A stretch of 64,000 bases of DNA, taken from NCBI GenBank assembly GCA_026417735.1, contig JAOACR010000020.1, forward strand, positions 1-64,000. Direction: 5' to 3'. The notes under the pieces are model-generated. The model had not been told where the DNA came from. It ran no database searches and saw nothing but the letters and a program-made list of their open reading frames with translations. A program made the position numbers and the translations under genes. This DNA comes from Kiritimatiellia bacterium (GTDB lineage Bacteria > Verrucomicrobiota > Kiritimatiellia > PWTM01). This document shows positions 1-64,000 of the stretch, piece by piece. Within the stretch, counting starts at the first letter, position 1; the number at the start of each line of letters is the position of its first letter.

Positions 1-1112
1 GTGGCATACGCCTCATTGGGCGCCGTGCCGTAGGTGCGCAGCGGCGTGCCCGCTCCGTCGTGAGTCACCAGAACGGCGTCCGCGCCAACACCGCCGTTGG
101 TCCGCGCGATGATGTAAGGAACGATGTCGCTGTGCGTGGCGCCGGCTAACGCGGGCGGCGTCGTCACCTGGATGCGGTTGCGCGAATCACCGAATCCGGT
201 CGAGATGAACGTGACCACACCATTCGTCCGGGTCACCGAACCAAACGTGAGCGTGCTCGTTTGCCCGGCCGCCGCCAGCGAACTGGTGACGACCAGCGAA
301 CCGGAGGCGAGCTGCAACTCCCCGAGCGTTTCCGAGTAGTTTTGACCCGACGCCCCGGGGTGCACAAAGGACAGCGCGCCACCGAAACTGCGAACCAGTG
401 CCGCGTCCGGCACACGGTTTCCCAGGTTCACCGCCGCATTGTCAATGATCAACGTCCCACCCGGAGCGCCGGGGCGAAGCTCCACCGCTGAGGTGGCCGA
501 CAGTGCGCCATTCGTCGCCAGCCAAAGACGCCCCTCGAGAATCCGCGTTTCCCCGCTCCACTGGGCGCTGGTCAACACCATCAAGGTGCCCTGCCCGACC
601 TTCGTGAGATTCACACCGGCGACGTTGCTCGTCACCGCGCCCCAGAACCAAAGCGGTGTGATCGGCGCGGTGAGCACCGACACGCGCAGGTCATTGCTGA
701 GCGCAATGATCCCATCGATGCGATGCGGCCGCGACGCGTCCGTGGTGTAAGCATTTGAGACGACGATTTCGGCCAGCCCGTCGGTGTCCGCAAACACCCA
801 GGTCGTGTGCGCGGTCCTATTGCTGAAGGTGTAGGGACGATCCCCATCCCCGATCAAGAGGGTACCGATGGTAACAAGGTTGTCTTCATCCTGAATGCGG
901 ACAAACCTGCGCGTCGTGGTGATGTTCAATCGCGCGAAGTCGGCGACGTGTCCAACCCCGTCGGGATAGCCGCCTGACCCAATCCAGTTCGCCGCATTGG
1001 TCCACTCGCCATCGCCATCCAGATTCCACACCCATGTCTGGGCACCGGCCGTGATGCCCAACAGCAGCCCACCTACGAGCACCAGAACGCCGACCCGCCG
1101 TTGATCACGCAT
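1..1112 (-). CDS. Secreted autotransporter-associated beta-strand repeat protein (5' part, runs off window)
   Basis: I translated this frame by hand from the ATG at 1112 and found no stop in about 370 codons to the window edge, so the C-terminus is missing. A signal peptide (MRDQRRVGVLVLVGG start, cleavage likely after AGA near residue 23) is followed by WVWNLDGDGEWTNAANW and by TKVGQGTLMVL...SGETRILEGRLWL. The second stretch is the hallmark of autotransporter-associated beta-strand repeats, which form long parallel beta-helices in exported surface proteins. The protein is rich in Thr, Ser, Gly and Asn. GGAGG lies 7 nt before the ATG. No barrel or anchor is visible because the 3' end is absent. 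Family assignment is firm; function (adhesin, surface or cargo protein) is unknown. Confidence 0.85.
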   Translation of the reverse strand, partial: MRDQRRVGVLVLVGGLLLGITAGAQTWVWNLDGDGEWTNAANWIGSGGYPDGVGHVADFARLNITTTRRFVRIQDEDNLVTIGTLLIGDGDRPYTFSNRTAHTTWVFADTDGLAEIVVSNAYTTDASRPHRIDGIIALSNDLRVSVLTAPITPLWFWGAVTSNVAGVNLTKVGQGTLMVLTSAQWSGETRILEGRLWLATNGALSATSAVELRPGAPGGTLIIDNAAVNLGNRVPDAALVRSFGGALSFVHPGASGQNYSETLGELQLASGSLVVTSSLAAAGQTSTLTFGSVTRTNGVVTFISTGFGDSRNRIQVTTPPALAGATHSDIVPYIIARTNGGVGADAVLVTHDGAGTPLRTYGTAPNEAYA

Positions 1113-1161
1113 GTATGTTCCTCCGATGCACCCGCCGCCCTTCTTCTCTCTGCCTCGCTCT

Positions 1162-1187
1162 ACAATAGCGCGCCCTATCGCTGTCAA
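1162..1187 (-). promoter_or_regulatory. Promoter copy A of the beta-strand-repeat gene
   Basis: On the minus strand TTGACA (1182-1187) is followed 14 nt later by TATTGT (1162-1167). The spacing is short because copy A lacks 2 bp present in copy B, so this copy may be the weaker promoter. Confidence 0.45.
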
Positions 1188-1288
1188 TAGAAGAAAAGTT
1201 GCCACCTTTTTGACCGTGCGTTGTTCACCTCGCGCGGCAGCAGCCCACGCACACGCACCAGAACGCCGACCCGCCGTTGGCCACGCAT
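1184..1288 (-). pseudogene. Duplicated start region encoding a 34-codon remnant in copy B
   Basis: From the ATG at 1288, which has GGAGGT upstream, the frame reads MRGQRRVGVLVRVRGLL and then runs out of the duplicated signal-peptide segment into copy A's promoter. It stops at a TGA that overlaps the TTGACA of copy A. It is therefore a truncated duplicate of the adjacent gene's start, either a leftover or a translated upstream leader. Confidence 0.6.
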
Positions 1289-1335
1289 ATGTGTACCTCC
1301 GATGAATCCGCCCGTCTTCTTCCTTCTCTCCACAC

Positions 1336-1363
1336 ACTATAGCGCGCGCCCTATCGCTGTCAA
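1336..1363 (-). promoter_or_regulatory. Promoter copy B (TTGACA-16-TATAGT)
   Basis: Minus-strand TTGACA at 1358-1363 and TATAGT at 1336-1341 are separated by 16 nt, close to the sigma-70 consensus. Because the remnant frame follows it, transcripts from here would carry a ~100-nt leader with its own start codon before the real gene. Confidence 0.65.
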
Positions 1364-1483
1364 TAATAAAAAGTTGCCACTTTTTTGACCGTGCGTTGTT
1401 CACCTCGCGCGGCGGATTGTGCCCCTGCATGGCCGGCCCATTCGGCTGGTTACGCCGTCCCCCCGGAGGCCGGCCCGAACAAA

Positions 1484-4400
1484 TCAACCTCCTTCCCTCC
1501 TACGAGGACGCGAGTGCCCTCGCAGTGCAACCGCCGCCGCCTTCTGGAGTTCCGCGATTGTGAAGGGCTTCTGCAGAAATCCCGCGAATCCTTTCGAGGC
1601 AAACCGCGCGGAGAGTTCGTCCGCGGTGTAACCACTGGCCAAGATCACTGGCAGGTCAGGGCGGACCTCGCGCAGCCTCCGAAATGTTTCCTCTCCGTCC
1701 ATCCGCGGCATGGTCAGGTCGAGAACAACCAATACCCATTCCTTCGGCCGGTTGGAAAACATTTCCAGCGCCTCGCGTCCGTCGGCGGCGAGCACCACAC
1801 GGAATCCCATCCGTTCGAGCATGCGGCCGCCCAGCGCGCGGACGGATTCCTCGTCGTCCACAAATAGCACCAGCCCGCCCTCGTGTCCGGCCAGCTCTGG
1901 CAGCAGGGCCGGTTCTTCCACAATCGGCGCGGGGCTGGCAGGCAGCAACACCTTGAACAGCGACCCTTTACCCGGTTCGCTGTACACCTTGATTCCGCCC
2001 TTGTGCGCACGCACGATCCCCAGGACCGCGGACAATCCGAGCCCCCGGCCGGCGAACTTCGTGGTGAAGAACGGCTCGAAGATGCGGCCCAGCGTCGCCG
2101 GGTCCATCCCGCAGCCGGTGTCCGCGACCTCGAGCAGCACATACAGACCTTCGGGAAGATTGGTTTCGAACGCGGCCTGATCCAGGTAGGCGCGATCACA
2201 CCGGGTGACGCCGGTTCGAACGGTAATCGTGCCGCTGCGGTCGCCGAGCGCCTCGGAGGCATTGATCACGAGGTTCATCACAACCTGGCGGATCTGAGAG
2301 GGGTCCGCACGCACCGGCGGGATGTTGGGCTCGAGGTGGACGTTCAACACCGCGCGCTTTGAGATCGTGGTTCTCAGCAGACCGAGCATCTCGTCCACCA
2401 GGCGATTGAGGTCGAAGATTTCGACGACGAACCGGCCGCGCCCCGCGTACGCGAGCATTTGGCGGCAGAGCTCCGCGGCACGGCGAGCGGAAAGCGCAAT
2501 TTCCTGGAGATTGACGCGAACCGGCGAATGGGAAGGAAGATCCTGCGCGGCGAGCTCCGCGTTGCCCAAGATCGCCATCAGAATGTTGTTGAAGTCGTGC
2601 GCAATGCCGCCCGCGAGCACGCCAAGGCTTTCCAGTCGCTGCACTTCGGTCATGCGGGCTTCGATGCGCCGTTTTTCCTCCTCCGCCTTGCGGCGCGCAG
2701 TGATGTCGCGGACGAACTCGACGACGCCGGTCACCTCGCCGGTGACGGGGTCACGCATCGGATACGCGTAGAGCTCGACCCATTCCACCGGCGAACCGGG
2801 CAGGCCGGGCACGATCTCGCCCTCCGGGCGGCCGCTGGCCAGACAGCGGATCGTTGGACATTGCGCGCAGGGCTCGCCCTTGTTGTGAAAGACGACATGG
2901 CACTTTCGGCCCTCGAGCGGGAGATTGGGCTCGTACCAGCGACGCATCGTGCCGTTCGTGAAACGGACGGTGAGGTCGCGGTCGAGCACCGCGATCCCCT
3001 CCTGAACGGTTTCGATGATGTCGTGCAGCAACTGCCGCTGCCGCTGAAGCTCCATCGCAGCCCGGTGACGATCAGTGACGTCGAAGAATAGGGTCGCAAA
3101 GCGGCCGGGTTCGGGGCAGTAGGCGGTGACGTGATAGGTGCGGCCGGTGGGCGCGTGGTGCATCTCGAATCGTTCGGTCTGACCGGTGGACGCGACCCGA
3201 CCGTAAATCTCAACCCACTCGAGCTCGGTGCCGGGCAGTGCCTCCCGCAGCGTGCGGCCAAGCAACTCCTCCGCACGCAGACCTGTCTGCCGTTCGAAGG
3301 CGGGATTGATTTCAAGGAATCGGTAGTCCACTGGTCGGCCGGCCTGATCACGGATGATTTCGTGCAGCGCGAATCCGTCGTCCATCTCCTCGAAGAGTTG
3401 CCGGTACCGCCGCTCGCTCGCGGCGAGCGCCTCGCGCGCCGCGTAGTCGGCACCGACATCGCGGAAGACCAGCACGACGCCGATCGGCCGCGGATGGTCG
3501 GGCAGGCGGATCGGCGCGGCGCTGTCGGCAATGCGGATCCGCCGGCCGTCGCGCGCAAGGAGGACGATGTCGTTGGCGAGGCCGACGGCGCGGCCGCTCG
3601 TGAGCGCCTGCTGCACGGGATCGGGGGCGGGCTCGCCGGTCGCACCGGCAACGATGCGGAACACCTCCGCGCAGTCGCGGCCGATCGCCTCCGCCGCGCT
3701 CCAGCCTGTGAGGCGCTCTGCCTCGGGGTTCAGTAGCGTCACGCGACCGTCGGCATCGGTGGCGATGACTCCGTCATGGATCGCGTGGAGCGTGACGCGC
3801 AGATTTTCCTCGCGCTCGCGGAGCTCGCGCGTGCGAGCCAGCACCTCGCGTTCCAGCCGCACCTCCCGCGAGCAGACCAGTCCCACCAGCGCAGTCAAGG
3901 TCGCGACGGTGGCCAGCCCCCAGAACTGCAGTGGACGCGCGGGCCAGAACGGATGCGCAGCCGTGGCGGGCTGCAGCTGCCGGCACATCAGCGCCCAGGA
4001 GCGCCCGCCCCACACCAACGGGTATCGCAGTGCGTGCTGCGTGAGGCCCTTTGGCGCAGGTAGCTCGATCAGCTCAATCTCGAGAGAGGGGCCCGCCCCG
4101 GCGATGCGGCCGATCGTGGCGTTGACGATGGCGGAGGGCTGCAGCACGCTCACGATCCAACCGTCTGGGGTGCGATCCTCCCGACCGGGGCGGCGCACCG
4201 CCTCGATCAGGCACCGCCAGTCGGGCAGCGCCTGTGCATCGGCGCTCGTGATGGCATCGGACATCACCAACCCTTGTTCCCGGGCGGCGCGATCCAGCGC
4301 CGCGGCCAACACCGGATCGTCGGCGAGGTCGCGCCCGATCCAGCCGCGAGCGCGCTCCGCCGGCACCGCGTACTGCACGGGCGCACGGTACCGCGGCGGT

Positions 4401-5503
4401 GCCGCGACGGTTTCACCGACAGCGGCGGCCTGCTGCGAGAGCCGCTGCGCTTCCGGCGCGACGGGCTCGCCGGCCGCGATCCGGGGCACCCACAGCACCG
4501 CGGAGACCGGCATCCGCCGCAGCAGCGGCGTGGCAAACCCGGCGTACTCTTCCGCGGTAACCAGCTCGCTTCCGCTGAAGAACCGCACCAGCGAGGCGTG
4601 ATGCGCAGCTACCTCCCGCAGCGCCATCCGCACCGCCCCGCTGACGACGTCAGCGGTGTGGCGCAGCTGCAACTGGCGCTCGCGCTCCTGCGCGACCGTC
4701 ACCACGCGCAACACGCCGCTGAGCGCCAGCAGTCCGAAGCCGGCCGTGAGCAGCGTTTCGAGATGCCGCCATCGCAGCCGGATTGCAGCGGTCTGCCGCT
4801 CCCGCCAGGCCAACACCGCCACGCCCGCCATCAGCACCAGCGCCAGCAGCCCCGCGGATCGCAACACCTCCCAGCGGGCGCGGCGGGCGATGCGCCAGTC
4901 GAGTTCGGCGGGTCCGCTCAGTACCGTCGCCGCCATCGGCACGCCGGTCAACGGATCCCAAATCGGCGCCGCTGCCAGCATCCACCCCCGGCCGTCGCTG
5001 TCGATCCACTCCGCGATCCCGCCATCGACCAGCGCGCGCAACACCTCCCGCGAGGGTCCGTCCGCCGCACGCGCCTCCAGTCGCGCGCGCCCGGGTTCGC
5101 CACCCGACGCCGGCCCCACCACGGCGCGGCCGCGACGAATCGTCATCAGGGAAACGTCGTACCCCTCCGGTAGCCACGCCCGCCACGCATCAAACAGGTC
5201 GCCGATCACTCGGGAGGACGCCGATTCGCCGCCGCCTTCGTCCTTCAGCGCCTCCTCGACCCTTTCGGTCGGAAGCCCCGCGGCGAGATCACGGGCGGCC
5301 AGCTCGAGCCGCCGCCGGAACTCGTCGTGCATGACGCGCTCGGCCCAGCGCATCCACACCGCGGAGAGCACAACGGAGATGACCAGCAGCACCAGCACCG
5401 CGGCGGTGGTCCACCGAAAACGTCTCGACCACCGCGGAAGCGGGTGACTTTTCTTGCGGTGGTTAGCCGGGGATGGTGCAGAATCGGGCCCGGACTCCGC
5501 CAT
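1484..5503 (-). CDS. CHASE/PAS hybrid sensor histidine kinase with C-terminal receiver
   Basis: A 1339-aa membrane signal-transduction kinase. Order: TM ~32-53, extracytoplasmic region ~54-210, TMs ~215-233 and ~250-270, CHASE-type sensor ~280-460, TM ~525-545, three PAS domains (~565-690, 695-815, 820-940), HisKA with GGIAHDFNN (phospho-His969), HATPase (N-box N1077, DTGCG at 1128-1132, GLGLS at 1154-1158) and a receiver (acidic D1216/D1217, phospho-acceptor D1262, S1290, K1312). The third PAS carries a Cys cluster (CHVVFHNKGEPCAQC then C at 887), seen in some other kinases and possibly metal- or redox-active. All phosphorelay residues are present. No response-regulator or output gene is adjacent, so it is an orphan; the signal is unknown. 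GAGGG precedes the ATG. Confidence 0.93.
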   Translation of the reverse strand: MAESGPDSAPSPANHRKKSHPLPRWSRRFRWTTAAVLVLLVISVVLSAVWMRWAERVMHDEFRRRLELAARDLAAGLPTERVEEALKDEGGGESASSRVIGDLFDAWRAWLPEGYDVSLMTIRRGRAVVGPASGGEPGRARLEARAADGPSREVLRALVDGGIAEWIDSDGRGWMLAAAPIWDPLTGVPMAATVLSGPAELDWRIARRARWEVLRSAGLLALVLMAGVAVLAWRERQTAAIRLRWRHLETLLTAGFGLLALSGVLRVVTVAQERERQLQLRHTADVVSGAVRMALREVAAHHASLVRFFSGSELVTAEEYAGFATPLLRRMPVSAVLWVPRIAAGEPVAPEAQRLSQQAAAVGETVAAPPRYRAPVQYAVPAERARGWIGRDLADDPVLAAALDRAAREQGLVMSDAITSADAQALPDWRCLIEAVRRPGREDRTPDGWIVSVLQPSAIVNATIGRIAGAGPSLEIELIELPAPKGLTQHALRYPLVWGGRSWALMCRQLQPATAAHPFWPARPLQFWGLATVATLTALVGLVCSREVRLEREVLARTRELREREENLRVTLHAIHDGVIATDADGRVTLLNPEAERLTGWSAAEAIGRDCAEVFRIVAGATGEPAPDPVQQALTSGRAVGLANDIVLLARDGRRIRIADSAAPIRLPDHPRPIGVVLVFRDVGADYAAREALAASERRYRQLFEEMDDGFALHEIIRDQAGRPVDYRFLEINPAFERQTGLRAEELLGRTLREALPGTELEWVEIYGRVASTGQTERFEMHHAPTGRTYHVTAYCPEPGRFATLFFDVTDRHRAAMELQRQRQLLHDIIETVQEGIAVLDRDLTVRFTNGTMRRWYEPNLPLEGRKCHVVFHNKGEPCAQCPTIRCLASGRPEGEIVPGLPGSPVEWVELYAYPMRDPVTGEVTGVVEFVRDITARRKAEEEKRRIEARMTEVQRLESLGVLAGGIAHDFNNILMAILGNAELAAQDLPSHSPVRVNLQEIALSARRAAELCRQMLAYAGRGRFVVEIFDLNRLVDEMLGLLRTTISKRAVLNVHLEPNIPPVRADPSQIRQVVMNLVINASEALGDRSGTITVRTGVTRCDRAYLDQAAFETNLPEGLYVLLEVADTGCGMDPATLGRIFEPFFTTKFAGRGLGLSAVLGIVRAHKGGIKVYSEPGKGSLFKVLLPASPAPIVEEPALLPELAGHEGGLVLFVDDEESVRALGGRMLERMGFRVVLAADGREALEMFSNRPKEWVLVVLDLTMPRMDGEETFRRLREVRPDLPVILASGYTADELSARFASKGFAGFLQKPFTIAELQKAAAVALRGHSRPRRREGG

Positions 5504-5551
5504 CGTCGACGCCCTCGCTCTGCGGCGAGCCTAGCGGGGAGCCCTCCGCTG

Positions 5552-6913
5552 TCAAGCGGCGGCTTCGGACGGCCCCCCGACCGGAGGCTGCAGATCGCGA
5601 TCGAACTCGAGCCGAACCACCATCGGCTCGTTGGCCATCTCGTTGGCAGGCAGTTCCCGCAGCCGCAGGTATCCGCGCTGCTCCGCGTGATCGCTCGGCG
5701 CCATCTCCAGCGTCCAGCGCACCGGCGCGCCGGTGTTGAGCAGCGTCGCACGGATCGGCGCGAGCGCGAGGGGTTTAAGCTTGATCGCCTCGCCGACCGG
5801 ATCACGATGTGCAATCACGTAGAGGGTCCGACCGCGCCGGGTCAGCAACACATTGCGGTTGGCAATCCACGCGGACACGTTCTCCGTACCGGTCCACGCC
5901 TCGCACACGCGCCGGTACCACTCGCCGAGGCGCCGCAGGATGCCGGCGGCACGTTCCGGAATGGTGCCGTCGGCCCGGGGACCGACGTTGAGCAGATAGT
6001 TTGCGCCGCGGGCGCAATAGGCAGCAATGCTGCGCATCAGATGGCGATCGGTGTAGTAGTCCTCCTCCTCGCGCCAGCCCCAGCTCTCCATGCCGACCGA
6101 CTGGCACGCCTCGGTGGGGCGCTCGAACACGAGCGCCTCGGCGGCCGCGCGGTCGTACTCCCGCTCCGGCGTGCCAAAATCGCCCTCGTCAAAACCGCGG
6201 TTATTGATGATGATGCCGGGTTGCAACTCTCGGATCATCGCGTTGATGGAGGGATCGCGGTGCTGCGGGACGTTCATGTCCCACCAAAAGCCGTGGATGC
6301 GGCCGTACTCAGTACAGAGTTCCCGCACCTGCGCGCGAAGGAAGTCCAGATAGCGCGCCCAATCGGGCGTGTCGCCCGGTTGCGGTGGCAGCTCGTGGTG
6401 CCGGCCCTGGTTCGGATAGCAGGGATGGTTCCAGTCCGCAATGGAGTAGTAGAGGCAGAGGGGCACGCCGCGGCGGTGGCAGGCGTCCGCCAGCAGGCGC
6501 AACACGTCGCGACGGTACGGCGTGTTCATCGTATTGAACGGCGTCTGGCGCGTCGCCCACAGGCAGAATCCATCGTGGTGCTTCGTGGTGAAGCACAAGT
6601 AGCGCATGCCCGCGGCCTCCATCAGGTCCAGCCACGAATCCGGATCGAACCGGGTTGGATTCCACTGCTGCGCGAGCTTCACGTACTCCGCACGCGGCAC
6701 GCGAGCGCGCCACTGCTCCTGCTCGTGGAAGCCGCGGATCGCATAGAGGCCCCAGTGGATGAACAGCCCGTAGCGCGCCTCGAAGAACCAGTCGCGGCCG
6801 TCGCCGAACCGCCGGGGTACCGAGCGCAACGTGCCGTCGGCGCCCGTTGCGGCACGCAAAACGCCCAGCGCCGCTGAACTAGCCAGAAATGCCCGCCGTC
6901 GCATGGTTCGCAT
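5552..6913 (-). CDS. Alpha-L-fucosidase, GH29 family, Tat-exported
   Basis: A 453-aa retaining fucosidase-like enzyme. I chose the ATG at 6913 because GAGGAGG lies 9 nt upstream and because it gives a twin-arginine signal MRTMRRRAFLASSAALG. GH29 landmarks follow: WFFEARYGLFIHWGLY (42-57), KHHDGFCLW (111-119) and GFWWDM (208-213), where D212 aligns with the catalytic nucleophile. The acid/base residue, variable in this family, was not assigned. Expected action is removal of terminal alpha-L-fucose from glycans in the periplasm or outside. It is transcribed away from the LysM gene. Its substrate could be the same fucose- or rhamnose-bearing polysaccharide attacked by the hydrolases at 10-26 kb. 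Confidence 0.93.
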   Translation of the reverse strand: MRTMRRRAFLASSAALGVLRAATGADGTLRSVPRRFGDGRDWFFEARYGLFIHWGLYAIRGFHEQEQWRARVPRAEYVKLAQQWNPTRFDPDSWLDLMEAAGMRYLCFTTKHHDGFCLWATRQTPFNTMNTPYRRDVLRLLADACHRRGVPLCLYYSIADWNHPCYPNQGRHHELPPQPGDTPDWARYLDFLRAQVRELCTEYGRIHGFWWDMNVPQHRDPSINAMIRELQPGIIINNRGFDEGDFGTPEREYDRAAAEALVFERPTEACQSVGMESWGWREEEDYYTDRHLMRSIAAYCARGANYLLNVGPRADGTIPERAAGILRRLGEWYRRVCEAWTGTENVSAWIANRNVLLTRRGRTLYVIAHRDPVGEAIKLKPLALAPIRATLLNTGAPVRWTLEMAPSDHAEQRGYLRLRELPANEMANEPMVVRLEFDRDLQPPVGGPSEAAA

Positions 6914-6971
6914 CGTCCGGGTCCTCCTCGCTCCACGATACCGGGTGGGGGCATGCACCGCAACGCGGTGC

Positions 6972-7001
6972 TTGAGGACACCCTGCCCGGGCGACTATGA
7001 T
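6972..7001 (+). promoter_or_regulatory. Candidate sigma-70 promoter for the LysM/lipoprotein pair
   Basis: TTGAGG (6972-6977) and TATGAT (6996-7001) are spaced 18 nt, and the ATG at 7022 follows about 20 nt later with GAGGG before it. Confidence 0.5.
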
Positions 7002-7021
7002 CTCAGGTCAGAGGGCCCGAC

Positions 7022-7567
7022 ATGAACGAGACCAGGCTGAACGAGTCCGGCGGTGGCCGACCGGTCGGCGGCCGCGCAATGCCACTGATCGCCGCCGCGG
7101 TGGCGCTGGCCGCCGGTGCGGCCGGATTGGTGACGGCCATCGCCGCGCGCGCAGAACTGCGCCGGCTGCGCGCAGACCTGGAGGACCTGCGCGCGACGGT
7201 CCCCGCGAAGGCGGAGGAGCCCGCGCGCAATCTTGCCGCGCAGATCAACCGCGTGCTGGACACGGTTGCTAAGCGCATCAACGACACCGAGCTGCGCCTG
7301 AACGAGCTGGCGCGCCGACTCGCGGAGCTCACCACCCCACCTGAGCGTCCGCCCGCCGCCGCCGCGCTGCCGCCAGCGGCCGCAGCTCCACCCGCGGAGG
7401 CGCCCTCCGCGGCAGCCACGGCCGCGCGCACCTACACGGTGGCCGCGGGCGACACGCTCGGTGGCATCGCGCGGAAACTCGGCGTCAGCGTGTCGGCGCT
7501 GCAGCAGGCCAACCCCGACGTGAATCCCGCAAGACTCAAGATCGGCCAAAAGCTCAATGTGCCCTGA
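7022..7567 (+). CDS. Membrane-anchored LysM domain protein
   Basis: A 181-aa protein with one N-terminal membrane segment (~20-42, an Ala/Gly/Leu-rich stretch), a charged coiled-coil-prone region (~43-108, heptad-like RLRADLEDLRA), an Ala/Pro-rich linker and a C-terminal LysM domain (~136-181, starting YTVAAGDTLGGIARKLGVS). LysM binds peptidoglycan N-acetylglucosamine chains, so the protein probably tethers the inner membrane to the wall. No catalytic domain is present. The gene overlaps the next one by 11 nt, suggesting translational coupling with an outer-membrane lipoprotein. Confidence 0.85.
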   Translation: MNETRLNESGGGRPVGGRAMPLIAAAVALAAGAAGLVTAIAARAELRRLRADLEDLRATVPAKAEEPARNLAAQINRVLDTVAKRINDTELRLNELARRLAELTTPPERPPAAAALPPAAAAPPAEAPSAAATAARTYTVAAGDTLGGIARKLGVSVSALQQANPDVNPARLKIGQKLNVP

Positions 7568-8003
7568 AGTTCGACATCTGATGCTCGCCGGAGCGGCGGC
7601 GCTGATGGTGAGCGGATGCGCGACGACACCGCAGGACCGCATTCGCCGTCACGCGGAGTTGTTCGCCTCCTTCCCGCCGGAGATTCAGGCGAAGGTGCGA
7701 GCGGGGCGCGTGGAGCCCGGCTTTACGCCGGACATGGTCCGCATCGCGCTGGGCCGGCCGGACCGGGTGATCACGCGACTGACGCCGGAGGGCGAAACGG
7801 TGGTGTGGGTGTACACCGACGCGGTGCCGGAAACCTGGTCCGAGCCCGTACCGGTGTTCTGGCCCTACCGTTCCGCCGGCGGGGTGTACCGCTGGTACCC
7901 CGACATCTTTTGGAGCTACCGGACCGCGTGGCGAGAGCGGGACGCCGCACGCGTTGAGTTCCGGGACGGTCGGGTCACCGCGGTGGAGCGGGTGGGTCCG
8001 TAG
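7557..8003 (+). CDS. Small lipoprotein with BamE/SmpA-like fold
   Basis: A 148-aa protein whose lipobox (MVSGC, Cys21) marks it for lipidation. GFTPDMVRIALGRPDRV at ~59-75 matches the conserved core of the BamE/SmpA family, which helps outer-membrane protein assembly, but the C-terminal Trp/Tyr-rich half (VPVFWPYRSAGGVYRWYP) is not typical, so function is uncertain. Its start lies inside the LysM gene. Its last 29 nt overlap convergently with the 3' end of uvrC. Confidence 0.78.
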   Translation: MCPEVRHLMLAGAAALMVSGCATTPQDRIRRHAELFASFPPEIQAKVRAGRVEPGFTPDMVRIALGRPDRVITRLTPEGETVVWVYTDAVPETWSEPVPVFWPYRSAGGVYRWYPDIFWSYRTAWRERDAARVEFRDGRVTAVERVGP

Positions 8004-9489
8004 TCGCCGCGCCGGCGGGGCGAAGACCGGCGAGGATCTCCGCGGCGAGCTTCGTTCCGATACCGGGCACGGCCGCGATTTCCGCCAGCGGCGCGCGCGC
8101 GAGCCGCGCGACCGATCCGAACTTCACCAAGAGCGCGCGCTTCCGTTTCGGTCCGATGCCCTCGATTTCATCGAGCTTCGATTCGGAGAGCCGCCGCGCC
8201 CGCAGCCGCCGGTGATACGCCAGCGCAAAACGGTGCGCCTCGTCGCGTAACGCTTGCAGCACCGTCAGCGCGGGCGACTCGCGCGGGATTTCCACGATGC
8301 CCTCCGACCCGTCGGGCCCGTGGATCACGTGCTCGAACCGCTTCGCAAGGCCGATCACCGGCATCGCGCCGAAGCCCGCGTCGCGGGCGGCAGCCTTCGC
8401 GGCGCGCACCTGCGGGATGCCACCGTCCACCACGATCAGGTCCGGCGCCGACCACCCCTCGTCCTCCCCGCGCGCCCGTTCCAGCCGGCGGCGGACCACC
8501 TCGCCGATCATCGCAGGATCATCCGCGCCGTCGACGGTCCGAATACGGAACCGACGGTAGCGCGAGCGCTGGGGCAGACCGTCCTCCGCGCGGACGAGAC
8601 TGCCGACCGCAACGTCGCCGCCGATGTTGGAGACGTCGAAGCATTCCATCACGCGGGGGATAGTGGCCAGTCCCAACCGCGCCGCGAGCTCGGCCATCCC
8701 CGCGCGGGCGACCGCCGCATGCAGTTCCGGCGTGCGCCGCGCCAGCGCGCGCTCCCGCACCGCACGATCCAGCGCACGGGCGAGATCGCGCAGCGCCGCG
8801 GCTCGTTCGAAATCGAGCGAGGCGGCCGCCTGACGCATCGCGTCGGCGATCAGCCGGCGGCGTTCGGGATCTTCCCCGCGCAGAAACCGGCAGGCCTGTT
8901 CCAACCGCTCCCGGTACGCTTCGGCAGTGATGCGGCCGACGCAGGGCGCGCTGCAGTGCCGGATGATGTCGGCGTGGCAGTGGCGGTGGTCCTCGGGGCC
9001 GGGGAGGCGCGGGCGACACTGCCGCAGCCCGAACTGCTTGCCGAGGAAGTCGAGCGTCGCGCGGGCGACCGCGGCCGAAGGATACGGACCGAACCACAGC
9101 GCGCCGTCATCCCGCCGAATCCGAGCGAGCGTGAAGCGCGGCCACGGTTCACGCGGATCCACGCGCAACAGCAGAAACCGCTTGTCGTCGCGAAACGCAA
9201 TGTTGTAGCGCGGGCGGTGTTCCTTGATCAGCCGGCTCTCCATCACCGCCGCCTCGGCCTCGGTGCGTAGCGGCAACACCTCGAGGTCGCCGATCGAGTG
9301 CACCAAACTGCGCAGCTTCGGGTCGCCGCGCCGTCGCGCCGCAACCGAAAAATACGACCGCACCCGGCGACGCAGCGAGCGGGCCTTCCCGATGTAGATC
9401 ACCGTGCCCGCCGCATCGCGGAACAGGTACACGCCGGGTGCGTCGGGCAGCGCCTCAAGCTTCGCGCGAAGATGTTCGTTCCCCTGCAC
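7975..9489 (-). CDS. uvrC: UvrABC excinuclease subunit C
   Basis: A 504-aa incision subunit of nucleotide excision repair. Domains in order: GIY-YIG nuclease (~12-90, GVYLFRD and VIYIGKA), a UVR motif for UvrB binding (~200-235), the RNase H-like nuclease with ECFDVSN, VVDGG and RDEAHRFA holding the expected Asp/Asp/His residues, and tandem helix-hairpin-helix DNA binding at the C-terminus (EGIGPKRKRALL, VPGIGTKLA). It is shorter than the ~610 aa common in proteobacteria, with loss mostly between domains. The start is a GTG with GGAG 11 nt upstream, inside the 3' end of the TauE-like gene. Confidence 0.95.
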   Translation of the reverse strand: MQGNEHLRAKLEALPDAPGVYLFRDAAGTVIYIGKARSLRRRVRSYFSVAARRRGDPKLRSLVHSIGDLEVLPLRTEAEAAVMESRLIKEHRPRYNIAFRDDKRFLLLRVDPREPWPRFTLARIRRDDGALWFGPYPSAAVARATLDFLGKQFGLRQCRPRLPGPEDHRHCHADIIRHCSAPCVGRITAEAYRERLEQACRFLRGEDPERRRLIADAMRQAAASLDFERAAALRDLARALDRAVRERALARRTPELHAAVARAGMAELAARLGLATIPRVMECFDVSNIGGDVAVGSLVRAEDGLPQRSRYRRFRIRTVDGADDPAMIGEVVRRRLERARGEDEGWSAPDLIVVDGGIPQVRAAKAAARDAGFGAMPVIGLAKRFEHVIHGPDGSEGIVEIPRESPALTVLQALRDEAHRFALAYHRRLRARRLSESKLDEIEGIGPKRKRALLVKFGSVARLARAPLAEIAAVPGIGTKLAAEILAGLRPAGAATTDPPAPPR

Positions 9490-10369
9490 GGTTCGCCGCG
9501 CTCCGCACGGTTTGACCCCCCGTGCCGCGCGATTCCAGGGCCACCATCGCGCCCATCGCCAGCAGAATCAACCCAAGCAGCAGTCGGGCGGCGACGATAC
9601 CGAACCGCTCGAGCGCCAGCGCCACCGCGCAGAGCATTAGCAACCCGCCGAAGGCACGCTCAAACCGCGCCCGAACGATGCGCGCGCAAGCGCGCGCACC
9701 GACCCGGACACCGCCAAGCGCGCCGGCCGCCAGCAGTACGGCCGGCGCCCAATCCATCTGCCCTGCCATCCCATAGCGCACCGCCCCCCACCCCCCGGCC
9801 GCCGCGACACCGGCCAGACTGAGCGCCACCGCGTCACGATGGTGCATCCGCGCGCCCAGCATCAGCGCCGGCACCAAAATCAGCCCGCCGCCAAGGCCGA
9901 CCAGCCCGCCAATCACGCCGGCCGGAAGACCGAGCGCCGCGGCCAGTGCTGCAGACAGTGCGCCTCCCCCATCCGCCCCACCTGGCCGTGCGTGCGGCGC
10001 CACCATCAGCCGCAGCGCGACCGCGGCCAGCACCGCGGCCAGCACCAGCTGCACAACCTCGCCGGCTACGCCCAGCCGACCGCTCCACACCAGTGCGCGC
10101 CGCCCGAGTTCCACTCCGACCGCACAGGCGATCGCGAGCGCTGCCGCGCTCCGCCCCTCCACCCGCCCGAGCTGCCAGTGCTGCACCAGCCCGGCGGCGC
10201 CGGTCACCGAAACAACGGCCAGGCTCGTACCGACCGCCACCACCGGGTCGCGCCCCGACCACATCAGCAACGGCACCACCGCCCACCCTCCCCCCGCTCC
10301 ATAGAACGCCGCGAGCATCCCCATCAGCGCCCCGAGCGCCGGCCAGAAAAATAACTCCAATCCGCGCAC
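9455..10369 (-). CDS. TauE/SafE-type sulfite/organosulfonate permease
   Basis: A 304-aa polytopic membrane protein of about eight segments with the duplicated TauE/SafE signature: FYGAGGGWAVVPLL near residue 23-36 and GGLVGLGGGLILVPAL around 155-170. The family exports or imports sulfite, sulfonates or sulfoacetate. Substrate is not set by sequence, but the neighbouring sulfatase makes a sulfur-compound role reasonable. It starts with GTG 12 nt after the beta-helix gene and overlaps uvrC by 35 nt, so it likely shares their transcript. Confidence 0.85.
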   Translation of the reverse strand: MRGLELFFWPALGALMGMLAAFYGAGGGWAVVPLLMWSGRDPVVAVGTSLAVVSVTGAAGLVQHWQLGRVEGRSAAALAIACAVGVELGRRALVWSGRLGVAGEVVQLVLAAVLAAVALRLMVAPHARPGGADGGGALSAALAAALGLPAGVIGGLVGLGGGLILVPALMLGARMHHRDAVALSLAGVAAAGGWGAVRYGMAGQMDWAPAVLLAAGALGGVRVGARACARIVRARFERAFGGLLMLCAVALALERFGIVAARLLLGLILLAMGAMVALESRGTGGQTVRSAANRAGERTSSREA

Positions 10370-10381
10370 CCTTCCCGCCCA

Positions 10382-13114
10382 TCAACGCTCGATCCGCATC
10401 CGCCCCAGGTACTCGCGCGCGCCAGTCACCTCGACGATCGGCCAGCTGGCACGTAGCGGATGCGCGTACGGACCGATTCGCTCCATCGGGATCGGTTCAA
10501 AGCCAAGCTGGAAAGCGGGCGACTGCGGCTTCAGCCGAAAGTTGTCCCCATCGAGGTCCTCAAACAGCGGATCGGCCACCACCGACGCGCTGTCGAAGCC
10601 CAGCGCCCGCCAGCTCGCCCATTCGTCTTCCACCTCGCACTCCACCAGCCGCGGCACCGCAAGCTCGACGAACCCATCGGCCTCCGGAAAATCGAAGCGC
10701 ACACGGAACCGCGTCATGCCGGGCCGGAACTCGCCGTCGCCCGGCGACGGAGTGGTCACCAGCGCCTCCAGCCTCGCCCATTCCGTCGTCAGCCGCTGCA
10801 GACGCGCATCGGAGACCCAGAAAAACTCGCCGGCACGAAACGTCTGTAGCCTCAGCGCGAGCCGACGGTCCGCACGGTCCGCGCGCGCGCGCACCGAGAG
10901 CCGGTACACACGCCCCGGTGTCAGCTCCACCTCTTCGCTAATGAGAATGGGCGTCACCACCCGCCCGGACGCGTCCTTGTTCGTCTGCGCGCCACCCGTC
11001 AACCGCGCGACGCCGCCCGACACGGTGCCGCCGACCGATCGCAGCGTCACCGTCGTGCTGGGCGAGGCCTGCCAGCGCCATCCCGGCAACCGCCCGTCCG
11101 GCGCGGCCGCAAAAACCGCGTTCGACAACGGCACTTCCGCCCGCTCGCGCCGCACTTGGCAGTAGCCCGTTCGGATCGGCGCACCAAATCCCCACACGAC
11201 GTTCGAATCGCTGCGGTAGGCGTGGCGCGGAAGGTGCCGAAACCGGAACAACGCGGTGTTGGTGCCGCGCCATGCGATGATGTTTCGTACCAGCTCGTTG
11301 CCGGTCATGATCGTTCCATCCGGTTGAGGGGCGTTGGTCGGATGAACCTGCATGTTCCTCATCGAGCGCCAGGCCGCCGAGGTCGCGACCGACTCGTACC
11401 CCGTGATCATCGTCCGCAGATGCTGTGCCCAGTATGAGTGTTCCGGCGTCCATCCGTTGTACTCGAGCATCCGCTCACCGCAATCCACAAAGATGTTGTT
11501 CACGATGCGTGTGTCGCGCGCATTGTGGAGCATCAGCGCAGCACGGGAACAGCGCAGAACAACGTTGCCTATGATGTCCACTCCGCCGGCGTTGTCGTCC
11601 TGGTATATGCCGAACGCGAAGCCGGGCATCGTCAAGCATTCCCCCTCCGCATGCAGCCCGAACATGTCGTGGATGAAGTTGTGGCGCAGGAGGGTGCCAC
11701 GCGAGGAAATCCAGTCGCGCCCGGCAGTATAGGTGCCGCCCGTGTCGGAGGTGTCGAGGTTCATGTGCCGAATCCGGTTGAACTCGATGCGCAGATTGTT
11801 GCCAGAGTACATAATGCCCATCCTCGGCCCGTCGTGGATGAGGTTGTGTGCGATCCGGTGACCTACCCCGGCGACGCTGACGCCGACGCCCTGCGCATAC
11901 TCGAGCCCAACGTGGTGGATGTAGCAGTTCTCCACCGTGTGCGCACCCCCTCTCAGTGAGATCCGATCCCCCCCGCCGACCGAGACGCCGGAGGCTCCAA
12001 CCTCGGAGATATCACACCCGAACACCACGTTGGAAAGCCCCTCCCAGATCCCGATCCCATGCCCGGCGTGGTCACCGGCGCTCCGCACCGTGCAAGCGGC
12101 CACCACGCACTGCGTTGCACCGTGCATCAGCACCGCGTGCGACTGCGCGCACTCGAACCGAATCCGCTCGACCCGGATCCACGACGCACCCGGACGAAAC
12201 GCCAGCAGTGTCGCCAACCGCCCCACCCGGACCGGCGGCGCAGCGTCCGGATGCACCGCCTCGGGCGGAATCATCCACAAACGGTCCGTCGCCGCCTCGT
12301 GCCACCACTCGCCCGGTGCGTCGAGCGCCGAGCGAACGCCGCGAAGGTAGTACCGGTCGCCCGGCCGGATCGCATACGACGCGTTCCGCTCTAGCAGGAC
12401 GCGCCGTTGACCCACCTCGACGCTTTTCACCCTCACCACGTCGTTCCACCAATTGTATCGGGGAAACACCACGATCTCCGCACCCTGCCATTCTCGCCAG
12501 GCGGGCGCATCCTCGGCGCGGTACTGACAACGGTCCCGCAACTCACCAGGAAGCTCCTGATGCATCGAGACCTTCGTACCATTCGCGAACATCCACCCCC
12601 TGGTGTGCGGTGCAGCCGCATCACCGTTCGGTGTTCGCGCCATGGGCAGCCGCCGGCCACCCCAGACCACCATCCGCACTGGCGCACCGGTCCACCCGAT
12701 CCTGCGCAGATCCGCTACCCAGATGCCATTGCTCGCGATGTGGAACTGCTGCACCCGTCGGCCGCCGGTCCAAACGGTCGCACCGTTCGTCGTCCCCCGA
12801 ATCGTCATCGGCCGGCCCGGCCCCCCGCTGTGCTGCGCGGTCAGTTCGACCGTCGCTGGCAGCTCCCACACCCCCGGGCCGAACTGGATCACCACCTCTC
12901 CCCGATCCGGCAGTGAGCTCAGCAGCATCAGCGCCCGCCCAACCGTCGCGACCGGCCCGTCACTACCGTCCGGCAACGGCTGCTCCGACCGCCCGCTCCA
13001 GCGATCGAGGCCGTTCGTTGCTACGTGAATCCGCAGCGTTGTCTCCGCGTCCGCGCGAACAGCTGCGGCGAGGCACAACGCAACGAAGTGCGCGGCGCGC
13101 AATGCGATGGTCAT
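10382..13114 (-). CDS. Exported right-handed parallel beta-helix protein (possible GH141-like hydrolase)
   Basis: A 910-aa secreted protein. The ATG at 13114 is chosen because it gives a signal peptide (MTIALRAAHFVALCLAAAV) and has AGGA upstream; the frame extends further but without such features. An N-terminal region resembles the start of carbohydrate-active beta-helices (IRGTTNGATVWTGG; ALDAPGEWWHEAATDRLW). A long stretch of short Asn/His/Gly-rich coils follows (HAVLMHGA, YIHHVGLEY, NNLRIEFNRIRH). The last ~170 residues look like a jelly-roll carbohydrate-binding domain. The DAPGEWW-type motif occurs in GH141-like enzymes, but I cannot verify catalytic residues. Probable polysaccharide lyase or hydrolase acting outside the cytoplasm. 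Confidence 0.8.
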   Translation of the reverse strand: MTIALRAAHFVALCLAAAVRADAETTLRIHVATNGLDRWSGRSEQPLPDGSDGPVATVGRALMLLSSLPDRGEVVIQFGPGVWELPATVELTAQHSGGPGRPMTIRGTTNGATVWTGGRRVQQFHIASNGIWVADLRRIGWTGAPVRMVVWGGRRLPMARTPNGDAAAPHTRGWMFANGTKVSMHQELPGELRDRCQYRAEDAPAWREWQGAEIVVFPRYNWWNDVVRVKSVEVGQRRVLLERNASYAIRPGDRYYLRGVRSALDAPGEWWHEAATDRLWMIPPEAVHPDAAPPVRVGRLATLLAFRPGASWIRVERIRFECAQSHAVLMHGATQCVVAACTVRSAGDHAGHGIGIWEGLSNVVFGCDISEVGASGVSVGGGDRISLRGGAHTVENCYIHHVGLEYAQGVGVSVAGVGHRIAHNLIHDGPRMGIMYSGNNLRIEFNRIRHMNLDTSDTGGTYTAGRDWISSRGTLLRHNFIHDMFGLHAEGECLTMPGFAFGIYQDDNAGGVDIIGNVVLRCSRAALMLHNARDTRIVNNIFVDCGERMLEYNGWTPEHSYWAQHLRTMITGYESVATSAAWRSMRNMQVHPTNAPQPDGTIMTGNELVRNIIAWRGTNTALFRFRHLPRHAYRSDSNVVWGFGAPIRTGYCQVRRERAEVPLSNAVFAAAPDGRLPGWRWQASPSTTVTLRSVGGTVSGGVARLTGGAQTNKDASGRVVTPILISEEVELTPGRVYRLSVRARADRADRRLALRLQTFRAGEFFWVSDARLQRLTTEWARLEALVTTPSPGDGEFRPGMTRFRVRFDFPEADGFVELAVPRLVECEVEDEWASWRALGFDSASVVADPLFEDLDGDNFRLKPQSPAFQLGFEPIPMERIGPYAHPLRASWPIVEVTGAREYLGRMRIER

Positions 13115-13142
13115 GATTTTTTCCTGGAGGTTAGACGCCACC

Positions 13143-13994
13143 TCAGCCCGCGGGGCCGAGCAGCAACGTTTCCACGCGCTCGCCGGTGCGTTCCTCCACT
13201 TGGGGGTTCGGCACCGGCACAAAGGCCGGGTCATGCGTTCGCCGCGACCCCGGCGGCAGCAGTTCGCGCGTGAGCGTAGCGGGATACTCGATCCGGATCA
13301 GCGGGATCTCGCGCCGCTTTCGCAGCGCCTCGATTGTCGCCTCGCGAATCCTCCGCCGGGATACCTCGGCCGGAAGTGGCTCCGCACTTTGCGGCCCCGT
13401 GCCCCGCTTCGTCTCGCAAACCACCACACCCGGGATCCACGCCCGGGCTTCCGCGCAGGTTTTGTCGTCGCCCGTCACCAGCACGACCGGCACGCCGTAC
13501 TCCGCCGCGATCGCGGCGTCCACTCCAATCTCCCCCACCTCCCGCCCGTTGAGCCGCATGCGCTGAATTCCTTTCGACGAGTACGTGTGCGCGAGCACCG
13601 CGCCGGGCGTCAGCGACATCGCGTGATAACCTAGCAGAATCACCGCCTCGCTACCCGCCAGCTCCGGATAACGTTCACGCCGAGTAGGCCCCTGAATCAA
13701 CCGGGCGCGACCGTCCACCCGCGACGGTGTCACATTGCTGCCCCCGCCATGCCCGTCGCGTACGATCACCACCGTCGCCCCCGCCTCGAAACACGCGGCC
13801 ACACATGCATTGATGTCCCCCTCCATCGCGGCCACACCTTCCCCGGCGCGCGCGCCGTGGATGAACTCGCTGCCGGTCACGCCGGTGCATCCCTCCATGT
13901 CGGCAAACACATACACTTGGAACGCACCGCAGGGTTCGACCACACACGCGGCCGCCATCAGCAGCGTCCACACCCGGATGTCGACAGCTGACAT
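13143..13994 (-). CDS. Exported M55-family D-aminopeptidase (DppA-like)
   Basis: A 283-aa zinc peptidase-like protein. The ATG at 13994, with AGGAG 9 nt upstream, yields a signal peptide ending near GAFQ; the open frame continues into the lpxC-like gene but without family similarity. DppA landmarks are present: FADMEGCTGV (metal Asp and Glu), DGHGGG (His), LLGYHAM (His) and GEIGVDAAIAAEYGVPVVLVTGDD (Glu). Characterised DppA is a cytoplasmic decamer that cleaves D-Ala dipeptides; a leader sequence here points to a periplasmic version, perhaps for peptidoglycan-derived peptides. It sits 28 nt before the beta-helix gene. Confidence 0.85.
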   Translation of the reverse strand: MSAVDIRVWTLLMAAACVVEPCGAFQVYVFADMEGCTGVTGSEFIHGARAGEGVAAMEGDINACVAACFEAGATVVIVRDGHGGGSNVTPSRVDGRARLIQGPTRRERYPELAGSEAVILLGYHAMSLTPGAVLAHTYSSKGIQRMRLNGREVGEIGVDAAIAAEYGVPVVLVTGDDKTCAEARAWIPGVVVCETKRGTGPQSAEPLPAEVSRRRIREATIEALRKRREIPLIRIEYPATLTRELLPPGSRRTHDPAFVPVPNPQVEERTGERVETLLLGPAG

Positions 13995-14275
13995 CCCCGA
14001 AGACTCCTTTCGCCCTTTATTCGACGATCCTCGGATTCGAAGAATACCCCTCTCGTCCACCACCCACCAGCGAACACCAGGTCCATAGATGCGGCTCCGA
14101 GGGCTCTGAGACTTCCCATGGGGGGCGCGCTCCTTCTCGAGGCCCCAGTCGCCAAGCGCCGCGGCTGGTCCGCACCGCGGCAACGATCGATTGCACTCTC
14201 GGCGGCACGAGGCCACGGGAGTTCCTCCCTCTCGAGCGGCCGGCATGCCGGAGCGCGATCCGAGGCCGACACGGC

Positions 14276-15427
14276 CTACCCGCAATGCCCTGTGCCGATC
14301 GCCCGGCCGCTGGAGTTCTCCGGCCGCACACCCGATGGCGCCGGCGCCTCACCGGGTACAAAGGACATCAGCAGACCCTGCCGATGGAGCAACGTGATCA
14401 GCCGCACGTCCAGCGCATGGCCAGCGCGATAGGACACCACCTGACCCACGAACCGCCCCCCTTCGACCAAGCCGAGCGCCGCGGCCAGATCCAGCGCCGC
14501 CCGGTGCCAGACCGCTTCGAGCGACCGCCCGTTGTGGATCAGGCGCGGCCGGTTCAGATACGCACGGCGACCCGCGATCAGCAGGTTCCGCCGGTTGTAG
14601 CCGAGCCGCCGCACATCCGCGAACAAACGGCCAATGGTCTGGCAGTAGAATTTTTTGGAAACCGTCGTGTTCGTCCGCGCGACCGACGCGGTCCGAAAAA
14701 TCTCCCGGTCCATGAAAAACCGGATCCGTTGACGTCCAATCACATTCGGAAAATCGATCGCGACATCCATCAGCAGCGACCGGATCATCCCGCCCCGCGG
14801 CGGCGCGACGGCGAGAAACGCACCGTTCGGCGCAACGACCGCGACCGGCTCCCGCACCGTCACATGGTGCGCCGGCGCATCGGTCTCCACGATGCCCACC
14901 CGCTCGGCCGCCTCGACCAAGTCCAGACTGCCCCGCTCAAAAAGAGGGGGATCGCCGGAGTCCAACCGCACTCGGACCCGGTCAAGCACAAGGCCCACCT
15001 TCAGGGCCAGGATGTGCTCCACCATCCGGCAGTAGTTGTGGGGGTCGCCGCTGCGCAAGACGATGTTGCTGACGATGCGGCCGGTGGTCCACACATTGCG
15101 CACTGTCGCGAGCGTCGGGAGGTCGTCCGGCCGGTCAGTCCGCTCAAACCACCAGCCGGTTTCCGGCGACGGCGCCAGCGTCAGGCGTCGTGTTTCCCGC
15201 CCATCGAACGTTCCCGGCCCCCGGACTTCGACAGTACCACCCAGCGTCGTTTCTTTTGCCGGCCAGGAGGGCGGCGGCCGGTCGGTCAGATCGTGGTCCA
15301 CCGGCTGATCGGCCCAGAGTTCGACGGACCGGCGGTACTGGCCGACGTCACCCCGAAGCACTTTCGCGGAGGCAACCCACTCGTTCACGGAGCCAAGCAC
15401 TATTGCCCAGCCCCCGCCAACAGACAA
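14276..15427 (-). CDS. Divergent LpxC-like UDP-3-O-acyl-GlcNAc deacetylase
   Basis: A 383-aa protein that aligns along its length with LpxC, the zinc deacetylase committing step of lipid A synthesis: MVEHIL (E137, H138), CQTIG (T264), HRAALD (H308, D313) and YRAGHAL (H337). Differences matter. The GLHTG motif is GTFDG, the MDGSA motif is FERGS, and the H-x3-D zinc pair has become H-x4-D. The N-terminus is ~50 residues longer than usual; the start (TTG at 15427, or a GTG further in) is unsettled. It follows the sulfatase by ~20 nt, an odd place for lpxC. It may be a repurposed paralogue acting on another sugar, or the genome's only LpxC. Confidence 0.75.
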   Translation of the reverse strand: MSVGGGWAIVLGSVNEWVASAKVLRGDVGQYRRSVELWADQPVDHDLTDRPPPSWPAKETTLGGTVEVRGPGTFDGRETRRLTLAPSPETGWWFERTDRPDDLPTLATVRNVWTTGRIVSNIVLRSGDPHNYCRMVEHILALKVGLVLDRVRVRLDSGDPPLFERGSLDLVEAAERVGIVETDAPAHHVTVREPVAVVAPNGAFLAVAPPRGGMIRSLLMDVAIDFPNVIGRQRIRFFMDREIFRTASVARTNTTVSKKFYCQTIGRLFADVRRLGYNRRNLLIAGRRAYLNRPRLIHNGRSLEAVWHRAALDLAAALGLVEGGRFVGQVVSYRAGHALDVRLITLLHRQGLLMSFVPGEAPAPSGVRPENSSGRAIGTGHCG

Positions 15428-15446
15428 GCCGACCGGCCGGCACCTC

Positions 15447-17132
15447 TCAGTCGTTCAACGCTCCGCTCTCTGGCACACCCGTGCGCCCCTTCGCAGACTC
15501 GTCCTTCACCGAGGAGAACGTCGCGGCAGGTGCAGCGTCACGGTTCGCCAGCTGGCGGATTTCTTCGGCGATCGCATTCCACTTGGCCACCATCGCTTCC
15601 AACCGCCGGGGATCGCGCGCCGCAAGGTTCCGGGTCTCTCCCCGGTCCTCCGCCAGGTTGTAGAGCTCCCATGGATCTCCCCTGGACGCGACGATCTTCC
15701 AATCGCCCATCCGCAGCGCCCGGTGTCCCTCGTGGCAGAACCATACGGCCTCATGCAGCGGCTCGCCGTCCCCCCGCAGCACCGGGACCAAACTCCGCCC
15801 CGCCGGATTCGGCACAGATCGCCCCTCCCATTCCTTTGGCCACGGGACCCCGGCCAGCTCCAGCACCGTGGGCGCGAAGTCAATCACGTGTGAGACGGTG
15901 TGCCGCAAGCCACCTCGTTCGCGTTCCGGGATGCCAGCCGGCCAGTGCACGATCAAGGGCGTCGCGATCCCGCCCTCGTGCACCCACACCTTGTGCCGCC
16001 GGAATGGCGTGTTCGCGACGCTCGACCACCCCGGTCCCAGGCACAGGAATGTCCCCGCCGAACCGTGAGGCGCGTTCGGGTCGTGTCCGTCACCCCGAAT
16101 CATGATCTCCGCGCTGGCGCCGTTGTCGCTCGCGAACCAGATCATCGTATTGTCCATCGCACCCATCGCAGCCAGTTGATCGAGGATGCGCCCAATCTCC
16201 CGGTCCATCCGGTCCACCATCGCGGCGTGAATCGCCATCTTCATCGCCTGAAATCGCTGTTGCTCCTCCGTCAGGTCCGACCACCGCAGCGGACGGTCCA
16301 CCTCGCCCGGCCCAAGTTTCTCCAACGCATCGGGGAACGAGTACGGCGGCCCCAGTTCCCGTTCCATTGGGGGCGGGTCGTGCCGCACGATGCCGAGTTC
16401 CCGCAAGCGGCGTCCCCGCGCCGCCTGCACCTCGTCCCAACCATTCGTATAACGGCCCGCGTACCGCGCGATGTCTTCTGGCGGCGCCTGCAGCGGAAAA
16501 TGCGGCGCGGTGAAGCAGACGTAATGGAAAAACGGACGCCCCGAGTGTTCACGGGCATGCTCCCGCAGGCACGCGATGGCGTGCTCCGCGATCCACGTCG
16601 TCATGTAGAAGTTGCTGCCCCGCTCCACCGGCGGCCAGGGACGATCATTGAGCGTGTGCCGTCGGGGATCGAAGTAGCGGTCGTGGTCCTCGATGATGTA
16701 AGCCCGATCAAACCCCTGGGGGATTGCCTGGCCGTCAATGTGCCACTTGCCGGAGTGGTAGGAGCGGTAGCCGGCCGCTTTCAGCATCGCCGGGAGCAAG
16801 GGCGCCCAGCGCGGTCGAACATGCTCTCGGCGACCGCCACCCTGCACCCCCGGCATCGCGTCGCGCCGCACTTGTTGAGGATAGAAACCCGTCAGAAGCG
16901 CCGCACGCGTTGGCCAGCAGCGGGCGGTGTTGTAGAACTGGGTAAACCGGAGACCATTCGCGGCCAGGCGGTCGAGGTTCGGCGTTTCGATTTCGCCGCC
17001 GTAGCAGCCGAGATCCGAAAACCCGAGGTCGTCGGCGAGTATCAACATCACGTTCGGCCGGGGTGGCGCCGACATTGCTATGCCCGCGCTCGCGAACATC
17101 GCCGCGAGAAACTGGCACCACGGCGGTCTCAT
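15447..17132 (-). CDS. Exported sulfatase (formylglycine type)
   Basis: A 561-aa arylsulfatase-family enzyme. The start at 17132 is supported by GGAG 6 nt upstream and a signal peptide ending near AMSA (residue 22). The metal-binding DD (34-35, LADDLGFSDLGCYGG) and the maturation motif CWPTR (C72-R76) are intact. C72 would be converted to formylglycine by an FGE-type enzyme not encoded here. GDWKIV near the C-terminus is typical of the family. It probably removes sulfate esters from polysaccharide in the periplasm. The rhamnosidase gene ends 17 nt upstream, so the two are almost certainly co-transcribed. Confidence 0.94.
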   Translation of the reverse strand: MRPPWCQFLAAMFASAGIAMSAPPRPNVMLILADDLGFSDLGCYGGEIETPNLDRLAANGLRFTQFYNTARCWPTRAALLTGFYPQQVRRDAMPGVQGGGRREHVRPRWAPLLPAMLKAAGYRSYHSGKWHIDGQAIPQGFDRAYIIEDHDRYFDPRRHTLNDRPWPPVERGSNFYMTTWIAEHAIACLREHAREHSGRPFFHYVCFTAPHFPLQAPPEDIARYAGRYTNGWDEVQAARGRRLRELGIVRHDPPPMERELGPPYSFPDALEKLGPGEVDRPLRWSDLTEEQQRFQAMKMAIHAAMVDRMDREIGRILDQLAAMGAMDNTMIWFASDNGASAEIMIRGDGHDPNAPHGSAGTFLCLGPGWSSVANTPFRRHKVWVHEGGIATPLIVHWPAGIPERERGGLRHTVSHVIDFAPTVLELAGVPWPKEWEGRSVPNPAGRSLVPVLRGDGEPLHEAVWFCHEGHRALRMGDWKIVASRGDPWELYNLAEDRGETRNLAARDPRRLEAMVAKWNAIAEEIRQLANRDAAPAATFSSVKDESAKGRTGVPESGALND

Positions 17133-17149
17133 TGCCCTCTCCCCCGCGT

Positions 17150-20100
17150 TTAGCGAATCACGTCCACCGCTACCGTGCGCACAACGACCGGCCCCACCAG
17201 CCCCGACGGAGCCAGCAGCGCACCCGCCGAATAGATCCCGCCCCGCGTGAGGAACGCAATCCGGCCCGACGGCCGTGCACCGCCGCGCAATAGCCACTCC
17301 GGCCACTCGATCGGAACGCGCTCGCCCGCCCGCGATGGGACCCAGCGGACGTCGTCATCCGGAAACCGCGCGTCGCCAATCAGCCGGTTCACCCACAGGT
17401 TCGTCACCCGCACCTCGAGGCGATGGCGGCCGGGCGCCGGGGGCGGATCCAGCCGCAACCGAAACGGCGGTGCCCACACCGTGCCCAGCTCGCGACCATC
17501 CAACCGCACCGATGCGATCACGTGCACCGCCCCGAGGTCCAGCCAGAGCTCCTGATCGCCGCTCTCGGAAATCCCCGGCGGTAGCTCGAAGTCAATTGAG
17601 TAGGTCGCAGTCCCGGAAAAATGCCGCACACCCGGATCGGCATGCAGCGAAAGGTCCACCAACTCATCCAGCGCAACCGACGGCGGCGCGCCGCGACCGG
17701 CAGGAAACGTGATGGTCCAGCGTCCGCGGACCGCAAAATCGTGCACCACCTGCGATCGCGACAGCTCCGTCTCCCGTCCGTCGTTGAGGCGAACCCGCAG
17801 CGGATCGGACCGCCATCGCCGGACCCACAGCGATCCGTCCCTGGCTCGAACCAGCTCGGCCGCCGGCCCGGCCAACAGGTCGTCAGGTGCGGCGAGCGCG
17901 GCGATCTCGGCATCGGACAAGCGTCGCGAATACAGTGCCACGCGCTCGGCGCGACCGCGAAACGATTCCGCCGACCCTGCACGCGCGTGCACCCGCATCG
18001 TGGTGCCGGTTGCGCGCCGCATTTCGTGCCCGTTTACGTAGAGGGCCGGGACCCCACCGGCGACCGCTACCGCCACATGCGCGCCGCCACTGAGGTCGCC
18101 GGTCCAAGTGAGCACCGCCGGCGCGTGGTGCGCGCTGTGTTCAAACACCACCACACCATTGCGCCCCACCGCGACCCCCATTCCCGCATGCCCCCGCCCC
18201 CAGGCGCGCTCGCCGTGCGGCGGTGGCACCAGCCAGTTCTGCCCCTCAAAGGCAATCAGCGCCCGTCGCTCGGGCGGCAACGGTATGTCCCTCCCCGGCC
18301 ATACCCACGCGCTGAGGGTGAAGTCGCTGTCCGCCTCGCGCACCGGCGCATCAGACGGCGGAAGCGCACGTGTTGCCCACCCCGCGCTTTCGACCTCTAC
18401 CGCATATCGAGCCCGCCCGCTGGGACGAAAGACCACAAACACCGAACCCCGCGGGGGCAGCACAAGCGGCACCCGACAGCGTCCGTCACTCTCCCGGCGA
18501 TACAGGCCCACCGCACGGACGGTTCCGTCCATCGGGTCCCACAACTCCGGTTCACCCGCTGCATCCCGAAACACCAACTCCGCCGACTCGCTCCGCTCGC
18601 GCGATTGACACACGAAATAGACATCCGCGTTCCAATCCTCCACCCGTCGGTGAATCCATCGGACCTCCGCGTCCGACGCCGCCCGCCCCAGCTGCACGTC
18701 CGGCGCCACGCCCAGCCGGCGAAATGCCTCTTCAAAGCTCATCCCCGACAGCAGTCGCCCCCGGCCCACCGGCCGATCCACCTCCCCCTCACTGTCCGCC
18801 CAAAGGTGACCCAGAGCGCGTTCGACACGCCGGTCTCCGTCGCCTCGCTCAGCGAGCGACGGCGAACGGACGGGCCGGACCGGCGCCAGCACCGTCGCAC
18901 CATCCTCCAGAAGGCGACGCACCTGTTCGGCCACCGCCACTCGCATCGTTGGTATCGGCGGCAGCAGCAGCACGCGGTACCGCATGCCGGATGGCAACAC
19001 GATCCGGCCGTCCCGCACACCGGCCTCCAGCACCGCTCGTCCGTCTGCGCCGTCGAAGTCGTAGCCCCACGGAAGCGGCGGCGACAACTCCTCGCGCCAG
19101 CCGATCCGATTCGGAACATCGTCCCCCACGAACGCGAGCACGTCGGCAACGAAGCGTCCCTGGCGCAGCATCCACTGACAGCGGGTGATGTACTCGATCC
19201 ACGGTCTTCCGTCCTCCCACCACGTGTTATGGCGGTTGAAATTGAGACCCCAGTGGAAAAATGTGAATCCCGGCCCGACGACGTCCCACGGCTGATGAGC
19301 GAAGGTGTGAAACACGAACTGATTTACTCCCGCACAGAACGCCTGATCGCCGAGTTCCTTCAGCGTGTACGGATGATTCTGCCACTTCTCCGCCTCCGGT
19401 CCGGCAGTGTATGCCTCCGCCGCGATCACCGAGCGCCCGGTGATGTGCGCGAGCGACGCAGCGACTTTGTTGTCCACCCGCAACCACCCCCCGGGTGAAC
19501 GGTCCAACCAAAACTCCCCCATCGGCACATGGCTGCGCCGATGCCACCCAACGTTGTAGAGGTACTGCTGACGGCCCGTGCTCTCCGCCACGAACGTCAA
19601 CCGGTGGTCCGCCGCAAACTGCGATGCGACCGCGAAAAAGTTGCGGTCCAGTTCGTCAGCAAGGAAGCGCCGCCAGTCCCAGAGCATGCGATCAGACTCG
19701 TCCGCGGAGCCGACGATCCACCCCTCCAGCAGCGCCGGCCAAAACGGCGTCAGTTCGTAGCCCACCCTCTCGCGGAACCTCCGCTCGAGCCCATCCGTCC
19801 AGTTCTGGATCCCGCACTCCCAACTGTCAATCTCCATCGCGGCAAATGTCCGGCCAGCCGCGGGGCCGGCCAATTTCAGGAGCCGGCCGACGTACTGCTC
19901 GAGATGAAACCGCACGACCCGCGCATCGAGCTTGTCACACTCCAGACCTCGACCTTCCGCAGTGGCCGGCCCGACGTAGTGCCCGTTGCTGGTGAAGCCG
20001 ATCCGAAGCACTCGCCAGCGGCGCGCGTCGGGCACGCGCCACCGGAGGCGTCCCTCTGCCGACATCGCTCGGGTCAGGTCCAGCACTTCCGCCGGTCGCA

Positions 20101-21145
20101 CCACGTGAGTGGCGGGCAGCTCTCGGTCCAACGCGGGGCCAGGATAGGCGCGGTGGTGGCGCCACTCCGCGCCATGCCCGCGGCTGCGCAACCGGCCGGC
20201 CTTCGCCTCAGCGAAGTGCACCCGCGCGGCATCACTCAGCCGAAGCTCACCAATTCGCATCGCCACGGAGTTCGTGAATGCGATCCGGATGACGACCGCG
20301 GTCGCCGTCTCCAACGCAACCGTGGCCCAGTCGTCCGACCTCTGGAAGTCCCAGTTGAGCGTGAAGACGCCGACCGGCCGGAAGCCCACCCCGTCGGTGG
20401 AGGCCTCCAGCACCATCGGCGTGTCGGACTCCCACACGTGCGGCGCACAGTTCGCGGCGCGCAGCGAGCGCACCACGCGAGGTGCCTCAAACCGCCACTC
20501 GATCGCATGCCCTTCCGGCCGGCGTGGAAACACAACCTGCGTGGCAGGTTGCCCGTCCTGGAGCGCGCGCAGTTCGGCCGCCGGCACTGTCCCGGCCAGC
20601 TCGGCGCTCAGGTGCTGGCCCTCCGGAACCGGAAACGCCACCACGGCGATCTCGCGGTAAAAGCTCTCGCGCGCCGGTGGCTGCGCCAGCTCAAGCTCCC
20701 TCTCACCCGGGCCGGTGACCTCGGCAGCGCTCCACACGAGGATCTTCATCGACGTTGCCGGTGTGATCCACGGACCGCCCGCTTCGGAGAACCCGTCGCA
20801 GTTGTGCACCCCGAACTTCAGTCCCAATCGCTCTGCCTCGGTCAGAGTGTGCCGGACCATGTCGAGCCAGGCCGGCTGCAGAAATCTCACCTGGCCGGTG
20901 GGCCACTGTCCGCCGCAATTGAACATGTAGCAGCCCCCGAGACCAATCCGGGCCATCGCCTCGAGGTCTTTCGTAACGCCCTCGCGAGTGATGTTGCCGT
21001 TGAGCCAGTGCCACCACGTGAGCGGCCGCGCATCCGCCGGCGGTGAGCGGAACACCATGTCCGGCCTCATCCGTGCGCCCGCGCCGAGCACCGCTTGACT
21101 CGCCAGCAACCCCATCAGCAAAACCGCTTGCCACCACCCTTTCAT
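17150..21145 (-). CDS. GH106 alpha-L-rhamnosidase, exported
   Basis: A 1331-aa secreted glycosidase. From the ATG at 21145 (AGGAG 10 nt upstream) it has a signal peptide (MKGWWQAVLLMGLLASQAVLG). Then comes the GH106 opening block RPLTWWHWLNGNITREG with LEAMARIGLGGCYMFN, later DSWECGIQNWTDG and FVAESTGRQQYLY, where catalytic glutamates are expected. C-terminal portions look like a LamG-type jelly roll (FTLSAWVWPGRDI) and a GH2-like sugar-binding sandwich (LDLGAVHVIASVRLDGRELG). It should release alpha-L-rhamnose from plant or algal polysaccharides. It is the central large gene of a cluster with a sulfatase. Length is normal for GH106 with accessory domains. Confidence 0.9.
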   Translation of the reverse strand: MKGWWQAVLLMGLLASQAVLGAGARMRPDMVFRSPPADARPLTWWHWLNGNITREGVTKDLEAMARIGLGGCYMFNCGGQWPTGQVRFLQPAWLDMVRHTLTEAERLGLKFGVHNCDGFSEAGGPWITPATSMKILVWSAAEVTGPGERELELAQPPARESFYREIAVVAFPVPEGQHLSAELAGTVPAAELRALQDGQPATQVVFPRRPEGHAIEWRFEAPRVVRSLRAANCAPHVWESDTPMVLEASTDGVGFRPVGVFTLNWDFQRSDDWATVALETATAVVIRIAFTNSVAMRIGELRLSDAARVHFAEAKAGRLRSRGHGAEWRHHRAYPGPALDRELPATHVVRPAEVLDLTRAMSAEGRLRWRVPDARRWRVLRIGFTSNGHYVGPATAEGRGLECDKLDARVVRFHLEQYVGRLLKLAGPAAGRTFAAMEIDSWECGIQNWTDGLERRFRERVGYELTPFWPALLEGWIVGSADESDRMLWDWRRFLADELDRNFFAVASQFAADHRLTFVAESTGRQQYLYNVGWHRRSHVPMGEFWLDRSPGGWLRVDNKVAASLAHITGRSVIAAEAYTAGPEAEKWQNHPYTLKELGDQAFCAGVNQFVFHTFAHQPWDVVGPGFTFFHWGLNFNRHNTWWEDGRPWIEYITRCQWMLRQGRFVADVLAFVGDDVPNRIGWREELSPPLPWGYDFDGADGRAVLEAGVRDGRIVLPSGMRYRVLLLPPIPTMRVAVAEQVRRLLEDGATVLAPVRPVRSPSLAERGDGDRRVERALGHLWADSEGEVDRPVGRGRLLSGMSFEEAFRRLGVAPDVQLGRAASDAEVRWIHRRVEDWNADVYFVCQSRERSESAELVFRDAAGEPELWDPMDGTVRAVGLYRRESDGRCRVPLVLPPRGSVFVVFRPSGRARYAVEVESAGWATRALPPSDAPVREADSDFTLSAWVWPGRDIPLPPERRALIAFEGQNWLVPPPHGERAWGRGHAGMGVAVGRNGVVVFEHSAHHAPAVLTWTGDLSGGAHVAVAVAGGVPALYVNGHEMRRATGTTMRVHARAGSAESFRGRAERVALYSRRLSDAEIAALAAPDDLLAGPAAELVRARDGSLWVRRWRSDPLRVRLNDGRETELSRSQVVHDFAVRGRWTITFPAGRGAPPSVALDELVDLSLHADPGVRHFSGTATYSIDFELPPGISESGDQELWLDLGAVHVIASVRLDGRELGTVWAPPFRLRLDPPPAPGRHRLEVRVTNLWVNRLIGDARFPDDDVRWVPSRAGERVPIEWPEWLLRGGARPSGRIAFLTRGGIYSAGALLAPSGLVGPVVVRTVAVDVIR

Positions 21146-21275
21146 CGTTCGGGCACTCCTGACTGGGGATCCGTCGTTCGGGCTACCGAACAGGCTTCCT
21201 GCCCCGACTGCGCTGCGTCGGAAGCTGCACTGCCCACTCGGACGGCCCCGCACCCGCCACCAGCAGCATCGTCGC

Positions 21276-22127
21276 TCAACGCCGCGCCCGTTCGGGTGTC
21301 ACCGTTTCGGGAGTCGCCGCGGTCGCCCCCTTCGGCAACCATTCGATCGTCGCACGTGACTCGAACGTTTTGCCGCCCCAAAGATACGCAAAGCCGAATC
21401 CTTCGGCGGGTTTGGTGCCTCCGTACTGCCAGAAGCGGAACAAGGCGTCCCGCCGGTCCATCGAACCCCGCACCACCCAGTTCGTCCAGATGCCCCGAAC
21501 CGTCCACGTCGTGCAGTTCAGATGATTGGTCACGTCCTCCCAGAAGCGGATCGTCCGCGCATTTCCGTCATCCAGCACCAGCTCCACGGCCATGTCCCGA
21601 CACAGCTCGGGGAGGTTCGGTATGCTTGAGATCGGCCGTGAGGGCACTCCTGGCGCCCGGCTGAAAAAAACCGAAGTACGGACCGAGCCCGAGGGGTCCC
21701 GAGCGGACTGGCGATAGCTTGTCTCCAGCACCACCGAATTCGATGCGAAGCGTGTGTCCAACACCACGCGGGACCTGCGCTCGTCTTCCACGCGGATCCG
21801 CAGGCGGAACTCCGCGGAGGCCGCCCGCGCCGGCGCCTTCGACGTCTCGATCACCGCGCTCTGCAGCGACCGCTGCACTGCGAATCCCGCATCGCGCGCC
21901 CAAAAACCGACGTGGAAGATCCGGAAGGGCGGGCCGTCGCGCACGCCGTCGCTGAACAACTGCAGCCAAAGACCGTCGCGGCCCCAGCTCACCTCGTAGT
22001 CCGTCGTGCGGTGCACGACCGCACGCCGGCTCACCGGCTCGCTCGACGTCACCCCCCCCACTGGCGCTTCCGCCGCCAGCCCGAGGGTTGCCAGCATCAC
22101 GAGGACGAACGGATGTGCTCGCTTCAT
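21276..22127 (-). CDS. Exported protein of unknown function
   Basis: A 283-aa protein I do not recognise. The ATG at 22127 shares an ATGA overlap with the stop of the UroD-like gene, which fixes the start. A signal peptide (MKRAHPFVLVMLATLGLAAEA) is followed by a beta-rich sequence with many Trp/Phe/Arg (WGRDGLWLQLFSDG, FWQYGGTKPAEGFGFAYLWGG), resembling polysaccharide-binding or lyase-associated folds, but no catalytic signature is evident. The tail (after ~265) is Thr/Pro/Ala-rich. Translational coupling to a UroD-like gene and position before the rhamnosidase place it in the same catabolic operon. Confidence 0.75.
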   Translation of the reverse strand: MKRAHPFVLVMLATLGLAAEAPVGGVTSSEPVSRRAVVHRTTDYEVSWGRDGLWLQLFSDGVRDGPPFRIFHVGFWARDAGFAVQRSLQSAVIETSKAPARAASAEFRLRIRVEDERRSRVVLDTRFASNSVVLETSYRQSARDPSGSVRTSVFFSRAPGVPSRPISSIPNLPELCRDMAVELVLDDGNARTIRFWEDVTNHLNCTTWTVRGIWTNWVVRGSMDRRDALFRFWQYGGTKPAEGFGFAYLWGGKTFESRATIEWLPKGATAATPETVTPERARR

Positions 22128-23209
22128 CCCCTCCACTCTTGGACCGTTTCGATCATCGCCAGCACGTTCTCGATCGGCGTACCGGGCTGCACGTTGTGAC
22201 AGGAACACACGATGTAGCCTTCGCCGCCCGCACCGAGCGTTGAAAGGCAGTAGCGAGTCTCCGCGCGGACATCGTCCGGGGTTCCAAACGGCAACACCCG
22301 CTGATTGTCCACCCCCCCATGAAAAATCACTCGCTCACCAAACTCGCGCTTCAGTTCCTCGCAATCCATGCCGGGACACGCATGCTGGATCGGATTCAGC
22401 ACGTCCACACCACAGTCGAGGATCGGTCCCAGCAGCGGGCGCGCCGCGCCGTCGGTGTGGTAGAACACGCGCAGGCCGTGCTCGTGGATGAGGCGGCACC
22501 ATCGATGCAGCCGGGGACGCAGGTGCCGCGCCCACATTTCGGGCGACATGATCAAGGAGGTCTGCCCGGCGACATCGTCGCTCACGAACACTAGGTCGAG
22601 CACGTCGCCGGTCCGCGCGAACATTCGACGCATCATCTCGGTCTGAATCCACTCGATCCGGTCGAGCACCGCATCGACGTAGTCCGGATCCAGCGCCAGA
22701 TCCAGCATCGCCTGTTCCAGCCCACGCATTTGACAGTAGATCTCGAACAGCGACACCCACGGCCCGATCACGCAGAACTCCCGCGCGGCCTCCCGCGCGG
22801 CCGCATCCGCAGCGTCATAGTCAAAACGGTCCGGATCCGGCCACCACGGATAGTCATCGAGCGCCGCTGGCGACGAATACCCCGCCAATGGCGGATCGCC
22901 GAACTCCGCATAGTGCGCTGGACCCGCCTGCACCTCCCGCAGCGGCACCCCCCACATCGTTCGCGACCCGCCCGACTCCGCCCCCGCGCCGGACTGGGCG
23001 CCGGCCCGTTCCCCCTCCGCGGAACGGTAGTCCATGAACACCCACACGATTTTGTCGAGCCCGAGCGCCCGGAACATGTCCAGGTCGCGGTCCACACCGC
23101 AGCGCGAACGCAGCGCGGCACCGATCTCCGGCGTGAACCAGAGATCTACCGGCAGCCGATCCACCGGCCGGCGCTCCAGCACCGCGCGAATCCGTTCCTT
23201 CGCCGTCAT
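22124..23209 (-). CDS. Uroporphyrinogen decarboxylase-like (UroD/MtaA superfamily) protein
   Basis: A 361-aa cytoplasmic protein starting MTAKERIRAVLERRPVDRLP, the usual opening of UroD-superfamily proteins that are not haem enzymes. Other landmarks are DLVFVSDDVAGQ (~210), HTDGAARPLLGPIL and FHGGVDNQRVLPFG. Relatives include corrinoid methyltransferases (MtaA/CmuA type) and many uncharacterised genes in sugar-catabolic loci of PVC bacteria. The catalytic Asp/Tyr arrangement of true UroD is not evident, so haem synthesis is unlikely. The start is chosen by family alignment; no good Shine-Dalgarno precedes it, and an ATG at 23239 with AGGAG 14 nt upstream is an alternative. It heads an operon behind the direct repeats at 23330-23363. 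Confidence 0.82.
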   Translation of the reverse strand: MTAKERIRAVLERRPVDRLPVDLWFTPEIGAALRSRCGVDRDLDMFRALGLDKIVWVFMDYRSAEGERAGAQSGAGAESGGSRTMWGVPLREVQAGPAHYAEFGDPPLAGYSSPAALDDYPWWPDPDRFDYDAADAAAREAAREFCVIGPWVSLFEIYCQMRGLEQAMLDLALDPDYVDAVLDRIEWIQTEMMRRMFARTGDVLDLVFVSDDVAGQTSLIMSPEMWARHLRPRLHRWCRLIHEHGLRVFYHTDGAARPLLGPILDCGVDVLNPIQHACPGMDCEELKREFGERVIFHGGVDNQRVLPFGTPDDVRAETRYCLSTLGAGGEGYIVCSCHNVQPGTPIENVLAMIETVQEWRG

Positions 23210-23301
23210 TCGACCGTTCGCGGCGACCGCCCCCCACATGCCGGGCGCTCGAGCTCCTGTAGGGCACCCCCAACCGGTGCGCCGGCATTGCAACCGCGCC
23301 G

Positions 23302-23363
23302 AGCATAGGGCGGCAGCGTCCGAAAATCATTGCACAAAATGATCTTTTTTTTGCACAAAATGA
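23302..23363 (-). promoter_or_regulatory. Direct-repeat operator abutting a weak promoter
   Basis: A perfect 13-bp direct repeat (TTGCACAAAATGA on the plus strand) occurs at 23330-23342 and 23351-23363, a 21-bp periodicity that places both on one DNA face. On the minus strand the repeats end immediately before a poor -35 (TGATTT, 23324-23329), with TATGCT (23302-23307) 16 nt on. This is the geometry of AraC-family activator half-sites next to a weak -35 region. The regulated gene would be the UroD-like operon. No AraC gene lies in the window. Confidence 0.55.
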
Positions 23364-23375
23364 CACAGTTTCCAA

Positions 23376-25982
23376 TCATCGCGATGGCGCGGTCAGCCGC
23401 AGTTCATACCAAAGCGTCGCCGCGCCAGAAGCCGACACCGCGCCGCCGCGCAGTTCCCGTGCAGTGCCGGTGGGCCGGCCGCGGTCGTCGAGCGGCTGCA
23501 GCGCACCCTCCGCACCCGGTAGCACCAACTCGAACTCCACCGGCTCAATGCGGCTGGGCGCGCTCCCCCACTGCCGGCCAACGGACATCATTTCCGGCGA
23601 CACCCACCGCATCCCGGTGTTCTCCGTGTACGCGGTCGCCGCCACGATCGCGCGCAGCGGTGCGCGCACGAGCGAGCCGCCCTCGAGCGCGCAGATCGCG
23701 AAGGTGGCCGCCCGAAGACGCGTCGGCCCGATTCGGACCCGCAGGCCTTCGCCAAGATCGAGCTCCGCCCCGGCGATGCGACCGAGGGCCGCGCGGAACC
23801 GCTCCGAGCGCACCAGCAACCGGCCGCCTCCGGACTCCATCAGGCGCCACTCGATCTGGCCGGTGTCGGCCAACCACTCATGACGCCTTCGCTCAGGCGC
23901 GGCCGGCATCGGGATCGGTTCCCCTGCCTCGAGATCCAACGCCACACGGTGCTCGAGCGCCACATCGAGCGGCAGCCCCGCGCGCGCCAGCCCCACGACG
24001 TCCCACGCGTACCCGTGCCGCGCAATCGCATCGAGCTCGCGATCCAACGACCAAGGCGCGGTCACCTCGGTCCGTGCCGCGGCCACGTCGCCGCGGCGAA
24101 ACGCGAGCGCAGCCGGACGCACGTTCGCCAGAATCGTCGGATGCTGGCCGATATCGAAATACCCTGGGATACGTCCCGCCTTCAGTGAATCGTCCCCGTG
24201 CGCCCAAGTGTATAGGAAGATCGCGTCCCAGTCCTGCAGCGAGCCAAACGTCGCGAGCATCAATGGCCCCTCGCCCGCGTGAGGATTCGGGGCCGGATGG
24301 TTGTATTCGCTGACCATGTGCGGCCGCCCCTTCACGCGCTGCCACGCAAGCATCCTCACCGTCGACTCGCTGGGGGCGTCCACCATCGAGCGCGGCTCGA
24401 CGATCCAGTTCTCCGGATCCCAAGGGCGGCCCGTCCACCGCGGATGCTGCCAGTACGCGTGCGTGTCCACCAGTTCAAACTCCCCCATCAGCCGCGGCGT
24501 GGACGTCATCACCACCGTGCCGACCACCGGCGCCGCCACCCCGATCTCCTGTTGGAGACACTTCCGCATCGCGGTCCAGTGCGCGCGTTCGGTGTCCCAC
24601 AAAAACTCGATCCAGTCGCGCCGCATCCGGTCCGTGAGCGGAGAACGCCCGTGGCGCCTGGGCCAGCGCACCGTGCCACGCTCCGGCCGCTCGTCCTCCG
24701 CCGGTCCAATCCGACCGCCCGGTCGCACCGAGAGATCTGCGAACCGGAACACCGCGCCAGCTTGCGCCAGGTCGCTGAAGCCGAACCGCACGCGTGGATC
24801 GTCGCGCTCGGCTTCGAACGTGAACTCGTACGCGGTCCACTCCGGCTTCACTTCGATCCGCACGTCCCATCCGACCGACTGCCACGGCTCGTGCGCCTGC
24901 ATCACGTTCGCCAAAATCCATCGCGGGCGGTCCGCCGCGACGCGGAAGCGAACCGTGTAGAGCCCCCCTCGCCGCACCGCGAAACCGGGCTGGTTGAACT
25001 GCACCGCCCAGCCACCGTCGGCCGGGTTCTCCACCCGCACCACCGCGAGGCCGTTGGAGGTCTGCAGTTTCGCGCGCGCCCCCCGGTGCAGCTCAAGCAC
25101 CCAGCCGGTCGCGCCGGCGGAGAAGTCCGCGTTCGTCAGCAGCTCGGGCCCGGGCGGTTCGCACCGCGCCCCCCAGGCCGACATCATCGCCTCTGCCGAG
25201 CTGTATCGCGCCGCAAGCCACCGGTTCCACTGGGCCTGCAGGTCCGAGGCGAACGGCTCCGGCAGTCCGTCGAGGTCGCCGCTCAGCCAGGTGTGGATCA
25301 GGCCGTTCTCGTTGTTGATCTCCACCATCGCCAGCGCCGGATCATCCGCGACGCGCTGGCCGGTGAGCGGGTTGACACGGTCCAAGAGGCGCCGGGCATA
25401 GGCCTTCTGCGCTTCCAGATGCGGCGCGTGAAAGAATCCCACCGCGTGCGCCGCCTTCCAGTCGAGGCGCTGGATCGCGGGATCCACTCCGTCACCCACG
25501 CCGAACCGCCGGCCGACCAGCAGATTGATGTTCCAATAGATGCCCTGCCGCTTCAGCTCGTGCAGGAACACGTCCAGTCGGCGGAGAGCGTCCGGGTTCC
25601 AGTTCGTCCAGGAGCCGCTCTCGTAGCGGATGAGCCGCGGCTCGCCCCACGTCGAGTCCAAGAAATGGAATCGAACCGCGTTGATGCCGAAGCTCGCCAT
25701 TCGAGCGGCGATTTTCGGCGCGTCCGCCTCCGCCGGGAAACACGCACTGGCCGTCACGTTCACCCCAAAGAGGCGCACGCGCCGGTCGCCGGCGACCAGC
25801 CGCCCGTTGCGCACACGGACCGGACGGATCGAGGCCGCCGACTGAGCCAGCACCGGCCGCAAATCCAGCACGCCCCCCTCCGTATCATCCCACGGCGGCG
25901 CAAAGGGTACCGGTTCCGACGCACCCACCCTTATCGTCAGGCTCGCCGCCACTCCCAACGCTCGCAGTGGTGTCGTTCTCAT
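23376..25982 (-). CDS. Clan GH-A (GH5-like) glycoside hydrolase with inserted carbohydrate-binding domain
   Basis: An 868-aa exported enzyme with an N-terminal leader. The TIM-barrel starts near residue 60 (VRLFGVNVTASACFP; FGINAVRFHFLDS), and MVEINNENGLIH places the acid/base at E225. A beta-sandwich of CBM4/9 type (~278-425: LLTNADFSAGATGW, YTVRFRVAAD, FRFADLSVR) interrupts the barrel, which resumes at ~440 and supplies HMVSEYNHP with the likely nucleophile E559. A C-terminal beta domain follows. Substrate cannot be read from sequence. It lies downstream of two mgtE genes on the same strand and upstream of the UroD operon control region. Confidence 0.85.
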   Translation of the reverse strand: MRTTPLRALGVAASLTIRVGASEPVPFAPPWDDTEGGVLDLRPVLAQSAASIRPVRVRNGRLVAGDRRVRLFGVNVTASACFPAEADAPKIAARMASFGINAVRFHFLDSTWGEPRLIRYESGSWTNWNPDALRRLDVFLHELKRQGIYWNINLLVGRRFGVGDGVDPAIQRLDWKAAHAVGFFHAPHLEAQKAYARRLLDRVNPLTGQRVADDPALAMVEINNENGLIHTWLSGDLDGLPEPFASDLQAQWNRWLAARYSSAEAMMSAWGARCEPPGPELLTNADFSAGATGWVLELHRGARAKLQTSNGLAVVRVENPADGGWAVQFNQPGFAVRRGGLYTVRFRVAADRPRWILANVMQAHEPWQSVGWDVRIEVKPEWTAYEFTFEAERDDPRVRFGFSDLAQAGAVFRFADLSVRPGGRIGPAEDERPERGTVRWPRRHGRSPLTDRMRRDWIEFLWDTERAHWTAMRKCLQQEIGVAAPVVGTVVMTSTPRLMGEFELVDTHAYWQHPRWTGRPWDPENWIVEPRSMVDAPSESTVRMLAWQRVKGRPHMVSEYNHPAPNPHAGEGPLMLATFGSLQDWDAIFLYTWAHGDDSLKAGRIPGYFDIGQHPTILANVRPAALAFRRGDVAAARTEVTAPWSLDRELDAIARHGYAWDVVGLARAGLPLDVALEHRVALDLEAGEPIPMPAAPERRRHEWLADTGQIEWRLMESGGGRLLVRSERFRAALGRIAGAELDLGEGLRVRIGPTRLRAATFAICALEGGSLVRAPLRAIVAATAYTENTGMRWVSPEMMSVGRQWGSAPSRIEPVEFELVLPGAEGALQPLDDRGRPTGTARELRGGAVSASGAATLWYELRLTAPSR

Positions 25983-26004
25983 CGTCGCCCCCAGATCGCT
26001 CCGC

Positions 26005-27360
26005 TCAGTCCCCCATCAGCAGCGAGCGGGCAATCAGAAAATAAATGAATACCCCCGACATGTCCGCGATGGACGTGATCAGCGGCACGCTCGCCGCCGC
26101 CGGATCCAGCCGCGCGCGCGCCAGTCCGAACGGCAGCAGCACGCCGATCAGACAGTTCAGCACGACCACCGCAAACATCGCCGCCGCGACCACCGTCGCG
26201 ACCCCGATGCCGCTTCGCCAGAGCCCCAGCGCGAATACGCCGGCCGCCATCGTCAGCCCCAGCCACGACGAAAGCACCAGCTCCCGACCGGCCATCCGCA
26301 GCCAGTCGCGCAGACGGATGTCGCCGATCGCCAGCGCGCGGATCACCAGCGTCGCGCTCTGCGACGCCGCATTCCCTCCGCTGTCGATCAACAGCGGCAG
26401 GAAAAACACCAGCGCAACGTTCGCCGCGATCACATCCTCAAACGCCACAATGCCAGCCCCGGACACGACGTTGATGCCCAGCAGTGCCATCAGCCATCCC
26501 ACGCGCCGCCGCACCAACAGCCCCACTCCCGCATCCACGAAACTCGTCTCCAGCGGCCGCACGGTCGCGATCCGGTGAAAGTCGCCCGTCGACTCCCGCT
26601 CCTCGACGTCCAGGATGTCGTCCATCGTAACGATGCCCAGCAGCATCCCCTCGCCATCCACCACCGGCATCGCAAAGAGATCGTACTTTCGGAAGAGCTG
26701 GACCGCCTGCGCCCGGCCCTGATGTGCCGTGAGCGCCGCGAACTGATGGTCCATCATGTCGGCCACGCGGGTGCCCGGGTCCGCCAGAATAACGCGACGC
26801 AACGGGATATCGTCGAGCAGGCGGCCGCGATCGTCGGTCACATACAACATCGCGAGCGTCTCGCTGTCCCGCCCCCACTGGCGGATGTGCTCGAGCACCT
26901 GCTCGCGTGTCCAGTCCGGCCTCACCCGCACGTACGCGGTGGTCATCAGCCGGCCAACGCTGCCCTCGGGGTAGTTCAGCAGCTCCATTGCCGCCCGGCG
27001 GTCGGACTCCGGCAGCAGCGCGAGCAACCGACGCGTCACGCGCGCGGGCATGTCTTCGAACAGCGCGGTGCGGTCGTCCGGCGACAGGCGCAGCAGCACC
27101 CCCCGAACCTCGTCGCTGGCCATGTGCTCGAGCAGCGCGGTCTGCAGCTCGGAAGGCAGGTTCGCGAATACATCGTCCGCGAGGCGCTGCGGCAGCAGAC
27201 GGAACAGAATCAACCGGTGCTTCGGGTCGTCCACCGCGGCCAGCAGATCTGCAATTTCCGGTGCCGGCTGCCGCGCCAGGAAGTCGCGCAGGTCGTTCCA
27301 TTGCCCCGCCTCGATCAGATCGAGGATGTCGGGTTTCAGAGAGGGAACCACCGGCGTCAA
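26005..27360 (-). CDS. mgtE: MgtE-family Mg2+ transporter (second of a tandem pair)
   Basis: A 451-aa channel with the standard layout: superhelical N domain (~10-130), two CBS domains (~140-255, IVTMDDILDVEE near the end) that sense intracellular Mg2+, and a five-helix pore domain (~285-451). The pore contains FLPLLIDSGGNAASQ and, in the last helix, TSIADMSGVFIYF, whose Asp corresponds to the selectivity residue of the Thermus MgtE. It starts only 4 nt after the stop of the upstream paralogue and differs from it at the pore-lining GGNA segment (Asp here, Gly there). Homodimers are known for the family; a heteromer is conceivable. Confidence 0.94.
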   Translation of the reverse strand: MTPVVPSLKPDILDLIEAGQWNDLRDFLARQPAPEIADLLAAVDDPKHRLILFRLLPQRLADDVFANLPSELQTALLEHMASDEVRGVLLRLSPDDRTALFEDMPARVTRRLLALLPESDRRAAMELLNYPEGSVGRLMTTAYVRVRPDWTREQVLEHIRQWGRDSETLAMLYVTDDRGRLLDDIPLRRVILADPGTRVADMMDHQFAALTAHQGRAQAVQLFRKYDLFAMPVVDGEGMLLGIVTMDDILDVEERESTGDFHRIATVRPLETSFVDAGVGLLVRRRVGWLMALLGINVVSGAGIVAFEDVIAANVALVFFLPLLIDSGGNAASQSATLVIRALAIGDIRLRDWLRMAGRELVLSSWLGLTMAAGVFALGLWRSGIGVATVVAAAMFAVVVLNCLIGVLLPFGLARARLDPAAASVPLITSIADMSGVFIYFLIARSLLMGD

Positions 27361-27364
27361 GGGG

Positions 27365-28735
27365 TCAACCTCCCCCCAGCACCGCTCGGGCGATCGAGAA
27401 ATAAATCAGGATGCCGCCGATGTCGGCCAGCGACGTGATCAGTGGCGCGCCGGCCGCGGCCGGATCGAACCCGAGCCGTCGCAGCCCGAGCGGCAGCAAC
27501 AGCCCCACCGAACTTCCAAACACGACGACCGTGAACATGCTCGCCGCGACCACCTCCGCGACCCGCGGCGTCCCGCGCGTGAGCGCCAGCGCAAACACCC
27601 CCGCCGCCATCACCAGCCCAATCGCCGAGCTCACGCGCAGCTCGCGCCACACCAGCCACGGTACCGCGCCGGGCCGAATCTCGCCCAGCGCCAGCGAACG
27701 GACCGCCAGCGTCGCGGTCTGCGAGCCAGCGTTTCCACCGCTGCCGATCAGCAGCGGCAAAAACGACACCAGCACCACCAGTACCGGCTTCAGGCGCTCG
27801 CTTTCAAAATCGGGTTGAAAATGCGCCAGCGCAGCGGTGGAAAACATGTTCACGCCGATCAACGTCACGAGCCAGCCGATCCGGCTCCGAAACAGATCCA
27901 CCAGGCGCGCACGCCGCAAACTGCCCTCGATCGGCGAAATCTTCGCAATCTTGTGGAAGTCCTCCGTCGTCGCCGCCTGCGCGACGTCGAGGATGTCGTC
28001 CGACGTGACAATCCCGAGCAGCACCCCCTGGTCGTCCACCACCGGCAGCGCGTACGCGTCATATTTTTTGAACAGCGCGACCGCCTCCTCCTCCGACTGC
28101 ATCGATCGCAGTACCGGGCCGGTGCCGGGATCCATCAGTTCCCGCAACCGCGTCTCCGGCGGCGCGAGCACCACCCGCCGCAGAGGGATCGAGGCGGTGA
28201 GGCGCCCCTCCTCGTCGGTCACGTACAGCACCGCCATCGTCTCGCTGTCCCGCCCGTGCGAACGCAGATGCTCGATCGTCTGCGCTGCGGTCCACTCCGG
28301 CCGCACCCGCACCCAGGCGGTGGTCATCCGCCGGCCGACGCTCCCCTCCGGATAGCTCAACAGCGTCAGCGACTCCCGCCGTTGAGACTCCGGCAGCAGA
28401 TCGAGCAACCGGTGCAACACTTGGGCGGGCAGCTCCTCGAACAACGCGGTGCGGTCATCCGGAGTCAGCCGTGTCAACAGCTCGCGCGCGTCCTCGGAAG
28501 CGAGATTCTGTAGCAACCGGTTCTGTACGTCCGCGTCGAGCAGCGAGAAGACCTCCGCCGCCAGCGAGCGCGGCAGCAGCCGGAACACGACCAGCGTGGT
28601 GCGGCGGTCCAGCAGGCCGATGAGCTCCGCGATCTCCGGTGCCGGCTGGCGCGCAAGAAAGTTGCGGAGCTCGTTCCACTGCCCCGCCTCGACCATCTCA
28701 ACGATGTCGACCTTCAGCAGTTCTGAGAGCAGCAT
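27365..28735 (-). CDS. mgtE: MgtE-family Mg2+ transporter (first of a tandem pair)
   Basis: A 456-aa paralogue of the next gene with the same N domain, CBS pair (VTSDDILDVAQ) and membrane domain (FLPLLIGSGGNAGSQ; TSLADIGGILIYF). It is the promoter-proximal member; a TATACT -10-like element lies at 28786-28791 on the minus strand with a weak -35, giving a leader of about 50 nt. I saw no M-box-like structure in the short upstream region. The two copies are clearly homologous throughout but well diverged, so the duplication is not recent. Confidence 0.94.
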   Translation of the reverse strand: MLLSELLKVDIVEMVEAGQWNELRNFLARQPAPEIAELIGLLDRRTTLVVFRLLPRSLAAEVFSLLDADVQNRLLQNLASEDARELLTRLTPDDRTALFEELPAQVLHRLLDLLPESQRRESLTLLSYPEGSVGRRMTTAWVRVRPEWTAAQTIEHLRSHGRDSETMAVLYVTDEEGRLTASIPLRRVVLAPPETRLRELMDPGTGPVLRSMQSEEEAVALFKKYDAYALPVVDDQGVLLGIVTSDDILDVAQAATTEDFHKIAKISPIEGSLRRARLVDLFRSRIGWLVTLIGVNMFSTAALAHFQPDFESERLKPVLVVLVSFLPLLIGSGGNAGSQTATLAVRSLALGEIRPGAVPWLVWRELRVSSAIGLVMAAGVFALALTRGTPRVAEVVAASMFTVVVFGSSVGLLLPLGLRRLGFDPAAAGAPLITSLADIGGILIYFSIARAVLGGG

Positions 28736-28892
28736 CGCGACTTGCGTGCGCGCGGTATCGGAGCGCCGGACCGCCTCGCGCGCGGAGTATACGCTTCGCG
28801 CTCGGCCACCGCACGCCGTCGCGGTGCGACCCCCGCCGTCCCTCCCCCGCGGCGCTCACACCACCCGATGGCGCCGCCGCGGGCCGCCGCGG

Positions 28893-29585
28893 TCACTTGC
28901 GCAGCTTCGCGGCGATCTTCTCGCGGATCGCCTGCGCCAGAATGTCGGCGCCATCCGCGTTGAAGTGAATCCCGTCCGAGGCCCGCACCTGCACCACCTT
29001 ACCGCCAGGACGGATCAGGTAGGGGCTGAAGGTTCCCGGCTTCGGGCTGAACAGCGGCACCACATCAAAAAACTCTGAGACCGCAACCCGCCCGCATTCC
29101 GTCCGAATGATGCGGTTGATTCGCTGGCAGTCCTGCTGCAGTTTCGGATCCCGCATGTCGGGCAGGCCAACCCAAAGGATGTAGCCCACCCCGGCCGATT
29201 GCAGGGTCCGCAATACCGCCGCCACCCGTGCCGCGTACTCGCGCTCCCACTCCGTGGTTCCGTTGACCACCACCTGCCCCGCGTCCGTTCTCAAGTTCTG
29301 CCCGTCATTCGCGCCGAGCAGTAGCACCGCCGCAGACGGCCGGCCCGCCGCCGCCTCGCGCAACTTTGCGGGCCAGTCAAACACATCCGGCCGGGCCAAC
29401 CCCGTTCCAATCGAGACCACCGTCGTGACCTTCACCGAGGGCGTCGACGCAAACTGCCGCACCACCGACCGCGACACCGCCTGCATCAACGAATCGCCGC
29501 AGACCAGCACCTCCTCCGCCCCCCCCCGCGCCGCCACCACTACCCATCCCAGCACCACCGCCGCACATCCGCACCATCGTCGCAT
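28893..29585 (-). CDS. Exported SGNH/GDSL hydrolase of DUF459 type
   Basis: A 230-aa protein with signal peptide (MRRWCGCAAVVLGWVVVAARGGA); GGAGG 9 nt before the ATG at 29585 supports this start. SGNH blocks are intact: VCGDSLMQ (Ser32), LLGANDGQ (Asn93) and SDGIHFNADG (Asp204, His207), a complete Ser-Asp-His triad. DUF459 proteins accompany MBOAT acyltransferases and are thought to move acetyl groups onto extracellular polysaccharide, as AlgX/AlgJ do for alginate. Typical members carry their own N-terminal membrane segment; here a similar segment is encoded separately upstream. Inferred role: periplasmic O-acetyl transfer or removal in the 28.9-35.3 kb locus. Confidence 0.85.
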   Translation of the reverse strand: MRRWCGCAAVVLGWVVVAARGGAEEVLVCGDSLMQAVSRSVVRQFASTPSVKVTTVVSIGTGLARPDVFDWPAKLREAAAGRPSAAVLLLGANDGQNLRTDAGQVVVNGTTEWEREYAARVAAVLRTLQSAGVGYILWVGLPDMRDPKLQQDCQRINRIIRTECGRVAVSEFFDVVPLFSPKPGTFSPYLIRPGGKVVQVRASDGIHFNADGADILAQAIREKIAAKLRK

Positions 29586-29730
29586 CTTCTCGAACCTCCG
29601 GGTCGCGGCGGAGTCTGCCGAAGACCCTCGCGCCCCGCAAGTCGTCACGACGAGGCGCGTCCCTTTCCGCACCGCACCGCCGCACCCTCCGCATCAGACG
29701 CCGGTGGCACCGCGATCCGCTCCCTTGCAC

Positions 29731-30024
29731 TCAGCGGGAAGCGTCAGCGGCGAGCGGCTCCGCGTACCAGCGCTCCGCAAACCGTTCCAGCGCGTCGCGA
29801 AAGCGGTCGATCCGCAGCGTCGTCGACGCCGCCGCCAGCGGACGCACCGCCGCGAGCCAAAGCCGCTGCGCGGCGCCGCCGTGCTCCATCCGCTCGGCGG
29901 TCCGAAGCACCGCCCTGCCGTTCAGCAGCGCCGCCGCAAGGTAGAACGCCAGAACCAATCGAACGACGTCGCGACGAGACCGACCTGTGCCGTTGGCGCC
30001 GTCCGCCGATGTTCCCGTGCTCAT
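29731..30024 (-). CDS. Small membrane protein between MBOAT and SGNH genes
   Basis: A 97-aa protein starting at the ATG at 30024, with GAGG 6 nt upstream and 8 nt after the MBOAT stop. One membrane helix (~22-38, VVRLVLAFYLAAALLNG) is followed by RAVLRTAERMEHGG and an amphipathic Arg/Ala/Leu-rich tail. The pattern resembles the N-terminal anchor region that precedes the SGNH domain in full-length DUF459 proteins, so it may be the detached anchor of that family. It ends 145 nt before the SGNH start, and I found no second gene in that gap. Confidence 0.7.
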   Translation of the reverse strand: MSTGTSADGANGTGRSRRDVVRLVLAFYLAAALLNGRAVLRTAERMEHGGAAQRLWLAAVRPLAAASTTLRIDRFRDALERFAERWYAEPLAADASR

Positions 30025-30032
30025 GTGCCGCC

Positions 30033-31457
30033 TCAGAACTGGAAATAAATGAACGGCGCGACGCCCCGCGGTCCCAGCGCAAAAATCATCGTGATCAGCA
30101 GCGCGGCGATCACGCCCGCCACCGCCGGCGCGAGTGTGGCGGCGCGCCGTGCGAGGCCGTCGGCCCGCCGACCGTCGAGCCACTGCATCGCAAACCCCAC
30201 CGCCATCGTCACCGCGATCGGAACGGTGACGCGCAGCGGCTCACCGCCGCGCGCGAACGCGCCGAGCAGCGCGACCGCATCGTCCAGGCTCCGCGCGCGG
30301 AAGAACACGTACGTGACACCGACGAGGTGGAACGTCAGCACCGTCAGCGCCAGCCGCGCCCCGAGGGGCAGCCTCGCGACCGCCTTGGCGGCGCCGCCGC
30401 GCCGCGCCCACACCGCCCGCTCCACGATCAGGTACGCACCGTGCAGGGCGCCCCACAGCACGAAGTTCCAGCCCGCACCGTGCCAGAGCCCCCCCAGCAG
30501 GAAGGTCGCCATCAGACTGAGCGCGGTACGGCCAAAGCCCCGGCGGGACCCCCCGAGGGGCACGTAAAGATAGTCGCGCAACCACGTCGAGAGCGAAATG
30601 TGCCAGCGCCGCCAGAATTCCTGCACCGAGCTCGACAGGTACGGCGCATCGAAGTTCCCCGGAAACTCAAACCCAAGCAGCTTCGCAACCCCGATCGCGA
30701 TGTCCGAATAGGCCGAAAAATCGCAGTAGAGCTGCACCGCATAGCCGTACACCGCCGCGAGCGCGTCCCACCGCCCGAACATCTCCGGGTGGTCATACAC
30801 CGGATCCACCAGCAACACGCCGAGCCAGTTGGCAATCACCACCTTCTTGAACAGACCGCCCACGATCAGCACCACGGCCCGGCCCACGTCCAGCCGCTCG
30901 GCGGTCGGCGGCGACTCGATCTGCGGCAGAAGGTCCCGCGCACGCACGATCGGCCCCGCGACCAGTTGCGGAAAGAACGCAAGGTAAAGCGCAAAATCCA
31001 GCAACGATGCGGCCGGGGGGATTCGGCCCGCCGCGACGTCGAACACATAGCTCATCGCCTGGAACGTGAAGAACGAGATGCCGACCGGCAGCACCACGTC
31101 CAGCAGCGGCAGCGAGCACGGCCATCCCAGCCGCGCGCACAGCGCATAGGCATTGACGACGAAAAAACCGTAGTACTTGAAAAAGCCGAGCGCCAACAGG
31201 TTGGCCGCTGTCGCGAGCGCGACCCAGGCGCGGCGGCGGCCCGGGGAGGGGCTGCGCGCCAGCGCCCGCGCAATCGCATGGTTCACCACCGAGGAGCCGG
31301 CGATCAGCCCCAGAAACCGCCAGTCCCACCACCCGTAGAACACGTAGCTGGCCGCCAGCAGAAACCACTTGCGCGCGGTCGGCCGACCGATCAGCCACCA
31401 GTGGCCGGCGAACACGATCGCGAAGAACACTGCGAAGGTGAGCGTCGGGAACAGCAT
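30033..31457 (-). CDS. MBOAT family O-acyltransferase (AlgI-like)
   Basis: A 474-aa polytopic inner-membrane protein with the AlgI/DltB signature blocks: KYYGFFVVNAY (~94), PVGISFFTFQAMSYVFD (124-140), FFPQLVAGPIVR (161-172), QEFWRRWHISLSTWLRDY (279-296) and LWHGAGWNFVLWGALHG, in which His326 is the conserved catalytic residue. Such proteins pass acyl (usually acetyl) groups across the membrane to a periplasmic partner. Here the partner is probably the SGNH protein downstream. It begins 18 nt after the TPR-deacetylase-barrel gene, so the module is one transcription unit. Substrate is inferred to be an exported polysaccharide. Confidence 0.93.
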   Translation of the reverse strand: MLFPTLTFAVFFAIVFAGHWWLIGRPTARKWFLLAASYVFYGWWDWRFLGLIAGSSVVNHAIARALARSPSPGRRRAWVALATAANLLALGFFKYYGFFVVNAYALCARLGWPCSLPLLDVVLPVGISFFTFQAMSYVFDVAAGRIPPAASLLDFALYLAFFPQLVAGPIVRARDLLPQIESPPTAERLDVGRAVVLIVGGLFKKVVIANWLGVLLVDPVYDHPEMFGRWDALAAVYGYAVQLYCDFSAYSDIAIGVAKLLGFEFPGNFDAPYLSSSVQEFWRRWHISLSTWLRDYLYVPLGGSRRGFGRTALSLMATFLLGGLWHGAGWNFVLWGALHGAYLIVERAVWARRGGAAKAVARLPLGARLALTVLTFHLVGVTYVFFRARSLDDAVALLGAFARGGEPLRVTVPIAVTMAVGFAMQWLDGRRADGLARRAATLAPAVAGVIAALLITMIFALGPRGVAPFIYFQF

Positions 31458-31475
31458 CGCGGGCTGGTCGCGGCC

Positions 31476-34400
31476 TCAGAACTTGTACCGCACGCCGCCG
31501 AGCAGCGAGATCTCGTTGTAGTTCGGGTTCCGGTTGTACGAAAACTCCCCGTTCAGCACCCAGTGCTCGCCGATGGGCTTGCGGAACGAAATCGCCAGCC
31601 CCAACACCGGTTCCCAGTCCTCCTCCGGCGGAGGGCCCGGATCAAAGCGCAGCAACCGCGCACGCGCGACCGTCGCCCGGTACCGCTCCTCCTCTTCCGG
31701 CCGCACGTCTTCACGCCCGATGCCCAGCCGCAACCGTACGTTGTAGTACATTCGCAGATAGTTCCCGCGCACACCCGTCTCGATCGCATATCGCTGCAGA
31801 TGGTACGGCGTCCAGTACGCGCGACTCTCATGCTCGGCGCTGTCCCACGAGGCCCGCAGTCCGACGCGGAAGCCGGTGCGCTCGTGCAGCGTCCACGACG
31901 TCGAGGCGGCGAAATGATCGCGAACATTGTCGTCGGTGAAGTCATACCGGATCGCGGAAAGCAGCAGCGACCAGGGGTCTTGCAGCCGCACGTTCGCCAC
32001 ACCCATCAGCATGTGGTAGCGGATGTCCTCGACGATCGCGAGCGCGGACGGGTGAACATCGTGCTCATAGCGCAGCAGCAGATCCACCGGCGGAACCGGC
32101 CGCAACTGGCTCTCGAGCGAACCCGCGAGGACCTGTTGGTGTGCATCGCCCGCGTACATGCGCTCCAGCAGCTCCCCCGCGAGGTACACGCCGTTCGGAA
32201 AGGTGAACATCGCCCGGCCGCCGACGGTTCGCTCGTCCACATCGTAGCGGCGTCCGATCGGGGAGACCTCAATCGTTGGAATTCGACGACGGCCGAAGCG
32301 CCGGACCACGGCATTCGTAAGCAGATCGGTCACGTCCTGCCGGAAGTGGCCGATGCCGGCGCGCCCTTCCAGCTGCAGGTTCGGCGTCACGTTCAGACCC
32401 GCCAGCCCGTACAGCCGCCAATGCTGCCGGTCCTGGTTGTCGCGAAAGTATTCCGCGTCCGCGCCGACGTACGGTTTGCGCAGCTCGAGCGTCCAGGGGG
32501 ATTTTTTGATCGTGCCGGGCCGCTCCGCCGGCGCCCGGAACGTGCCGGCGAGCCGCTCCTCGACGTATTTGCGCACGCGCGCGAGCGGGCGCTCGGGATA
32601 GCCGGCCTCCTCCAACGACCGCAGCGCGTCACGCGCCGCGTACAGCTTGCCCTCCAGCGCGCAGTACTCCGCGCGCAGCCGCCGGGCCAGGAACACGGGG
32701 TGATGCTCGTACAGATAGTCCACCACGTCCTCGCCGCTCATCCATCGATCTGGCTCGTGGCGCTGGTAGAGCAGCGGGTCGTCGCCGGCCACCGCATAGC
32801 CGAACACGCTTTGAATGAACCCCACCTGGAAGTGCCGGCGCGCGTGCGTGAGAATCCGCCCGACGGGATCGTCCACGTTGGTCTCGTCCTCTTGGCCAAT
32901 GTCCCCGAACGGGTACGCGACAAAGTTCACCGGCCCGCCGAGCTCGCGCTGAAGGATCGCCCGGCTTTCGCGGAACTCTCGCGCGAGCCGCTGGTCATAT
33001 TCGGCCGGCGTTTCCATGCGGCCGAGGTCCGCGCGCCAGATGAGATTCGGCAGCGCGTGCCAGAGCCGGCCGCTCGCATCCACCGGCGTCAGAATCGCGC
33101 CCTCGAGCATGTGGCCACCGAACTCCCAACATCCCGCCTTCGCATATTCGCGCAACATGTCCCACGTGCAGATAAAGGGATGGTTCTGCAGGATGTAGCC
33201 GACCGGCACGTGCATCGAGAACACCAGCCCCAGCTCCGTCCCCACCTGCGTGCCGTACCGCATCGAATCGCGCCGGGCATCGTCGAAGCTCACGGCGACC
33301 ATCAGCGGCACGGCGCCGCCCGCGGGCCGCGCGAATCCCGGCCCGCGCAGCACCGGCCGCACCGCGATCGCCTCATTCGTCGCCGCCCGCTGGCCGAGCA
33401 CCGTGGGCAGCTCGCTGCAACGCACAAACCGGACCCGCGCCTTCTGCAGCGCGACCATGTGCTCGCGAAACCGGTCCACCGACAGCGCATCCGTGAAGTA
33501 CCGGCTGGGCAGCAACCCGTGGTAGAGCAGCACGGCCACCGCCCCCTGCAGGCCGAGCTGCTCGAGCTGCCGCAGCGCCTCGTGGGCCTTATAGAAATCG
33601 CCCCGGGCCGACTCGATCCGGGCCAGGTGATAGAGCAGATAAGGGTCCTGCGGATTGAACCGGCTCAGCGCCACCAGCTGCTCGCGGGCGGCGTCGTACT
33701 GCTTCGCCGCCAGATACACCTCCAACAGCCCCTTGCGCGCCCGGATGTTGTAGGGGTTGCGGTCGCGCAGCACCGCGATGAACTCTCGTTCCGCGTCCGG
33801 CAGCATCATGTCCATCAGCAGCAGCTCGCCGAGCAGCAAACGCGCATCGACCGAGGTGGGGTTCTCCGCGAGTCGCTCCCGGCTCAGATCAATCGCTTCC
33901 CGCAGCCCGTACACGCGCGGCTCGGCCTTGTGCAACCGCACCAGCAGCCGGATCAGGCGCGCACGGTAGCGCTCCTTTTCCAGTTGAGTCTTCGCAGTCG
34001 CCATCATTCGGCGCAAGTGCGGCACCGCTTCCGCGGGCTTGTCGCCAAACTCCGCGAGCGAGGCCATCACATCCAGCGCGGTCGCGTCGTCCGGCACCAC
34101 GTCGAGCACCCGCCTGGCCAGCTCCCGCGCCCCCTCCGCGTCGTTGGTGTGCAGCCGGCAGAGCGCCTCGAAGCCCATGTAGGACGGTTCGTCCGGTGCC
34201 ACCTCGCGCAGGCGCTGCCACAGCGGCAACGCGCGCTCAAACTGCCACGCATAGGTCAGCGCCTTCGCGTATTCCATCAGCACATCGAGCCGGTTCGGAT
34301 CCGCCGACAGCAACGACTCCAGCATCGGAATCGCCTCATCGCTCGATCCCTTCCAGAGCAGCACCCGGGCCAGATCAAAGCGTGTGCCCGGATTGTCCGG

Positions 34401-35285
34401 CGCCAGCTCCAAGCTCTTCCGGTTGTACTCGATCGCACGCTCCAGGTCGTTCTCCGCCGCCGCCGCGCGCGCCAACCAGCTCCACGCCGCTGCGTTCCGG
34501 GGATCCAGCGCCAGCAGCCGGCGCCACAGCGCGATCGCGTCCTCCTTGCGCCCCAGCGCCCAGTAACTCCAGCCCAACTGCTCCCAGGCGGCCGTGACGC
34601 CCGGATCCTCCCGAATGATCTCCTCCAGCAGCGGCACCGCCTGCTCGTGCCGTTGCTCCCGCGTTAACGCAATCGCCTCCTCCAACCGCTGCACGACCGC
34701 CCGCGCAGTGGGCTCCTGCGCCACCGGCGCAAGCTGACGCGAGGCCGGCGGCGCCGAAGTCACCACCGCGGCCCCCGCCCCCGGTGCTGCGCCCGACGGC
34801 CCGCGGAACAGCTCAAAAAACAATCCTACCGGGCCACCGGCAGGGGCGGCGGGAGCAACCGGCGGCGCAGAGGTCGCCACCGCCACCGGAGCCTCGCCAG
34901 TCGAAACCGGCGCCGGCGTCGGTGCCGCCGGGGGCGCAGAGGTGAGCACCGCCACCGGCGGCGCCGGTACTGCGGGCACCACCAGGTTGGTTGCCGCCGC
35001 GCGTTGCGGGGGAACAGCTTCCGAAACCCGACGAATCTCCAGCGCCGGCGACGCCGACGGCCGTGCCCGATCGCGACGGATGGTCAGTTCCTCATTCGTG
35101 GAGGCCCCCACCACCCCCACCACGAGCATCCCTAACTCCGCGCAACGCCAAGCCCACCGCTCAGGCGCCAGACCGATCCACCGGCACCGCGCGGCCGCTC
35201 CGCGCCGCGCTGTCCCCGTTTCACGGGGCCCTCCTCGCCGACCGCCCACTTCCCGTCCCATGGTCATGGTCCCACAATACGCCAT
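31476..35285 (-). CDS. TPR / polysaccharide deacetylase / outer-membrane beta-barrel fusion
   Basis: A ~1269-aa protein combining parts that PNAG systems split into PgaA and PgaB. After a basic N-terminus, a short hydrophobic segment and an Ala/Pro-rich linker (~100-190) come TPR-like helices (~195-575: WEQLGWSYWALGRKEDAI, then AAAWSWLARAAAAENDLERA). Next is a NodB-type domain (~582-860) with LLYHGLLP, VSFDDARRD (D668, D669), GGHMLEG (H725) and VAYPFGDIG. The last ~330 residues alternate like a transmembrane barrel and end in RYKF, the terminal-Phe signal for BAM. The second metal His expected after H725 is missing, so deacetylase activity is doubtful. Start is uncertain (other ATGs at 35267 and 35261). 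It leads the MBOAT/SGNH module. Confidence 0.85.
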   Translation of the reverse strand: MAYCGTMTMGREVGGRRGGPRETGTARRGAAARCRWIGLAPERWAWRCAELGMLVVGVVGASTNEELTIRRDRARPSASPALEIRRVSEAVPPQRAAATNLVVPAVPAPPVAVLTSAPPAAPTPAPVSTGEAPVAVATSAPPVAPAAPAGGPVGLFFELFRGPSGAAPGAGAAVVTSAPPASRQLAPVAQEPTARAVVQRLEEAIALTREQRHEQAVPLLEEIIREDPGVTAAWEQLGWSYWALGRKEDAIALWRRLLALDPRNAAAWSWLARAAAAENDLERAIEYNRKSLELAPDNPGTRFDLARVLLWKGSSDEAIPMLESLLSADPNRLDVLMEYAKALTYAWQFERALPLWQRLREVAPDEPSYMGFEALCRLHTNDAEGARELARRVLDVVPDDATALDVMASLAEFGDKPAEAVPHLRRMMATAKTQLEKERYRARLIRLLVRLHKAEPRVYGLREAIDLSRERLAENPTSVDARLLLGELLLMDMMLPDAEREFIAVLRDRNPYNIRARKGLLEVYLAAKQYDAAREQLVALSRFNPQDPYLLYHLARIESARGDFYKAHEALRQLEQLGLQGAVAVLLYHGLLPSRYFTDALSVDRFREHMVALQKARVRFVRCSELPTVLGQRAATNEAIAVRPVLRGPGFARPAGGAVPLMVAVSFDDARRDSMRYGTQVGTELGLVFSMHVPVGYILQNHPFICTWDMLREYAKAGCWEFGGHMLEGAILTPVDASGRLWHALPNLIWRADLGRMETPAEYDQRLAREFRESRAILQRELGGPVNFVAYPFGDIGQEDETNVDDPVGRILTHARRHFQVGFIQSVFGYAVAGDDPLLYQRHEPDRWMSGEDVVDYLYEHHPVFLARRLRAEYCALEGKLYAARDALRSLEEAGYPERPLARVRKYVEERLAGTFRAPAERPGTIKKSPWTLELRKPYVGADAEYFRDNQDRQHWRLYGLAGLNVTPNLQLEGRAGIGHFRQDVTDLLTNAVVRRFGRRRIPTIEVSPIGRRYDVDERTVGGRAMFTFPNGVYLAGELLERMYAGDAHQQVLAGSLESQLRPVPPVDLLLRYEHDVHPSALAIVEDIRYHMLMGVANVRLQDPWSLLLSAIRYDFTDDNVRDHFAASTSWTLHERTGFRVGLRASWDSAEHESRAYWTPYHLQRYAIETGVRGNYLRMYYNVRLRLGIGREDVRPEEEERYRATVARARLLRFDPGPPPEEDWEPVLGLAISFRKPIGEHWVLNGEFSYNRNPNYNEISLLGGVRYKF

Positions 35286-35332
35286 CTCTTGCCGTGTTGT
35301 CACGGCCCAAACAACCGCTAACCTAGCGCCAC

Positions 35333-35851
35333 ATGTCCTCGCGCTTCGCAGCTGGTCGTCGGCGCCCCGACTGGACCGACCCGCTCACCGGCGCATGGAA
35401 CCGCCGATGGCTGCGGGCCCGCCCGCGCCTGCGCACGCCCCGAGACGACCAGCGGCTGCTGGCGGTAATGCTGTTCGATGCCGATTCGCTCGGACGCGTG
35501 AACGACCGCGAGGGCTTTGGCGCCGGCGACGTCTGCCTCGTCGCCGTCTACCGTGCGCTCGTCCGCGCGCTCGGTCCCGTCACTCCCATCGTCCGCATCG
35601 GCGGCGACGAGTTCCTGGCATCGACCCGCGTTCCGACGCGCGCGGACGCCGTTCGGACTGCCCGCGCCGCGCTTCGAGAAATCAGCACCGACCGCGAGCT
35701 GCGGCGGCGCAGACTTGGCGTATCCGCCGGCATCGCGCTCACGCGAGGCGGGATGTGTCGGGACTGGCTCACATTGACCGATGCCGCCTACCGAGCGCTC
35801 TCTCGCGCAAAGCGCGCCGGCGGCCGGCGCGTGCGCACGACATGGGTCTGA
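35333..35851 (+). CDS. Stand-alone GGDEF diguanylate cyclase
   Basis: A 172-aa single-domain protein that makes c-di-GMP from GTP. DPLTGAWNRR opens the domain, LFDADSLGRVNDREGFGAGD holds metal and nucleotide residues, and the active-site loop is an intact GGDEF (RIGGDEFL). The RxxD inhibitory site is absent (Gly and Thr at those positions), so no product inhibition is expected there. No sensor or membrane domain is present. It is transcribed divergently from the polysaccharide-export fusion gene, with only ~50 nt between coding starts, and overlaps rsmD by 10 nt. The pairing suggests, but does not prove, c-di-GMP control of the neighbouring export locus. Confidence 0.9.
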   Translation: MSSRFAAGRRRPDWTDPLTGAWNRRWLRARPRLRTPRDDQRLLAVMLFDADSLGRVNDREGFGAGDVCLVAVYRALVRALGPVTPIVRIGGDEFLASTRVPTRADAVRTARAALREISTDRELRRRRLGVSAGIALTRGGMCRDWLTLTDAAYRALSRAKRAGGRRVRTTWV

Positions 35852-36453
35852 TCCGCATCACGGGCGGGCAGTGGGGGGGACGCCGCATCCGGGTGCCCCC
35901 GCGCGGCGTTCGTCCAACGTCCGATCGCGTCCGCCAGGGGGTCTTCTCCTCGCTGGCCGCCGCGATGCCCGGCGCCCGAGTACTGGACCTGTTCGCCGGC
36001 AGCGGCGCCTACGGCATTGAAGCGCTCAGCCGGGGCGCCGCGGCCGCATGCTGGGTGGAGAGAGATCGGGCCGCGTGCGCGAAACTCACCGAGAATCTTC
36101 GCGCGCTGATGCCGGCCGGCCCGCTGCCTGCCGACTGGCGCGTCATTTGTGCCGATGCGACCCGACCGGACAGCTACCAGGCGTTCGGCCCCTTCGATCT
36201 GATCTTCGCCGATCCGCCATATCGCTTCGCGACCGAGCCGTCGCGGTTGTTGGCGCTGCTGCGGGCGCTCGCGGCCGCACCGATTCTGCGGCCGGGCGGT
36301 GCGCTGGTGCTCGAACTGTCTCGCCGCACCCCGCTGCCGCCAACCGCAGACTGGACGGTCGAGCGGGCGCACACGGTCGGAGAGTCGCAGTGGATTGTGC
36401 TGCGGCGAACGAGCGCTCCGGCTTGTGCGGATGCAAATCCGCCGCTATGCTGA
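35842..36453 (+). CDS. rsmD: 16S rRNA (guanine-966-N2)-methyltransferase
   Basis: A 203-aa class I SAM methyltransferase. ITGGQWGGRRIRVP at the start, RPTSDRVRQGVFSSL, the SAM loop VLDLFAGSGAYGIEALSRGA and the catalytic IFADPPY are diagnostic of RsmD, which methylates G966 of 16S rRNA in assembling 30S subunits. The ATG at 35842 lies within the last codons of the diguanylate cyclase gene (10-nt overlap), so the pair is probably co-translated. Length is normal for the family. Confidence 0.94.
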   Translation: MGLIRITGGQWGGRRIRVPPRGVRPTSDRVRQGVFSSLAAAMPGARVLDLFAGSGAYGIEALSRGAAAACWVERDRAACAKLTENLRALMPAGPLPADWRVICADATRPDSYQAFGPFDLIFADPPYRFATEPSRLLALLRALAAAPILRPGGALVLELSRRTPLPPTADWTVERAHTVGESQWIVLRRTSAPACADANPPLC

Positions 36454-36520
36454 GCGATCTGTTCCGCTTGCCCGTGACCGCGGCGCGGGTGGCGCGGAGC
36501 CGAATCCCGGGAGCGTGTGG

Positions 36521-38539
36521 ATGAAAGATATACCGGTCGACAAGGTTCGCAACGTCGCATTGCTCGGACACACCGGTAGCGGCAAAACCACGTTGCTGGA
36601 TGCGCTGTTGTTCCGGCTCGGGCTCAACGACCGCAAGGGGCAGCCCGACAACGGCACCAGCGCCGCCGACTGGACCGACGAAGAAAAGGACCGAAAAATG
36701 ACGGTGTGGTCCAAACCGTTCGAGCTTCGGCGCGCGGGTGCGGGCGGTGTCGAGCGGTTCGTGGTGCTGGACACGCCGGGCTATGCGGATTTCGTGGGCC
36801 AGATGATCTGCGCGGCGTCCGTCGCGGACGCGGCACTGGTGGTGGTGGACGCGGTCGCGGGCGTGCAGGTCGGGACGGTGCGCGCCTGGAGGTTGTGCGA
36901 ACAGCTCGGCCTGCCGCGCGGGATCGTGATCACCGGCCTCGACCGGGACAACGCGAATGCTGGCGCGGTGCTCGCGGCGATTCAGTCCGCCTGGGGTTCC
37001 CGCTGTCTGCCCGTGACGCTGCCGACGGCCGACCTCTCCACCGTGGTGCGCGCGGATGACCCCGGCGCACAGGGCGAAGCGGAAGCGGCCCGGGCGCGGT
37101 TGATGGAGGCGGCCGCGGAAGCCGACGACGCGCTGCTCGAAAAGTACCTCGGCGGCGAGCCACTCAGCGAGCAGGACGTTGCGGTGGGTCTGCGCCGCGC
37201 GGTGGCGGCCGGCTCGTTCGTGCCCGTCTTCGCGGTGTGCGCGCGCACCGATGCCGGTCTCGCGGAGCTGCTCGACGGTCTTGCCCGCTACTTTCCCTCG
37301 CCACTCGACCGCCCCCGCCCCGCCTCGGACGGTTCGCCGGTGGATCCCTCACCTGACGCGCCGTTCGTCGGGCAGGTCTGGCGGACCATCGCGGATCCGT
37401 TCGCCGGGCAGCTGTCGCTCTGCCGCGTGTTCGGCGGCACCTTGCGGGCGGATAGCGAAGTGGTGAACCTCGCGCAGGGCTCGCGAGAGCGCATCGGCTC
37501 ACTGCTGCTGCTCAACGGTCGCAAGCAGGAGATGGTGCCTGAGGCCCATGCGGGAGACGTGATCGCACTTGCGAAGCTGAAATCCACCCGTTTCAACGAC
37601 ACCCTCGCCGCAGTCCCCTCCCAGCCCGCGCTTCGGCCGATCTCCGTCCCCAACCCCGTGATGGCCTACGCGGTGGCGCCGAAAACGCAGGGGGACGATG
37701 ACAAGCTGATGGCCGGCCTGCAGCGCGTCGCGGAGGAAGACCCGACACTGCGGCTCGAACGCAATCCGGACACACACCAGCTGATCCTCTCCGGCATGGG
37801 CGACACGCAGATCAACGTCGCGGTGGAGAAAATGCGCCGCCACAACCGTCTCGAGGTGGTGCTCTCCCCGCCGAAAATCGCGTACCGCGAGACCGTCACC
37901 GGGCGCGGCGAGGGTCACTACAAACACAAGAAACAAACCGGCGGGCGCGGCCAGTACGCGGAGGTCTACCTGCGTTTGCAGCCGCTGCCCCCGGGAGACA
38001 ACGAGTGGTTCGTGGACGCCATCGTGGGGGGGGCGATCCCCGGCAACTTTCTACCCGCGGTGCAGAAGGGGTTGCTGGAGGCGATGAGCGCCGGTCCGCT
38101 CGCCGGCGCGCCCGTTGTGAACGTGAAAGTGACCGTCTACGATGGCTCCTACCACGAGGTCGACTCCTCGGAGATCGCGTTCAAAATCGCCGCCGCCCGA
38201 GCCTTCAAGGACGGGATGCTCAACAGCAAGCCAGTGCTGCTGGAGCCGATCATGAAGCTGCGTGTGATTGTGCCCGAACAGTGCATGGGCGACGTCACCG
38301 GTGACCTCAACCACCGTCGCGGCCGCATTCTCGGCATGGACACCGAGGATGGTATGCAGGTGGTCACCGCGGAGGTGCCGCAGGCGGAGCTCTTTCAGTA
38401 CTCTTCCCAGCTTCGCAGCATGACCGGTGGGCGCGGCACGTTTGAAATGGAGTTCTCCCGGCTCGAAATCGTGCCGTCGAACATCGCGCAGCGTGTGATC
38501 GCGGAGGCGCAAAAGGCGCGCCAGCCCGAGGAGGAATGA
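36521..38539 (+). CDS. EF-G-like translation GTPase (FusA2 type)
   Basis: A 672-aa GTPase with EF-G domain order: G domain with GHTGSGKTT (16-24) and DTPGYADF (84-91), domain II, then domains III-V (ETVTGRGEGHYKHKKQTGGRGQY and NHRRGRILGMD are well conserved). It belongs to the EF-G-like subgroup rather than canonical FusA. The guanine-specificity motif NKxD reads TGLD (138-141) and the switch I region is altered (DRKMTVW). The subgroup's job is not settled; recycling or stress translation roles have been suggested for relatives. GGGAG 7 nt before the ATG fixes the start. No rpsL, rpsG or tuf neighbours, consistent with a second EF-G. Confidence 0.9.
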   Translation: MKDIPVDKVRNVALLGHTGSGKTTLLDALLFRLGLNDRKGQPDNGTSAADWTDEEKDRKMTVWSKPFELRRAGAGGVERFVVLDTPGYADFVGQMICAASVADAALVVVDAVAGVQVGTVRAWRLCEQLGLPRGIVITGLDRDNANAGAVLAAIQSAWGSRCLPVTLPTADLSTVVRADDPGAQGEAEAARARLMEAAAEADDALLEKYLGGEPLSEQDVAVGLRRAVAAGSFVPVFAVCARTDAGLAELLDGLARYFPSPLDRPRPASDGSPVDPSPDAPFVGQVWRTIADPFAGQLSLCRVFGGTLRADSEVVNLAQGSRERIGSLLLLNGRKQEMVPEAHAGDVIALAKLKSTRFNDTLAAVPSQPALRPISVPNPVMAYAVAPKTQGDDDKLMAGLQRVAEEDPTLRLERNPDTHQLILSGMGDTQINVAVEKMRRHNRLEVVLSPPKIAYRETVTGRGEGHYKHKKQTGGRGQYAEVYLRLQPLPPGDNEWFVDAIVGGAIPGNFLPAVQKGLLEAMSAGPLAGAPVVNVKVTVYDGSYHEVDSSEIAFKIAAARAFKDGMLNSKPVLLEPIMKLRVIVPEQCMGDVTGDLNHRRGRILGMDTEDGMQVVTAEVPQAELFQYSSQLRSMTGGRGTFEMEFSRLEIVPSNIAQRVIAEAQKARQPEEE

Positions 38540-38572
38540 TCGCGCCCGCCGCGCAAACCAAGGAGCCCCGAC

Positions 38573-39325
38573 ATGAGTGGTCACAGCAAGTGGGCGACGA
38601 TCAAACACAAGAAAGCCGCCACCGACGCGAAGCGCGGGAAGATTTTCAGCAAACTCGCGCGAGAAATCATGGTCGCCGCGCGCCAGGGTGGAGGCGATCC
38701 GGCCACCAACATCACGCTGCGCTCGCTCGTCCAAAAGGCGAAAAGTGTGAACATGCCGGCGGAGAACGTCGAGCGGGCGATCAAGAAAGGAACCGGCGAG
38801 CTGGATGCGGGTCAGCAGTACGAGGAAGTCATCTACGAAGCGTTCGGTCCCGGCGGCGTCGGCATCATCGTGCAGGTACTCACCGACAACCGCAACCGCT
38901 CCGCCGCGGAAGTCCGCCATGTCTTTTCGCGCCACAACATCAGCCTTGGTGCACAGGGTAGCGTCGCGCGCGGCTTTCGCCGGCGGGGCGTGATCCGCGT
39001 GCCGGCGGACAAGGTCGCGGAGGACCGGCTGCTCGAAATCGCGCTGGAGGCCGGCGCCGACGATATGGAGCGCGATGATGGCCAGTTCGTCATCACAACC
39101 GAACCCGCTGCGTTCCAGCGCGTCACGGAAGCCATCGTCGCCGCCGGTATTCCGGTGGAGCAGTCGGAGGTGACCCTGCTGCCGGACCTCTGGGTCACGG
39201 TGTCGGATCCCGCCGTCGCGCGGGAAATCGTCAAGCTGGTGGACGCGCTCGAGGACCTGGACGACGTGCAGAACGTTTACACCAACCTCGATGTAGACGA
39301 GGCGGTGCTGAGGGAGGTCACCTGA
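38573..39325 (+). CDS. yebC: YebC/TACO1 family protein
   Basis: A 250-aa protein beginning MSGHSKWATIKHKKAATDAKRG, the near-invariant YebC start, with AGGAG upstream. The family was long annotated as a transcriptional regulator (PmpR); recent work on homologues points to ribosome binding that relieves stalling at proline stretches. All three domains appear complete (GFGPGGVGIIV-like region at ~88, DNRNRSAAEVRH, ELTLLPD-like EVTLLPDLWV near the end). It sits 8 nt before ruvC, the classical yebC-ruvC neighbourhood. Confidence 0.95.
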   Translation: MSGHSKWATIKHKKAATDAKRGKIFSKLAREIMVAARQGGGDPATNITLRSLVQKAKSVNMPAENVERAIKKGTGELDAGQQYEEVIYEAFGPGGVGIIVQVLTDNRNRSAAEVRHVFSRHNISLGAQGSVARGFRRRGVIRVPADKVAEDRLLEIALEAGADDMERDDGQFVITTEPAAFQRVTEAIVAAGIPVEQSEVTLLPDLWVTVSDPAVAREIVKLVDALEDLDDVQNVYTNLDVDEAVLREVT

Positions 39326-39333
39326 GAGACGCC

Positions 39334-39882
39334 GTGGCTGGCCGCGCCGATTCGGCGGGTATCCTCGGACTCGACACCGCGCTGCGCTGCAGCGGCTACG
39401 CGGTGATCCGCCGCGCGGGCGCGGGGTGGGAGGCGGTGGAGCTGGGGCGAATCCATAACCCCGCCGGCCGCCCTGTCGCCATTGCGCTGCTCCACCTGCA
39501 CGCAGAACTCAGCGACCTGCTCCGCCGGCACGCCCCCGCCGCGGTTGCCATCGAAGGCGTCTTTCACGCCCGGAACGCCCGCACGCTTTTGGCGCTCGGC
39601 CAAGCCCGCGGCGCCGTCCTCGTCGCTTGCGCGGCGGCCGGCATACCGGTTTTCGAATATTCACCGCGCGAAGTGAAGCGTGGCGTGACCGGCCACGGCC
39701 AGGCCGACAAATCGCAAGTTGCCCGCATGGTGCAGGCGATGCTCGGGTTGCCCGCCCCGCCCCCGCCGGACGAGGCGGACGCCGCCGCGATCGCGCTCTG
39801 TCACGCCCACGCCACCGGCGCTCGCGCGCTGGGCCTCGTGCGGCGGCTCGATGCGGCTCACAACGGAGACCCCCCGCCATGA
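39334..39882 (+). CDS. ruvC: Holliday junction resolvase RuvC
   Basis: A 182-aa endonuclease that cuts four-way junctions with RuvAB. The four catalytic acids are present: D14 (ILGLDTA), E74 (AIEGVF), D146 and D149 (DEADAAAIALCHAH). It starts with GTG and ends in an ATGA overlap with folD. ruvA and ruvB are not in the window. The C-terminal tail is longer and Ala/Arg-rich compared with E. coli. Confidence 0.94.
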   Translation: MAGRADSAGILGLDTALRCSGYAVIRRAGAGWEAVELGRIHNPAGRPVAIALLHLHAELSDLLRRHAPAAVAIEGVFHARNARTLLALGQARGAVLVACAAAGIPVFEYSPREVKRGVTGHGQADKSQVARMVQAMLGLPAPPPPDEADAAAIALCHAHATGARALGLVRRLDAAHNGDPPP

Positions 39883-40769
39883 CCGCCCGCCTCCTCGACG
39901 GGCGCGCGGTGGCCGCCCAGATTCGGGACGAACTGCGCCCCCGTATCGCCGCGCTGGCCGCCGCCGCGGGCCGACCGCCCGGCCTGGCGGTGGTCCGGGT
40001 CGGCGACGATCCCGCCTCTCAGTCCTACGTCGCCGCAAAACGCCGCGCCTGCTCGGAGCTCGGCCTGGTCTCCATCGAATGCCACCTGCCCGCAACCGCG
40101 AGCCGCGCGGACATCCTCGCCGCGGTGGAGCGCTTCAACGAGGACCCCACCGTCGATGGCATCCTGGTCCAGTTGCCGCTGCCCGACCCTTCCATCGAGG
40201 CGGATGTGATTGAGGCGATCCGGCCAGACAAGGACGTGGACGGGTTCCACCCTCTCAACGTCGGCCGGATGCTGCTGGGGCTGCGCGCGTTCCTGCCCTG
40301 CACCCCGCACGGCATCGTGCAGCTGCTGCGCAGGTCCGGCATTGCAACGCCCGGTGCCCACGTGGTCGTGATCGGCCGAAGCCACATCGTGGGCCGGCCG
40401 CTGGCGCACCTGCTCAGCCGCAAGGGGCCCGACGCAGACGCCACGGTGACGCTCTGCCACACCCGTACGAGGGACCTCGCCGCACACACCCGCCAGGCCG
40501 ACATCGTCGTGGCCGCCGCAGGCCGCCCCGGCACGGTCCGCGGTGACATGATCCGCGAGGGGGCCGTCGTCGTGGACGTCGGCGTCAACCGCTTGCCCGA
40601 TCCAACGCGGGCCTCCGGCTACCGTCTCGTCGGCGACGTGGACTTTGAGTCTGTCGCCCCACGCGCCGCCGCAATCACCCCCGTGCCCGGCGGCGTGGGT
40701 CCGATGACGATCGCGATGCTGCTGGCCAACACCGTCGCCGCTGCGGAATGGCGTGGCGCCGCGCGATGA
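39879..40769 (+). CDS. folD: Bifunctional methylene-THF dehydrogenase/cyclohydrolase
   Basis: A 296-aa enzyme interconverting 5,10-methylene-THF, methenyl-THF and 10-formyl-THF in one-carbon metabolism. Conserved blocks: VGDDPASQSYVAAKRRAC (catalytic Lys), GILVQLPLPD, PDKDVDGFHPLN, PCTPHGIVQLL, VVIGRSHIVGRP (NADP site) and TPVPGGVGPMTIAML. The ATG overlaps the ruvC stop (ATGA), and its own stop overlaps the start of the next gene the same way, so three genes are translationally linked. Confidence 0.96.
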   Translation: MTARLLDGRAVAAQIRDELRPRIAALAAAAGRPPGLAVVRVGDDPASQSYVAAKRRACSELGLVSIECHLPATASRADILAAVERFNEDPTVDGILVQLPLPDPSIEADVIEAIRPDKDVDGFHPLNVGRMLLGLRAFLPCTPHGIVQLLRRSGIATPGAHVVVIGRSHIVGRPLAHLLSRKGPDADATVTLCHTRTRDLAAHTRQADIVVAAAGRPGTVRGDMIREGAVVVDVGVNRLPDPTRASGYRLVGDVDFESVAPRAAAITPVPGGVGPMTIAMLLANTVAAAEWRGAAR

Positions 40770-41890
40770 GTATCCTGAACCGCTACGTCGGGATCGGCTA
40801 CCTCGTCCATCTGGTCGGCGCACTGGTGGTGTTCTCGGTGGTGATGGCGATCGGCTCGGTGGTGCAGGCGATCGATTTGGTCGCGCGCGGCGCCTCCGCG
40901 CCCGTGCTCGCCCGCTACATGGCGCTGAACGTGCCCTACATCCTCCAGTACACGCTGCCAATGAGCGTGATGACCGCGACGCTGCTGCAGTTCACGCGGC
41001 TCTCCCTCGACGGCGAAATCACCGCGATGAAGGCCTGTGGGCTCAGCCTCTGGCAGATCGCCTCGCCGGTGCTGCTGGTGGCGACGCTGGTCGCCGCTCT
41101 CGCGATGGTCGTCACGCAGTGGGTCTCCCCCCGCAGTCGGCTCGCGCAGCGGGTGCTGCTGACGCAGCTGGCCGGGGAGGATCCGCTGCAGCTCATCGAG
41201 TCCGGCCGCTGGATCCGCGACTTCCCCGGTCTGCTCGTCTATGTCGGCGGGCGCAACGGGACGCACCTCACGGACATTGTGATCCATCAACTCGACGCGG
41301 CGAATGCGGTGCGGCTCTCCATCCGCGCCCGCAAAGGCGTCGTGGAGCTGTCGCCGGAACCGCCGGCGCGCCTGATCCTGGACCTCTACCAGGTCCGGAT
41401 GGAGGAACCCGACCGCCGCGACCCTCTCAACCCCCTCCGCGCACGGGTAATGTTCGCGGAGCACAACCGTCAGACCGTGGACATCGCACAGCTCACGCGG
41501 CGATCCGGCGTGAAGCGGAAAATCTCCGACTTCACCGGCCCGGAACTCCTCGCGATGATCGCCGGCGCCGACGCAGAGCCGCCCCTCCCCGAGGTCGTGC
41601 GCCGGGACCAGCAGGCGCGTGTGCTGATCGAGATGAACGGTCGTCTCGCGATGTCCTTCTCGTGCCTCGCGATGGCGCTGGTCGGCATACCACTGGGGCT
41701 GAGATCGCGCCGCCGAGAATCCTCCGTGGGCGTGATCGTGAGCCTCGCGGTGGTCTTTACGTTCTATTTTTTTCTGATGATGGGGCGCTCGATGGCCGGC
41801 CGACCGCAGCTCTACCCCGAACTGTGGGCGTGGATCCCTGTGGTCGTCGCCGAAGCTGCCGGCCTATGGCTGATCGAGCGGTCAAACTGA
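40766..41890 (+). CDS. LptF/LptG family LPS-export permease
   Basis: A 374-aa YjgP/YjgQ-type membrane subunit of the Lpt ABC transporter that extracts LPS from the inner membrane. It starts MSILNRYVGIGYLVHLVGAL, has helices in the first ~120 residues (MSVMTATLLQFTRLSLDGEITAMKACG is the classic coupling region), a periplasmic jelly-roll domain (~135-290) and three C-terminal helices. The start at 40766 forms an ATGA overlap with folD; the frame is open further upstream but inside folD. LptF versus LptG cannot be told apart, and no partner is present here. Confidence 0.9.
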   Translation: MSILNRYVGIGYLVHLVGALVVFSVVMAIGSVVQAIDLVARGASAPVLARYMALNVPYILQYTLPMSVMTATLLQFTRLSLDGEITAMKACGLSLWQIASPVLLVATLVAALAMVVTQWVSPRSRLAQRVLLTQLAGEDPLQLIESGRWIRDFPGLLVYVGGRNGTHLTDIVIHQLDAANAVRLSIRARKGVVELSPEPPARLILDLYQVRMEEPDRRDPLNPLRARVMFAEHNRQTVDIAQLTRRSGVKRKISDFTGPELLAMIAGADAEPPLPEVVRRDQQARVLIEMNGRLAMSFSCLAMALVGIPLGLRSRRRESSVGVIVSLAVVFTFYFFLMMGRSMAGRPQLYPELWAWIPVVVAEAAGLWLIERSN

Positions 41891-42678
41891 TGAGCGACGG
41901 CCGCCCCCGGATCCTGGTCACGAACGACGACGGCATTCACGCGCCGGGCATCCGCGAGCTCGCGCGGGCGCTGCGGCCGCTGGGTCGAGTCACCATCGTT
42001 GCGCCCGACACCGAACGCAGCGCGGTGGGCCATGCAATCACGCTCTCCGACCCGATCAAAATGCGCGCGGTGCGTGACGATGGTCGCCTGGTCGGCTACG
42101 CGGTGGGCGGAACACCCGCCGACTCGGTGAAACTGGCGGTTTGCGCGCTGTTGCGCCGGCGGCCGGATCTGGTCGTCAGTGGGATCAATCTGGGCCCGAA
42201 CGCCGGCATCGCGGTGCTCTACTCCGGTACCGTCTCCGCCGCCACCGAAGGCACCCTCCTCCACATCCCCAGCCTCGCGATCTCGCTGAACACGTTCGAC
42301 CAGCCGCAGTGGGCGACCGCCGCCCGCGCGGCGGCCGAGCTCGCCAACGGCCTGCTGCGCCATCCGCTGCCGCGGGGCGTGCTGCTCAACGTGAACGTGC
42401 CGAACCTGCCGTGGGAGCAGATCCGCGGCTACGCACCGGCCCGCATGGCTCGCTCACGCTTCGTCGAGGTTTTTCACCGGCGCCGGGACCCGCGCGGCAA
42501 CCTCTACTTCTGGATGGACGGCTATCTCGAAACCGACGGGCCGCGCGAGGGCACTGACCTGAAGCTGCTGGCGGACGGTTGGATCACGCTCACACCGGTG
42601 CACTTCGACCTCACCCACCACCGGGCGCTCACCCACCTCCGGCGCTGGTGCGGTCGGCTCAACCGGTCGCGCCACTGA
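41890..42678 (+). CDS. surE: 5'-nucleotidase / polyphosphatase SurE
   Basis: A 262-aa metal-dependent phosphatase for nucleoside monophosphates. ILVTNDDGIHAPGI carries the metal-binding Asp pair, and PDTERSAVGHAIT, GTPADSVKLA and SGINLGPNAG complete the site. The start shares one base with the stop of the permease gene (TGATG). It is the last gene of the plus-strand run; both its stop and the stop of the converging DUF1844 gene lie in a small hairpin. Confidence 0.95.
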   Translation: MSDGRPRILVTNDDGIHAPGIRELARALRPLGRVTIVAPDTERSAVGHAITLSDPIKMRAVRDDGRLVGYAVGGTPADSVKLAVCALLRRRPDLVVSGINLGPNAGIAVLYSGTVSAATEGTLLHIPSLAISLNTFDQPQWATAARAAAELANGLLRHPLPRGVLLNVNVPNLPWEQIRGYAPARMARSRFVEVFHRRRDPRGNLYFWMDGYLETDGPREGTDLKLLADGWITLTPVHFDLTHHRALTHLRRWCGRLNRSRH

Positions 42679-42700
42679 GGCCGCGCTCAGCCGTACTTTT
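42675..42700. terminator. Hairpin spanning converging stop codons of surE and the DUF1844 gene
   Basis: CTGAG (42675-42679) and CTCAG (42686-42690) pair around a 6-nt loop. Each arm contains the stop codon of one gene, and on the plus strand the hairpin is followed by TTTTT at 42696-42700. The stem is only 5 bp, so termination would be weak, mainly for surE. Confidence 0.4.
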
Positions 42701-43121
42701 TCTGAAAGCGCGGCGGACGATCTTTCTCCTCATCGACTGGCGGCGGGGCCGTGGGTTCGGCGCCAGCCGGCGTCGGGGGGGTCGCGCCGGCCGTCACACT
42801 GGCCGCCGGCGCCGCCGGCGCGTCGGCCGGCGCACCGCCCCGCTGCGCCCGAACCGCAAGGTCAGAGACCCGCACGAAGCTCAGCTGCAAACCCGATATC
42901 GTCTCCGCGATCGCGGCGTCCTCCTCCGGCGTGCGCCGCCCCCGCGTCTTTTCATCCAGATCATGCAGGATCTCGATCAAATGCGATGCGAACTCGAGGT
43001 CCACATACACCTCGTTGCGCTCGTTAGGGCCGCCCGCCCCGAGCGCGGTCATCGCGTGCGTCGCCAGAATGCCCAGCAGGCTGATGAACGGCGTCGGTTC
43101 CGGCTCACGGTCGGGGCTCAT
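42687..43121 (-). CDS. DUF1844 family protein
   Basis: A 144-aa small cytoplasmic protein. The core PFISLLGILATHAMTALG...LIEILHDLDEKTRGRRTPEEDAAI matches DUF1844, common in Planctomycetes/Verrucomicrobia and some other phyla, function unknown. The C-terminal ~45 residues are a low-complexity Ala/Pro/Gly tail ending in FQKKYG. The ATG at 43121 has GGAGG 7 nt upstream and lies inside the end of the Minf_1886 gene (17-nt overlap). Confidence 0.85.
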   Translation of the reverse strand: MSPDREPEPTPFISLLGILATHAMTALGAGGPNERNEVYVDLEFASHLIEILHDLDEKTRGRRTPEEDAAIAETISGLQLSFVRVSDLAVRAQRGGAPADAPAAPAASVTAGATPPTPAGAEPTAPPPVDEEKDRPPRFQKKYG

Positions 43122-43572
43122 CCGCGTTCCTCCGCAGTGTTGATCGGCTCCCGCGTCGCCGACGCGACGACGACCGCCTGGGTTCAACCGGCGGCAAAAA
43201 CGGGAACCGGAATGCCTCGTCAAAATCGTACACCGCAACGAAGTCCTCGGGCTTGTCGTCGGGCGAGGCCAGCAGCACCTGTTCCCGAACCAAATGAAAG
43301 ACTAATTCGCCGATGTCTTCCGTGGAGCGGATCCCCCAGTGGTCCAGCACCCGTTGCGCCATCGGCCCGAACCGCTCGAGCGCCAACGTGCGCACCGCGT
43401 GGCAGACCTCCCGGCCGTTCAGGTGGATCAGCGCCTGCCCGGACCTGGGCTGTCGCCGCTCGACCTCGCGGTCCAACGCCTCGCGCAGAAACTGATAGGC
43501 CTCCTCTCGATACCGCGAATCGCGCGCCCGGATCCGCGCAACAGCCTCGTCGAAATCCACCCCCGGCACCAT
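43105..43572 (-). CDS. Minf_1886 family conserved protein
   Basis: A 155-aa protein of the PVC-restricted family named after Methylacidiphilum Minf_1886: FDEAVARIRARDSRYREEAYQFLREALD, then FGPMAQRVLDHWGIRSTEDIGELVFHLV and YDFDEAFRFPF, each closely fitting the family pattern. Function is unknown. The last 25 residues are Arg/Ser-rich. GAGG precedes the ATG. Overlap with DUF1844 suggests a joint role. I recognise the family by pattern memory, not by search. Confidence 0.82.
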   Translation of the reverse strand: MVPGVDFDEAVARIRARDSRYREEAYQFLREALDREVERRQPRSGQALIHLNGREVCHAVRTLALERFGPMAQRVLDHWGIRSTEDIGELVFHLVREQVLLASPDDKPEDFVAVYDFDEAFRFPFLPPVEPRRSSSRRRRGSRSTLRRNADEPRP

Positions 43573-43606
43573 CGTTTACCTCAAAGGTCGCACCGGAGCT
43601 GCACGC

Positions 43607-44038
43607 TCACAGCGCCGCCGCAATCTGGTCGCGGATCGTGCGCGCTTCCTCCGCAGTGGCGTAGGAGCGCGCCGCCCAGTTCCAACGGTGACCGTCCTCC
43701 CGGAACCGCGGGATCACGTGCACGTGCACATGCGGCACCACTTGGCCGGCCGCCGCCCCGTTCGCGACGAACACGTTCACGCCGTCCGCGGAAAGGCCCC
43801 GCAACATGGCGCGGGCGACTCGCTGCGCGCCCTCCACCAGGCGGTGAAGCATCCGCTCGGGCGCGTCGGTCAGCAGCTCCACGTGAGTGCGGGGCACCAC
43901 GAGCGAGTGCCCCTTGATAATCGGCGCAATGTCCAAAAACGCGAGCGTCTCCTCGTCCTCAAACAAACGATTCGCGGGAAGTTCCCCCGCGATGATCCGG
44001 CAAAACACGCACGACTGAGAGCTGCCCGCCTGGCTCAT
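43607..44038 (-). CDS. HIT family hydrolase (HinT-like)
   Basis: A 143-aa nucleotide hydrolase. FCRIIAGELPANRLFEDEETLAFLDI is the HIT N-terminal block, GHSLVVPRTHVELL follows, and HVHVHVIPRF carries the histidine triad with the catalytic His. Substrates in the family are purine nucleoside phosphoramidates or dinucleotides. It forms a short minus-strand cluster with Minf_1886 and DUF1844 behind the tRNA-His gene. Confidence 0.93.
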   Translation of the reverse strand: MSQAGSSQSCVFCRIIAGELPANRLFEDEETLAFLDIAPIIKGHSLVVPRTHVELLTDAPERMLHRLVEGAQRVARAMLRGLSADGVNVFVANGAAAGQVVPHVHVHVIPRFREDGHRWNWAARSYATAEEARTIRDQIAAAL

Positions 44039-44078
44039 CTCGCACCCTTCGCCCGGGACGCCGGCACCCCGCCGCGCG

Positions 44079-44155
44079 TGGGGTGGATGACGGGATTCGA
44101 ACCCGCGACACCCAGGGCCACAACCTGGCGCTCTGCCAGCTGAGCTACATCCACC
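44079..44155 (-). tRNA. tRNA-His (GTG anticodon)
   Basis: The minus strand folds as a complete cloverleaf. The 7-bp acceptor stem is GTGGATG/CATCCAC, the D-arm follows TAGCTCAG, the anticodon stem-loop CCAGG-TTGTGGC-CCTGG reads GTG, and the T-arm is CGGGTTCGAATCCCG. The extra 5' G (position -1, base 44155) opposes C73 (44082), the identity element of tRNA-His, and the 3' CCA is encoded (44079-44081). Confidence 0.97.
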
Positions 44156-44498
44156 GTATCCCGGGCCGCACTATGATGCCCCCACCGCCACAAAAATCAA
44201 ATCACCGCCGTCCCCCACAGTCCCCATCGTCGCCCGGATTGGCACGGCTGTGGAGCCCCGGCCTCCAATCGTTGGAACCGGCGCGGCCTCGGCGTTCCAA
44301 CGCTGGGACGCCCCTACGAGGGCTCCGCGCTGGCCACTTCGACGGCGCATCGCCCCTCCGCACACCGTATCGCTCTGCTCATTTCCACTCGCGCTGCAAC
44401 CGGCTTCGCAGAAACGTTGACGTTGTCCCCATATCGCGCCATCATGCCGCCGTGCAACCGACTGCCGGAAGAGGTCGCACAGGTCGGAGAGCGTGGCA
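44156..44498. other. Intergenic region between tRNA-His and the oxidoreductase pair
   Basis: No coding potential that looks real. It holds the tRNA promoter (44172-44200, minus). A possible plus-strand promoter for the oxidoreductases is TTGACG at 44417-44422 with CATCAT at 44440-44445 (17-nt spacer), ~55 nt before the ATG. Confidence 0.5.
44172..44200 (-). promoter_or_regulatory. Promoter of tRNA-His
   Basis: Minus-strand TTGATT (44195-44200) and ATCATA (44172-44177) are separated by 17 nt, about 16 nt upstream of the tRNA 5' end. Confidence 0.5.
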
Positions 44499-45551
44499 AT
44501 GATGAGTGACGGGGGCGAAATCGGAATCGGGATCGTCGGTCTCGGCTTCATGGGGGTCACTCATCTCCGTCACTGGATGACGATTCCCGGGGTGCGGGTG
44601 AGTGCGCTGTGCGATGCGAAACGGCTGCCTGCGGATGGCGACTTTTCCACGGTCGCCGGCAACATCGGGAGCGGCGCCCCATTGAAGGTCGACCCCTCGC
44701 GCGTGCGGATGACGGCCAGGTTCGAGGAGCTGCTCGCGGATCCGGAGGTCCAGCTGGTAGACATCTGCGTACCGACGGTCGCGCACAAGCCGTTGGCGCT
44801 TGCGGCGCTGCGGGCTGGCAAGCACGTGGTCTGCGAGAAGCCTTTGGCGCGCACGGCGGCGGACGCGTACGAGATCGCTCAGTCTGCTGAGTCCTCGCAG
44901 CGGATTCTGTTGCCCGCGATGGTGATCCGATTCTGGCCGGAGTATCGCTGGCTGAAACACGCGATCGCGGACCGCCGCTACGGCGAGGTGATCGCCGCTC
45001 GATTCACCCGCCTCGCAGAGCCCCCCACCTGGAGCCCGGACTTCATGGATGGGGCGCGCTCGGGCGGCGCGCTGCTCGACTTGCACATCCATGACGTGGA
45101 CTTCATCCAGCACTGCTTCGGCCCGCCGCTGGCGGTCTGCGCGGTCGGACGCGTCGTACGCAGCGGAGCGGTGGATCACGTGGCTGCGGTCTACCGCTTG
45201 CGCGGCGGGGCCGCAGTGTCGGCGGAGGGCGGCTGGGTAATGACCCCGGGGTCCGGTTTTGTCATGTCGTGGCAGGTCGTCTGGGAACGCGCCAGCGCGG
45301 AGTATGACTGCCGGCGGGGCGCGGAATCACTACGGCTGATCGAGGCGGGCCGGCCGCCCCGAACAATCGTCGCTCCCGGGCCGGACGGCTACCGCGCAGA
45401 GCTCGAGTACGCGGTGGAATGTATCCGCACCGGTCGGCGGCCCGCCACAGTCACCGCGCGCGAGGCCGCCCACGCGGTGGCGATCTGTGAGGCGGAGGAA
45501 GCGTCGATCCGCCGCGGCGGCGAAGTCGTTCCGGCTCTCCGAACCGCCTGA
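44499..45551 (+). CDS. Gfo/Idh/MocA family NAD(P)-dependent oxidoreductase
   Basis: A 350-aa sugar/inositol-type dehydrogenase: Rossmann motif GIVGLGFMGVTHL near residue 10, VDICVPTVAHKPLALAAL, then VCEKPLART with the conserved EKP lysine, and DLHIHDVDFIQHCFG with the likely catalytic Asp/His. Substrate is unknown; homologues oxidise sugars, amino sugars or cyclitols. It has no export signal, unlike the following gene. The ATG at 44499 has GGAG ~9 nt upstream. The pair probably forms one operon. Confidence 0.9.
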   Translation: MMSDGGEIGIGIVGLGFMGVTHLRHWMTIPGVRVSALCDAKRLPADGDFSTVAGNIGSGAPLKVDPSRVRMTARFEELLADPEVQLVDICVPTVAHKPLALAALRAGKHVVCEKPLARTAADAYEIAQSAESSQRILLPAMVIRFWPEYRWLKHAIADRRYGEVIAARFTRLAEPPTWSPDFMDGARSGGALLDLHIHDVDFIQHCFGPPLAVCAVGRVVRSGAVDHVAAVYRLRGGAAVSAEGGWVMTPGSGFVMSWQVVWERASAEYDCRRGAESLRLIEAGRPPRTIVAPGPDGYRAELEYAVECIRTGRRPATVTAREAAHAVAICEAEEASIRRGGEVVPALRTA

Positions 45552-45572
45552 AACCGCACGAGGAGAACTCCA

Positions 45573-46826
45573 ATGCTCAGCCGACGTGTTGTGCTGCAGA
45601 CTGGCGTGGCGCTTGCGGCGGGCCTCACCCGTTCACTCACCGCGGCCGAGCGCGCCCGATCGATCGGCGCGAACGACCGGATCCGGATCGGACTGATCGG
45701 ATGCGGAGGCCGCGGCGTCGGCGCCCACATGAAGGCGATCCGAGACCACGCACAGGCCGCCAACGCGGCGGTGGTCGCGGTCAGCGACCCCTGGCGGGTC
45801 GCGGCGGAGAAAGCCGCCGCCCAAGCGGGGGAATGGTTCGGCTCGCCGGCACGAGTGTACCGCACGTGGCAGGAACTGCTGGGCGCGGAGGACCTCGACG
45901 CGGTTATGATCGCATCGCCGGATCACGCGCACGCCGCCCAGCTGGAAGCCGCCGCCCGAGCGCGCAAACACGCCTACGTCGAGAAGCCACTCGCGAACCG
46001 GATGCCCGAGCTATTGCGCGCGGTCGACGCGGTGCGCGAGTCCGGCATCATCGTGCAGTGCGGCACGCAGCTGCGCAGCATGCCCGGCGCAGTGGGCGCC
46101 CGAGAGCTGATGCGCAGCGGAAAGCTCGGCCGCGCCTCGCGCGCAGAACAAATTCGCAATGCGGAGCGCCCCTACTGGTATGGCTACCTGAAAAAGGACG
46201 TGCGCCGGGAGGATGTCGACTGGGAGCAGTTCCTCATGGGGATCACCGGCGTCGAGTTCGACGCGGTCGTCTACTCCGCATGGTACGGGATCTGGCGGTT
46301 CAGTCAGGGGCCGGTGCCGCAATGGGGCGTTCATTTTCTGGATACGATCCACTACATCCTCGGCCTCGGTCTTCCCGAGACCTGCGTATGCCTCGGTGGG
46401 CGGTACACGTGGCGCGACGTGCCCCAGTTCGATGTGCCCGACCAGGTGCACGCGCTCTGGCACTACCCCGAGGGGGTGATGGTCAGCTACACGACGAACT
46501 TCGGAAACGGATTCGGGAACACCACCCGCATCCTCACCGACCGGGGCGTGCTGAAGCTCGACAAGGGCAATGCCCCCATCTACACCGCCGAAGGCGGAAT
46601 CCATCGCGACGGTTCGATCCGGGGCGAAAATGTCGTCGAGCCGGTCGAACGACCGGATCATTTTCTGGACTGGCTGCAGTGCCTGCGGTCGGGTTGCACG
46701 CCGCACGCGCCGATCGAAGCCCGCTACCAGCACGCGGTGGCCAGCATTATGGCGACCGAATCCTACGAAACCGGCCGCCGGATGCGCTACGACGCGCAAC
46801 GCCGGGCGATCGTTCCTGACGGGTGA
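45573..46826 (+). CDS. Tat-exported Gfo/Idh/MocA family oxidoreductase
   Basis: A 417-aa protein with a twin-arginine leader (MLSRRVVLQTGVALAAGL), which would carry it out folded with bound nucleotide, as for glucose-fructose oxidoreductase. The Rossmann loop is IGLIGCGGRGVGAHM, and YVEKPLANRMPE holds the EKP motif. WGVHFLDTIHYILG is the substrate-site HxxD-like helix. GAGGAG precedes the ATG, 21 nt after the cytoplasmic paralogue. Tat-exported members are abundant in Planctomycetes and Verrucomicrobiota; substrate unknown. Its stop faces acnA across a 27-nt gap. Confidence 0.9.
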   Translation: MLSRRVVLQTGVALAAGLTRSLTAAERARSIGANDRIRIGLIGCGGRGVGAHMKAIRDHAQAANAAVVAVSDPWRVAAEKAAAQAGEWFGSPARVYRTWQELLGAEDLDAVMIASPDHAHAAQLEAAARARKHAYVEKPLANRMPELLRAVDAVRESGIIVQCGTQLRSMPGAVGARELMRSGKLGRASRAEQIRNAERPYWYGYLKKDVRREDVDWEQFLMGITGVEFDAVVYSAWYGIWRFSQGPVPQWGVHFLDTIHYILGLGLPETCVCLGGRYTWRDVPQFDVPDQVHALWHYPEGVMVSYTTNFGNGFGNTTRILTDRGVLKLDKGNAPIYTAEGGIHRDGSIRGENVVEPVERPDHFLDWLQCLRSGCTPHAPIEARYQHAVASIMATESYETGRRMRYDAQRRAIVPDG

Positions 46827-46834
46827 CCGTCCCC

Positions 46835-46853
46835 GGCCGCGCCGGCGCGGGCC
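46835..46853. terminator. GC-rich hairpin between converging genes
   Basis: A near-perfect inverted repeat (GGCCGCGC / GCGCGGGCC, one bulged base) fills the 27-nt gap between the oxidoreductase and acnA stops. There is no T-tract, so termination in either direction is only a suggestion. Confidence 0.35.
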
Positions 46854-49523
46854 TCAGCATGCCGCATCGCGCAGCAGCCGCGTGCGCAGCACGTACGGCA
46901 GAATCCCGCCGTGCCGCAAATATTCGATCTCCGCGCGGCTGCTCAGACGTGCGATTGCCTCGAACACGAGCCGGCTGCCGTCCGGCCGTTCCGCGATCAC
47001 CTGCACCGTTGCGCCGGGACACAGGTCCGCCAGGCCGCGGATCGTCACCCGCTCATGCCCCGTCAGTCCGTGCGCAGCGGCCGTGTGTCCCTCGGAGAAC
47101 TGCAGCGGCAGCACACCCATCTCCACTAGATTGCTGCGGTGGATCCGCTCGAAGCTTTCCGCGATCACCGCGCGCACTCCGAGCAAAGCGGGCCCCTTCG
47201 CCGCCCAATCGCGCGAGGAGCCCGCCCCATACATGCGCCCCGCAATCACCACCAGCGGGACGCCGGCGGCACGATACCGTTCCGCTGCCTCGAACACGGT
47301 CACCACTTCGCCGGAGGGAACGTGCAGCGTCCATCCCCCTTCGCGTTCGACCATCCGATTGCGCAGCCGGACGTTCGCGAAGGTGCCGCGGATCATCACC
47401 TCGTGATTGCCCCGCCGCGCCCCATAGCTGTTGAACTCTGCCGGCCGCACGCCGCGCTCCTGCAGATACCGACCCGCCGGGCTGTCCACCGGAATGTTGC
47501 CGGCCGGGGAGATGTGGTCGGTGGTCACGAAATCGCCGAGCACGACCAGCACCGCGGCGCGCTCAATGTCGGCCAGCGGCGCCGGTTCGTCAGGCACCCC
47601 GCGCACAAAAGGCGGTTCGCGCAGATATGTGGAGTCGGGCCGCCACGCGAACACCTCCCCGCCTGCGCCGCTGATCGCGGCCCACGCGGGCACACGAGCG
47701 GCCGGGTCTGCATACGCAGCGACGAAATCCTCCGGCTGCACACACCGCTCGACCAGCTCCGCCACTTCCGCAGCCGACGGCCAGAGCTCCTCCCATCCCA
47801 CCGGCCGCCCCGCCGCATCCACCCCCACCGGCTCGCGCCGCCAATCTCCGCGCACCGTCCCACGCAGCGCCGCAATCACCACCATCGGCGGCGAGGCCAG
47901 ATAGTTCGCGCGCGTCAGCGGATGCACCCGCCCTTCGAAGTTCCGGTTCCCGCTCAGCACCGCCGCCACCACCAGCTGCCGGCGGCGAATCTCCTCCTCC
48001 ACCTCCGGCCGCAGCGGACCGCTGTTGCCGATGCAGGTCGCGCAACCGTACGCCGCGATGTGGAATCCCAGCGCCTCAAGGTGCTCCAGCAGCCCAGCGC
48101 GCCGCAGAAACGCGGCCGCCGCCAGTGATCCCGGCGCGAACGAGGTCTTCACCCACCACGGCACACGCAATCCGCGCTCCACCGCCCGCCGCGCGACAAG
48201 TCCCGCCGCGATCAACAACGACGGGTTCGAGGTGTTGGTGCACGAGGTGATCGCGGCGACCACCACCGCGCCGTGATCGAGCGAACCGCGCCCCTCCCGG
48301 ACCGCCGGCACTGGCGCGGCGCCAGCCGCGCACAATTGCTCGAAACTGCGCCCCACCTCACTGAGCGTCAGCCGCTCGTGCGGACGACGCGGGCCGGCCA
48401 GCGTGGGCTCGACCGAGCCGAGGTCGAACTCGACCACCGATTCGTAGTCCAACCCCTCGTCCGTCGAGGGGTCCCACCACAGCCCCAGCGCCCGCGCCCC
48501 CTGCTCCACCCGCGCCACCAGCGAGGCCGGCCGACCGGTCCGCCGCAGGTAGACCAACGTCGACGCATCTACAGGGAACCAGCCCGTCGTCGCGCCGTAC
48601 TCCGGCGCCATGTTCGCTAGCGGTGCCCGGTCTTCCACCGACAGACCCGCTAACCCCGGCCCGAAAAACTCGACCATGCGGTCCACCACCCCGTGCGCGC
48701 GCAGACGCTGCGTCAGCATCAGCGCCGCATCCGTCGCCGTCGCGCCCGACGGCAGCCGGCCGGTCAGCCGAACACCGACGACCCGTGGCGGCGCCAACGG
48801 AATCGGCTGGCCGAGCATCGCGGCCTCCGCCTCAATGCCGCCGACGCCCCACCCCAGAACGCCAAGACTGTTGATCATCGTGGTGTGCGAGTCGGTGCCG
48901 ACGACCGTGTCCGGCACCCACGCGCGGCGGCCGTCGGCCAACGTCTCTATACGGATCACCTCCGCGAGGTGCTCCATGTTCACCTGATGACATATGCCGA
49001 GTCCCGGCGGAAACACGCGTAGCCGGCCGAATACCGCCTGCCCCCATCGGAGGAACTCGTACCGTTCCCGATTCCGCTCGAACTCCAGACGGGCGTTCTC
49101 CGCCAATGCTTGCGGCGAGCCCGCCACATCAATCTGCACAGAATGGTCAATCACCAGATCCACGGGGATGAGCGGCTCGACGCGCCGCGCCTGACCGCCC
49201 CGCCGCGCGATCTCCGATCGCAGCGCAGCCAGGTCCGCCACACACGGCACACCCGTGAAGTCCTGCAGCAGCACGCGGGTCGGCCAGAACGGCACTTCGA
49301 TGTCGGAGCCCGGTGCGGCCACTCCCGCGAGTGCGCGCAGCACATCCGGCGCGCGCTCCACCTCGTCCCACCGGCGCAACACCGCCTCGATCAGCGGCCG
49401 CACACAGCGGGGCAGCCGCGCGAGGGGTACCCCCGTGAAACGCTCAAACGCCACGAGGTCTACGCACACCACCGGACCTTCGTGGTCGGAGGTCAGCGTC
49501 CGCCATGAAATACCTGCGCTCAT
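46854..49523 (-). CDS. acnA: Aconitate hydratase
   Basis: An 889-aa TCA-cycle enzyme converting citrate to isocitrate with a 4Fe-4S cluster. Landmarks: PVDLVIDHSVQID, VGTDSHTTMINSLGVLGWGVGGIEAEA, SCTNTSNPS (first cluster Cys), GCATCIGNSGPL (other two) and, in the swivel domain, YGARRGNHEVMIRGTFANVR and GAGSSRDWAAKGP. This is the AcnA/IRP1 type, not AcnB. The ATG at 49523 has GGAG 8 nt upstream. It follows jag by 87 nt, an unusual neighbour, and may use read-through from the rpmH operon. Confidence 0.95.
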   Translation of the reverse strand: MSAGISWRTLTSDHEGPVVCVDLVAFERFTGVPLARLPRCVRPLIEAVLRRWDEVERAPDVLRALAGVAAPGSDIEVPFWPTRVLLQDFTGVPCVADLAALRSEIARRGGQARRVEPLIPVDLVIDHSVQIDVAGSPQALAENARLEFERNRERYEFLRWGQAVFGRLRVFPPGLGICHQVNMEHLAEVIRIETLADGRRAWVPDTVVGTDSHTTMINSLGVLGWGVGGIEAEAAMLGQPIPLAPPRVVGVRLTGRLPSGATATDAALMLTQRLRAHGVVDRMVEFFGPGLAGLSVEDRAPLANMAPEYGATTGWFPVDASTLVYLRRTGRPASLVARVEQGARALGLWWDPSTDEGLDYESVVEFDLGSVEPTLAGPRRPHERLTLSEVGRSFEQLCAAGAAPVPAVREGRGSLDHGAVVVAAITSCTNTSNPSLLIAAGLVARRAVERGLRVPWWVKTSFAPGSLAAAAFLRRAGLLEHLEALGFHIAAYGCATCIGNSGPLRPEVEEEIRRRQLVVAAVLSGNRNFEGRVHPLTRANYLASPPMVVIAALRGTVRGDWRREPVGVDAAGRPVGWEELWPSAAEVAELVERCVQPEDFVAAYADPAARVPAWAAISGAGGEVFAWRPDSTYLREPPFVRGVPDEPAPLADIERAAVLVVLGDFVTTDHISPAGNIPVDSPAGRYLQERGVRPAEFNSYGARRGNHEVMIRGTFANVRLRNRMVEREGGWTLHVPSGEVVTVFEAAERYRAAGVPLVVIAGRMYGAGSSRDWAAKGPALLGVRAVIAESFERIHRSNLVEMGVLPLQFSEGHTAAAHGLTGHERVTIRGLADLCPGATVQVIAERPDGSRLVFEAIARLSSRAEIEYLRHGGILPYVLRTRLLRDAAC

Positions 49524-49610
49524 TCGCACAACTCCACGAAACCCCCTCCTCGCCGGCCGCGCCCGACCGGCCGGGTGACGCCAGGCCGGCCACCGCCCCT
49601 TCGCCTCTCG

Positions 49611-50138
49611 TCAGCCAGCCGACGGTGGCGCTGGCGCAGCCGGCGCGCCCTCGCCGGCGGCCGGCGGGGTTCGCAGCCGCACCACCAGCCGCTTCATGCC
49701 GTTTACCGCCGGCTCCAGCGACACCGTCTCAATGTCCGGATCGTCCACCAGCGCACGATGGATCGCACGCCGGTCCGCCGCGCTCAGCGGGGGAAATGTG
49801 AACGGGCGACCGGTGCGTCGCACCCGCTCCGCAATATCTCGCGCCTCGCATGCCATCGCGTGCTGCCGCTGCTCCCGGAAGCCGCCCGCATCCACGATGC
49901 AGAACCACGGGTCACCCAGCCGGCGCCGCACCATCCGGTTCATCAAGTACTGAAGCGCATCGAGCGTCTGGCCGTGCGGTCCCACCAGCGCACCGACCTC
50001 GTCGGCGCGGACCGTCAAATGCACCCCGCACTCGCCCTGCGGCCGCGCTTCGACGCTCGCCGGGATGCCCATCGCCGCCAACAAGCCGGCCAGCAGCTGC
50101 CGCACCTGTTCGATCTCTGAGGCTCCGCCCGGACTCAT
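49611..50138 (-). CDS. jag: KH/R3H RNA-binding protein Jag (KhpB)
   Basis: A 175-aa single-strand nucleic acid-binding protein: KH-like domain (~10-75, VGALVGPHGQTLDALQYLMNRMV with the GxxG loop) and R3H domain (~95-150, ending VSLEPAVNGMKRLVVRL). The Jag-N domain seen in longer homologues is absent, and the tail is Ala/Pro-rich. The start shares its A with the yidC stop (TGATG), with GGAGG upstream. Conserved position after yidC supports the name; KhpB binds RNAs and affects cell-envelope growth in Firmicutes. Confidence 0.92.
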   Translation of the reverse strand: MSPGGASEIEQVRQLLAGLLAAMGIPASVEARPQGECGVHLTVRADEVGALVGPHGQTLDALQYLMNRMVRRRLGDPWFCIVDAGGFREQRQHAMACEARDIAERVRRTGRPFTFPPLSAADRRAIHRALVDDPDIETVSLEPAVNGMKRLVVRLRTPPAAGEGAPAAPAPPSAG

Positions 50139-51877
50139 CACGACGCACCTCCCGCCGCGGATGCGCTTTGCACCCGACGGCGCACCAGTTGGCCGATCAT
50201 CAGCGCCTGATTTACCGTCCAGTACAGCACCAGCCCCGACGGAAAGGAGTAGAAGAAAAACAGCATCAGCACCGGCATGAATAAGAACATCTTCTGCTGT
50301 GCGGGATCCCCCGCCGACGGCGTCAGTTTCGTCTGCCAAACCTGCAGCGCGGTCATCACGATCGGCAGCGGATTCAGCGAAAGTCCGAACGGCAGCATGC
50401 CCTGCAGAAGGTTCTCCGGCTCGCTCAGATCCCGAATCCACAAAAACGAAGCGAACCGTAGCTCGATTGCACCCCGCAAAACCACGAACAGCGCGAACAA
50501 CACCGGCAACTGGACCAGAATCGGCAGACAGCCGCTCAACGGATTCACTTTGTGCCGGCGGTAGAGCTCGAGCGTCTCACGGTTCAGCCGCTGCGGATTG
50601 TCCCGGTACTTCGCCTGCAGTTCCTTGATTTGAGGCGCGAGCGCCTGCATCCGCTTCATGCTTTCGGTGCTCTTGTGCGTGAGCGGCCAGAACAACACGC
50701 GAATCAACAGCGTGAGCAGCAGAATCGCAACGCCGTAGTTCGGAATCACACCGTAGAAAGCGTTCAGAGCCCGCAGCAGCAGCTTCGCGATGCCGCCAAA
50801 CCGGCCGAACTCGAGCACGTCCACCCGCTTCGCGTCGAGCTCCCGAAGCACATCATATTTCTTTGGCCCCACAAACAGCTCGTATGTCTGCGACCAGGCC
50901 TCGCCAGGCTCCAGCGTGCGCGAGGGGGATTTCGCCGCAGCGCCGACCGACGCCAGCCGAACCTTGGGCTTGCGACCTTCCCCCGGCGCCACCTCGCGCC
51001 GAAGGCGGGCCTGGAGCTTCTCAAACCGATCCTCCGGTTTCAGGATCTGCACAAAATACTTGTTCTTGACGGCCACCCACTCCGCCGGCCGGTTCTCCGC
51101 CAGCAACGGCGCGGCGACCGTCGCCGGCACAGTCTCGCCCTGCGTCGCGTGGAAGAACCCCGGCAATCGACGCCCCCAATACGTCACCGGCTCACCGGGC
51201 GACAACGAGTCCACCCCGAGGAACTCCATCCCCGCGGTTCGCGATTCCCCCGGCAGGTAGCCCATCTCGCCTAAACGGATCCACGCCTCCGCGATCGCCA
51301 CGGCCGAAGTGCCGTCGTTGCGGAATGTGTCGACAATGCGGAGCTGATAGCCGGTGGCCGGCAGCTCCACCGTGCGCCGCAGTCGCAGCCCCTGCGCGGT
51401 GCCGCGCTCGAACACCAACCGCGCCGAGGTGCTGTTGGTCTCCCCGCGCACCGTCATCAGCGCGGACTCCCCCAGCCCGCGCAGACCCTCGTAGACCAGG
51501 GCCGGCGAGGCACGAAAGTCCAGGCGCACCGGCCCGCTGGTCGGATCGGGCGTCATCGGGTAGCGCAGCACCACCGCCTCCAGCAACCCACCACCCCGGT
51601 TGTGAAAGGTGAGCGCCAGCACATCATTCGAGATCGTGACCTCCATCGGCGGCACCGCCGGTGTCTCCTCCACCGTTGCGGCGCCGAGCTCGGGTGTCTC
51701 GCTCGTGCCCACGCCGGCCGGCCGCGTCGCCGGGTTGGGCTCACCCGCCGCTCGGAGCGGCTCCGCCGGCGCGACCGGCTTCCGGAACAACGGCGCGATG
51801 TAGCGACGGTCAATCGCCGGCAGCAACAGGATCAGCGCCAACAACACAAAGAAGATCGGCAGGTCGCGCTTCGTCAT
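50138..51877 (-). CDS. yidC: Membrane protein insertase YidC
   Basis: A 579-aa insertase for Sec-dependent and -independent inner-membrane proteins. It has the Gram-negative layout: N-terminal helix ([19 protein letters not shown]), large periplasmic beta-supersandwich (~75-340), then the conserved five-helix core ([32 protein letters not shown], with the groove Arg; [20 protein letters not shown]). The ATG at 51877 overlaps the yidD stop (ATGA); the longer frame is inside yidD. Confidence 0.95.
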
Positions 51878-52113
51878 TGCTGCTCGCCCCCGCCGCTCCA
51901 CGTCCCGGGCACCGGATCCCACCCTCCGGCATGCCACGGATGACATCGCAACAGCCGGCGCAGCGCCAGCGCCACACCGCGGAGCACGCCGTGGCGTTCG
52001 ATCGCTTCAATCGCATAGCGGGAACAAGAGGGTTCAAACCGGCAGGCAGGCCCCAACCACGGAGACACGCACCACTGGTAGCAACGGATCGCCACAATCA
52101 GCGCGGTTCTCAT
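51874..52113 (-). CDS. yidD: Membrane protein insertion efficiency factor YidD
   Basis: A 79-aa protein: [34 protein letters not shown] then GGWDPVPG, all diagnostic of YidD, including the conserved Cys pair. It is a peripheral membrane protein assisting YidC. Its ATG (GGAGG 7 nt upstream) overlaps the rnpA stop by ATGA, and its stop overlaps the yidC start. Confidence 0.94.
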
Positions 52114-52505
52114 CCAGTGCCCTCCGGCCTCCACAGCCCGGCGCGACACGCGAGCTCGAGAAAGTCCTCCCGCAGACTCTCGAACGAGGGCTCGGGTACG
52201 CTCGCGCGAGCAACGAGCACCAGATCGACGCCCCCCTGCAGGCGGTGGCGTTCCTGGCGAAACACCTCGCGGAGCCGTCGGCGCCATCGATTGCGCTGTA
52301 CCGCCCCGCCGATCCGCCGCCCCGTCACCACGCCAATGCGCAGCGCCGCGTCCGGCGCCTCGCGCACAAACATCACCATGTGTCGCCCCACCAGTTTGCG
52401 CCCGCGATAGGCTTCCTCAAATTCACGCGCGCGCCGCAACCGGCGCTCCCGCGGGAGCCCGCGATCCGGCGGCAAAGGCTGCCCCGCGCGGACGCTCGCG
52501 GCCAT
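52110..52505 (-). CDS. rnpA: Ribonuclease P protein component
   Basis: A 131-aa basic protein that binds RNase P RNA and aids pre-tRNA 5' processing. [18 protein letters not shown], the conserved RNR box ([18 protein letters not shown]) and [11 protein letters not shown] identify it. It lies 18 nt after rpmH, the near-universal arrangement, and is coupled to yidD by an ATGA overlap. Confidence 0.94.
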
Positions 52506-52523
52506 CCCGCGTCCCCCGCCATG

Positions 52524-52658
52524 TCAGATCGCCAGCCGCACCCGCCCGGCCGCGCGTCGACGCGCGAGCACCTTACGACCATTCCGCGTGGCCATCCGCT
52601 TCCGGAACCCGTGCTTTCGTTGGCGCTTCTTCCGATGTGGCTGGTATGTCCGTTTCAT
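52524..52658 (-). CDS. rpmH: 50S ribosomal protein L34
   Basis: A 44-aa gene found by translating the minus strand by hand. It begins [18 protein letters not shown] and ends AAGRVRLAI, with the standard L34 core [17 protein letters not shown]. Both length and sequence match the family. GGAG lies 11 nt before the ATG. It is the first gene of rpmH-rnpA-yidD-yidC-jag. Confidence 0.97.
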
Positions 52659-52692
52659 CGCACTCGGGTCTCCATCTCAACGTGAATCGAAC

Positions 52693-52721
52693 AGCCTATC
52701 GGCCCCGCGGTGGTCGGTCAA
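52693..52721 (-). promoter_or_regulatory. Promoter of the rpmH operon
   Basis: Minus-strand TTGACC (52716-52721) and TAGGCT (52693-52698) are separated by 17 nt, ~35 nt before the rpmH ATG. The remainder of the 252-nt gap to lnt shows no DnaA boxes or convincing gene. Confidence 0.55.
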
Positions 52722-52910
52722 ACCGGCGCTGCCCGGCCGGCTTCCGCGCCGGCGCACCGCTTTCCGGACCCGGCGCGAAGCGAACGCGCAACGACGACTC
52801 CTCGCGCATCCCAGCTGCCCCTCTGCCGGCGATCGGACACGCACACGCCGTCCTTTTCAACTCGCACACGGCGCAGTGCCATTGTCTCCGACGAGGCGCG
52901 CCGCGCCAGC

Positions 52911-54542
52911 TCATCTGCCCACCGCCAGACGTCGGGCGCGCGCCATCCCACCCACCAGGTCGCCGATACTCAACAGCAGCGCCACCGCGGCGAGAAACCG
53001 GCCCACCACCGGACCGCGCCGCAATAGCCAGGTTTTTCCGCCACTCGATGAGTATGGAACGGTCACCACCAGAAATCCCTCCAGCGGGCGCCCCTCTGGC
53101 CCCGTGACCGGCAACGTACCGGCCGATTCGCCGGCCGTTCCTCCGATCCGTCCCAGCGGATCCACCCAACCGGTCACTCCCGAGTTCGCACAGCGCACCA
53201 CCGGCACACGCGTTTCGACCGCCCGGAAGACGCTCTGGATCATGTGCTGACGGGGCCCGCTGGTGCCGTCGAACCAGGCATCATTCGTCTGCACGAACAG
53301 CATTTGTGCACCCCGGCGGACAAATTCCAGCGCCAGACGCGAGATGGTGTCCTCGAAGCAAATCAGCGTTGAAAAGCGCACGGGCGGATTCGAAAGCGCA
53401 AACACCACGGGCAGCCGACCGGGGTGCAGGTCGTAGTCCATCGGCACCAGGCGTCCCAGCCAGGGGAAGTGGCGACGGAACGGCACGTACTCGCCGAACA
53501 GCACCAGATGCTGTTTGCGATACACACGCGGCGGGCGACCGTCCGGCGTCACCAGGAAGGTTGCGTTGTAGTGGCGCTGGTCGCCGCGGGGACCGGTGTC
53601 GCTATCGAGCGCGCCCAGCAGCAGTGGCGTTCCGTTCGCAATGAGCCCGGCGACCAATCGCTGCGCCGCACCGGAAACGCGATACGTCTCCGGCAGTGCC
53701 GTCTCCGGCCAGACCACCAGGTCCGGGCGAGCGGCGAGCGCCGCACGCGTGAGCTCAGCCAGCCGGACATACATTCGCTCGTAGCTCTCCGCCGTCCACT
53801 TTTCGTTCTGCGGCACCGCCGGCTGAATCAGTGCGACGCGGAGCGCCCGATCTGCAGCCGGCGCGCTCCCCACCAGCGCGATCCCCTGAAGGAGAGCGCC
53901 GACCAGCACCATCGCCGCCAGCATCCACTCCATGCGGGCGGTCGGCGCACGCCGCCTCCGTGCCAGCGAGAGCACGATCGCCAGCCACAGTCCATTCCCC
54001 CACACCACCAGGAAGGAAACGGCGGGCACACCCCCCCAGGCCGCATGCTGGATCAACGCCGTCCGGGAAAACTGACTCACACCGATGAAGTTCCACGGAA
54101 ACCCCGTCCAGAGTTCCCCGCGCAGTACCTCCCAGCCTGCCCACGACGCCGCCAGTCCGCCGCAGAGCGCCAACGTCCCCAACGGCCGCTCCAGACACCG
54201 CGCGGAGGCCAACCATGCGCTCACAACGGCCGGCGGCACCAGGTACAGCGAACAATACCCTGCGAGCGCAATCCAGCCGGCTGCCGTCACACATCGGATC
54301 CAGTGCAGCGACGGGATCCAGAACACCACCCCCGCCAGCAGCCCCAGCACGGCCGCCAAAGAACGCGATCGGTCCGCAACTGCAGCGCCGAGCACCGCGG
54401 GCGCTAACCAGGCCGCCCAACTCCACTCAAGGGGCGGAAATGCGCTCCACAGCAACACTCCCGCCAACGCGGCTACAACGACTCGCCCCGCAACTTCCCG
54501 GCGACCCCCCCGGACCGCCCGCGCGGCCTCCGACCCGCTCAT
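52911..54542 (-). CDS. lnt: Apolipoprotein N-acyltransferase
   Basis: A 543-aa inner-membrane enzyme adding the third acyl chain to lipoproteins. About six N-terminal helices (WSAFPPLEWSWAAWLAPAVL; GFPWNFIGVSQ) precede a periplasmic nitrilase domain with the catalytic triad: Glu in VVWPETALPE, Lys in VYRKQHLVLFGEYVPF and Cys in LICFEDTIS. A final membrane helix closes the protein. GGAG 7 nt before the ATG; it follows secA by 21 nt. Its presence agrees with the lipoproteins seen at 7.6 and 58.6 kb. Confidence 0.95.
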   Translation of the reverse strand: MSGSEAARAVRGGRREVAGRVVVAALAGVLLWSAFPPLEWSWAAWLAPAVLGAAVADRSRSLAAVLGLLAGVVFWIPSLHWIRCVTAAGWIALAGYCSLYLVPPAVVSAWLASARCLERPLGTLALCGGLAASWAGWEVLRGELWTGFPWNFIGVSQFSRTALIQHAAWGGVPAVSFLVVWGNGLWLAIVLSLARRRRAPTARMEWMLAAMVLVGALLQGIALVGSAPAADRALRVALIQPAVPQNEKWTAESYERMYVRLAELTRAALAARPDLVVWPETALPETYRVSGAAQRLVAGLIANGTPLLLGALDSDTGPRGDQRHYNATFLVTPDGRPPRVYRKQHLVLFGEYVPFRRHFPWLGRLVPMDYDLHPGRLPVVFALSNPPVRFSTLICFEDTISRLALEFVRRGAQMLFVQTNDAWFDGTSGPRQHMIQSVFRAVETRVPVVRCANSGVTGWVDPLGRIGGTAGESAGTLPVTGPEGRPLEGFLVVTVPYSSSGGKTWLLRRGPVVGRFLAAVALLLSIGDLVGGMARARRLAVGR

Positions 54543-54563
54543 CGGCCCGCTCCGTAGACGGCG

Positions 54564-57500
54564 TTAGGCCATTTCGCCGCCCGCGCCCGTCGGAGCCCGT
54601 GCCGCACCGCAGCACTTTTTGTACTTCTTGCCGCTACCACACGGGCAGGGATCGTTCCGCCCGATCTTCGGCCCCGCCACAACCGGCACCGGCGCCGACT
54701 TCACCGCTTCGATCACTTCGTCCACCACCCCGCCCGGCCGCCCCTCCGCCGTCGGCGCCGTCGTCCCGTTCAGCCCGCTCAGTTCGGGATGCACAAACGT
54801 CTGCGGAATCGCGCGCATCATTCGCTCGAACGCCTCCAGCGAAGTCGCCGATCGGAACATCCGCGAGAGCACGTCGCCCTTGATCTTGTCCATTAGGTCG
54901 GAAAACAGGTCGTACGCCTCCCGCTTGTACTCCACGAGCGGGTCCCGCTGACCATACGCGCGCAGGCCGACCCCCTGTCGCAGCGCGTCCAGGTTTCGCA
55001 GGTATTCCTGCCAGTGTTCGTCGATCGCAAACAGGATCATCTGCCGCTCGAGCTCGGCGAGCGCACTCGGATCTTCCATCCGCGCCTTCACGTCGTAGGC
55101 GGCCTCCACCCGCCCCACCACCGCCCGCGCCAGCGCTTCCGCATCTGCCTCCGCGGGAAGATCCTCCACCTTCAGACCGATCGGGAACGTCAGATTCGCC
55201 CACTGCACGAACTCCCGCCGCCCCTCCTCGCCGTTGTCGAGCGCCACCTCCGCACGCGCCAGCGCCACGTCCTCCACGATGCTCATCAGGTACTCGCGGA
55301 CGTCCGTCGCATGCAGCACCTCGTTGCGGAACCCGTAAATGATGTTCCGCTGCGTGTTCATCACGTCGTCGTACTCGAGCGTCCGCTTGCGGATCGCAAA
55401 GTTGTGCTGCTCGACCCGGCGCTGCGCCGTCTCAATCGATCGATTCAGCCACGGATGCTCCAGCACCTCGCCCTCCTCGATGCCGAGCCGCTCCATGATC
55501 CGCGAGATCCGGTCCGAACCGAAGAGCCGCATCAGATCGTCTTCCAGCGAGACATAGAACGTCGAGGAGCCGGGATCGCCCTGCCGCGCACAGCGACCGC
55601 GCAGCTGGCGATCGATCCGTCGCGCCTCGTGACGCTCCGAACCGATCACGTGCAAGCCGCACGGGCGCTCCTCCAGGTGCTGACGGAGCGTCTTGCCCTC
55701 GTACAGGTCCTCGAGCCTCAGCGGCGATTCGATCACCTCGCGCGGCAGCCAGACCACACCCTCGCCCAGTTTGATGTCGGTGCCGCGACCGGCCATGTTC
55801 GTCGCGATCGTCACCGCGCCCTTCTGCCCCGCCAACGCCACAATCTCCGCCTCGCGCTCGTGGTTCTTTGCGTTCAGCACGTTGTGCGGTATTCCGCGCC
55901 GCCGCAACATGCGGCTGATGATCTCGGAGTGCTCGACCGTCGTCGTGCCCACCAACACCGGCTGCCCACGCTCGTGGCAGGCAACGATCTCCTCGATCAC
56001 CGCGTTGTACTTTTCCCGCTGCGTCTTGTAGACGCGGTCGTTGCGGTCCACCCGCCGCACCGGCCGGTTCGTCGGGATCACCACCACGTCGAGCTTGTAG
56101 ATCTGGTGAAACTCGTCCGCCTCGGTCTCCGCCGTACCGGTCATTCCGGCGAGCTTCTTGTACATCCGGAAATAGTTCTGGATCGTGATTGTCGCCAGCG
56201 TTTGGGTCTCGCGTTCGACCCGCACCCCCTCCTTGGCCTCGATCGCCTGGTGCAGCCCATCGCTCCACCGGCGGCCCGGCATCAGACGGCCGGTGAATTC
56301 GTCCACGATGATCACCTGTCCGTCCTGCACCACATACTGCACGTCCCGCTCGTACACTGCGTAGGCGCGGATGAGCTGGTCCACCGCATGGATCCGTTCG
56401 TTTCGCTCCGCGAACAGATCCTGCAACTGCTGCCGACGCGCGATCTTTTGCTCCGGCGTCAGCGACGTGTCCCCCTCCAGCAGCGACAGCTCCGTCGCCA
56501 GATCCGGCAACACGTACATCTCCGGATCGTCCGGATTCAGCGCGGCACAGCCCTTCTCGGTCAAACTCGCATCGTTGCCCTTCTCGTCGATCGTGAAAAA
56601 CAGCTCTTCGCGCAGCTCGCGCGCTTCCTCCTTGTACATGTCGGTGAGCATCATCGAGTCCACTTTCTCGAAAATGCGCCGCACCGACGGGTCTTCGAGC
56701 AGATGGAGCAGCTGCTTGTGCTTCGGCATGCCCTGGCTGACCTGGTAGAGGCGGCGACCCGCCCGCTCCTCGTCCGCCTTCGTCCGATCCGGCTTTTCCA
56801 GCAGCGCCTTCGCCTCCGCGACGAACTCGTTGCACAGCTCCCGCTGTCGTCGAACCAGCTTCTCCACTGCGGGGCGTAGCCGCACGTACTGCTCCGTTGA
56901 ATACGGTGCGGGGCCCGAAATGATCAGGGGCGTCCGAGCCTCGTCGATCAAGATGCTGTCAATCTCGTCCACGATCGCGTACGCATGGCCCCGCTGCACC
57001 TGGTCCTCCGCCCGCAGGGCCATGTTGTCGCGCAAATAATCGAAACCGAACTCCGCGTTCGTGCCGTAGGTGATATCGCACTGGTACATCCGCCGCCGCT
57101 CCGACGGTCCCATCGCGTTCTGGATGCACCCCACCGTCAGACCAAGAAACCGATACACCGCGCCCATCCACTGCGAGTCGCGCCGCGCCAGATAGTCGTT
57201 CACGGTCACGATGTGAACCCCCTGACCGGTCAGTGCGTTCAGGTAGGCGGGCATCGTCGCGACCAGCGTCTTGCCCTCCCCGGTCGCCATCTCCGCGATC
57301 TTGCCCTGGTGCAGCACAATGCCCCCAATCAGCTGCACGTCGAACGGCACCATATCCCAGCGAATCGGATGGCCGCAGACCTCGATCGTCTGCCCGCACA
57401 GGCGGCGGCAGGTGTTCTTCACCGCGGCAAACGCCTCGCACAAGAGATCGTCCAGCGTCTCTCCCTTCGCGAGGCGTGCGCGAAACTCATCGGTCTTCGC

Positions 57501-57629
57501 GCGAAGCTGCTCGTCGCTGAGCGATTGATAGCCGCGTTCAATCTCGTTGATCCGGTCGACGAGCGGCCGGATGCGTCGCAGATCCCGCTCGTTCTTCGTG
57601 CCGAGAATCTTCTTCAAAATCCAGTTCAT
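54564..57629 (-). CDS. secA: Preprotein translocase ATPase SecA
   Basis: A 1021-aa motor of the Sec pathway. Walker A is [15 protein letters not shown], the DEAD-like box is [17 protein letters not shown], and [38 protein letters not shown] and [15 protein letters not shown](C)ARQGDPGSS cover NBD2. In the last motif most bacteria have SGRQGDPG; here AGRQ is CARQ. The protein ends in the SEC-C zinc motif ([16 protein letters not shown]) used for SecB or ribosome binding. GGAGG 7 nt before the ATG. It forms an operon with rsmE upstream and lnt downstream. Confidence 0.96.
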
Positions 57630-57687
57630 CGGTGCACCTCCGCCGCCGCGGCGGAACGTTCCTGTATAGACCCTTTCGGCGGTGAAG

Positions 57688-58470
57688 TCACGCGGACCGC
57701 GAGTCCGACTGGCCGGGGTCTGCGCCGTCGATCGCCGGCGCGCAACGCGACCAGGCGCGGTCGCCGCCCAGCCGCCCGATCGCCACCAAACACGCGGTCT
57801 CCGTTCTCAGCAGCCGCGGCCCCAGATGCGCGCCCCGAAACCCCGCCGAGCCCAACTGCAACAGCTCTTCAGGCGCCCAGCCCCGCTCGGGGCCGACCGC
57901 GATCACGGCCGGCCGTCCCCCAACGCCGCGCAGCGGTTCAGAAAAGCTGGGATCCACCACCCACCGCTCTTCCTCGACCTCCGCCGCCGCCGTCACCTCC
58001 CGCAACGCGTCCTCCAGCCGCGCGCACACCTGCACCACCGGCGCGACGGTCTGGCCGCTCTGCGCCAGACCGTCCAGCAGCCGCCGGCGGATCACCGCAG
58101 CAGTCACCGCGTGACTCTGCAGGTATGCCGGCTCCACACCCGCCGAACCCGTCACCCACACCCGCTCAACTCCGAGCTCGGCCAGTTGTGCCCACAGTCG
58201 CTTCGCCGCTTTCGGGCGCGGCATCGCCAGCAACACCGAGACGCCCGTGCGGGGCAACGGAGGCTCACCAAACTGACAGCAAACGACCACCTCCCGCTCG
58301 TCCACCGTCTCCACTCTCGCCCACCCACGCCCGCCACCGAGCATCGCCGCGCGAAACACCGCCGACGGCCGGCTCCGCAACAGGCGCCGCACATGCACCG
58401 CACGCTCGTCTGTCAGTCGAGCACGGCCATCCGCGTCCACCTCAGCTGGCTCAATGATCAACCAGTTCAT
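57688..58470 (-). CDS. rsmE: 16S rRNA (uracil-1498-N3)-methyltransferase
   Basis: A 260-aa SPOUT methyltransferase. An N-terminal PUA-like domain (HVRRLLRSR) precedes the knotted SAM domain with [13 protein letters not shown] and [11 protein letters not shown], the RsmE signatures. [24 protein letters not shown] is typical of the family linker. The start at 58470 is chosen by homology (MNWLIIEP); the frame is open ~40 codons further upstream, into the region shared with the divergent lipoprotein gene. Confidence 0.92.
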
Positions 58471-58577
58471 CCTTCCGTCCAACGCCGGCCCCACCCCCGG
58501 TGAATACTGATCGGATCGTTGCGTCAGTTCCAACCGGATGGCCCACCAACCAGGGCTGAGTCGGAAAGGAGCGCGTG

Positions 58578-59006
58578 ATGAACCGCACACTTCGGTACGT
58601 CGCCATATCGACCGCGGCGGTACTCACCGCGGGGTGTGTCACCACCCGGACGGACCCCGCCGTCCAGGCCACCGCGCTGGGCGCCGGCATTGGCGCAGGC
58701 CTCGGAGCGATCCTCGGGCACAATCTTGGTGGCAGCCGCAACGACCGGGCGCTCGGCGCGGCCGCGGGCGCGCTGCTCGGCGGCGCACTCGCCCACCACC
58801 ATGCCCAACAGGCAGCTCTCCAACAGCGCATCGATCATCTCCAGCAGCAGCAGCTGTACACCACCGTGTGGGTGCAGAATTCGAACGGCTCCCGCACGCC
58901 CGTGTTGCTGCGGATCACCGAGGGCGGCCAGTACATCGGACCTCGGGGCGAGTACTATCCTTCGATGCCCTCGGAGGAGCAGCTCCGAACCGTCTACGGA
59001 ATCTGA
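58578..59006 (+). CDS. Glycine-zipper outer-membrane lipoprotein
   Basis: A 142-aa protein with lipobox LTAGC (Cys ~20), AGGAG 6 nt before the ATG, and a glycine-zipper segment (GAGIGAGLGAILGHNLGG, repeated as AAAGALLGGALAHH) that can insert into or associate with membranes. A Gln-rich coil and a small beta-rich C-terminal domain (TTVWVQNSNGSRTPVLLRI) follow. Similar to Rick_17kDa/YMGG-type surface lipoproteins; function unknown. A GC hairpin lies just downstream, without a T-tract, and the rest of the 215-nt gap before coaBC contains no convincing gene. Confidence 0.82.
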   Translation: MNRTLRYVAISTAAVLTAGCVTTRTDPAVQATALGAGIGAGLGAILGHNLGGSRNDRALGAAAGALLGGALAHHHAQQAALQQRIDHLQQQQLYTTVWVQNSNGSRTPVLLRITEGGQYIGPRGEYYPSMPSEEQLRTVYGI

Positions 59007-59221
59007 CCTCGGCCGCCCGGCGGCCGGGCTCCACCACCTCTGGCAGGGCGGGCTCGACGGCAGACGCCGGCGGGCCCGCCCGGTTCACACCTCTCTGTGG
59101 TGCGCGACTGCGGCGGCCCGATGAGAGCCGTCGCTGCCCCCATCCGCGCGACGCTCCGCCAGATCCTCGCGCCCTCGTATATTGAAGTCGGGCGGATGAA
59201 TTCCTAGGATACCTTCTTCAA

Positions 59222-60457
59222 GTGAAATCATCCGGACACGCAGTCCACGTGCTGATTGGCGTCACCGGCGGCATTGCGGCGTACAAAACGCCGGAAGTGG
59301 TCCGGGCGCTCCTTCGCGCGGGTGTGGAGGTCACCGTGGCGATGACCCCCGCAGCGACGCGATTTGTTTCGCCGCTGACGTTCGCTGCGCTGACGGGACG
59401 CCGCGTCCGGCTCGAGCTGCTGCCGGACGGCACCACGGCGGATGGCGCCGACCTGTACCCTCATCTCGAACCCGCGACCCGTACCCACGTGTTTCTGGTC
59501 TGCCCCGCCTCGGCGAACGCGATCGCCCGTCTGGCCGCCGGATTTGCGGACGATGCGGTAACCGCCGCCGCTCTCGCGCTGCCCGCCGGTTGTCGCCGTT
59601 GGTTCGCACCCGCAATGCATCCCGCAATGTGGGCAAACCCGCTCGTGCAGGCGAACGTGCGCAAACTCGAGGCGGAGGGATGGCGCAGGATCGGCCCCGG
59701 CACAGGGCCAATGGCGTGCGGCGCGGAAGGCGAGGGCCGGATGGCGGAGCCGAACGACATCGTGGCCGCGGTGCTGGAGGAGACGCGGGACCTGGCAGGG
59801 CGCCGCATTCTTGTGCTCTCCGGCCCCACGCGCGAGCCGGTGGACGCGGTGCGATTCCTCAGCAATGCCAGCAGCGGCCGGATGGGACGCGAGATTGCGC
59901 TGGCCGCGGCCTCCCGCGGCGCAGCGGTCGTATTCATCAGCGGGCCGGTCGAGTCCGCGATGCTGCCCCAGCATCCCTCCGTTGAGGTGCGGCGCGTCCA
60001 GACCGCCAGGGAAATGCTCGCGGCCGCGCTCGCCGCGCCGCCGACCGATGCGGTGATCTTCGCCGCCGCAGTCGCGGATGCCGCACCCGCCCGGCCCGCC
60101 CGCGGCAAGCTGCCGCGCGAACGCCTGGGCCGCGCCATCACGCTGGTGCGCACGCCAGACATTGCCGCCTCGTTGCCGCGACGCCCCGGACAGTACCGCG
60201 TCGGCTTCGCACTCGAAACCCGGCCGGACCGGCGCCGCGCCGAGCGCAAGCTGCACACCAAACACTTTGATCTGATCGTATTGAACGGGCCGGAAAGCAT
60301 CGGCGCGGACGTCGCGCGGTTCGCCTGCGCCGAGGCCGGCCCGCCAGTGCGCTGGACGGAATGGGGGCAACTCGACAAGCGCGAGTGTGCCCGGCGCATT
60401 GTGGAGTGGCTGGCACGCCGTCTCGGCGAAGGCCCAACCGCGACGGAGTTGCAATGA
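59222..60457 (+). CDS. coaBC: Bifunctional phosphopantothenoylcysteine decarboxylase / phosphopantothenate-cysteine ligase
   Basis: A 411-aa enzyme for two steps of coenzyme A synthesis. The CoaC flavoprotein half (~1-190) has IGVTGGIAAYKTPEVVR, the PASANAIARLAAG region and PAMHPAMW (normally PAMNxxMW, with His replacing the usual catalytic-loop Asn). The CoaB half (~195-400) has SGPTREPVDAVRFLSNASSGRMG and AAVADAAPA. The Asn-to-His change in the CoaC active-site loop is notable. It starts with GTG and overlaps the next gene by ATGA. Confidence 0.93.
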   Translation: MKSSGHAVHVLIGVTGGIAAYKTPEVVRALLRAGVEVTVAMTPAATRFVSPLTFAALTGRRVRLELLPDGTTADGADLYPHLEPATRTHVFLVCPASANAIARLAAGFADDAVTAAALALPAGCRRWFAPAMHPAMWANPLVQANVRKLEAEGWRRIGPGTGPMACGAEGEGRMAEPNDIVAAVLEETRDLAGRRILVLSGPTREPVDAVRFLSNASSGRMGREIALAAASRGAAVVFISGPVESAMLPQHPSVEVRRVQTAREMLAAALAAPPTDAVIFAAAVADAAPARPARGKLPRERLGRAITLVRTPDIAASLPRRPGQYRVGFALETRPDRRRAERKLHTKHFDLIVLNGPESIGADVARFACAEAGPPVRWTEWGQLDKRECARRIVEWLARRLGEGPTATELQ

Positions 60458-62145
60458 CGATGCAGGTCCGCTACGTCCCATCGACGCAGAGGGCGATCCA
60501 GCTGGTTGGCCCCGATGAGCTGGTGCTGAACGAGTCGAAACCCGTTCCCGCGCCGGGACCGCACCAGTTTCTTGCCGAAGTCGTCGCCGTGGGCCTTTGC
60601 TACTCCGACCAGAAACTTCTCAAGCAGTTCTCCGCGCACGTGCGCAAAGGACCGGTCATCTCGGGGATTGACCCCGCCGTGCTCGCCGGATTTCCCGGTT
60701 ATGTGCCGGGCGAGCAGCCGACTGTCCCCGGGCATGAACCGGTCGTCCGCATCGTCGCCGTCGGCCCGGGCGTGCACCGCTACAAGGTGGGTGAACGATA
60801 TTTCATCCAGGCGGACTGGCGCTGGCTTCGCACCGAGGCCTCCAACGGTGCGTTCGGATACAACTTCGAGGGTGCGCTGCAGGAATACGTGCTGCTGGAC
60901 GAGCGGCTGATCACCTCGCCCGAAGGCGAAAGCATGTTGCTGCGGGCGCCGGAGGGCGCGCGCTCCGCCTCCGCCTACGCGCTGGTGGAGCCGTGGGCCT
61001 GTGTCGAGCAGTCGTACCGCACCCGCGAGCGCCGCACGTTGCGGGAAGGCGGTCGGCTGCTGGTGATTGCGGACTCAACGCCGGACATCGAAAAACTGCG
61101 GCGGCTGCTCTCGTCCGGCCCGCGCCCCGCCCGGATGACCTGGGTCTCCTCGCGGCTGTCCGTGCCGGCCCGTTGGCCGGTGCCGGCCGAGCGGGCGAAC
61201 AGCTTGTCCGAAACTCAGGGTGACCCCTACGACGACGTGATCTACTTCGGCCACGACCCAGACATGGTCGAGCGAATCTTCGCGCGGATGGCGAATGGCG
61301 CGCTGCTGGTGCTGGTGCTCGGCGGCTCGCGCTTCGGGCGCCCCGTCAATGTCGCGCTGGGCGCCATTCACTACCGCGGGCTTCGCATCGCCGGCACACG
61401 TTCGCACGACCCGGCCGACGCGATGCAGGCGATCCCGGACAGCGGCGAAGTGCGTCCCAATAGCCGCGTCCACGTCATCGGCGCAGGAGGCCCCATGGGC
61501 GTGATGCACGTGGTCCGGGACATCTGCGAGGGCATCGTGGGGTTGACGATGGTCGCCTGCGACCTGAGCGCACCGCGGCTGGCGGCGCTCGATCGCATCG
61601 CGCGGCCGCGCGCCAAACTCCACGGCGTCGTGTACGAATCCTACAACTCCAGTCGTGGACTGCGCAGCGGCCCGTTCGACTACTCCGTCGTGATGGTACC
61701 CTCCCCCGCACTCGTCGCCGCAGCGGTCGCCGCCTCCGCCCCCCGCGCGATCGTGAACATCTTCGCCGGCATTCCGGCGGACCACACCGGCCCACTGGAC
61801 CTCGACGCTCTCGTCGAACGGCAGGTCTACCTGCTGGGCACCAGCGGTTCGGTGATGGACGACATGCGCGCGGTGCTCGCGAAGGTCGAATCGGGTTCGC
61901 TGGACACCAACGTCTCCGTCGCCGCAGTCGCGGGTCTCGACGGCGCGATCGACGGCATCCGCGCCGTGGAAACGCAGAGCATCGCGGGAAAAATCATCGT
62001 CTATCCCCACTGCCGGGGCCTCCCGTTGACCCGCCTGGAGGAACTTTCCGAACGATGCCCCGCCGCCGCCCAGCGCCTGGCCGACGGTGTGTGGACCCGC
62101 GAAGCGGAGGAGGCGCTTCTGGCCGCGTTCGCGAGCGCGCGTTGA
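60454..62145 (+). CDS. Long zinc-dependent MDR dehydrogenase, SorE-like sugar-phosphate reductase
   Basis: A 563-aa medium-chain dehydrogenase. The GroES-like catalytic domain (~30-180) shows zinc ligands C49 (GLCYSD), H94-E95 (PGHEP) and probably E179. Between ~200 and 325 is an extra segment that reads like a decayed nucleotide-binding fold (RLLVIADSTPDIEKL; GALLVLVLGGSRFG). Then a proper Rossmann fold follows with HVIGAGGPMGVMH (~340-352). Ordinary family members have ~350-410 aa. Pairing with an SrlD-like gene suggests L-sorbose-1-phosphate reductase (SorE) activity or a related ketose-phosphate reaction. The ATG overlaps the coaBC stop. Confidence 0.8.
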   Translation: MTMQVRYVPSTQRAIQLVGPDELVLNESKPVPAPGPHQFLAEVVAVGLCYSDQKLLKQFSAHVRKGPVISGIDPAVLAGFPGYVPGEQPTVPGHEPVVRIVAVGPGVHRYKVGERYFIQADWRWLRTEASNGAFGYNFEGALQEYVLLDERLITSPEGESMLLRAPEGARSASAYALVEPWACVEQSYRTRERRTLREGGRLLVIADSTPDIEKLRRLLSSGPRPARMTWVSSRLSVPARWPVPAERANSLSETQGDPYDDVIYFGHDPDMVERIFARMANGALLVLVLGGSRFGRPVNVALGAIHYRGLRIAGTRSHDPADAMQAIPDSGEVRPNSRVHVIGAGGPMGVMHVVRDICEGIVGLTMVACDLSAPRLAALDRIARPRAKLHGVVYESYNSSRGLRSGPFDYSVVMVPSPALVAAAVAASAPRAIVNIFAGIPADHTGPLDLDALVERQVYLLGTSGSVMDDMRAVLAKVESGSLDTNVSVAAVAGLDGAIDGIRAVETQSIAGKIIVYPHCRGLPLTRLEELSERCPAAAQRLADGVWTREAEEALLAAFASAR

Positions 62146-62172
62146 CCGTCGCGGCCCCCGGAGGATGTTCAC

Positions 62173-62988
62173 ATGAGCGAGCCGGTGCTGAGCGGGCAGA
62201 TCGCAGTGGTGACCGGCGGCGCACAGGGCCTCGGCGAGGCGATTTGCCGCCGACTCGCTCGCGAAGGTTGCGACGTTGTCATCGCCGACGTGCAGGCCCG
62301 AGCCGCGGAAGCCACCGCGCACGCCATCGCCGCGGAGACCGGCCGCCGCACGCTCGCGATGCGCACGGACGTCACCTGCGAGACCGATGTCGCCGCGCTC
62401 TTCGAACGCACGCTCGCCGAGTTCGGCCGTGTGGACATCGCCGTCGCCAACGCAGCAATTCTCATTGCCGAACCGCTCGCGGAGGCCGACGCGGAGCGCT
62501 GGCGGGCGGTGATGACGGTGAACCTCTTCGGCAATTTCCTCACGTTCAAACACGCCGCCCGCGCAATGCTGCCCCGCCGGCGTGGCTGCATTCTGCAAAT
62601 CAATTCCAAGTCCGGCAAAAAGGGCAGCGCCGCCAACTCCGCGTATGCGGCCAGCAAATTCGGCGGGATCGGCCTGGTGCAAAGCGCCGCACTCGAACTG
62701 GCCCCGCATGGCATCCGAGTGAATGCAATCTGCCCCGGCAACCTGTTGGACTCCCCCCTGTGGACCGACCCGGAACGCGGTCTCTTCGTGCAATATCTCC
62801 GCGCGGGCAAGGTTCCCGGCGCCCGAACTGTCGAGGATGTTCGACGGGCCTACATCGCGCAGGTGCCGCTGGGACGGGGTTGCACCTACGACGACGTCTG
62901 CAATGTGCTGGTGTTTCTCGCTTCCGATGCCGCCGCCTATATGACCGGCCAAGCGATCAATGTGACGGGCGGACAGGAAATGCGCTGA
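62173..62988 (+). CDS. Short-chain dehydrogenase, sorbitol-6-phosphate 2-dehydrogenase-like
   Basis: A 271-aa SDR. NAD loop VTGGAQGLGEAI, NAAI, the catalytic Ser in QINSKSGKKGS and the YAASK motif are all present. The stretch from NSKSGKKGS to PGNLLDSPLW and VPLGRGCTYDDV...TGQAINVTGGQ is strikingly like SrlD/GutD, which oxidises glucitol-6-phosphate to fructose-6-phosphate. With the SorE-like neighbour this would give a two-step ketose/alditol phosphate interconversion. GGAGG precedes the ATG. Its stop overlaps the next start (TGATG). Confidence 0.88.
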   Translation: MSEPVLSGQIAVVTGGAQGLGEAICRRLAREGCDVVIADVQARAAEATAHAIAAETGRRTLAMRTDVTCETDVAALFERTLAEFGRVDIAVANAAILIAEPLAEADAERWRAVMTVNLFGNFLTFKHAARAMLPRRRGCILQINSKSGKKGSAANSAYAASKFGGIGLVQSAALELAPHGIRVNAICPGNLLDSPLWTDPERGLFVQYLRAGKVPGARTVEDVRRAYIAQVPLGRGCTYDDVCNVLVFLASDAAAYMTGQAINVTGGQEMR

Positions 62989-63914
62989 TGCCGACTCCGA
63001 CCCCGGCGCTCGAATATTTCACATTCTCCTACCCCTGGCGTTCGTCGGACTACTGCCTCATCGTGCGGCGCGGCTCGCGGGCACTCTACGGCGTTGCCGA
63101 CATGATCGGCCATCCGCAGCGCCTCCGATGGCGCAACTACATGCGCGTGCTCAACCGTTACGTCGCCCAGTGTCTCGACGTGCCGCCGGATCACACTCTC
63201 GCCACCCTCGAGAGTCAGCTTCGGGACCACCTTCTGTGGCATGACCGACAGATCTTTAAGTTCCGGACCTCCCATGACCAGGGCGCGTTCGGGTTCTGCA
63301 TTGCCGCCGCGCTGATGGATGGCCTCGGCGGCCGCCTGGTCTGGCTCGGCGACTGCCGCGCCTATCGAGTCCGGCGCGGCCCCCGTGGCGCGGACGGCCG
63401 CCGCACCTTCGAGGTTGCCTGCCTGACCAGCGACCACAATGGCCTCGGGGATCTCATCCGGACTCGCGGCGAAGTCACGCTCTTCCAGGCCGAGTTCCTG
63501 GAGGAAACCAAACGACTTGACGCGTTTCTGGGCCTCGGCGCAGAGGAGCACGTGCGAGAGCTGCTGAGCCGCTCCGTCCCGATCACCACGTTGCAGCCCG
63601 ACGAATGCGTGATGCTGTTCACCGATGGCGTCTACGTCCCGCACCTCCGCGCCCAGCTCGATGCCGCAAACTTCCGGTTGGACCGCCAGATCGCCTATCT
63701 AGAGCCGTGGTTTGAGGCCTTCTTCGCCGACGCGGACCGTCGAATCCCGGATGATGAGTTCAACTACTGGCCGGAGTTGGCCACCATCCTCGTGGAAAGA
63801 ACCCTCGAACTCATTCGGCGTCGCCGTCACTATCGTGACGACATGGCAATCGTCGGCATCTACCGAACCGACGAAGCCATTGCTCGTGCTCGGCCGGAGC
63901 TGACGCGGACCTAG
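62988..63914 (+). CDS. PP2C-like serine/threonine phosphatase
   Basis: A 308-aa protein with recognisable PP2C elements: YGVADMIGHP (metal Asp, with the usual DGMGG sequence degraded), GGRLVWLGDCRAYRVRRG, LTSDHN, CVMLFTDGVY and a C-terminal RDDMAIVGI with the metal Asp. The catalytic metal ligands seem retained although the first motif is unusual. It lies one base after the SrlD-like gene, implying co-translation with sugar-phosphate metabolism. No cognate kinase is visible in the window. Substrate unknown. Confidence 0.78.
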   Translation: MPTPTPALEYFTFSYPWRSSDYCLIVRRGSRALYGVADMIGHPQRLRWRNYMRVLNRYVAQCLDVPPDHTLATLESQLRDHLLWHDRQIFKFRTSHDQGAFGFCIAAALMDGLGGRLVWLGDCRAYRVRRGPRGADGRRTFEVACLTSDHNGLGDLIRTRGEVTLFQAEFLEETKRLDAFLGLGAEEHVRELLSRSVPITTLQPDECVMLFTDGVYVPHLRAQLDAANFRLDRQIAYLEPWFEAFFADADRRIPDDEFNYWPELATILVERTLELIRRRRHYRDDMAIVGIYRTDEAIARARPELTRT

Positions 63915-63950
63915 CCAATCGAAATAGTTCGCCGAGAAAGGAACGTCGCG

Positions 63951-64000
63951 GTGGCCCTCCTTGACCAGACAGCGGACGCCAGCGAGAACCACCGACGGCC
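63951..64000 (+). CDS. Start of a further gene, cut by window end
   Basis: A GTG at 63951 is preceded at 7 nt by AGGAA and opens a frame reading VALLDQTADASENHRR to the window edge. Spacing after the phosphatase (36 nt) fits an operon. Too short to identify. Confidence 0.4.
   Translation, partial: MALLDQTADASENHRR

Follow-up and report, generated by a model that had tools for sequence, protein, structure and literature searches.

Background

In the PNAG and Pel systems, deacetylase and TPR porin are two distinct proteins, which dock with each other, and TPRs followed by a 16-stranded barrel are the export design of PgaA, BcsC and PelB. How modification of the polymer is coupled to the outer-membrane pore in synthase-dependent systems is an open structural question. 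For Kiritimatiellota, our literature searches returned no exopolysaccharide locus. An excerpt of a paper on the Pontiella exopolymer reports a polymer resembling sulfated glycosaminoglycans, along with a gene cluster that includes hexosaminyltransferases, and within that excerpt no fusion system is mentioned.

Sequences analysed

We considered a stretch of 64,000 nt (the window) from a Kiritimatiellia bacterium (GCA_026417735.1, contig JAOACR010000020.1), and within it the locus at 28893-35851. The draft genome comprises 24 contigs. Class-wide counts refer to a comparison set of 238 genomes, and metal sites were judged by alignments alone. An earlier note on this DNA had read the locus as a new synthase-type secretion variant. 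The genes of the locus are the following.

28893..29585, (-): DUF459/PatB-family SGNH O-acetyltransferase (profile matches and motifs; the longest frame reaches 29672)
29731..30024, (-): small membrane protein, 97 aa (conservation across loci)
30033..31457, (-): MBOAT O-acyltransferase, 474 aa (profile matches and motif)
31476..35303, (-): TPR - NodB (CE4-fold) - barrel fusion (ORF, Pfam, AlphaFold2, Foldseek, orthologues)
35333..35851, (+): stand-alone GGDEF protein, GGDEF intact, divergent from the fusion

Results

The fusion is a single open frame of 1275 aa in its longest form (31476-35303, minus strand), translation likely starting at an ATG inside the frame (35261 or 35285, for example). 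Its parts, all on the minus strand, are listed below.

35097..35177, (-): probable signal peptide region, residues about 43-69 (N-termini compared by eye with congeners, position conserved)
33549..34706, (-): periplasmic TPR superhelix, residues about 200-585 (Pfam, AlphaFold2, Foldseek)
32754..33542, (-): PgaB-type NodB/CE4-fold domain, residues about 588-850 (alignment, AlphaFold2, Foldseek)
33096..33098, (-): codon of Ala736, which aligns with H189 of E. coli PgaB; the second metal-ligand His is thus lost here (alignment)
32553..32735, (-): helical pair linking the NodB domain to the barrel, residues about 857-917 (AlphaFold2)
31482..32471, (-): 16-stranded outer-membrane beta-barrel, residues about 945-1274, with the aromatic C-terminus RYKF (AlphaFold2, family alignment)

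Pfam reported TPRs and a weak Polysacc_deac_1 match (residues 668-803). The AlphaFold2 model of residues 196-1275 (pLDDT 88.9, pTM 0.79) runs from the TPRs through the NodB fold to 16 strands ending in Y-K-F, and in Foldseek the middle part matches the PgaB deacetylase structures 4u10, 3vus and 4f9d, with a TM-score by target of 0.73-0.76 for the first two. As the earlier note had proposed, TPRs, a NodB fold and a C-terminal barrel ending in RYKF thus lie in one frame, and the predicted structure supports a scaffold, a deacetylase-fold domain and a pore in a single chain. The curated Pga models gave scores below their cut-offs (TIGR03939, 51.9 against 366.7 bits; TIGR03938, 28.1 against 321.9). 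When the barrel was aligned by profile with relatives of PgaA, the score was 28.9, which is not above the controls (best shuffled control 28.1); the order was right in that alignment, and an F-S-D-x-N stretch was in common.

The same architecture was found across one class, Kiritimatiellia, whose members are mostly uncultured; 68 of the 238 genomes have it. Orthologues of full length in a single frame are present in three other species of the genus (67-79% identity), and the alignment took in 54 distinct relatives of full length, hence the fusion is neither an assembly error nor a chance product. An artefact joining separate genes might be suspected in a draft of 24 contigs, but the one-frame architecture recurs in dozens of independent assemblies, including those of the congeners, and we consider this explanation ruled out for practical purposes, its probability being negligible.

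According to the alignment, the NodB domain of the window fusion keeps the YH motif (H595), the FDD motif (D674, D675) and the first metal His (H731), while the second metal His is Ala or Ser here and in the whole clade of seven. With respect to an active CE4/NodB enzyme, the fold is therefore present and the full catalytic and metal set is not, one His missing; the Pga-type metal triad Asp-His-His is incomplete in the fusion and degenerate in its PgaB-like partner. In the window's genome only a barrel-less paralogue, on contig C9, keeps the full metal motif. The earlier view of a NodB-type domain that modifies the polymer as it is passed to the pore is not supported for this copy. Because the metal-ligand His is lost, the window NodB domain more likely binds and guides the polymer than deacetylates it, and its activity, as read from the alignment, would have been lost.

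We also considered that the domain might still be catalytically active through a changed metal site and N-deacetylate the polymer in line. A single missing His need not end activity, since another residue may supply the ligand; H595, D674, D675 and H731 are retained, the fold is PgaB-like, and about a third of the relatives (19 of 57 fusions) have the full D-D-H-H, which makes an active ancestral domain probable. On the other hand, the Ala or Ser replacement extends to the whole clade of seven, the tree shows 8 to 11 changes in the set of intact sites, and in PelA the corresponding single mutants D530, H600 and H604 each lose all activity (PMC12022489). We regard an active window copy as unlikely. 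In other lineages, where the full site is kept, the same domain could deacetylate the polymer in line.

A search for an orphan GT2 synthase, as the earlier note had suggested, found one with a PgaB-like gene beside it, on contig C3 of the window's genome (G000:C3) and not on the contig of the fusion.

G000:C3, about 22031-23593: processive GT2 synthase (QQxRW; paired with the PgaB-like gene)
G000:C3, about 18084-22409: large PgaB-like protein (adjoins the GT2 gene)

The best NCBIfam matches of the synthase were NodC (157 bits) and PgaC (109 bits), both under the curated cut-offs (for TIGR03937, 108.9 against 422.3), and QQxRW was found in 21 of 22 synthases. Since the contigs differ, the link between fusion and synthase in the window's genome is drawn from relatives and from co-occurrence. 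In relatives the fusion adjoins a processive GT2 synthase and a large PgaB-like protein: the contiguous order GT2 - PgaB-like - MBOAT - SGNH - fusion occurs in L078, L080, L081, L091, L103 and L105, and the GT2 and PgaB-like genes adjoin the fusion in many more loci. The complete set of genes is also present at locus L077, from 'Kiritimatiellaeota bacterium B1221', a record without a MAG label. Over the 238 genomes, 60 had both fusion and PgaB-like protein, 8 the fusion only, 1 the partner only and 169 neither (Fisher p about 3e-46, not corrected for phylogeny). Some of the 8 genomes with a fusion and no strong PgaB-like match are fragmented assemblies.

The partner combines a NodB fold that has become degenerate with CBM66-like sandwiches and TPRs, and an anchor in the inner membrane is probable. 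Its top Foldseek matches were full-length PgaB (4f9d/4f9j), followed by single deacetylase domains and CBM66. None of 24 aligned copies has an intact metal site, two of the 24 lacking part of the domain.

It could also be that the fusion handles not the product of the C3 synthase but some other glycan, such as a different surface sugar or even a degraded polysaccharide that is taken up. Fusion and synthase are unlinked in the window's genome, and Kiritimatiellia are known for degrading polysaccharides (PMC6388578). The near-perfect genome-level co-occurrence of the fusion with the synthase's PgaB-like partner speaks against it. So does the direct linkage in many relatives. The TPR plus 16-strand barrel design is moreover generally known from export, in PgaA, BcsC and PelB, and we consider this explanation highly improbable.

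Next to the fusion, the presence of an acetylation pair was borne out: an MBOAT and/or an SGNH gene lies near the full-length fusion in 34 of 47 loci, within the sampled stretch. The window MBOAT ends in FIYFQF, an instance of the acyl-shuttle motif FXYXXF, and this C-terminus is found in 25 of 25 MBOATs; in PatA the tyrosine of the motif is the acetyl shuttle (PMC12148441). The SGNH protein has the Ser-His-Asp set of MBOAT-SGNH O-acyltransfer pairs, with intact GDS, GxND and DxxH blocks, which are present in 38 of 40 proteins. PatB takes chitooligosaccharides as acceptors in vitro (PMC9487903). Its start is most likely ATG 29585, which has GGAGG ahead and a signal peptide after, and not 29672 as previously assigned. 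In most loci in which MBOAT and SGNH adjoin, the 97-aa membrane protein sits between them; its presence had been noticed correctly, but not its length (29731-30024, not 150 aa). As judged from motifs and gene order, the three proteins would form an O-acetylation module, by which the exported polymer would be O-acetylated.

Two other assignments were rejected. The small protein is not most simply read as a DltX-like acyl shuttle, because FXYXXF is found on the MBOAT itself, and the small protein does not end in this motif. The MBOAT is not a DltB equivalog (181 against 375 bits).

The module could instead serve PatA/PatB-type peptidoglycan O-acetylation and merely neighbour the export protein: the SGNH protein is a member of DUF459, the family of PatB (PMC9487903), and the only one in the window's genome. 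Yet MBOAT and/or SGNH accompany the fusion across the class in those 34 of 47 loci, frequently within an unbroken same-strand run that includes the synthase, and the PatB equivalog model gave 94.5 bits against a cut-off of 580. A peptidoglycan role is very unlikely.

In each of the four members of the genus the GGDEF gene is divergent from the fusion and adjacent to it; outside the genus, such a gene adjoins the fusion at one other locus, L086. PilZ and EAL searches gave no match in the window's genome. Of the co-occurrences anticipated, that with MBOAT/SGNH extends across loci; that with GGDEF is genus-level apart from L086, and c-di-GMP regulation is weakly suggested, by adjacency in the four congeners.

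Proposed mechanism

We consider it likely that the locus encodes one half, for export and O-acetylation, of a synthase-dependent exopolysaccharide system specific to Kiritimatiellia, the window NodB domain more likely being a polymer guide. The marks of such secretion were found: a GT2 synthase with QQxRW, TPRs coupled to a barrel in the AlphaFold2 model, and intact MBOAT and SGNH motifs. The GT2 synthase on G000:C3 would build a polymer from a sugar that is most likely a hexosamine of the GlcNAc type, and move the chain across the inner membrane, and the large PgaB-like protein would take it over in the periplasm. The MBOAT would place acetyl groups on its own C-terminal tyrosine, from which the PatB-like SGNH enzyme would move acetyls onto the chain, the 97-aa protein perhaps assisting. 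The fusion would then lead the polymer along the TPR superhelix, past NodB, and out via its own 16-stranded barrel, the outward flow being the presumed direction.

We hold with fair confidence that the locus represents a new variant among synthase-dependent systems of exopolysaccharide secretion; the architecture, the acetylation pair and the synthase agree with the earlier proposal of such a variant, whereas in-line deacetylation by the window copy is not supported. More tentatively, it is possible that an O-acetylated polysaccharide is exported class-wide via pores with a covalently built-in deacetylase fold. In this view the fold would repeatedly have given up catalysis to become a gate that reads the polymer, an enlarged PgaB-like protein without enzymatic activity would act as the receiver, and recognition and O-acetylation would thereby replace the N-deacetylation of PNAG export.

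As far as the literature searched shows, this is the first concrete exopolysaccharide export machinery for Kiritimatiellia. The single chain fixes the geometry of deacetylase and porin, and close relatives exist with and without the catalytic site; therefore the role of NodB in export, as enzyme or guide, is directly testable.

Comparison with known systems

Our literature searches found no description of a TPR-deacetylase-barrel fusion, in agreement with the earlier note; a pore-enzyme fusion as such does have a precedent, the Zymomonas BcsZ-BcsC fusion (PMC7112194). There too an export pore is fused to a modification enzyme, but that enzyme is a cellulase in a cellulose system, whereas here it is a NodB domain.

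With Pga (PgaABCD, E. coli) the locus shares TPRs with a barrel porin, a PgaB-type deacetylase fold, a PgaC-like GT2 and a diguanylate cyclase gene that diverges from the porin gene, as dgcT does from pgaA in K-12. In contrast to Pga, the porin itself contains the deacetylase fold, CBM66-like and TPR parts extend a second PgaB-like protein that is degenerate, the metal site is incomplete, O-acetylation genes are added, and the curated Pga cut-offs are all missed. In Pel, the deacetylase domain acts on the TPRs of the TPR-barrel porin (PMC12022489), a likeness drawn from PelA/PelB alone; here the deacetylase fold is covalently in the porin.

The MBOAT plus SGNH pair resembles those of alginate (AlgK/AlgE, AlgI/J/X) and acetylated cellulose (WssH/WssI), which O-acetylate the polymer during export. 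In contrast to these, the SGNH protein is DUF459/PatB-type, pore and TPRs are one chain with the NodB domain, and a 97-aa membrane protein lies between MBOAT and SGNH. The FXYXXF MBOAT with a DUF459 SGNH is also the combination of PatA/PatB peptidoglycan O-acetylation, but here the genomic partners are polysaccharide export genes.

Architecture and distribution of the fusion

The fusion gene (31476-35303, minus strand) is an uninterrupted frame of 1275 aa, in which the earlier note had read TPR-like helices, a NodB-type domain and a barrel in a single chain. The open frame, the AlphaFold2 model and the Foldseek matches confirmed this reading, with corrections. Pfam gave TPRs and a Polysacc_deac_1 match below threshold, and NCBIfam gave weak matches to PgaA-TPR, PgaB and BcsC, far under the cut-offs. 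Structure prediction, proposed earlier as a check, was run with AlphaFold2 on residues 196-1275 with 46 family sequences (mean pLDDT 88.9, pTM 0.79) and returned a NodB fold and a 16-strand C-terminal barrel; the middle part matched the PgaB deacetylases 4u10, 3vus and 4f9d (Foldseek against PDB). We considered the architecture established by this predicted structure (AlphaFold2, model numbering):

5-390: TPR helices
393-655: NodB domain
662-722: helical pair
750-1079: 16 strands, C-terminus aromatic

Full-length orthologues were present in three other species of the genus (79, 69 and 67% identity). Scanning a genome collection (84,980 species) with two peptide patterns, which may miss similarly built but unrelated fusions in other phyla, gave 64 fusion loci, nearly all labelled as Kiritimatiellae, 'Lentisphaerae', Verrucomicrobia or PVC-group MAGs. 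The fusion was present in 68 of the 238 genomes of the class. In a sample of 388 genomes from the phylum, each of the 35 matches belonged to this class. Some loci of relatives carry two or three fusion genes in tandem (L063:8330-19717, L073:1535-12178, L066:6353-14680, L069:6591-14548), with NodB motifs badly degraded in two of the three copies of L073, which suggests a division of labour or mixed pores.

Metal site of the NodB domain

In profile alignments, H55, D114, D115, H184 and H189 of E. coli PgaB corresponded to H595, D674, D675, H731 and Ala736 of the window fusion. A metal-site role for H189 was reportedly described by Little et al. in 2012. Among 55 distinct fusions, the residues at the positions of H55, D114, D115, H184 and H189 were kept in 47, 54, 48, 45 and 23, respectively. 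In PgaB the metal is coordinated by D115 and H184 (PMC13366581), and at the homologous site of PelA all three metal ligands are required (PMC12022489). The intact set, found in 19 of 57 rows of a maximum-likelihood tree (metal-site loop left out of the alignment), needs 11 changes, at least 8 of them on well-supported branches, and was lost in all seven members of the window's clade; the domain was therefore probably active ancestrally and then decayed repeatedly while the fold stayed. In the window, it would bind the polymer rather than deacetylate it. The full deacetylase motif is kept in this genome only by a paralogue on contig C9:

L025:7881-10406: P0002, TPR-NodB without barrel, deacetylase motif intact

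The counterpart of P0002 in the congener G002 (C53:10152-11545) is broken by stop codons.

Synthase pair and its linkage to the fusion

The orphan GT2 synthase predicted by the earlier note was found on contig C3 of the same genome. Its sequence shows the processive-synthase motifs D, DxD and QQxRW, and its best curated models were NodC and PgaC, below cut-off.

L024:10032-11594, minus strand: GT2 gene
L024:6085-10410, minus strand: PgaB-like frame, 1441 aa, directly after the GT2 gene

Near this pair, L024:11755-15033 encodes a 1092-aa protein with a match to the hydrazine-synthase-alpha middle domain (PF18582) and an FGE-sulfatase domain.

In relatives the pair adjoins the fusion, with the one-strand order GT2, PgaB-like, MBOAT, SGNH, fusion in L078, L080, L081, L091, L103 and L105. 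Within the fetched stretches of the 47 loci with a full-length fusion, which often end early at contig ends, MBOAT and/or SGNH genes were near the fusion in 34 and PgaB-like and/or GT2 genes in 23. Across the 238 genomes, 60 had both fusion and PgaB-like gene, 8 only the fusion, 1 only the PgaB-like gene and 169 neither (Fisher p ~3e-46, which overstates the independent evidence because it ignores shared ancestry). We regard gene content, co-occurrence and catalytic motifs as established. In L077 (JARHXX010000008.1; 'Kiritimatiellaeota bacterium B1221', not labelled as a MAG and possibly a cultured strain), fusion, MBOAT, SGNH, GT2, PgaB-like and regulator genes lie within 22 kb.

The model of the L053 PgaB-like copy (AlphaFold2, pLDDT 84.5, pTM 0.53, domain arrangement unsure) comprised a NodB domain followed by TPRs, with a beta-sandwich and an alpha/beta domain on either side of the TPRs. 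Full-length E. coli PgaB led its Foldseek matches, ahead of single deacetylase domains and, after these, CBM66 carbohydrate-binding modules. Since its NodB site is degenerate in every aligned copy (YH to YE, YA or similar; FDD to FDH, FDQ or FEQ; second His missing), the protein probably receives the chain without acting on it as an enzyme. Shortened or split extra copies (TPR half or NodB half alone) lie beside the full-length one in L042:8087-10423 and L039:7362-11324.

O-acetylation genes

Downstream of the fusion lie the MBOAT gene and those of a conserved membrane protein of 97 aa and a DUF459 (PatB-family) SGNH protein. The C-terminus was FIYFQF in each of the 25 MBOATs examined, in line with the acyl-shuttle hexapeptide FXYXXF; in PatA the Tyr of this motif takes up the acetyl, which then passes to the SGNH partner (PMC12148441). 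SGNH blocks were intact in 38 of 40. As the window SGNH is the only DUF459 protein of its genome, a role in peptidoglycan O-acetylation is conceivable but unlikely, given its conserved neighbourhood with export genes. Action on a GlcNAc-type polymer would fit the PatB-family substrate range, founding members taking chitooligosaccharides in vitro (PMC9487903). Directly downstream of the SGNH gene (26005-28735) are two adjoining paralogous MgtE magnesium transporters, in the same order in the sister species G001.

Possible regulators

Of the c-di-GMP control suggested earlier, the gene arrangement held: a stand-alone, divergent GGDEF gene adjoins the fusion upstream in all four congeners, as dgcT is divergent from pgaA in E. 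coli Pga, and in one congener (L028/L045) EF-G and YebC, its flanking genes in the window, do not accompany it. However, the window's genome gave no PilZ or EAL match and has only two GGDEF genes, and the arrangement is rare outside the genus, so that such regulation is only possible. In about 10 of the 47 loci, a module that is possibly a regulatory unit stands beside the synthase/fusion genes; no copy occurs in the sequence fetched around the C3 pair of the window's genome.

L049:18110-20241, L056:17935-20223, L073:17750-19945, L079:12279-14527, others: response regulator, KaiC-like ATPase and AAA ATPase

Proposed mechanism and comparison with known systems

We propose that the GT2 would make a hexosamine polymer, the PgaB-like protein would receive it, MBOAT and SGNH would acetylate it, and the fusion would lead it through its TPR and NodB groove, the latter in the window copy binding in place of deacetylating, to its own barrel. 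The literature searched held no single TPR, deacetylase-fold and barrel chain with O-acetylation genes, and it is this combination that would be new here. An export pore fused to a modification enzyme is already known from BcsZ-BcsC (PMC7112194), and TPR-deacetylase docking from PgaA-PgaB and PelB-PelA (PMC9384988, PMC12022489).
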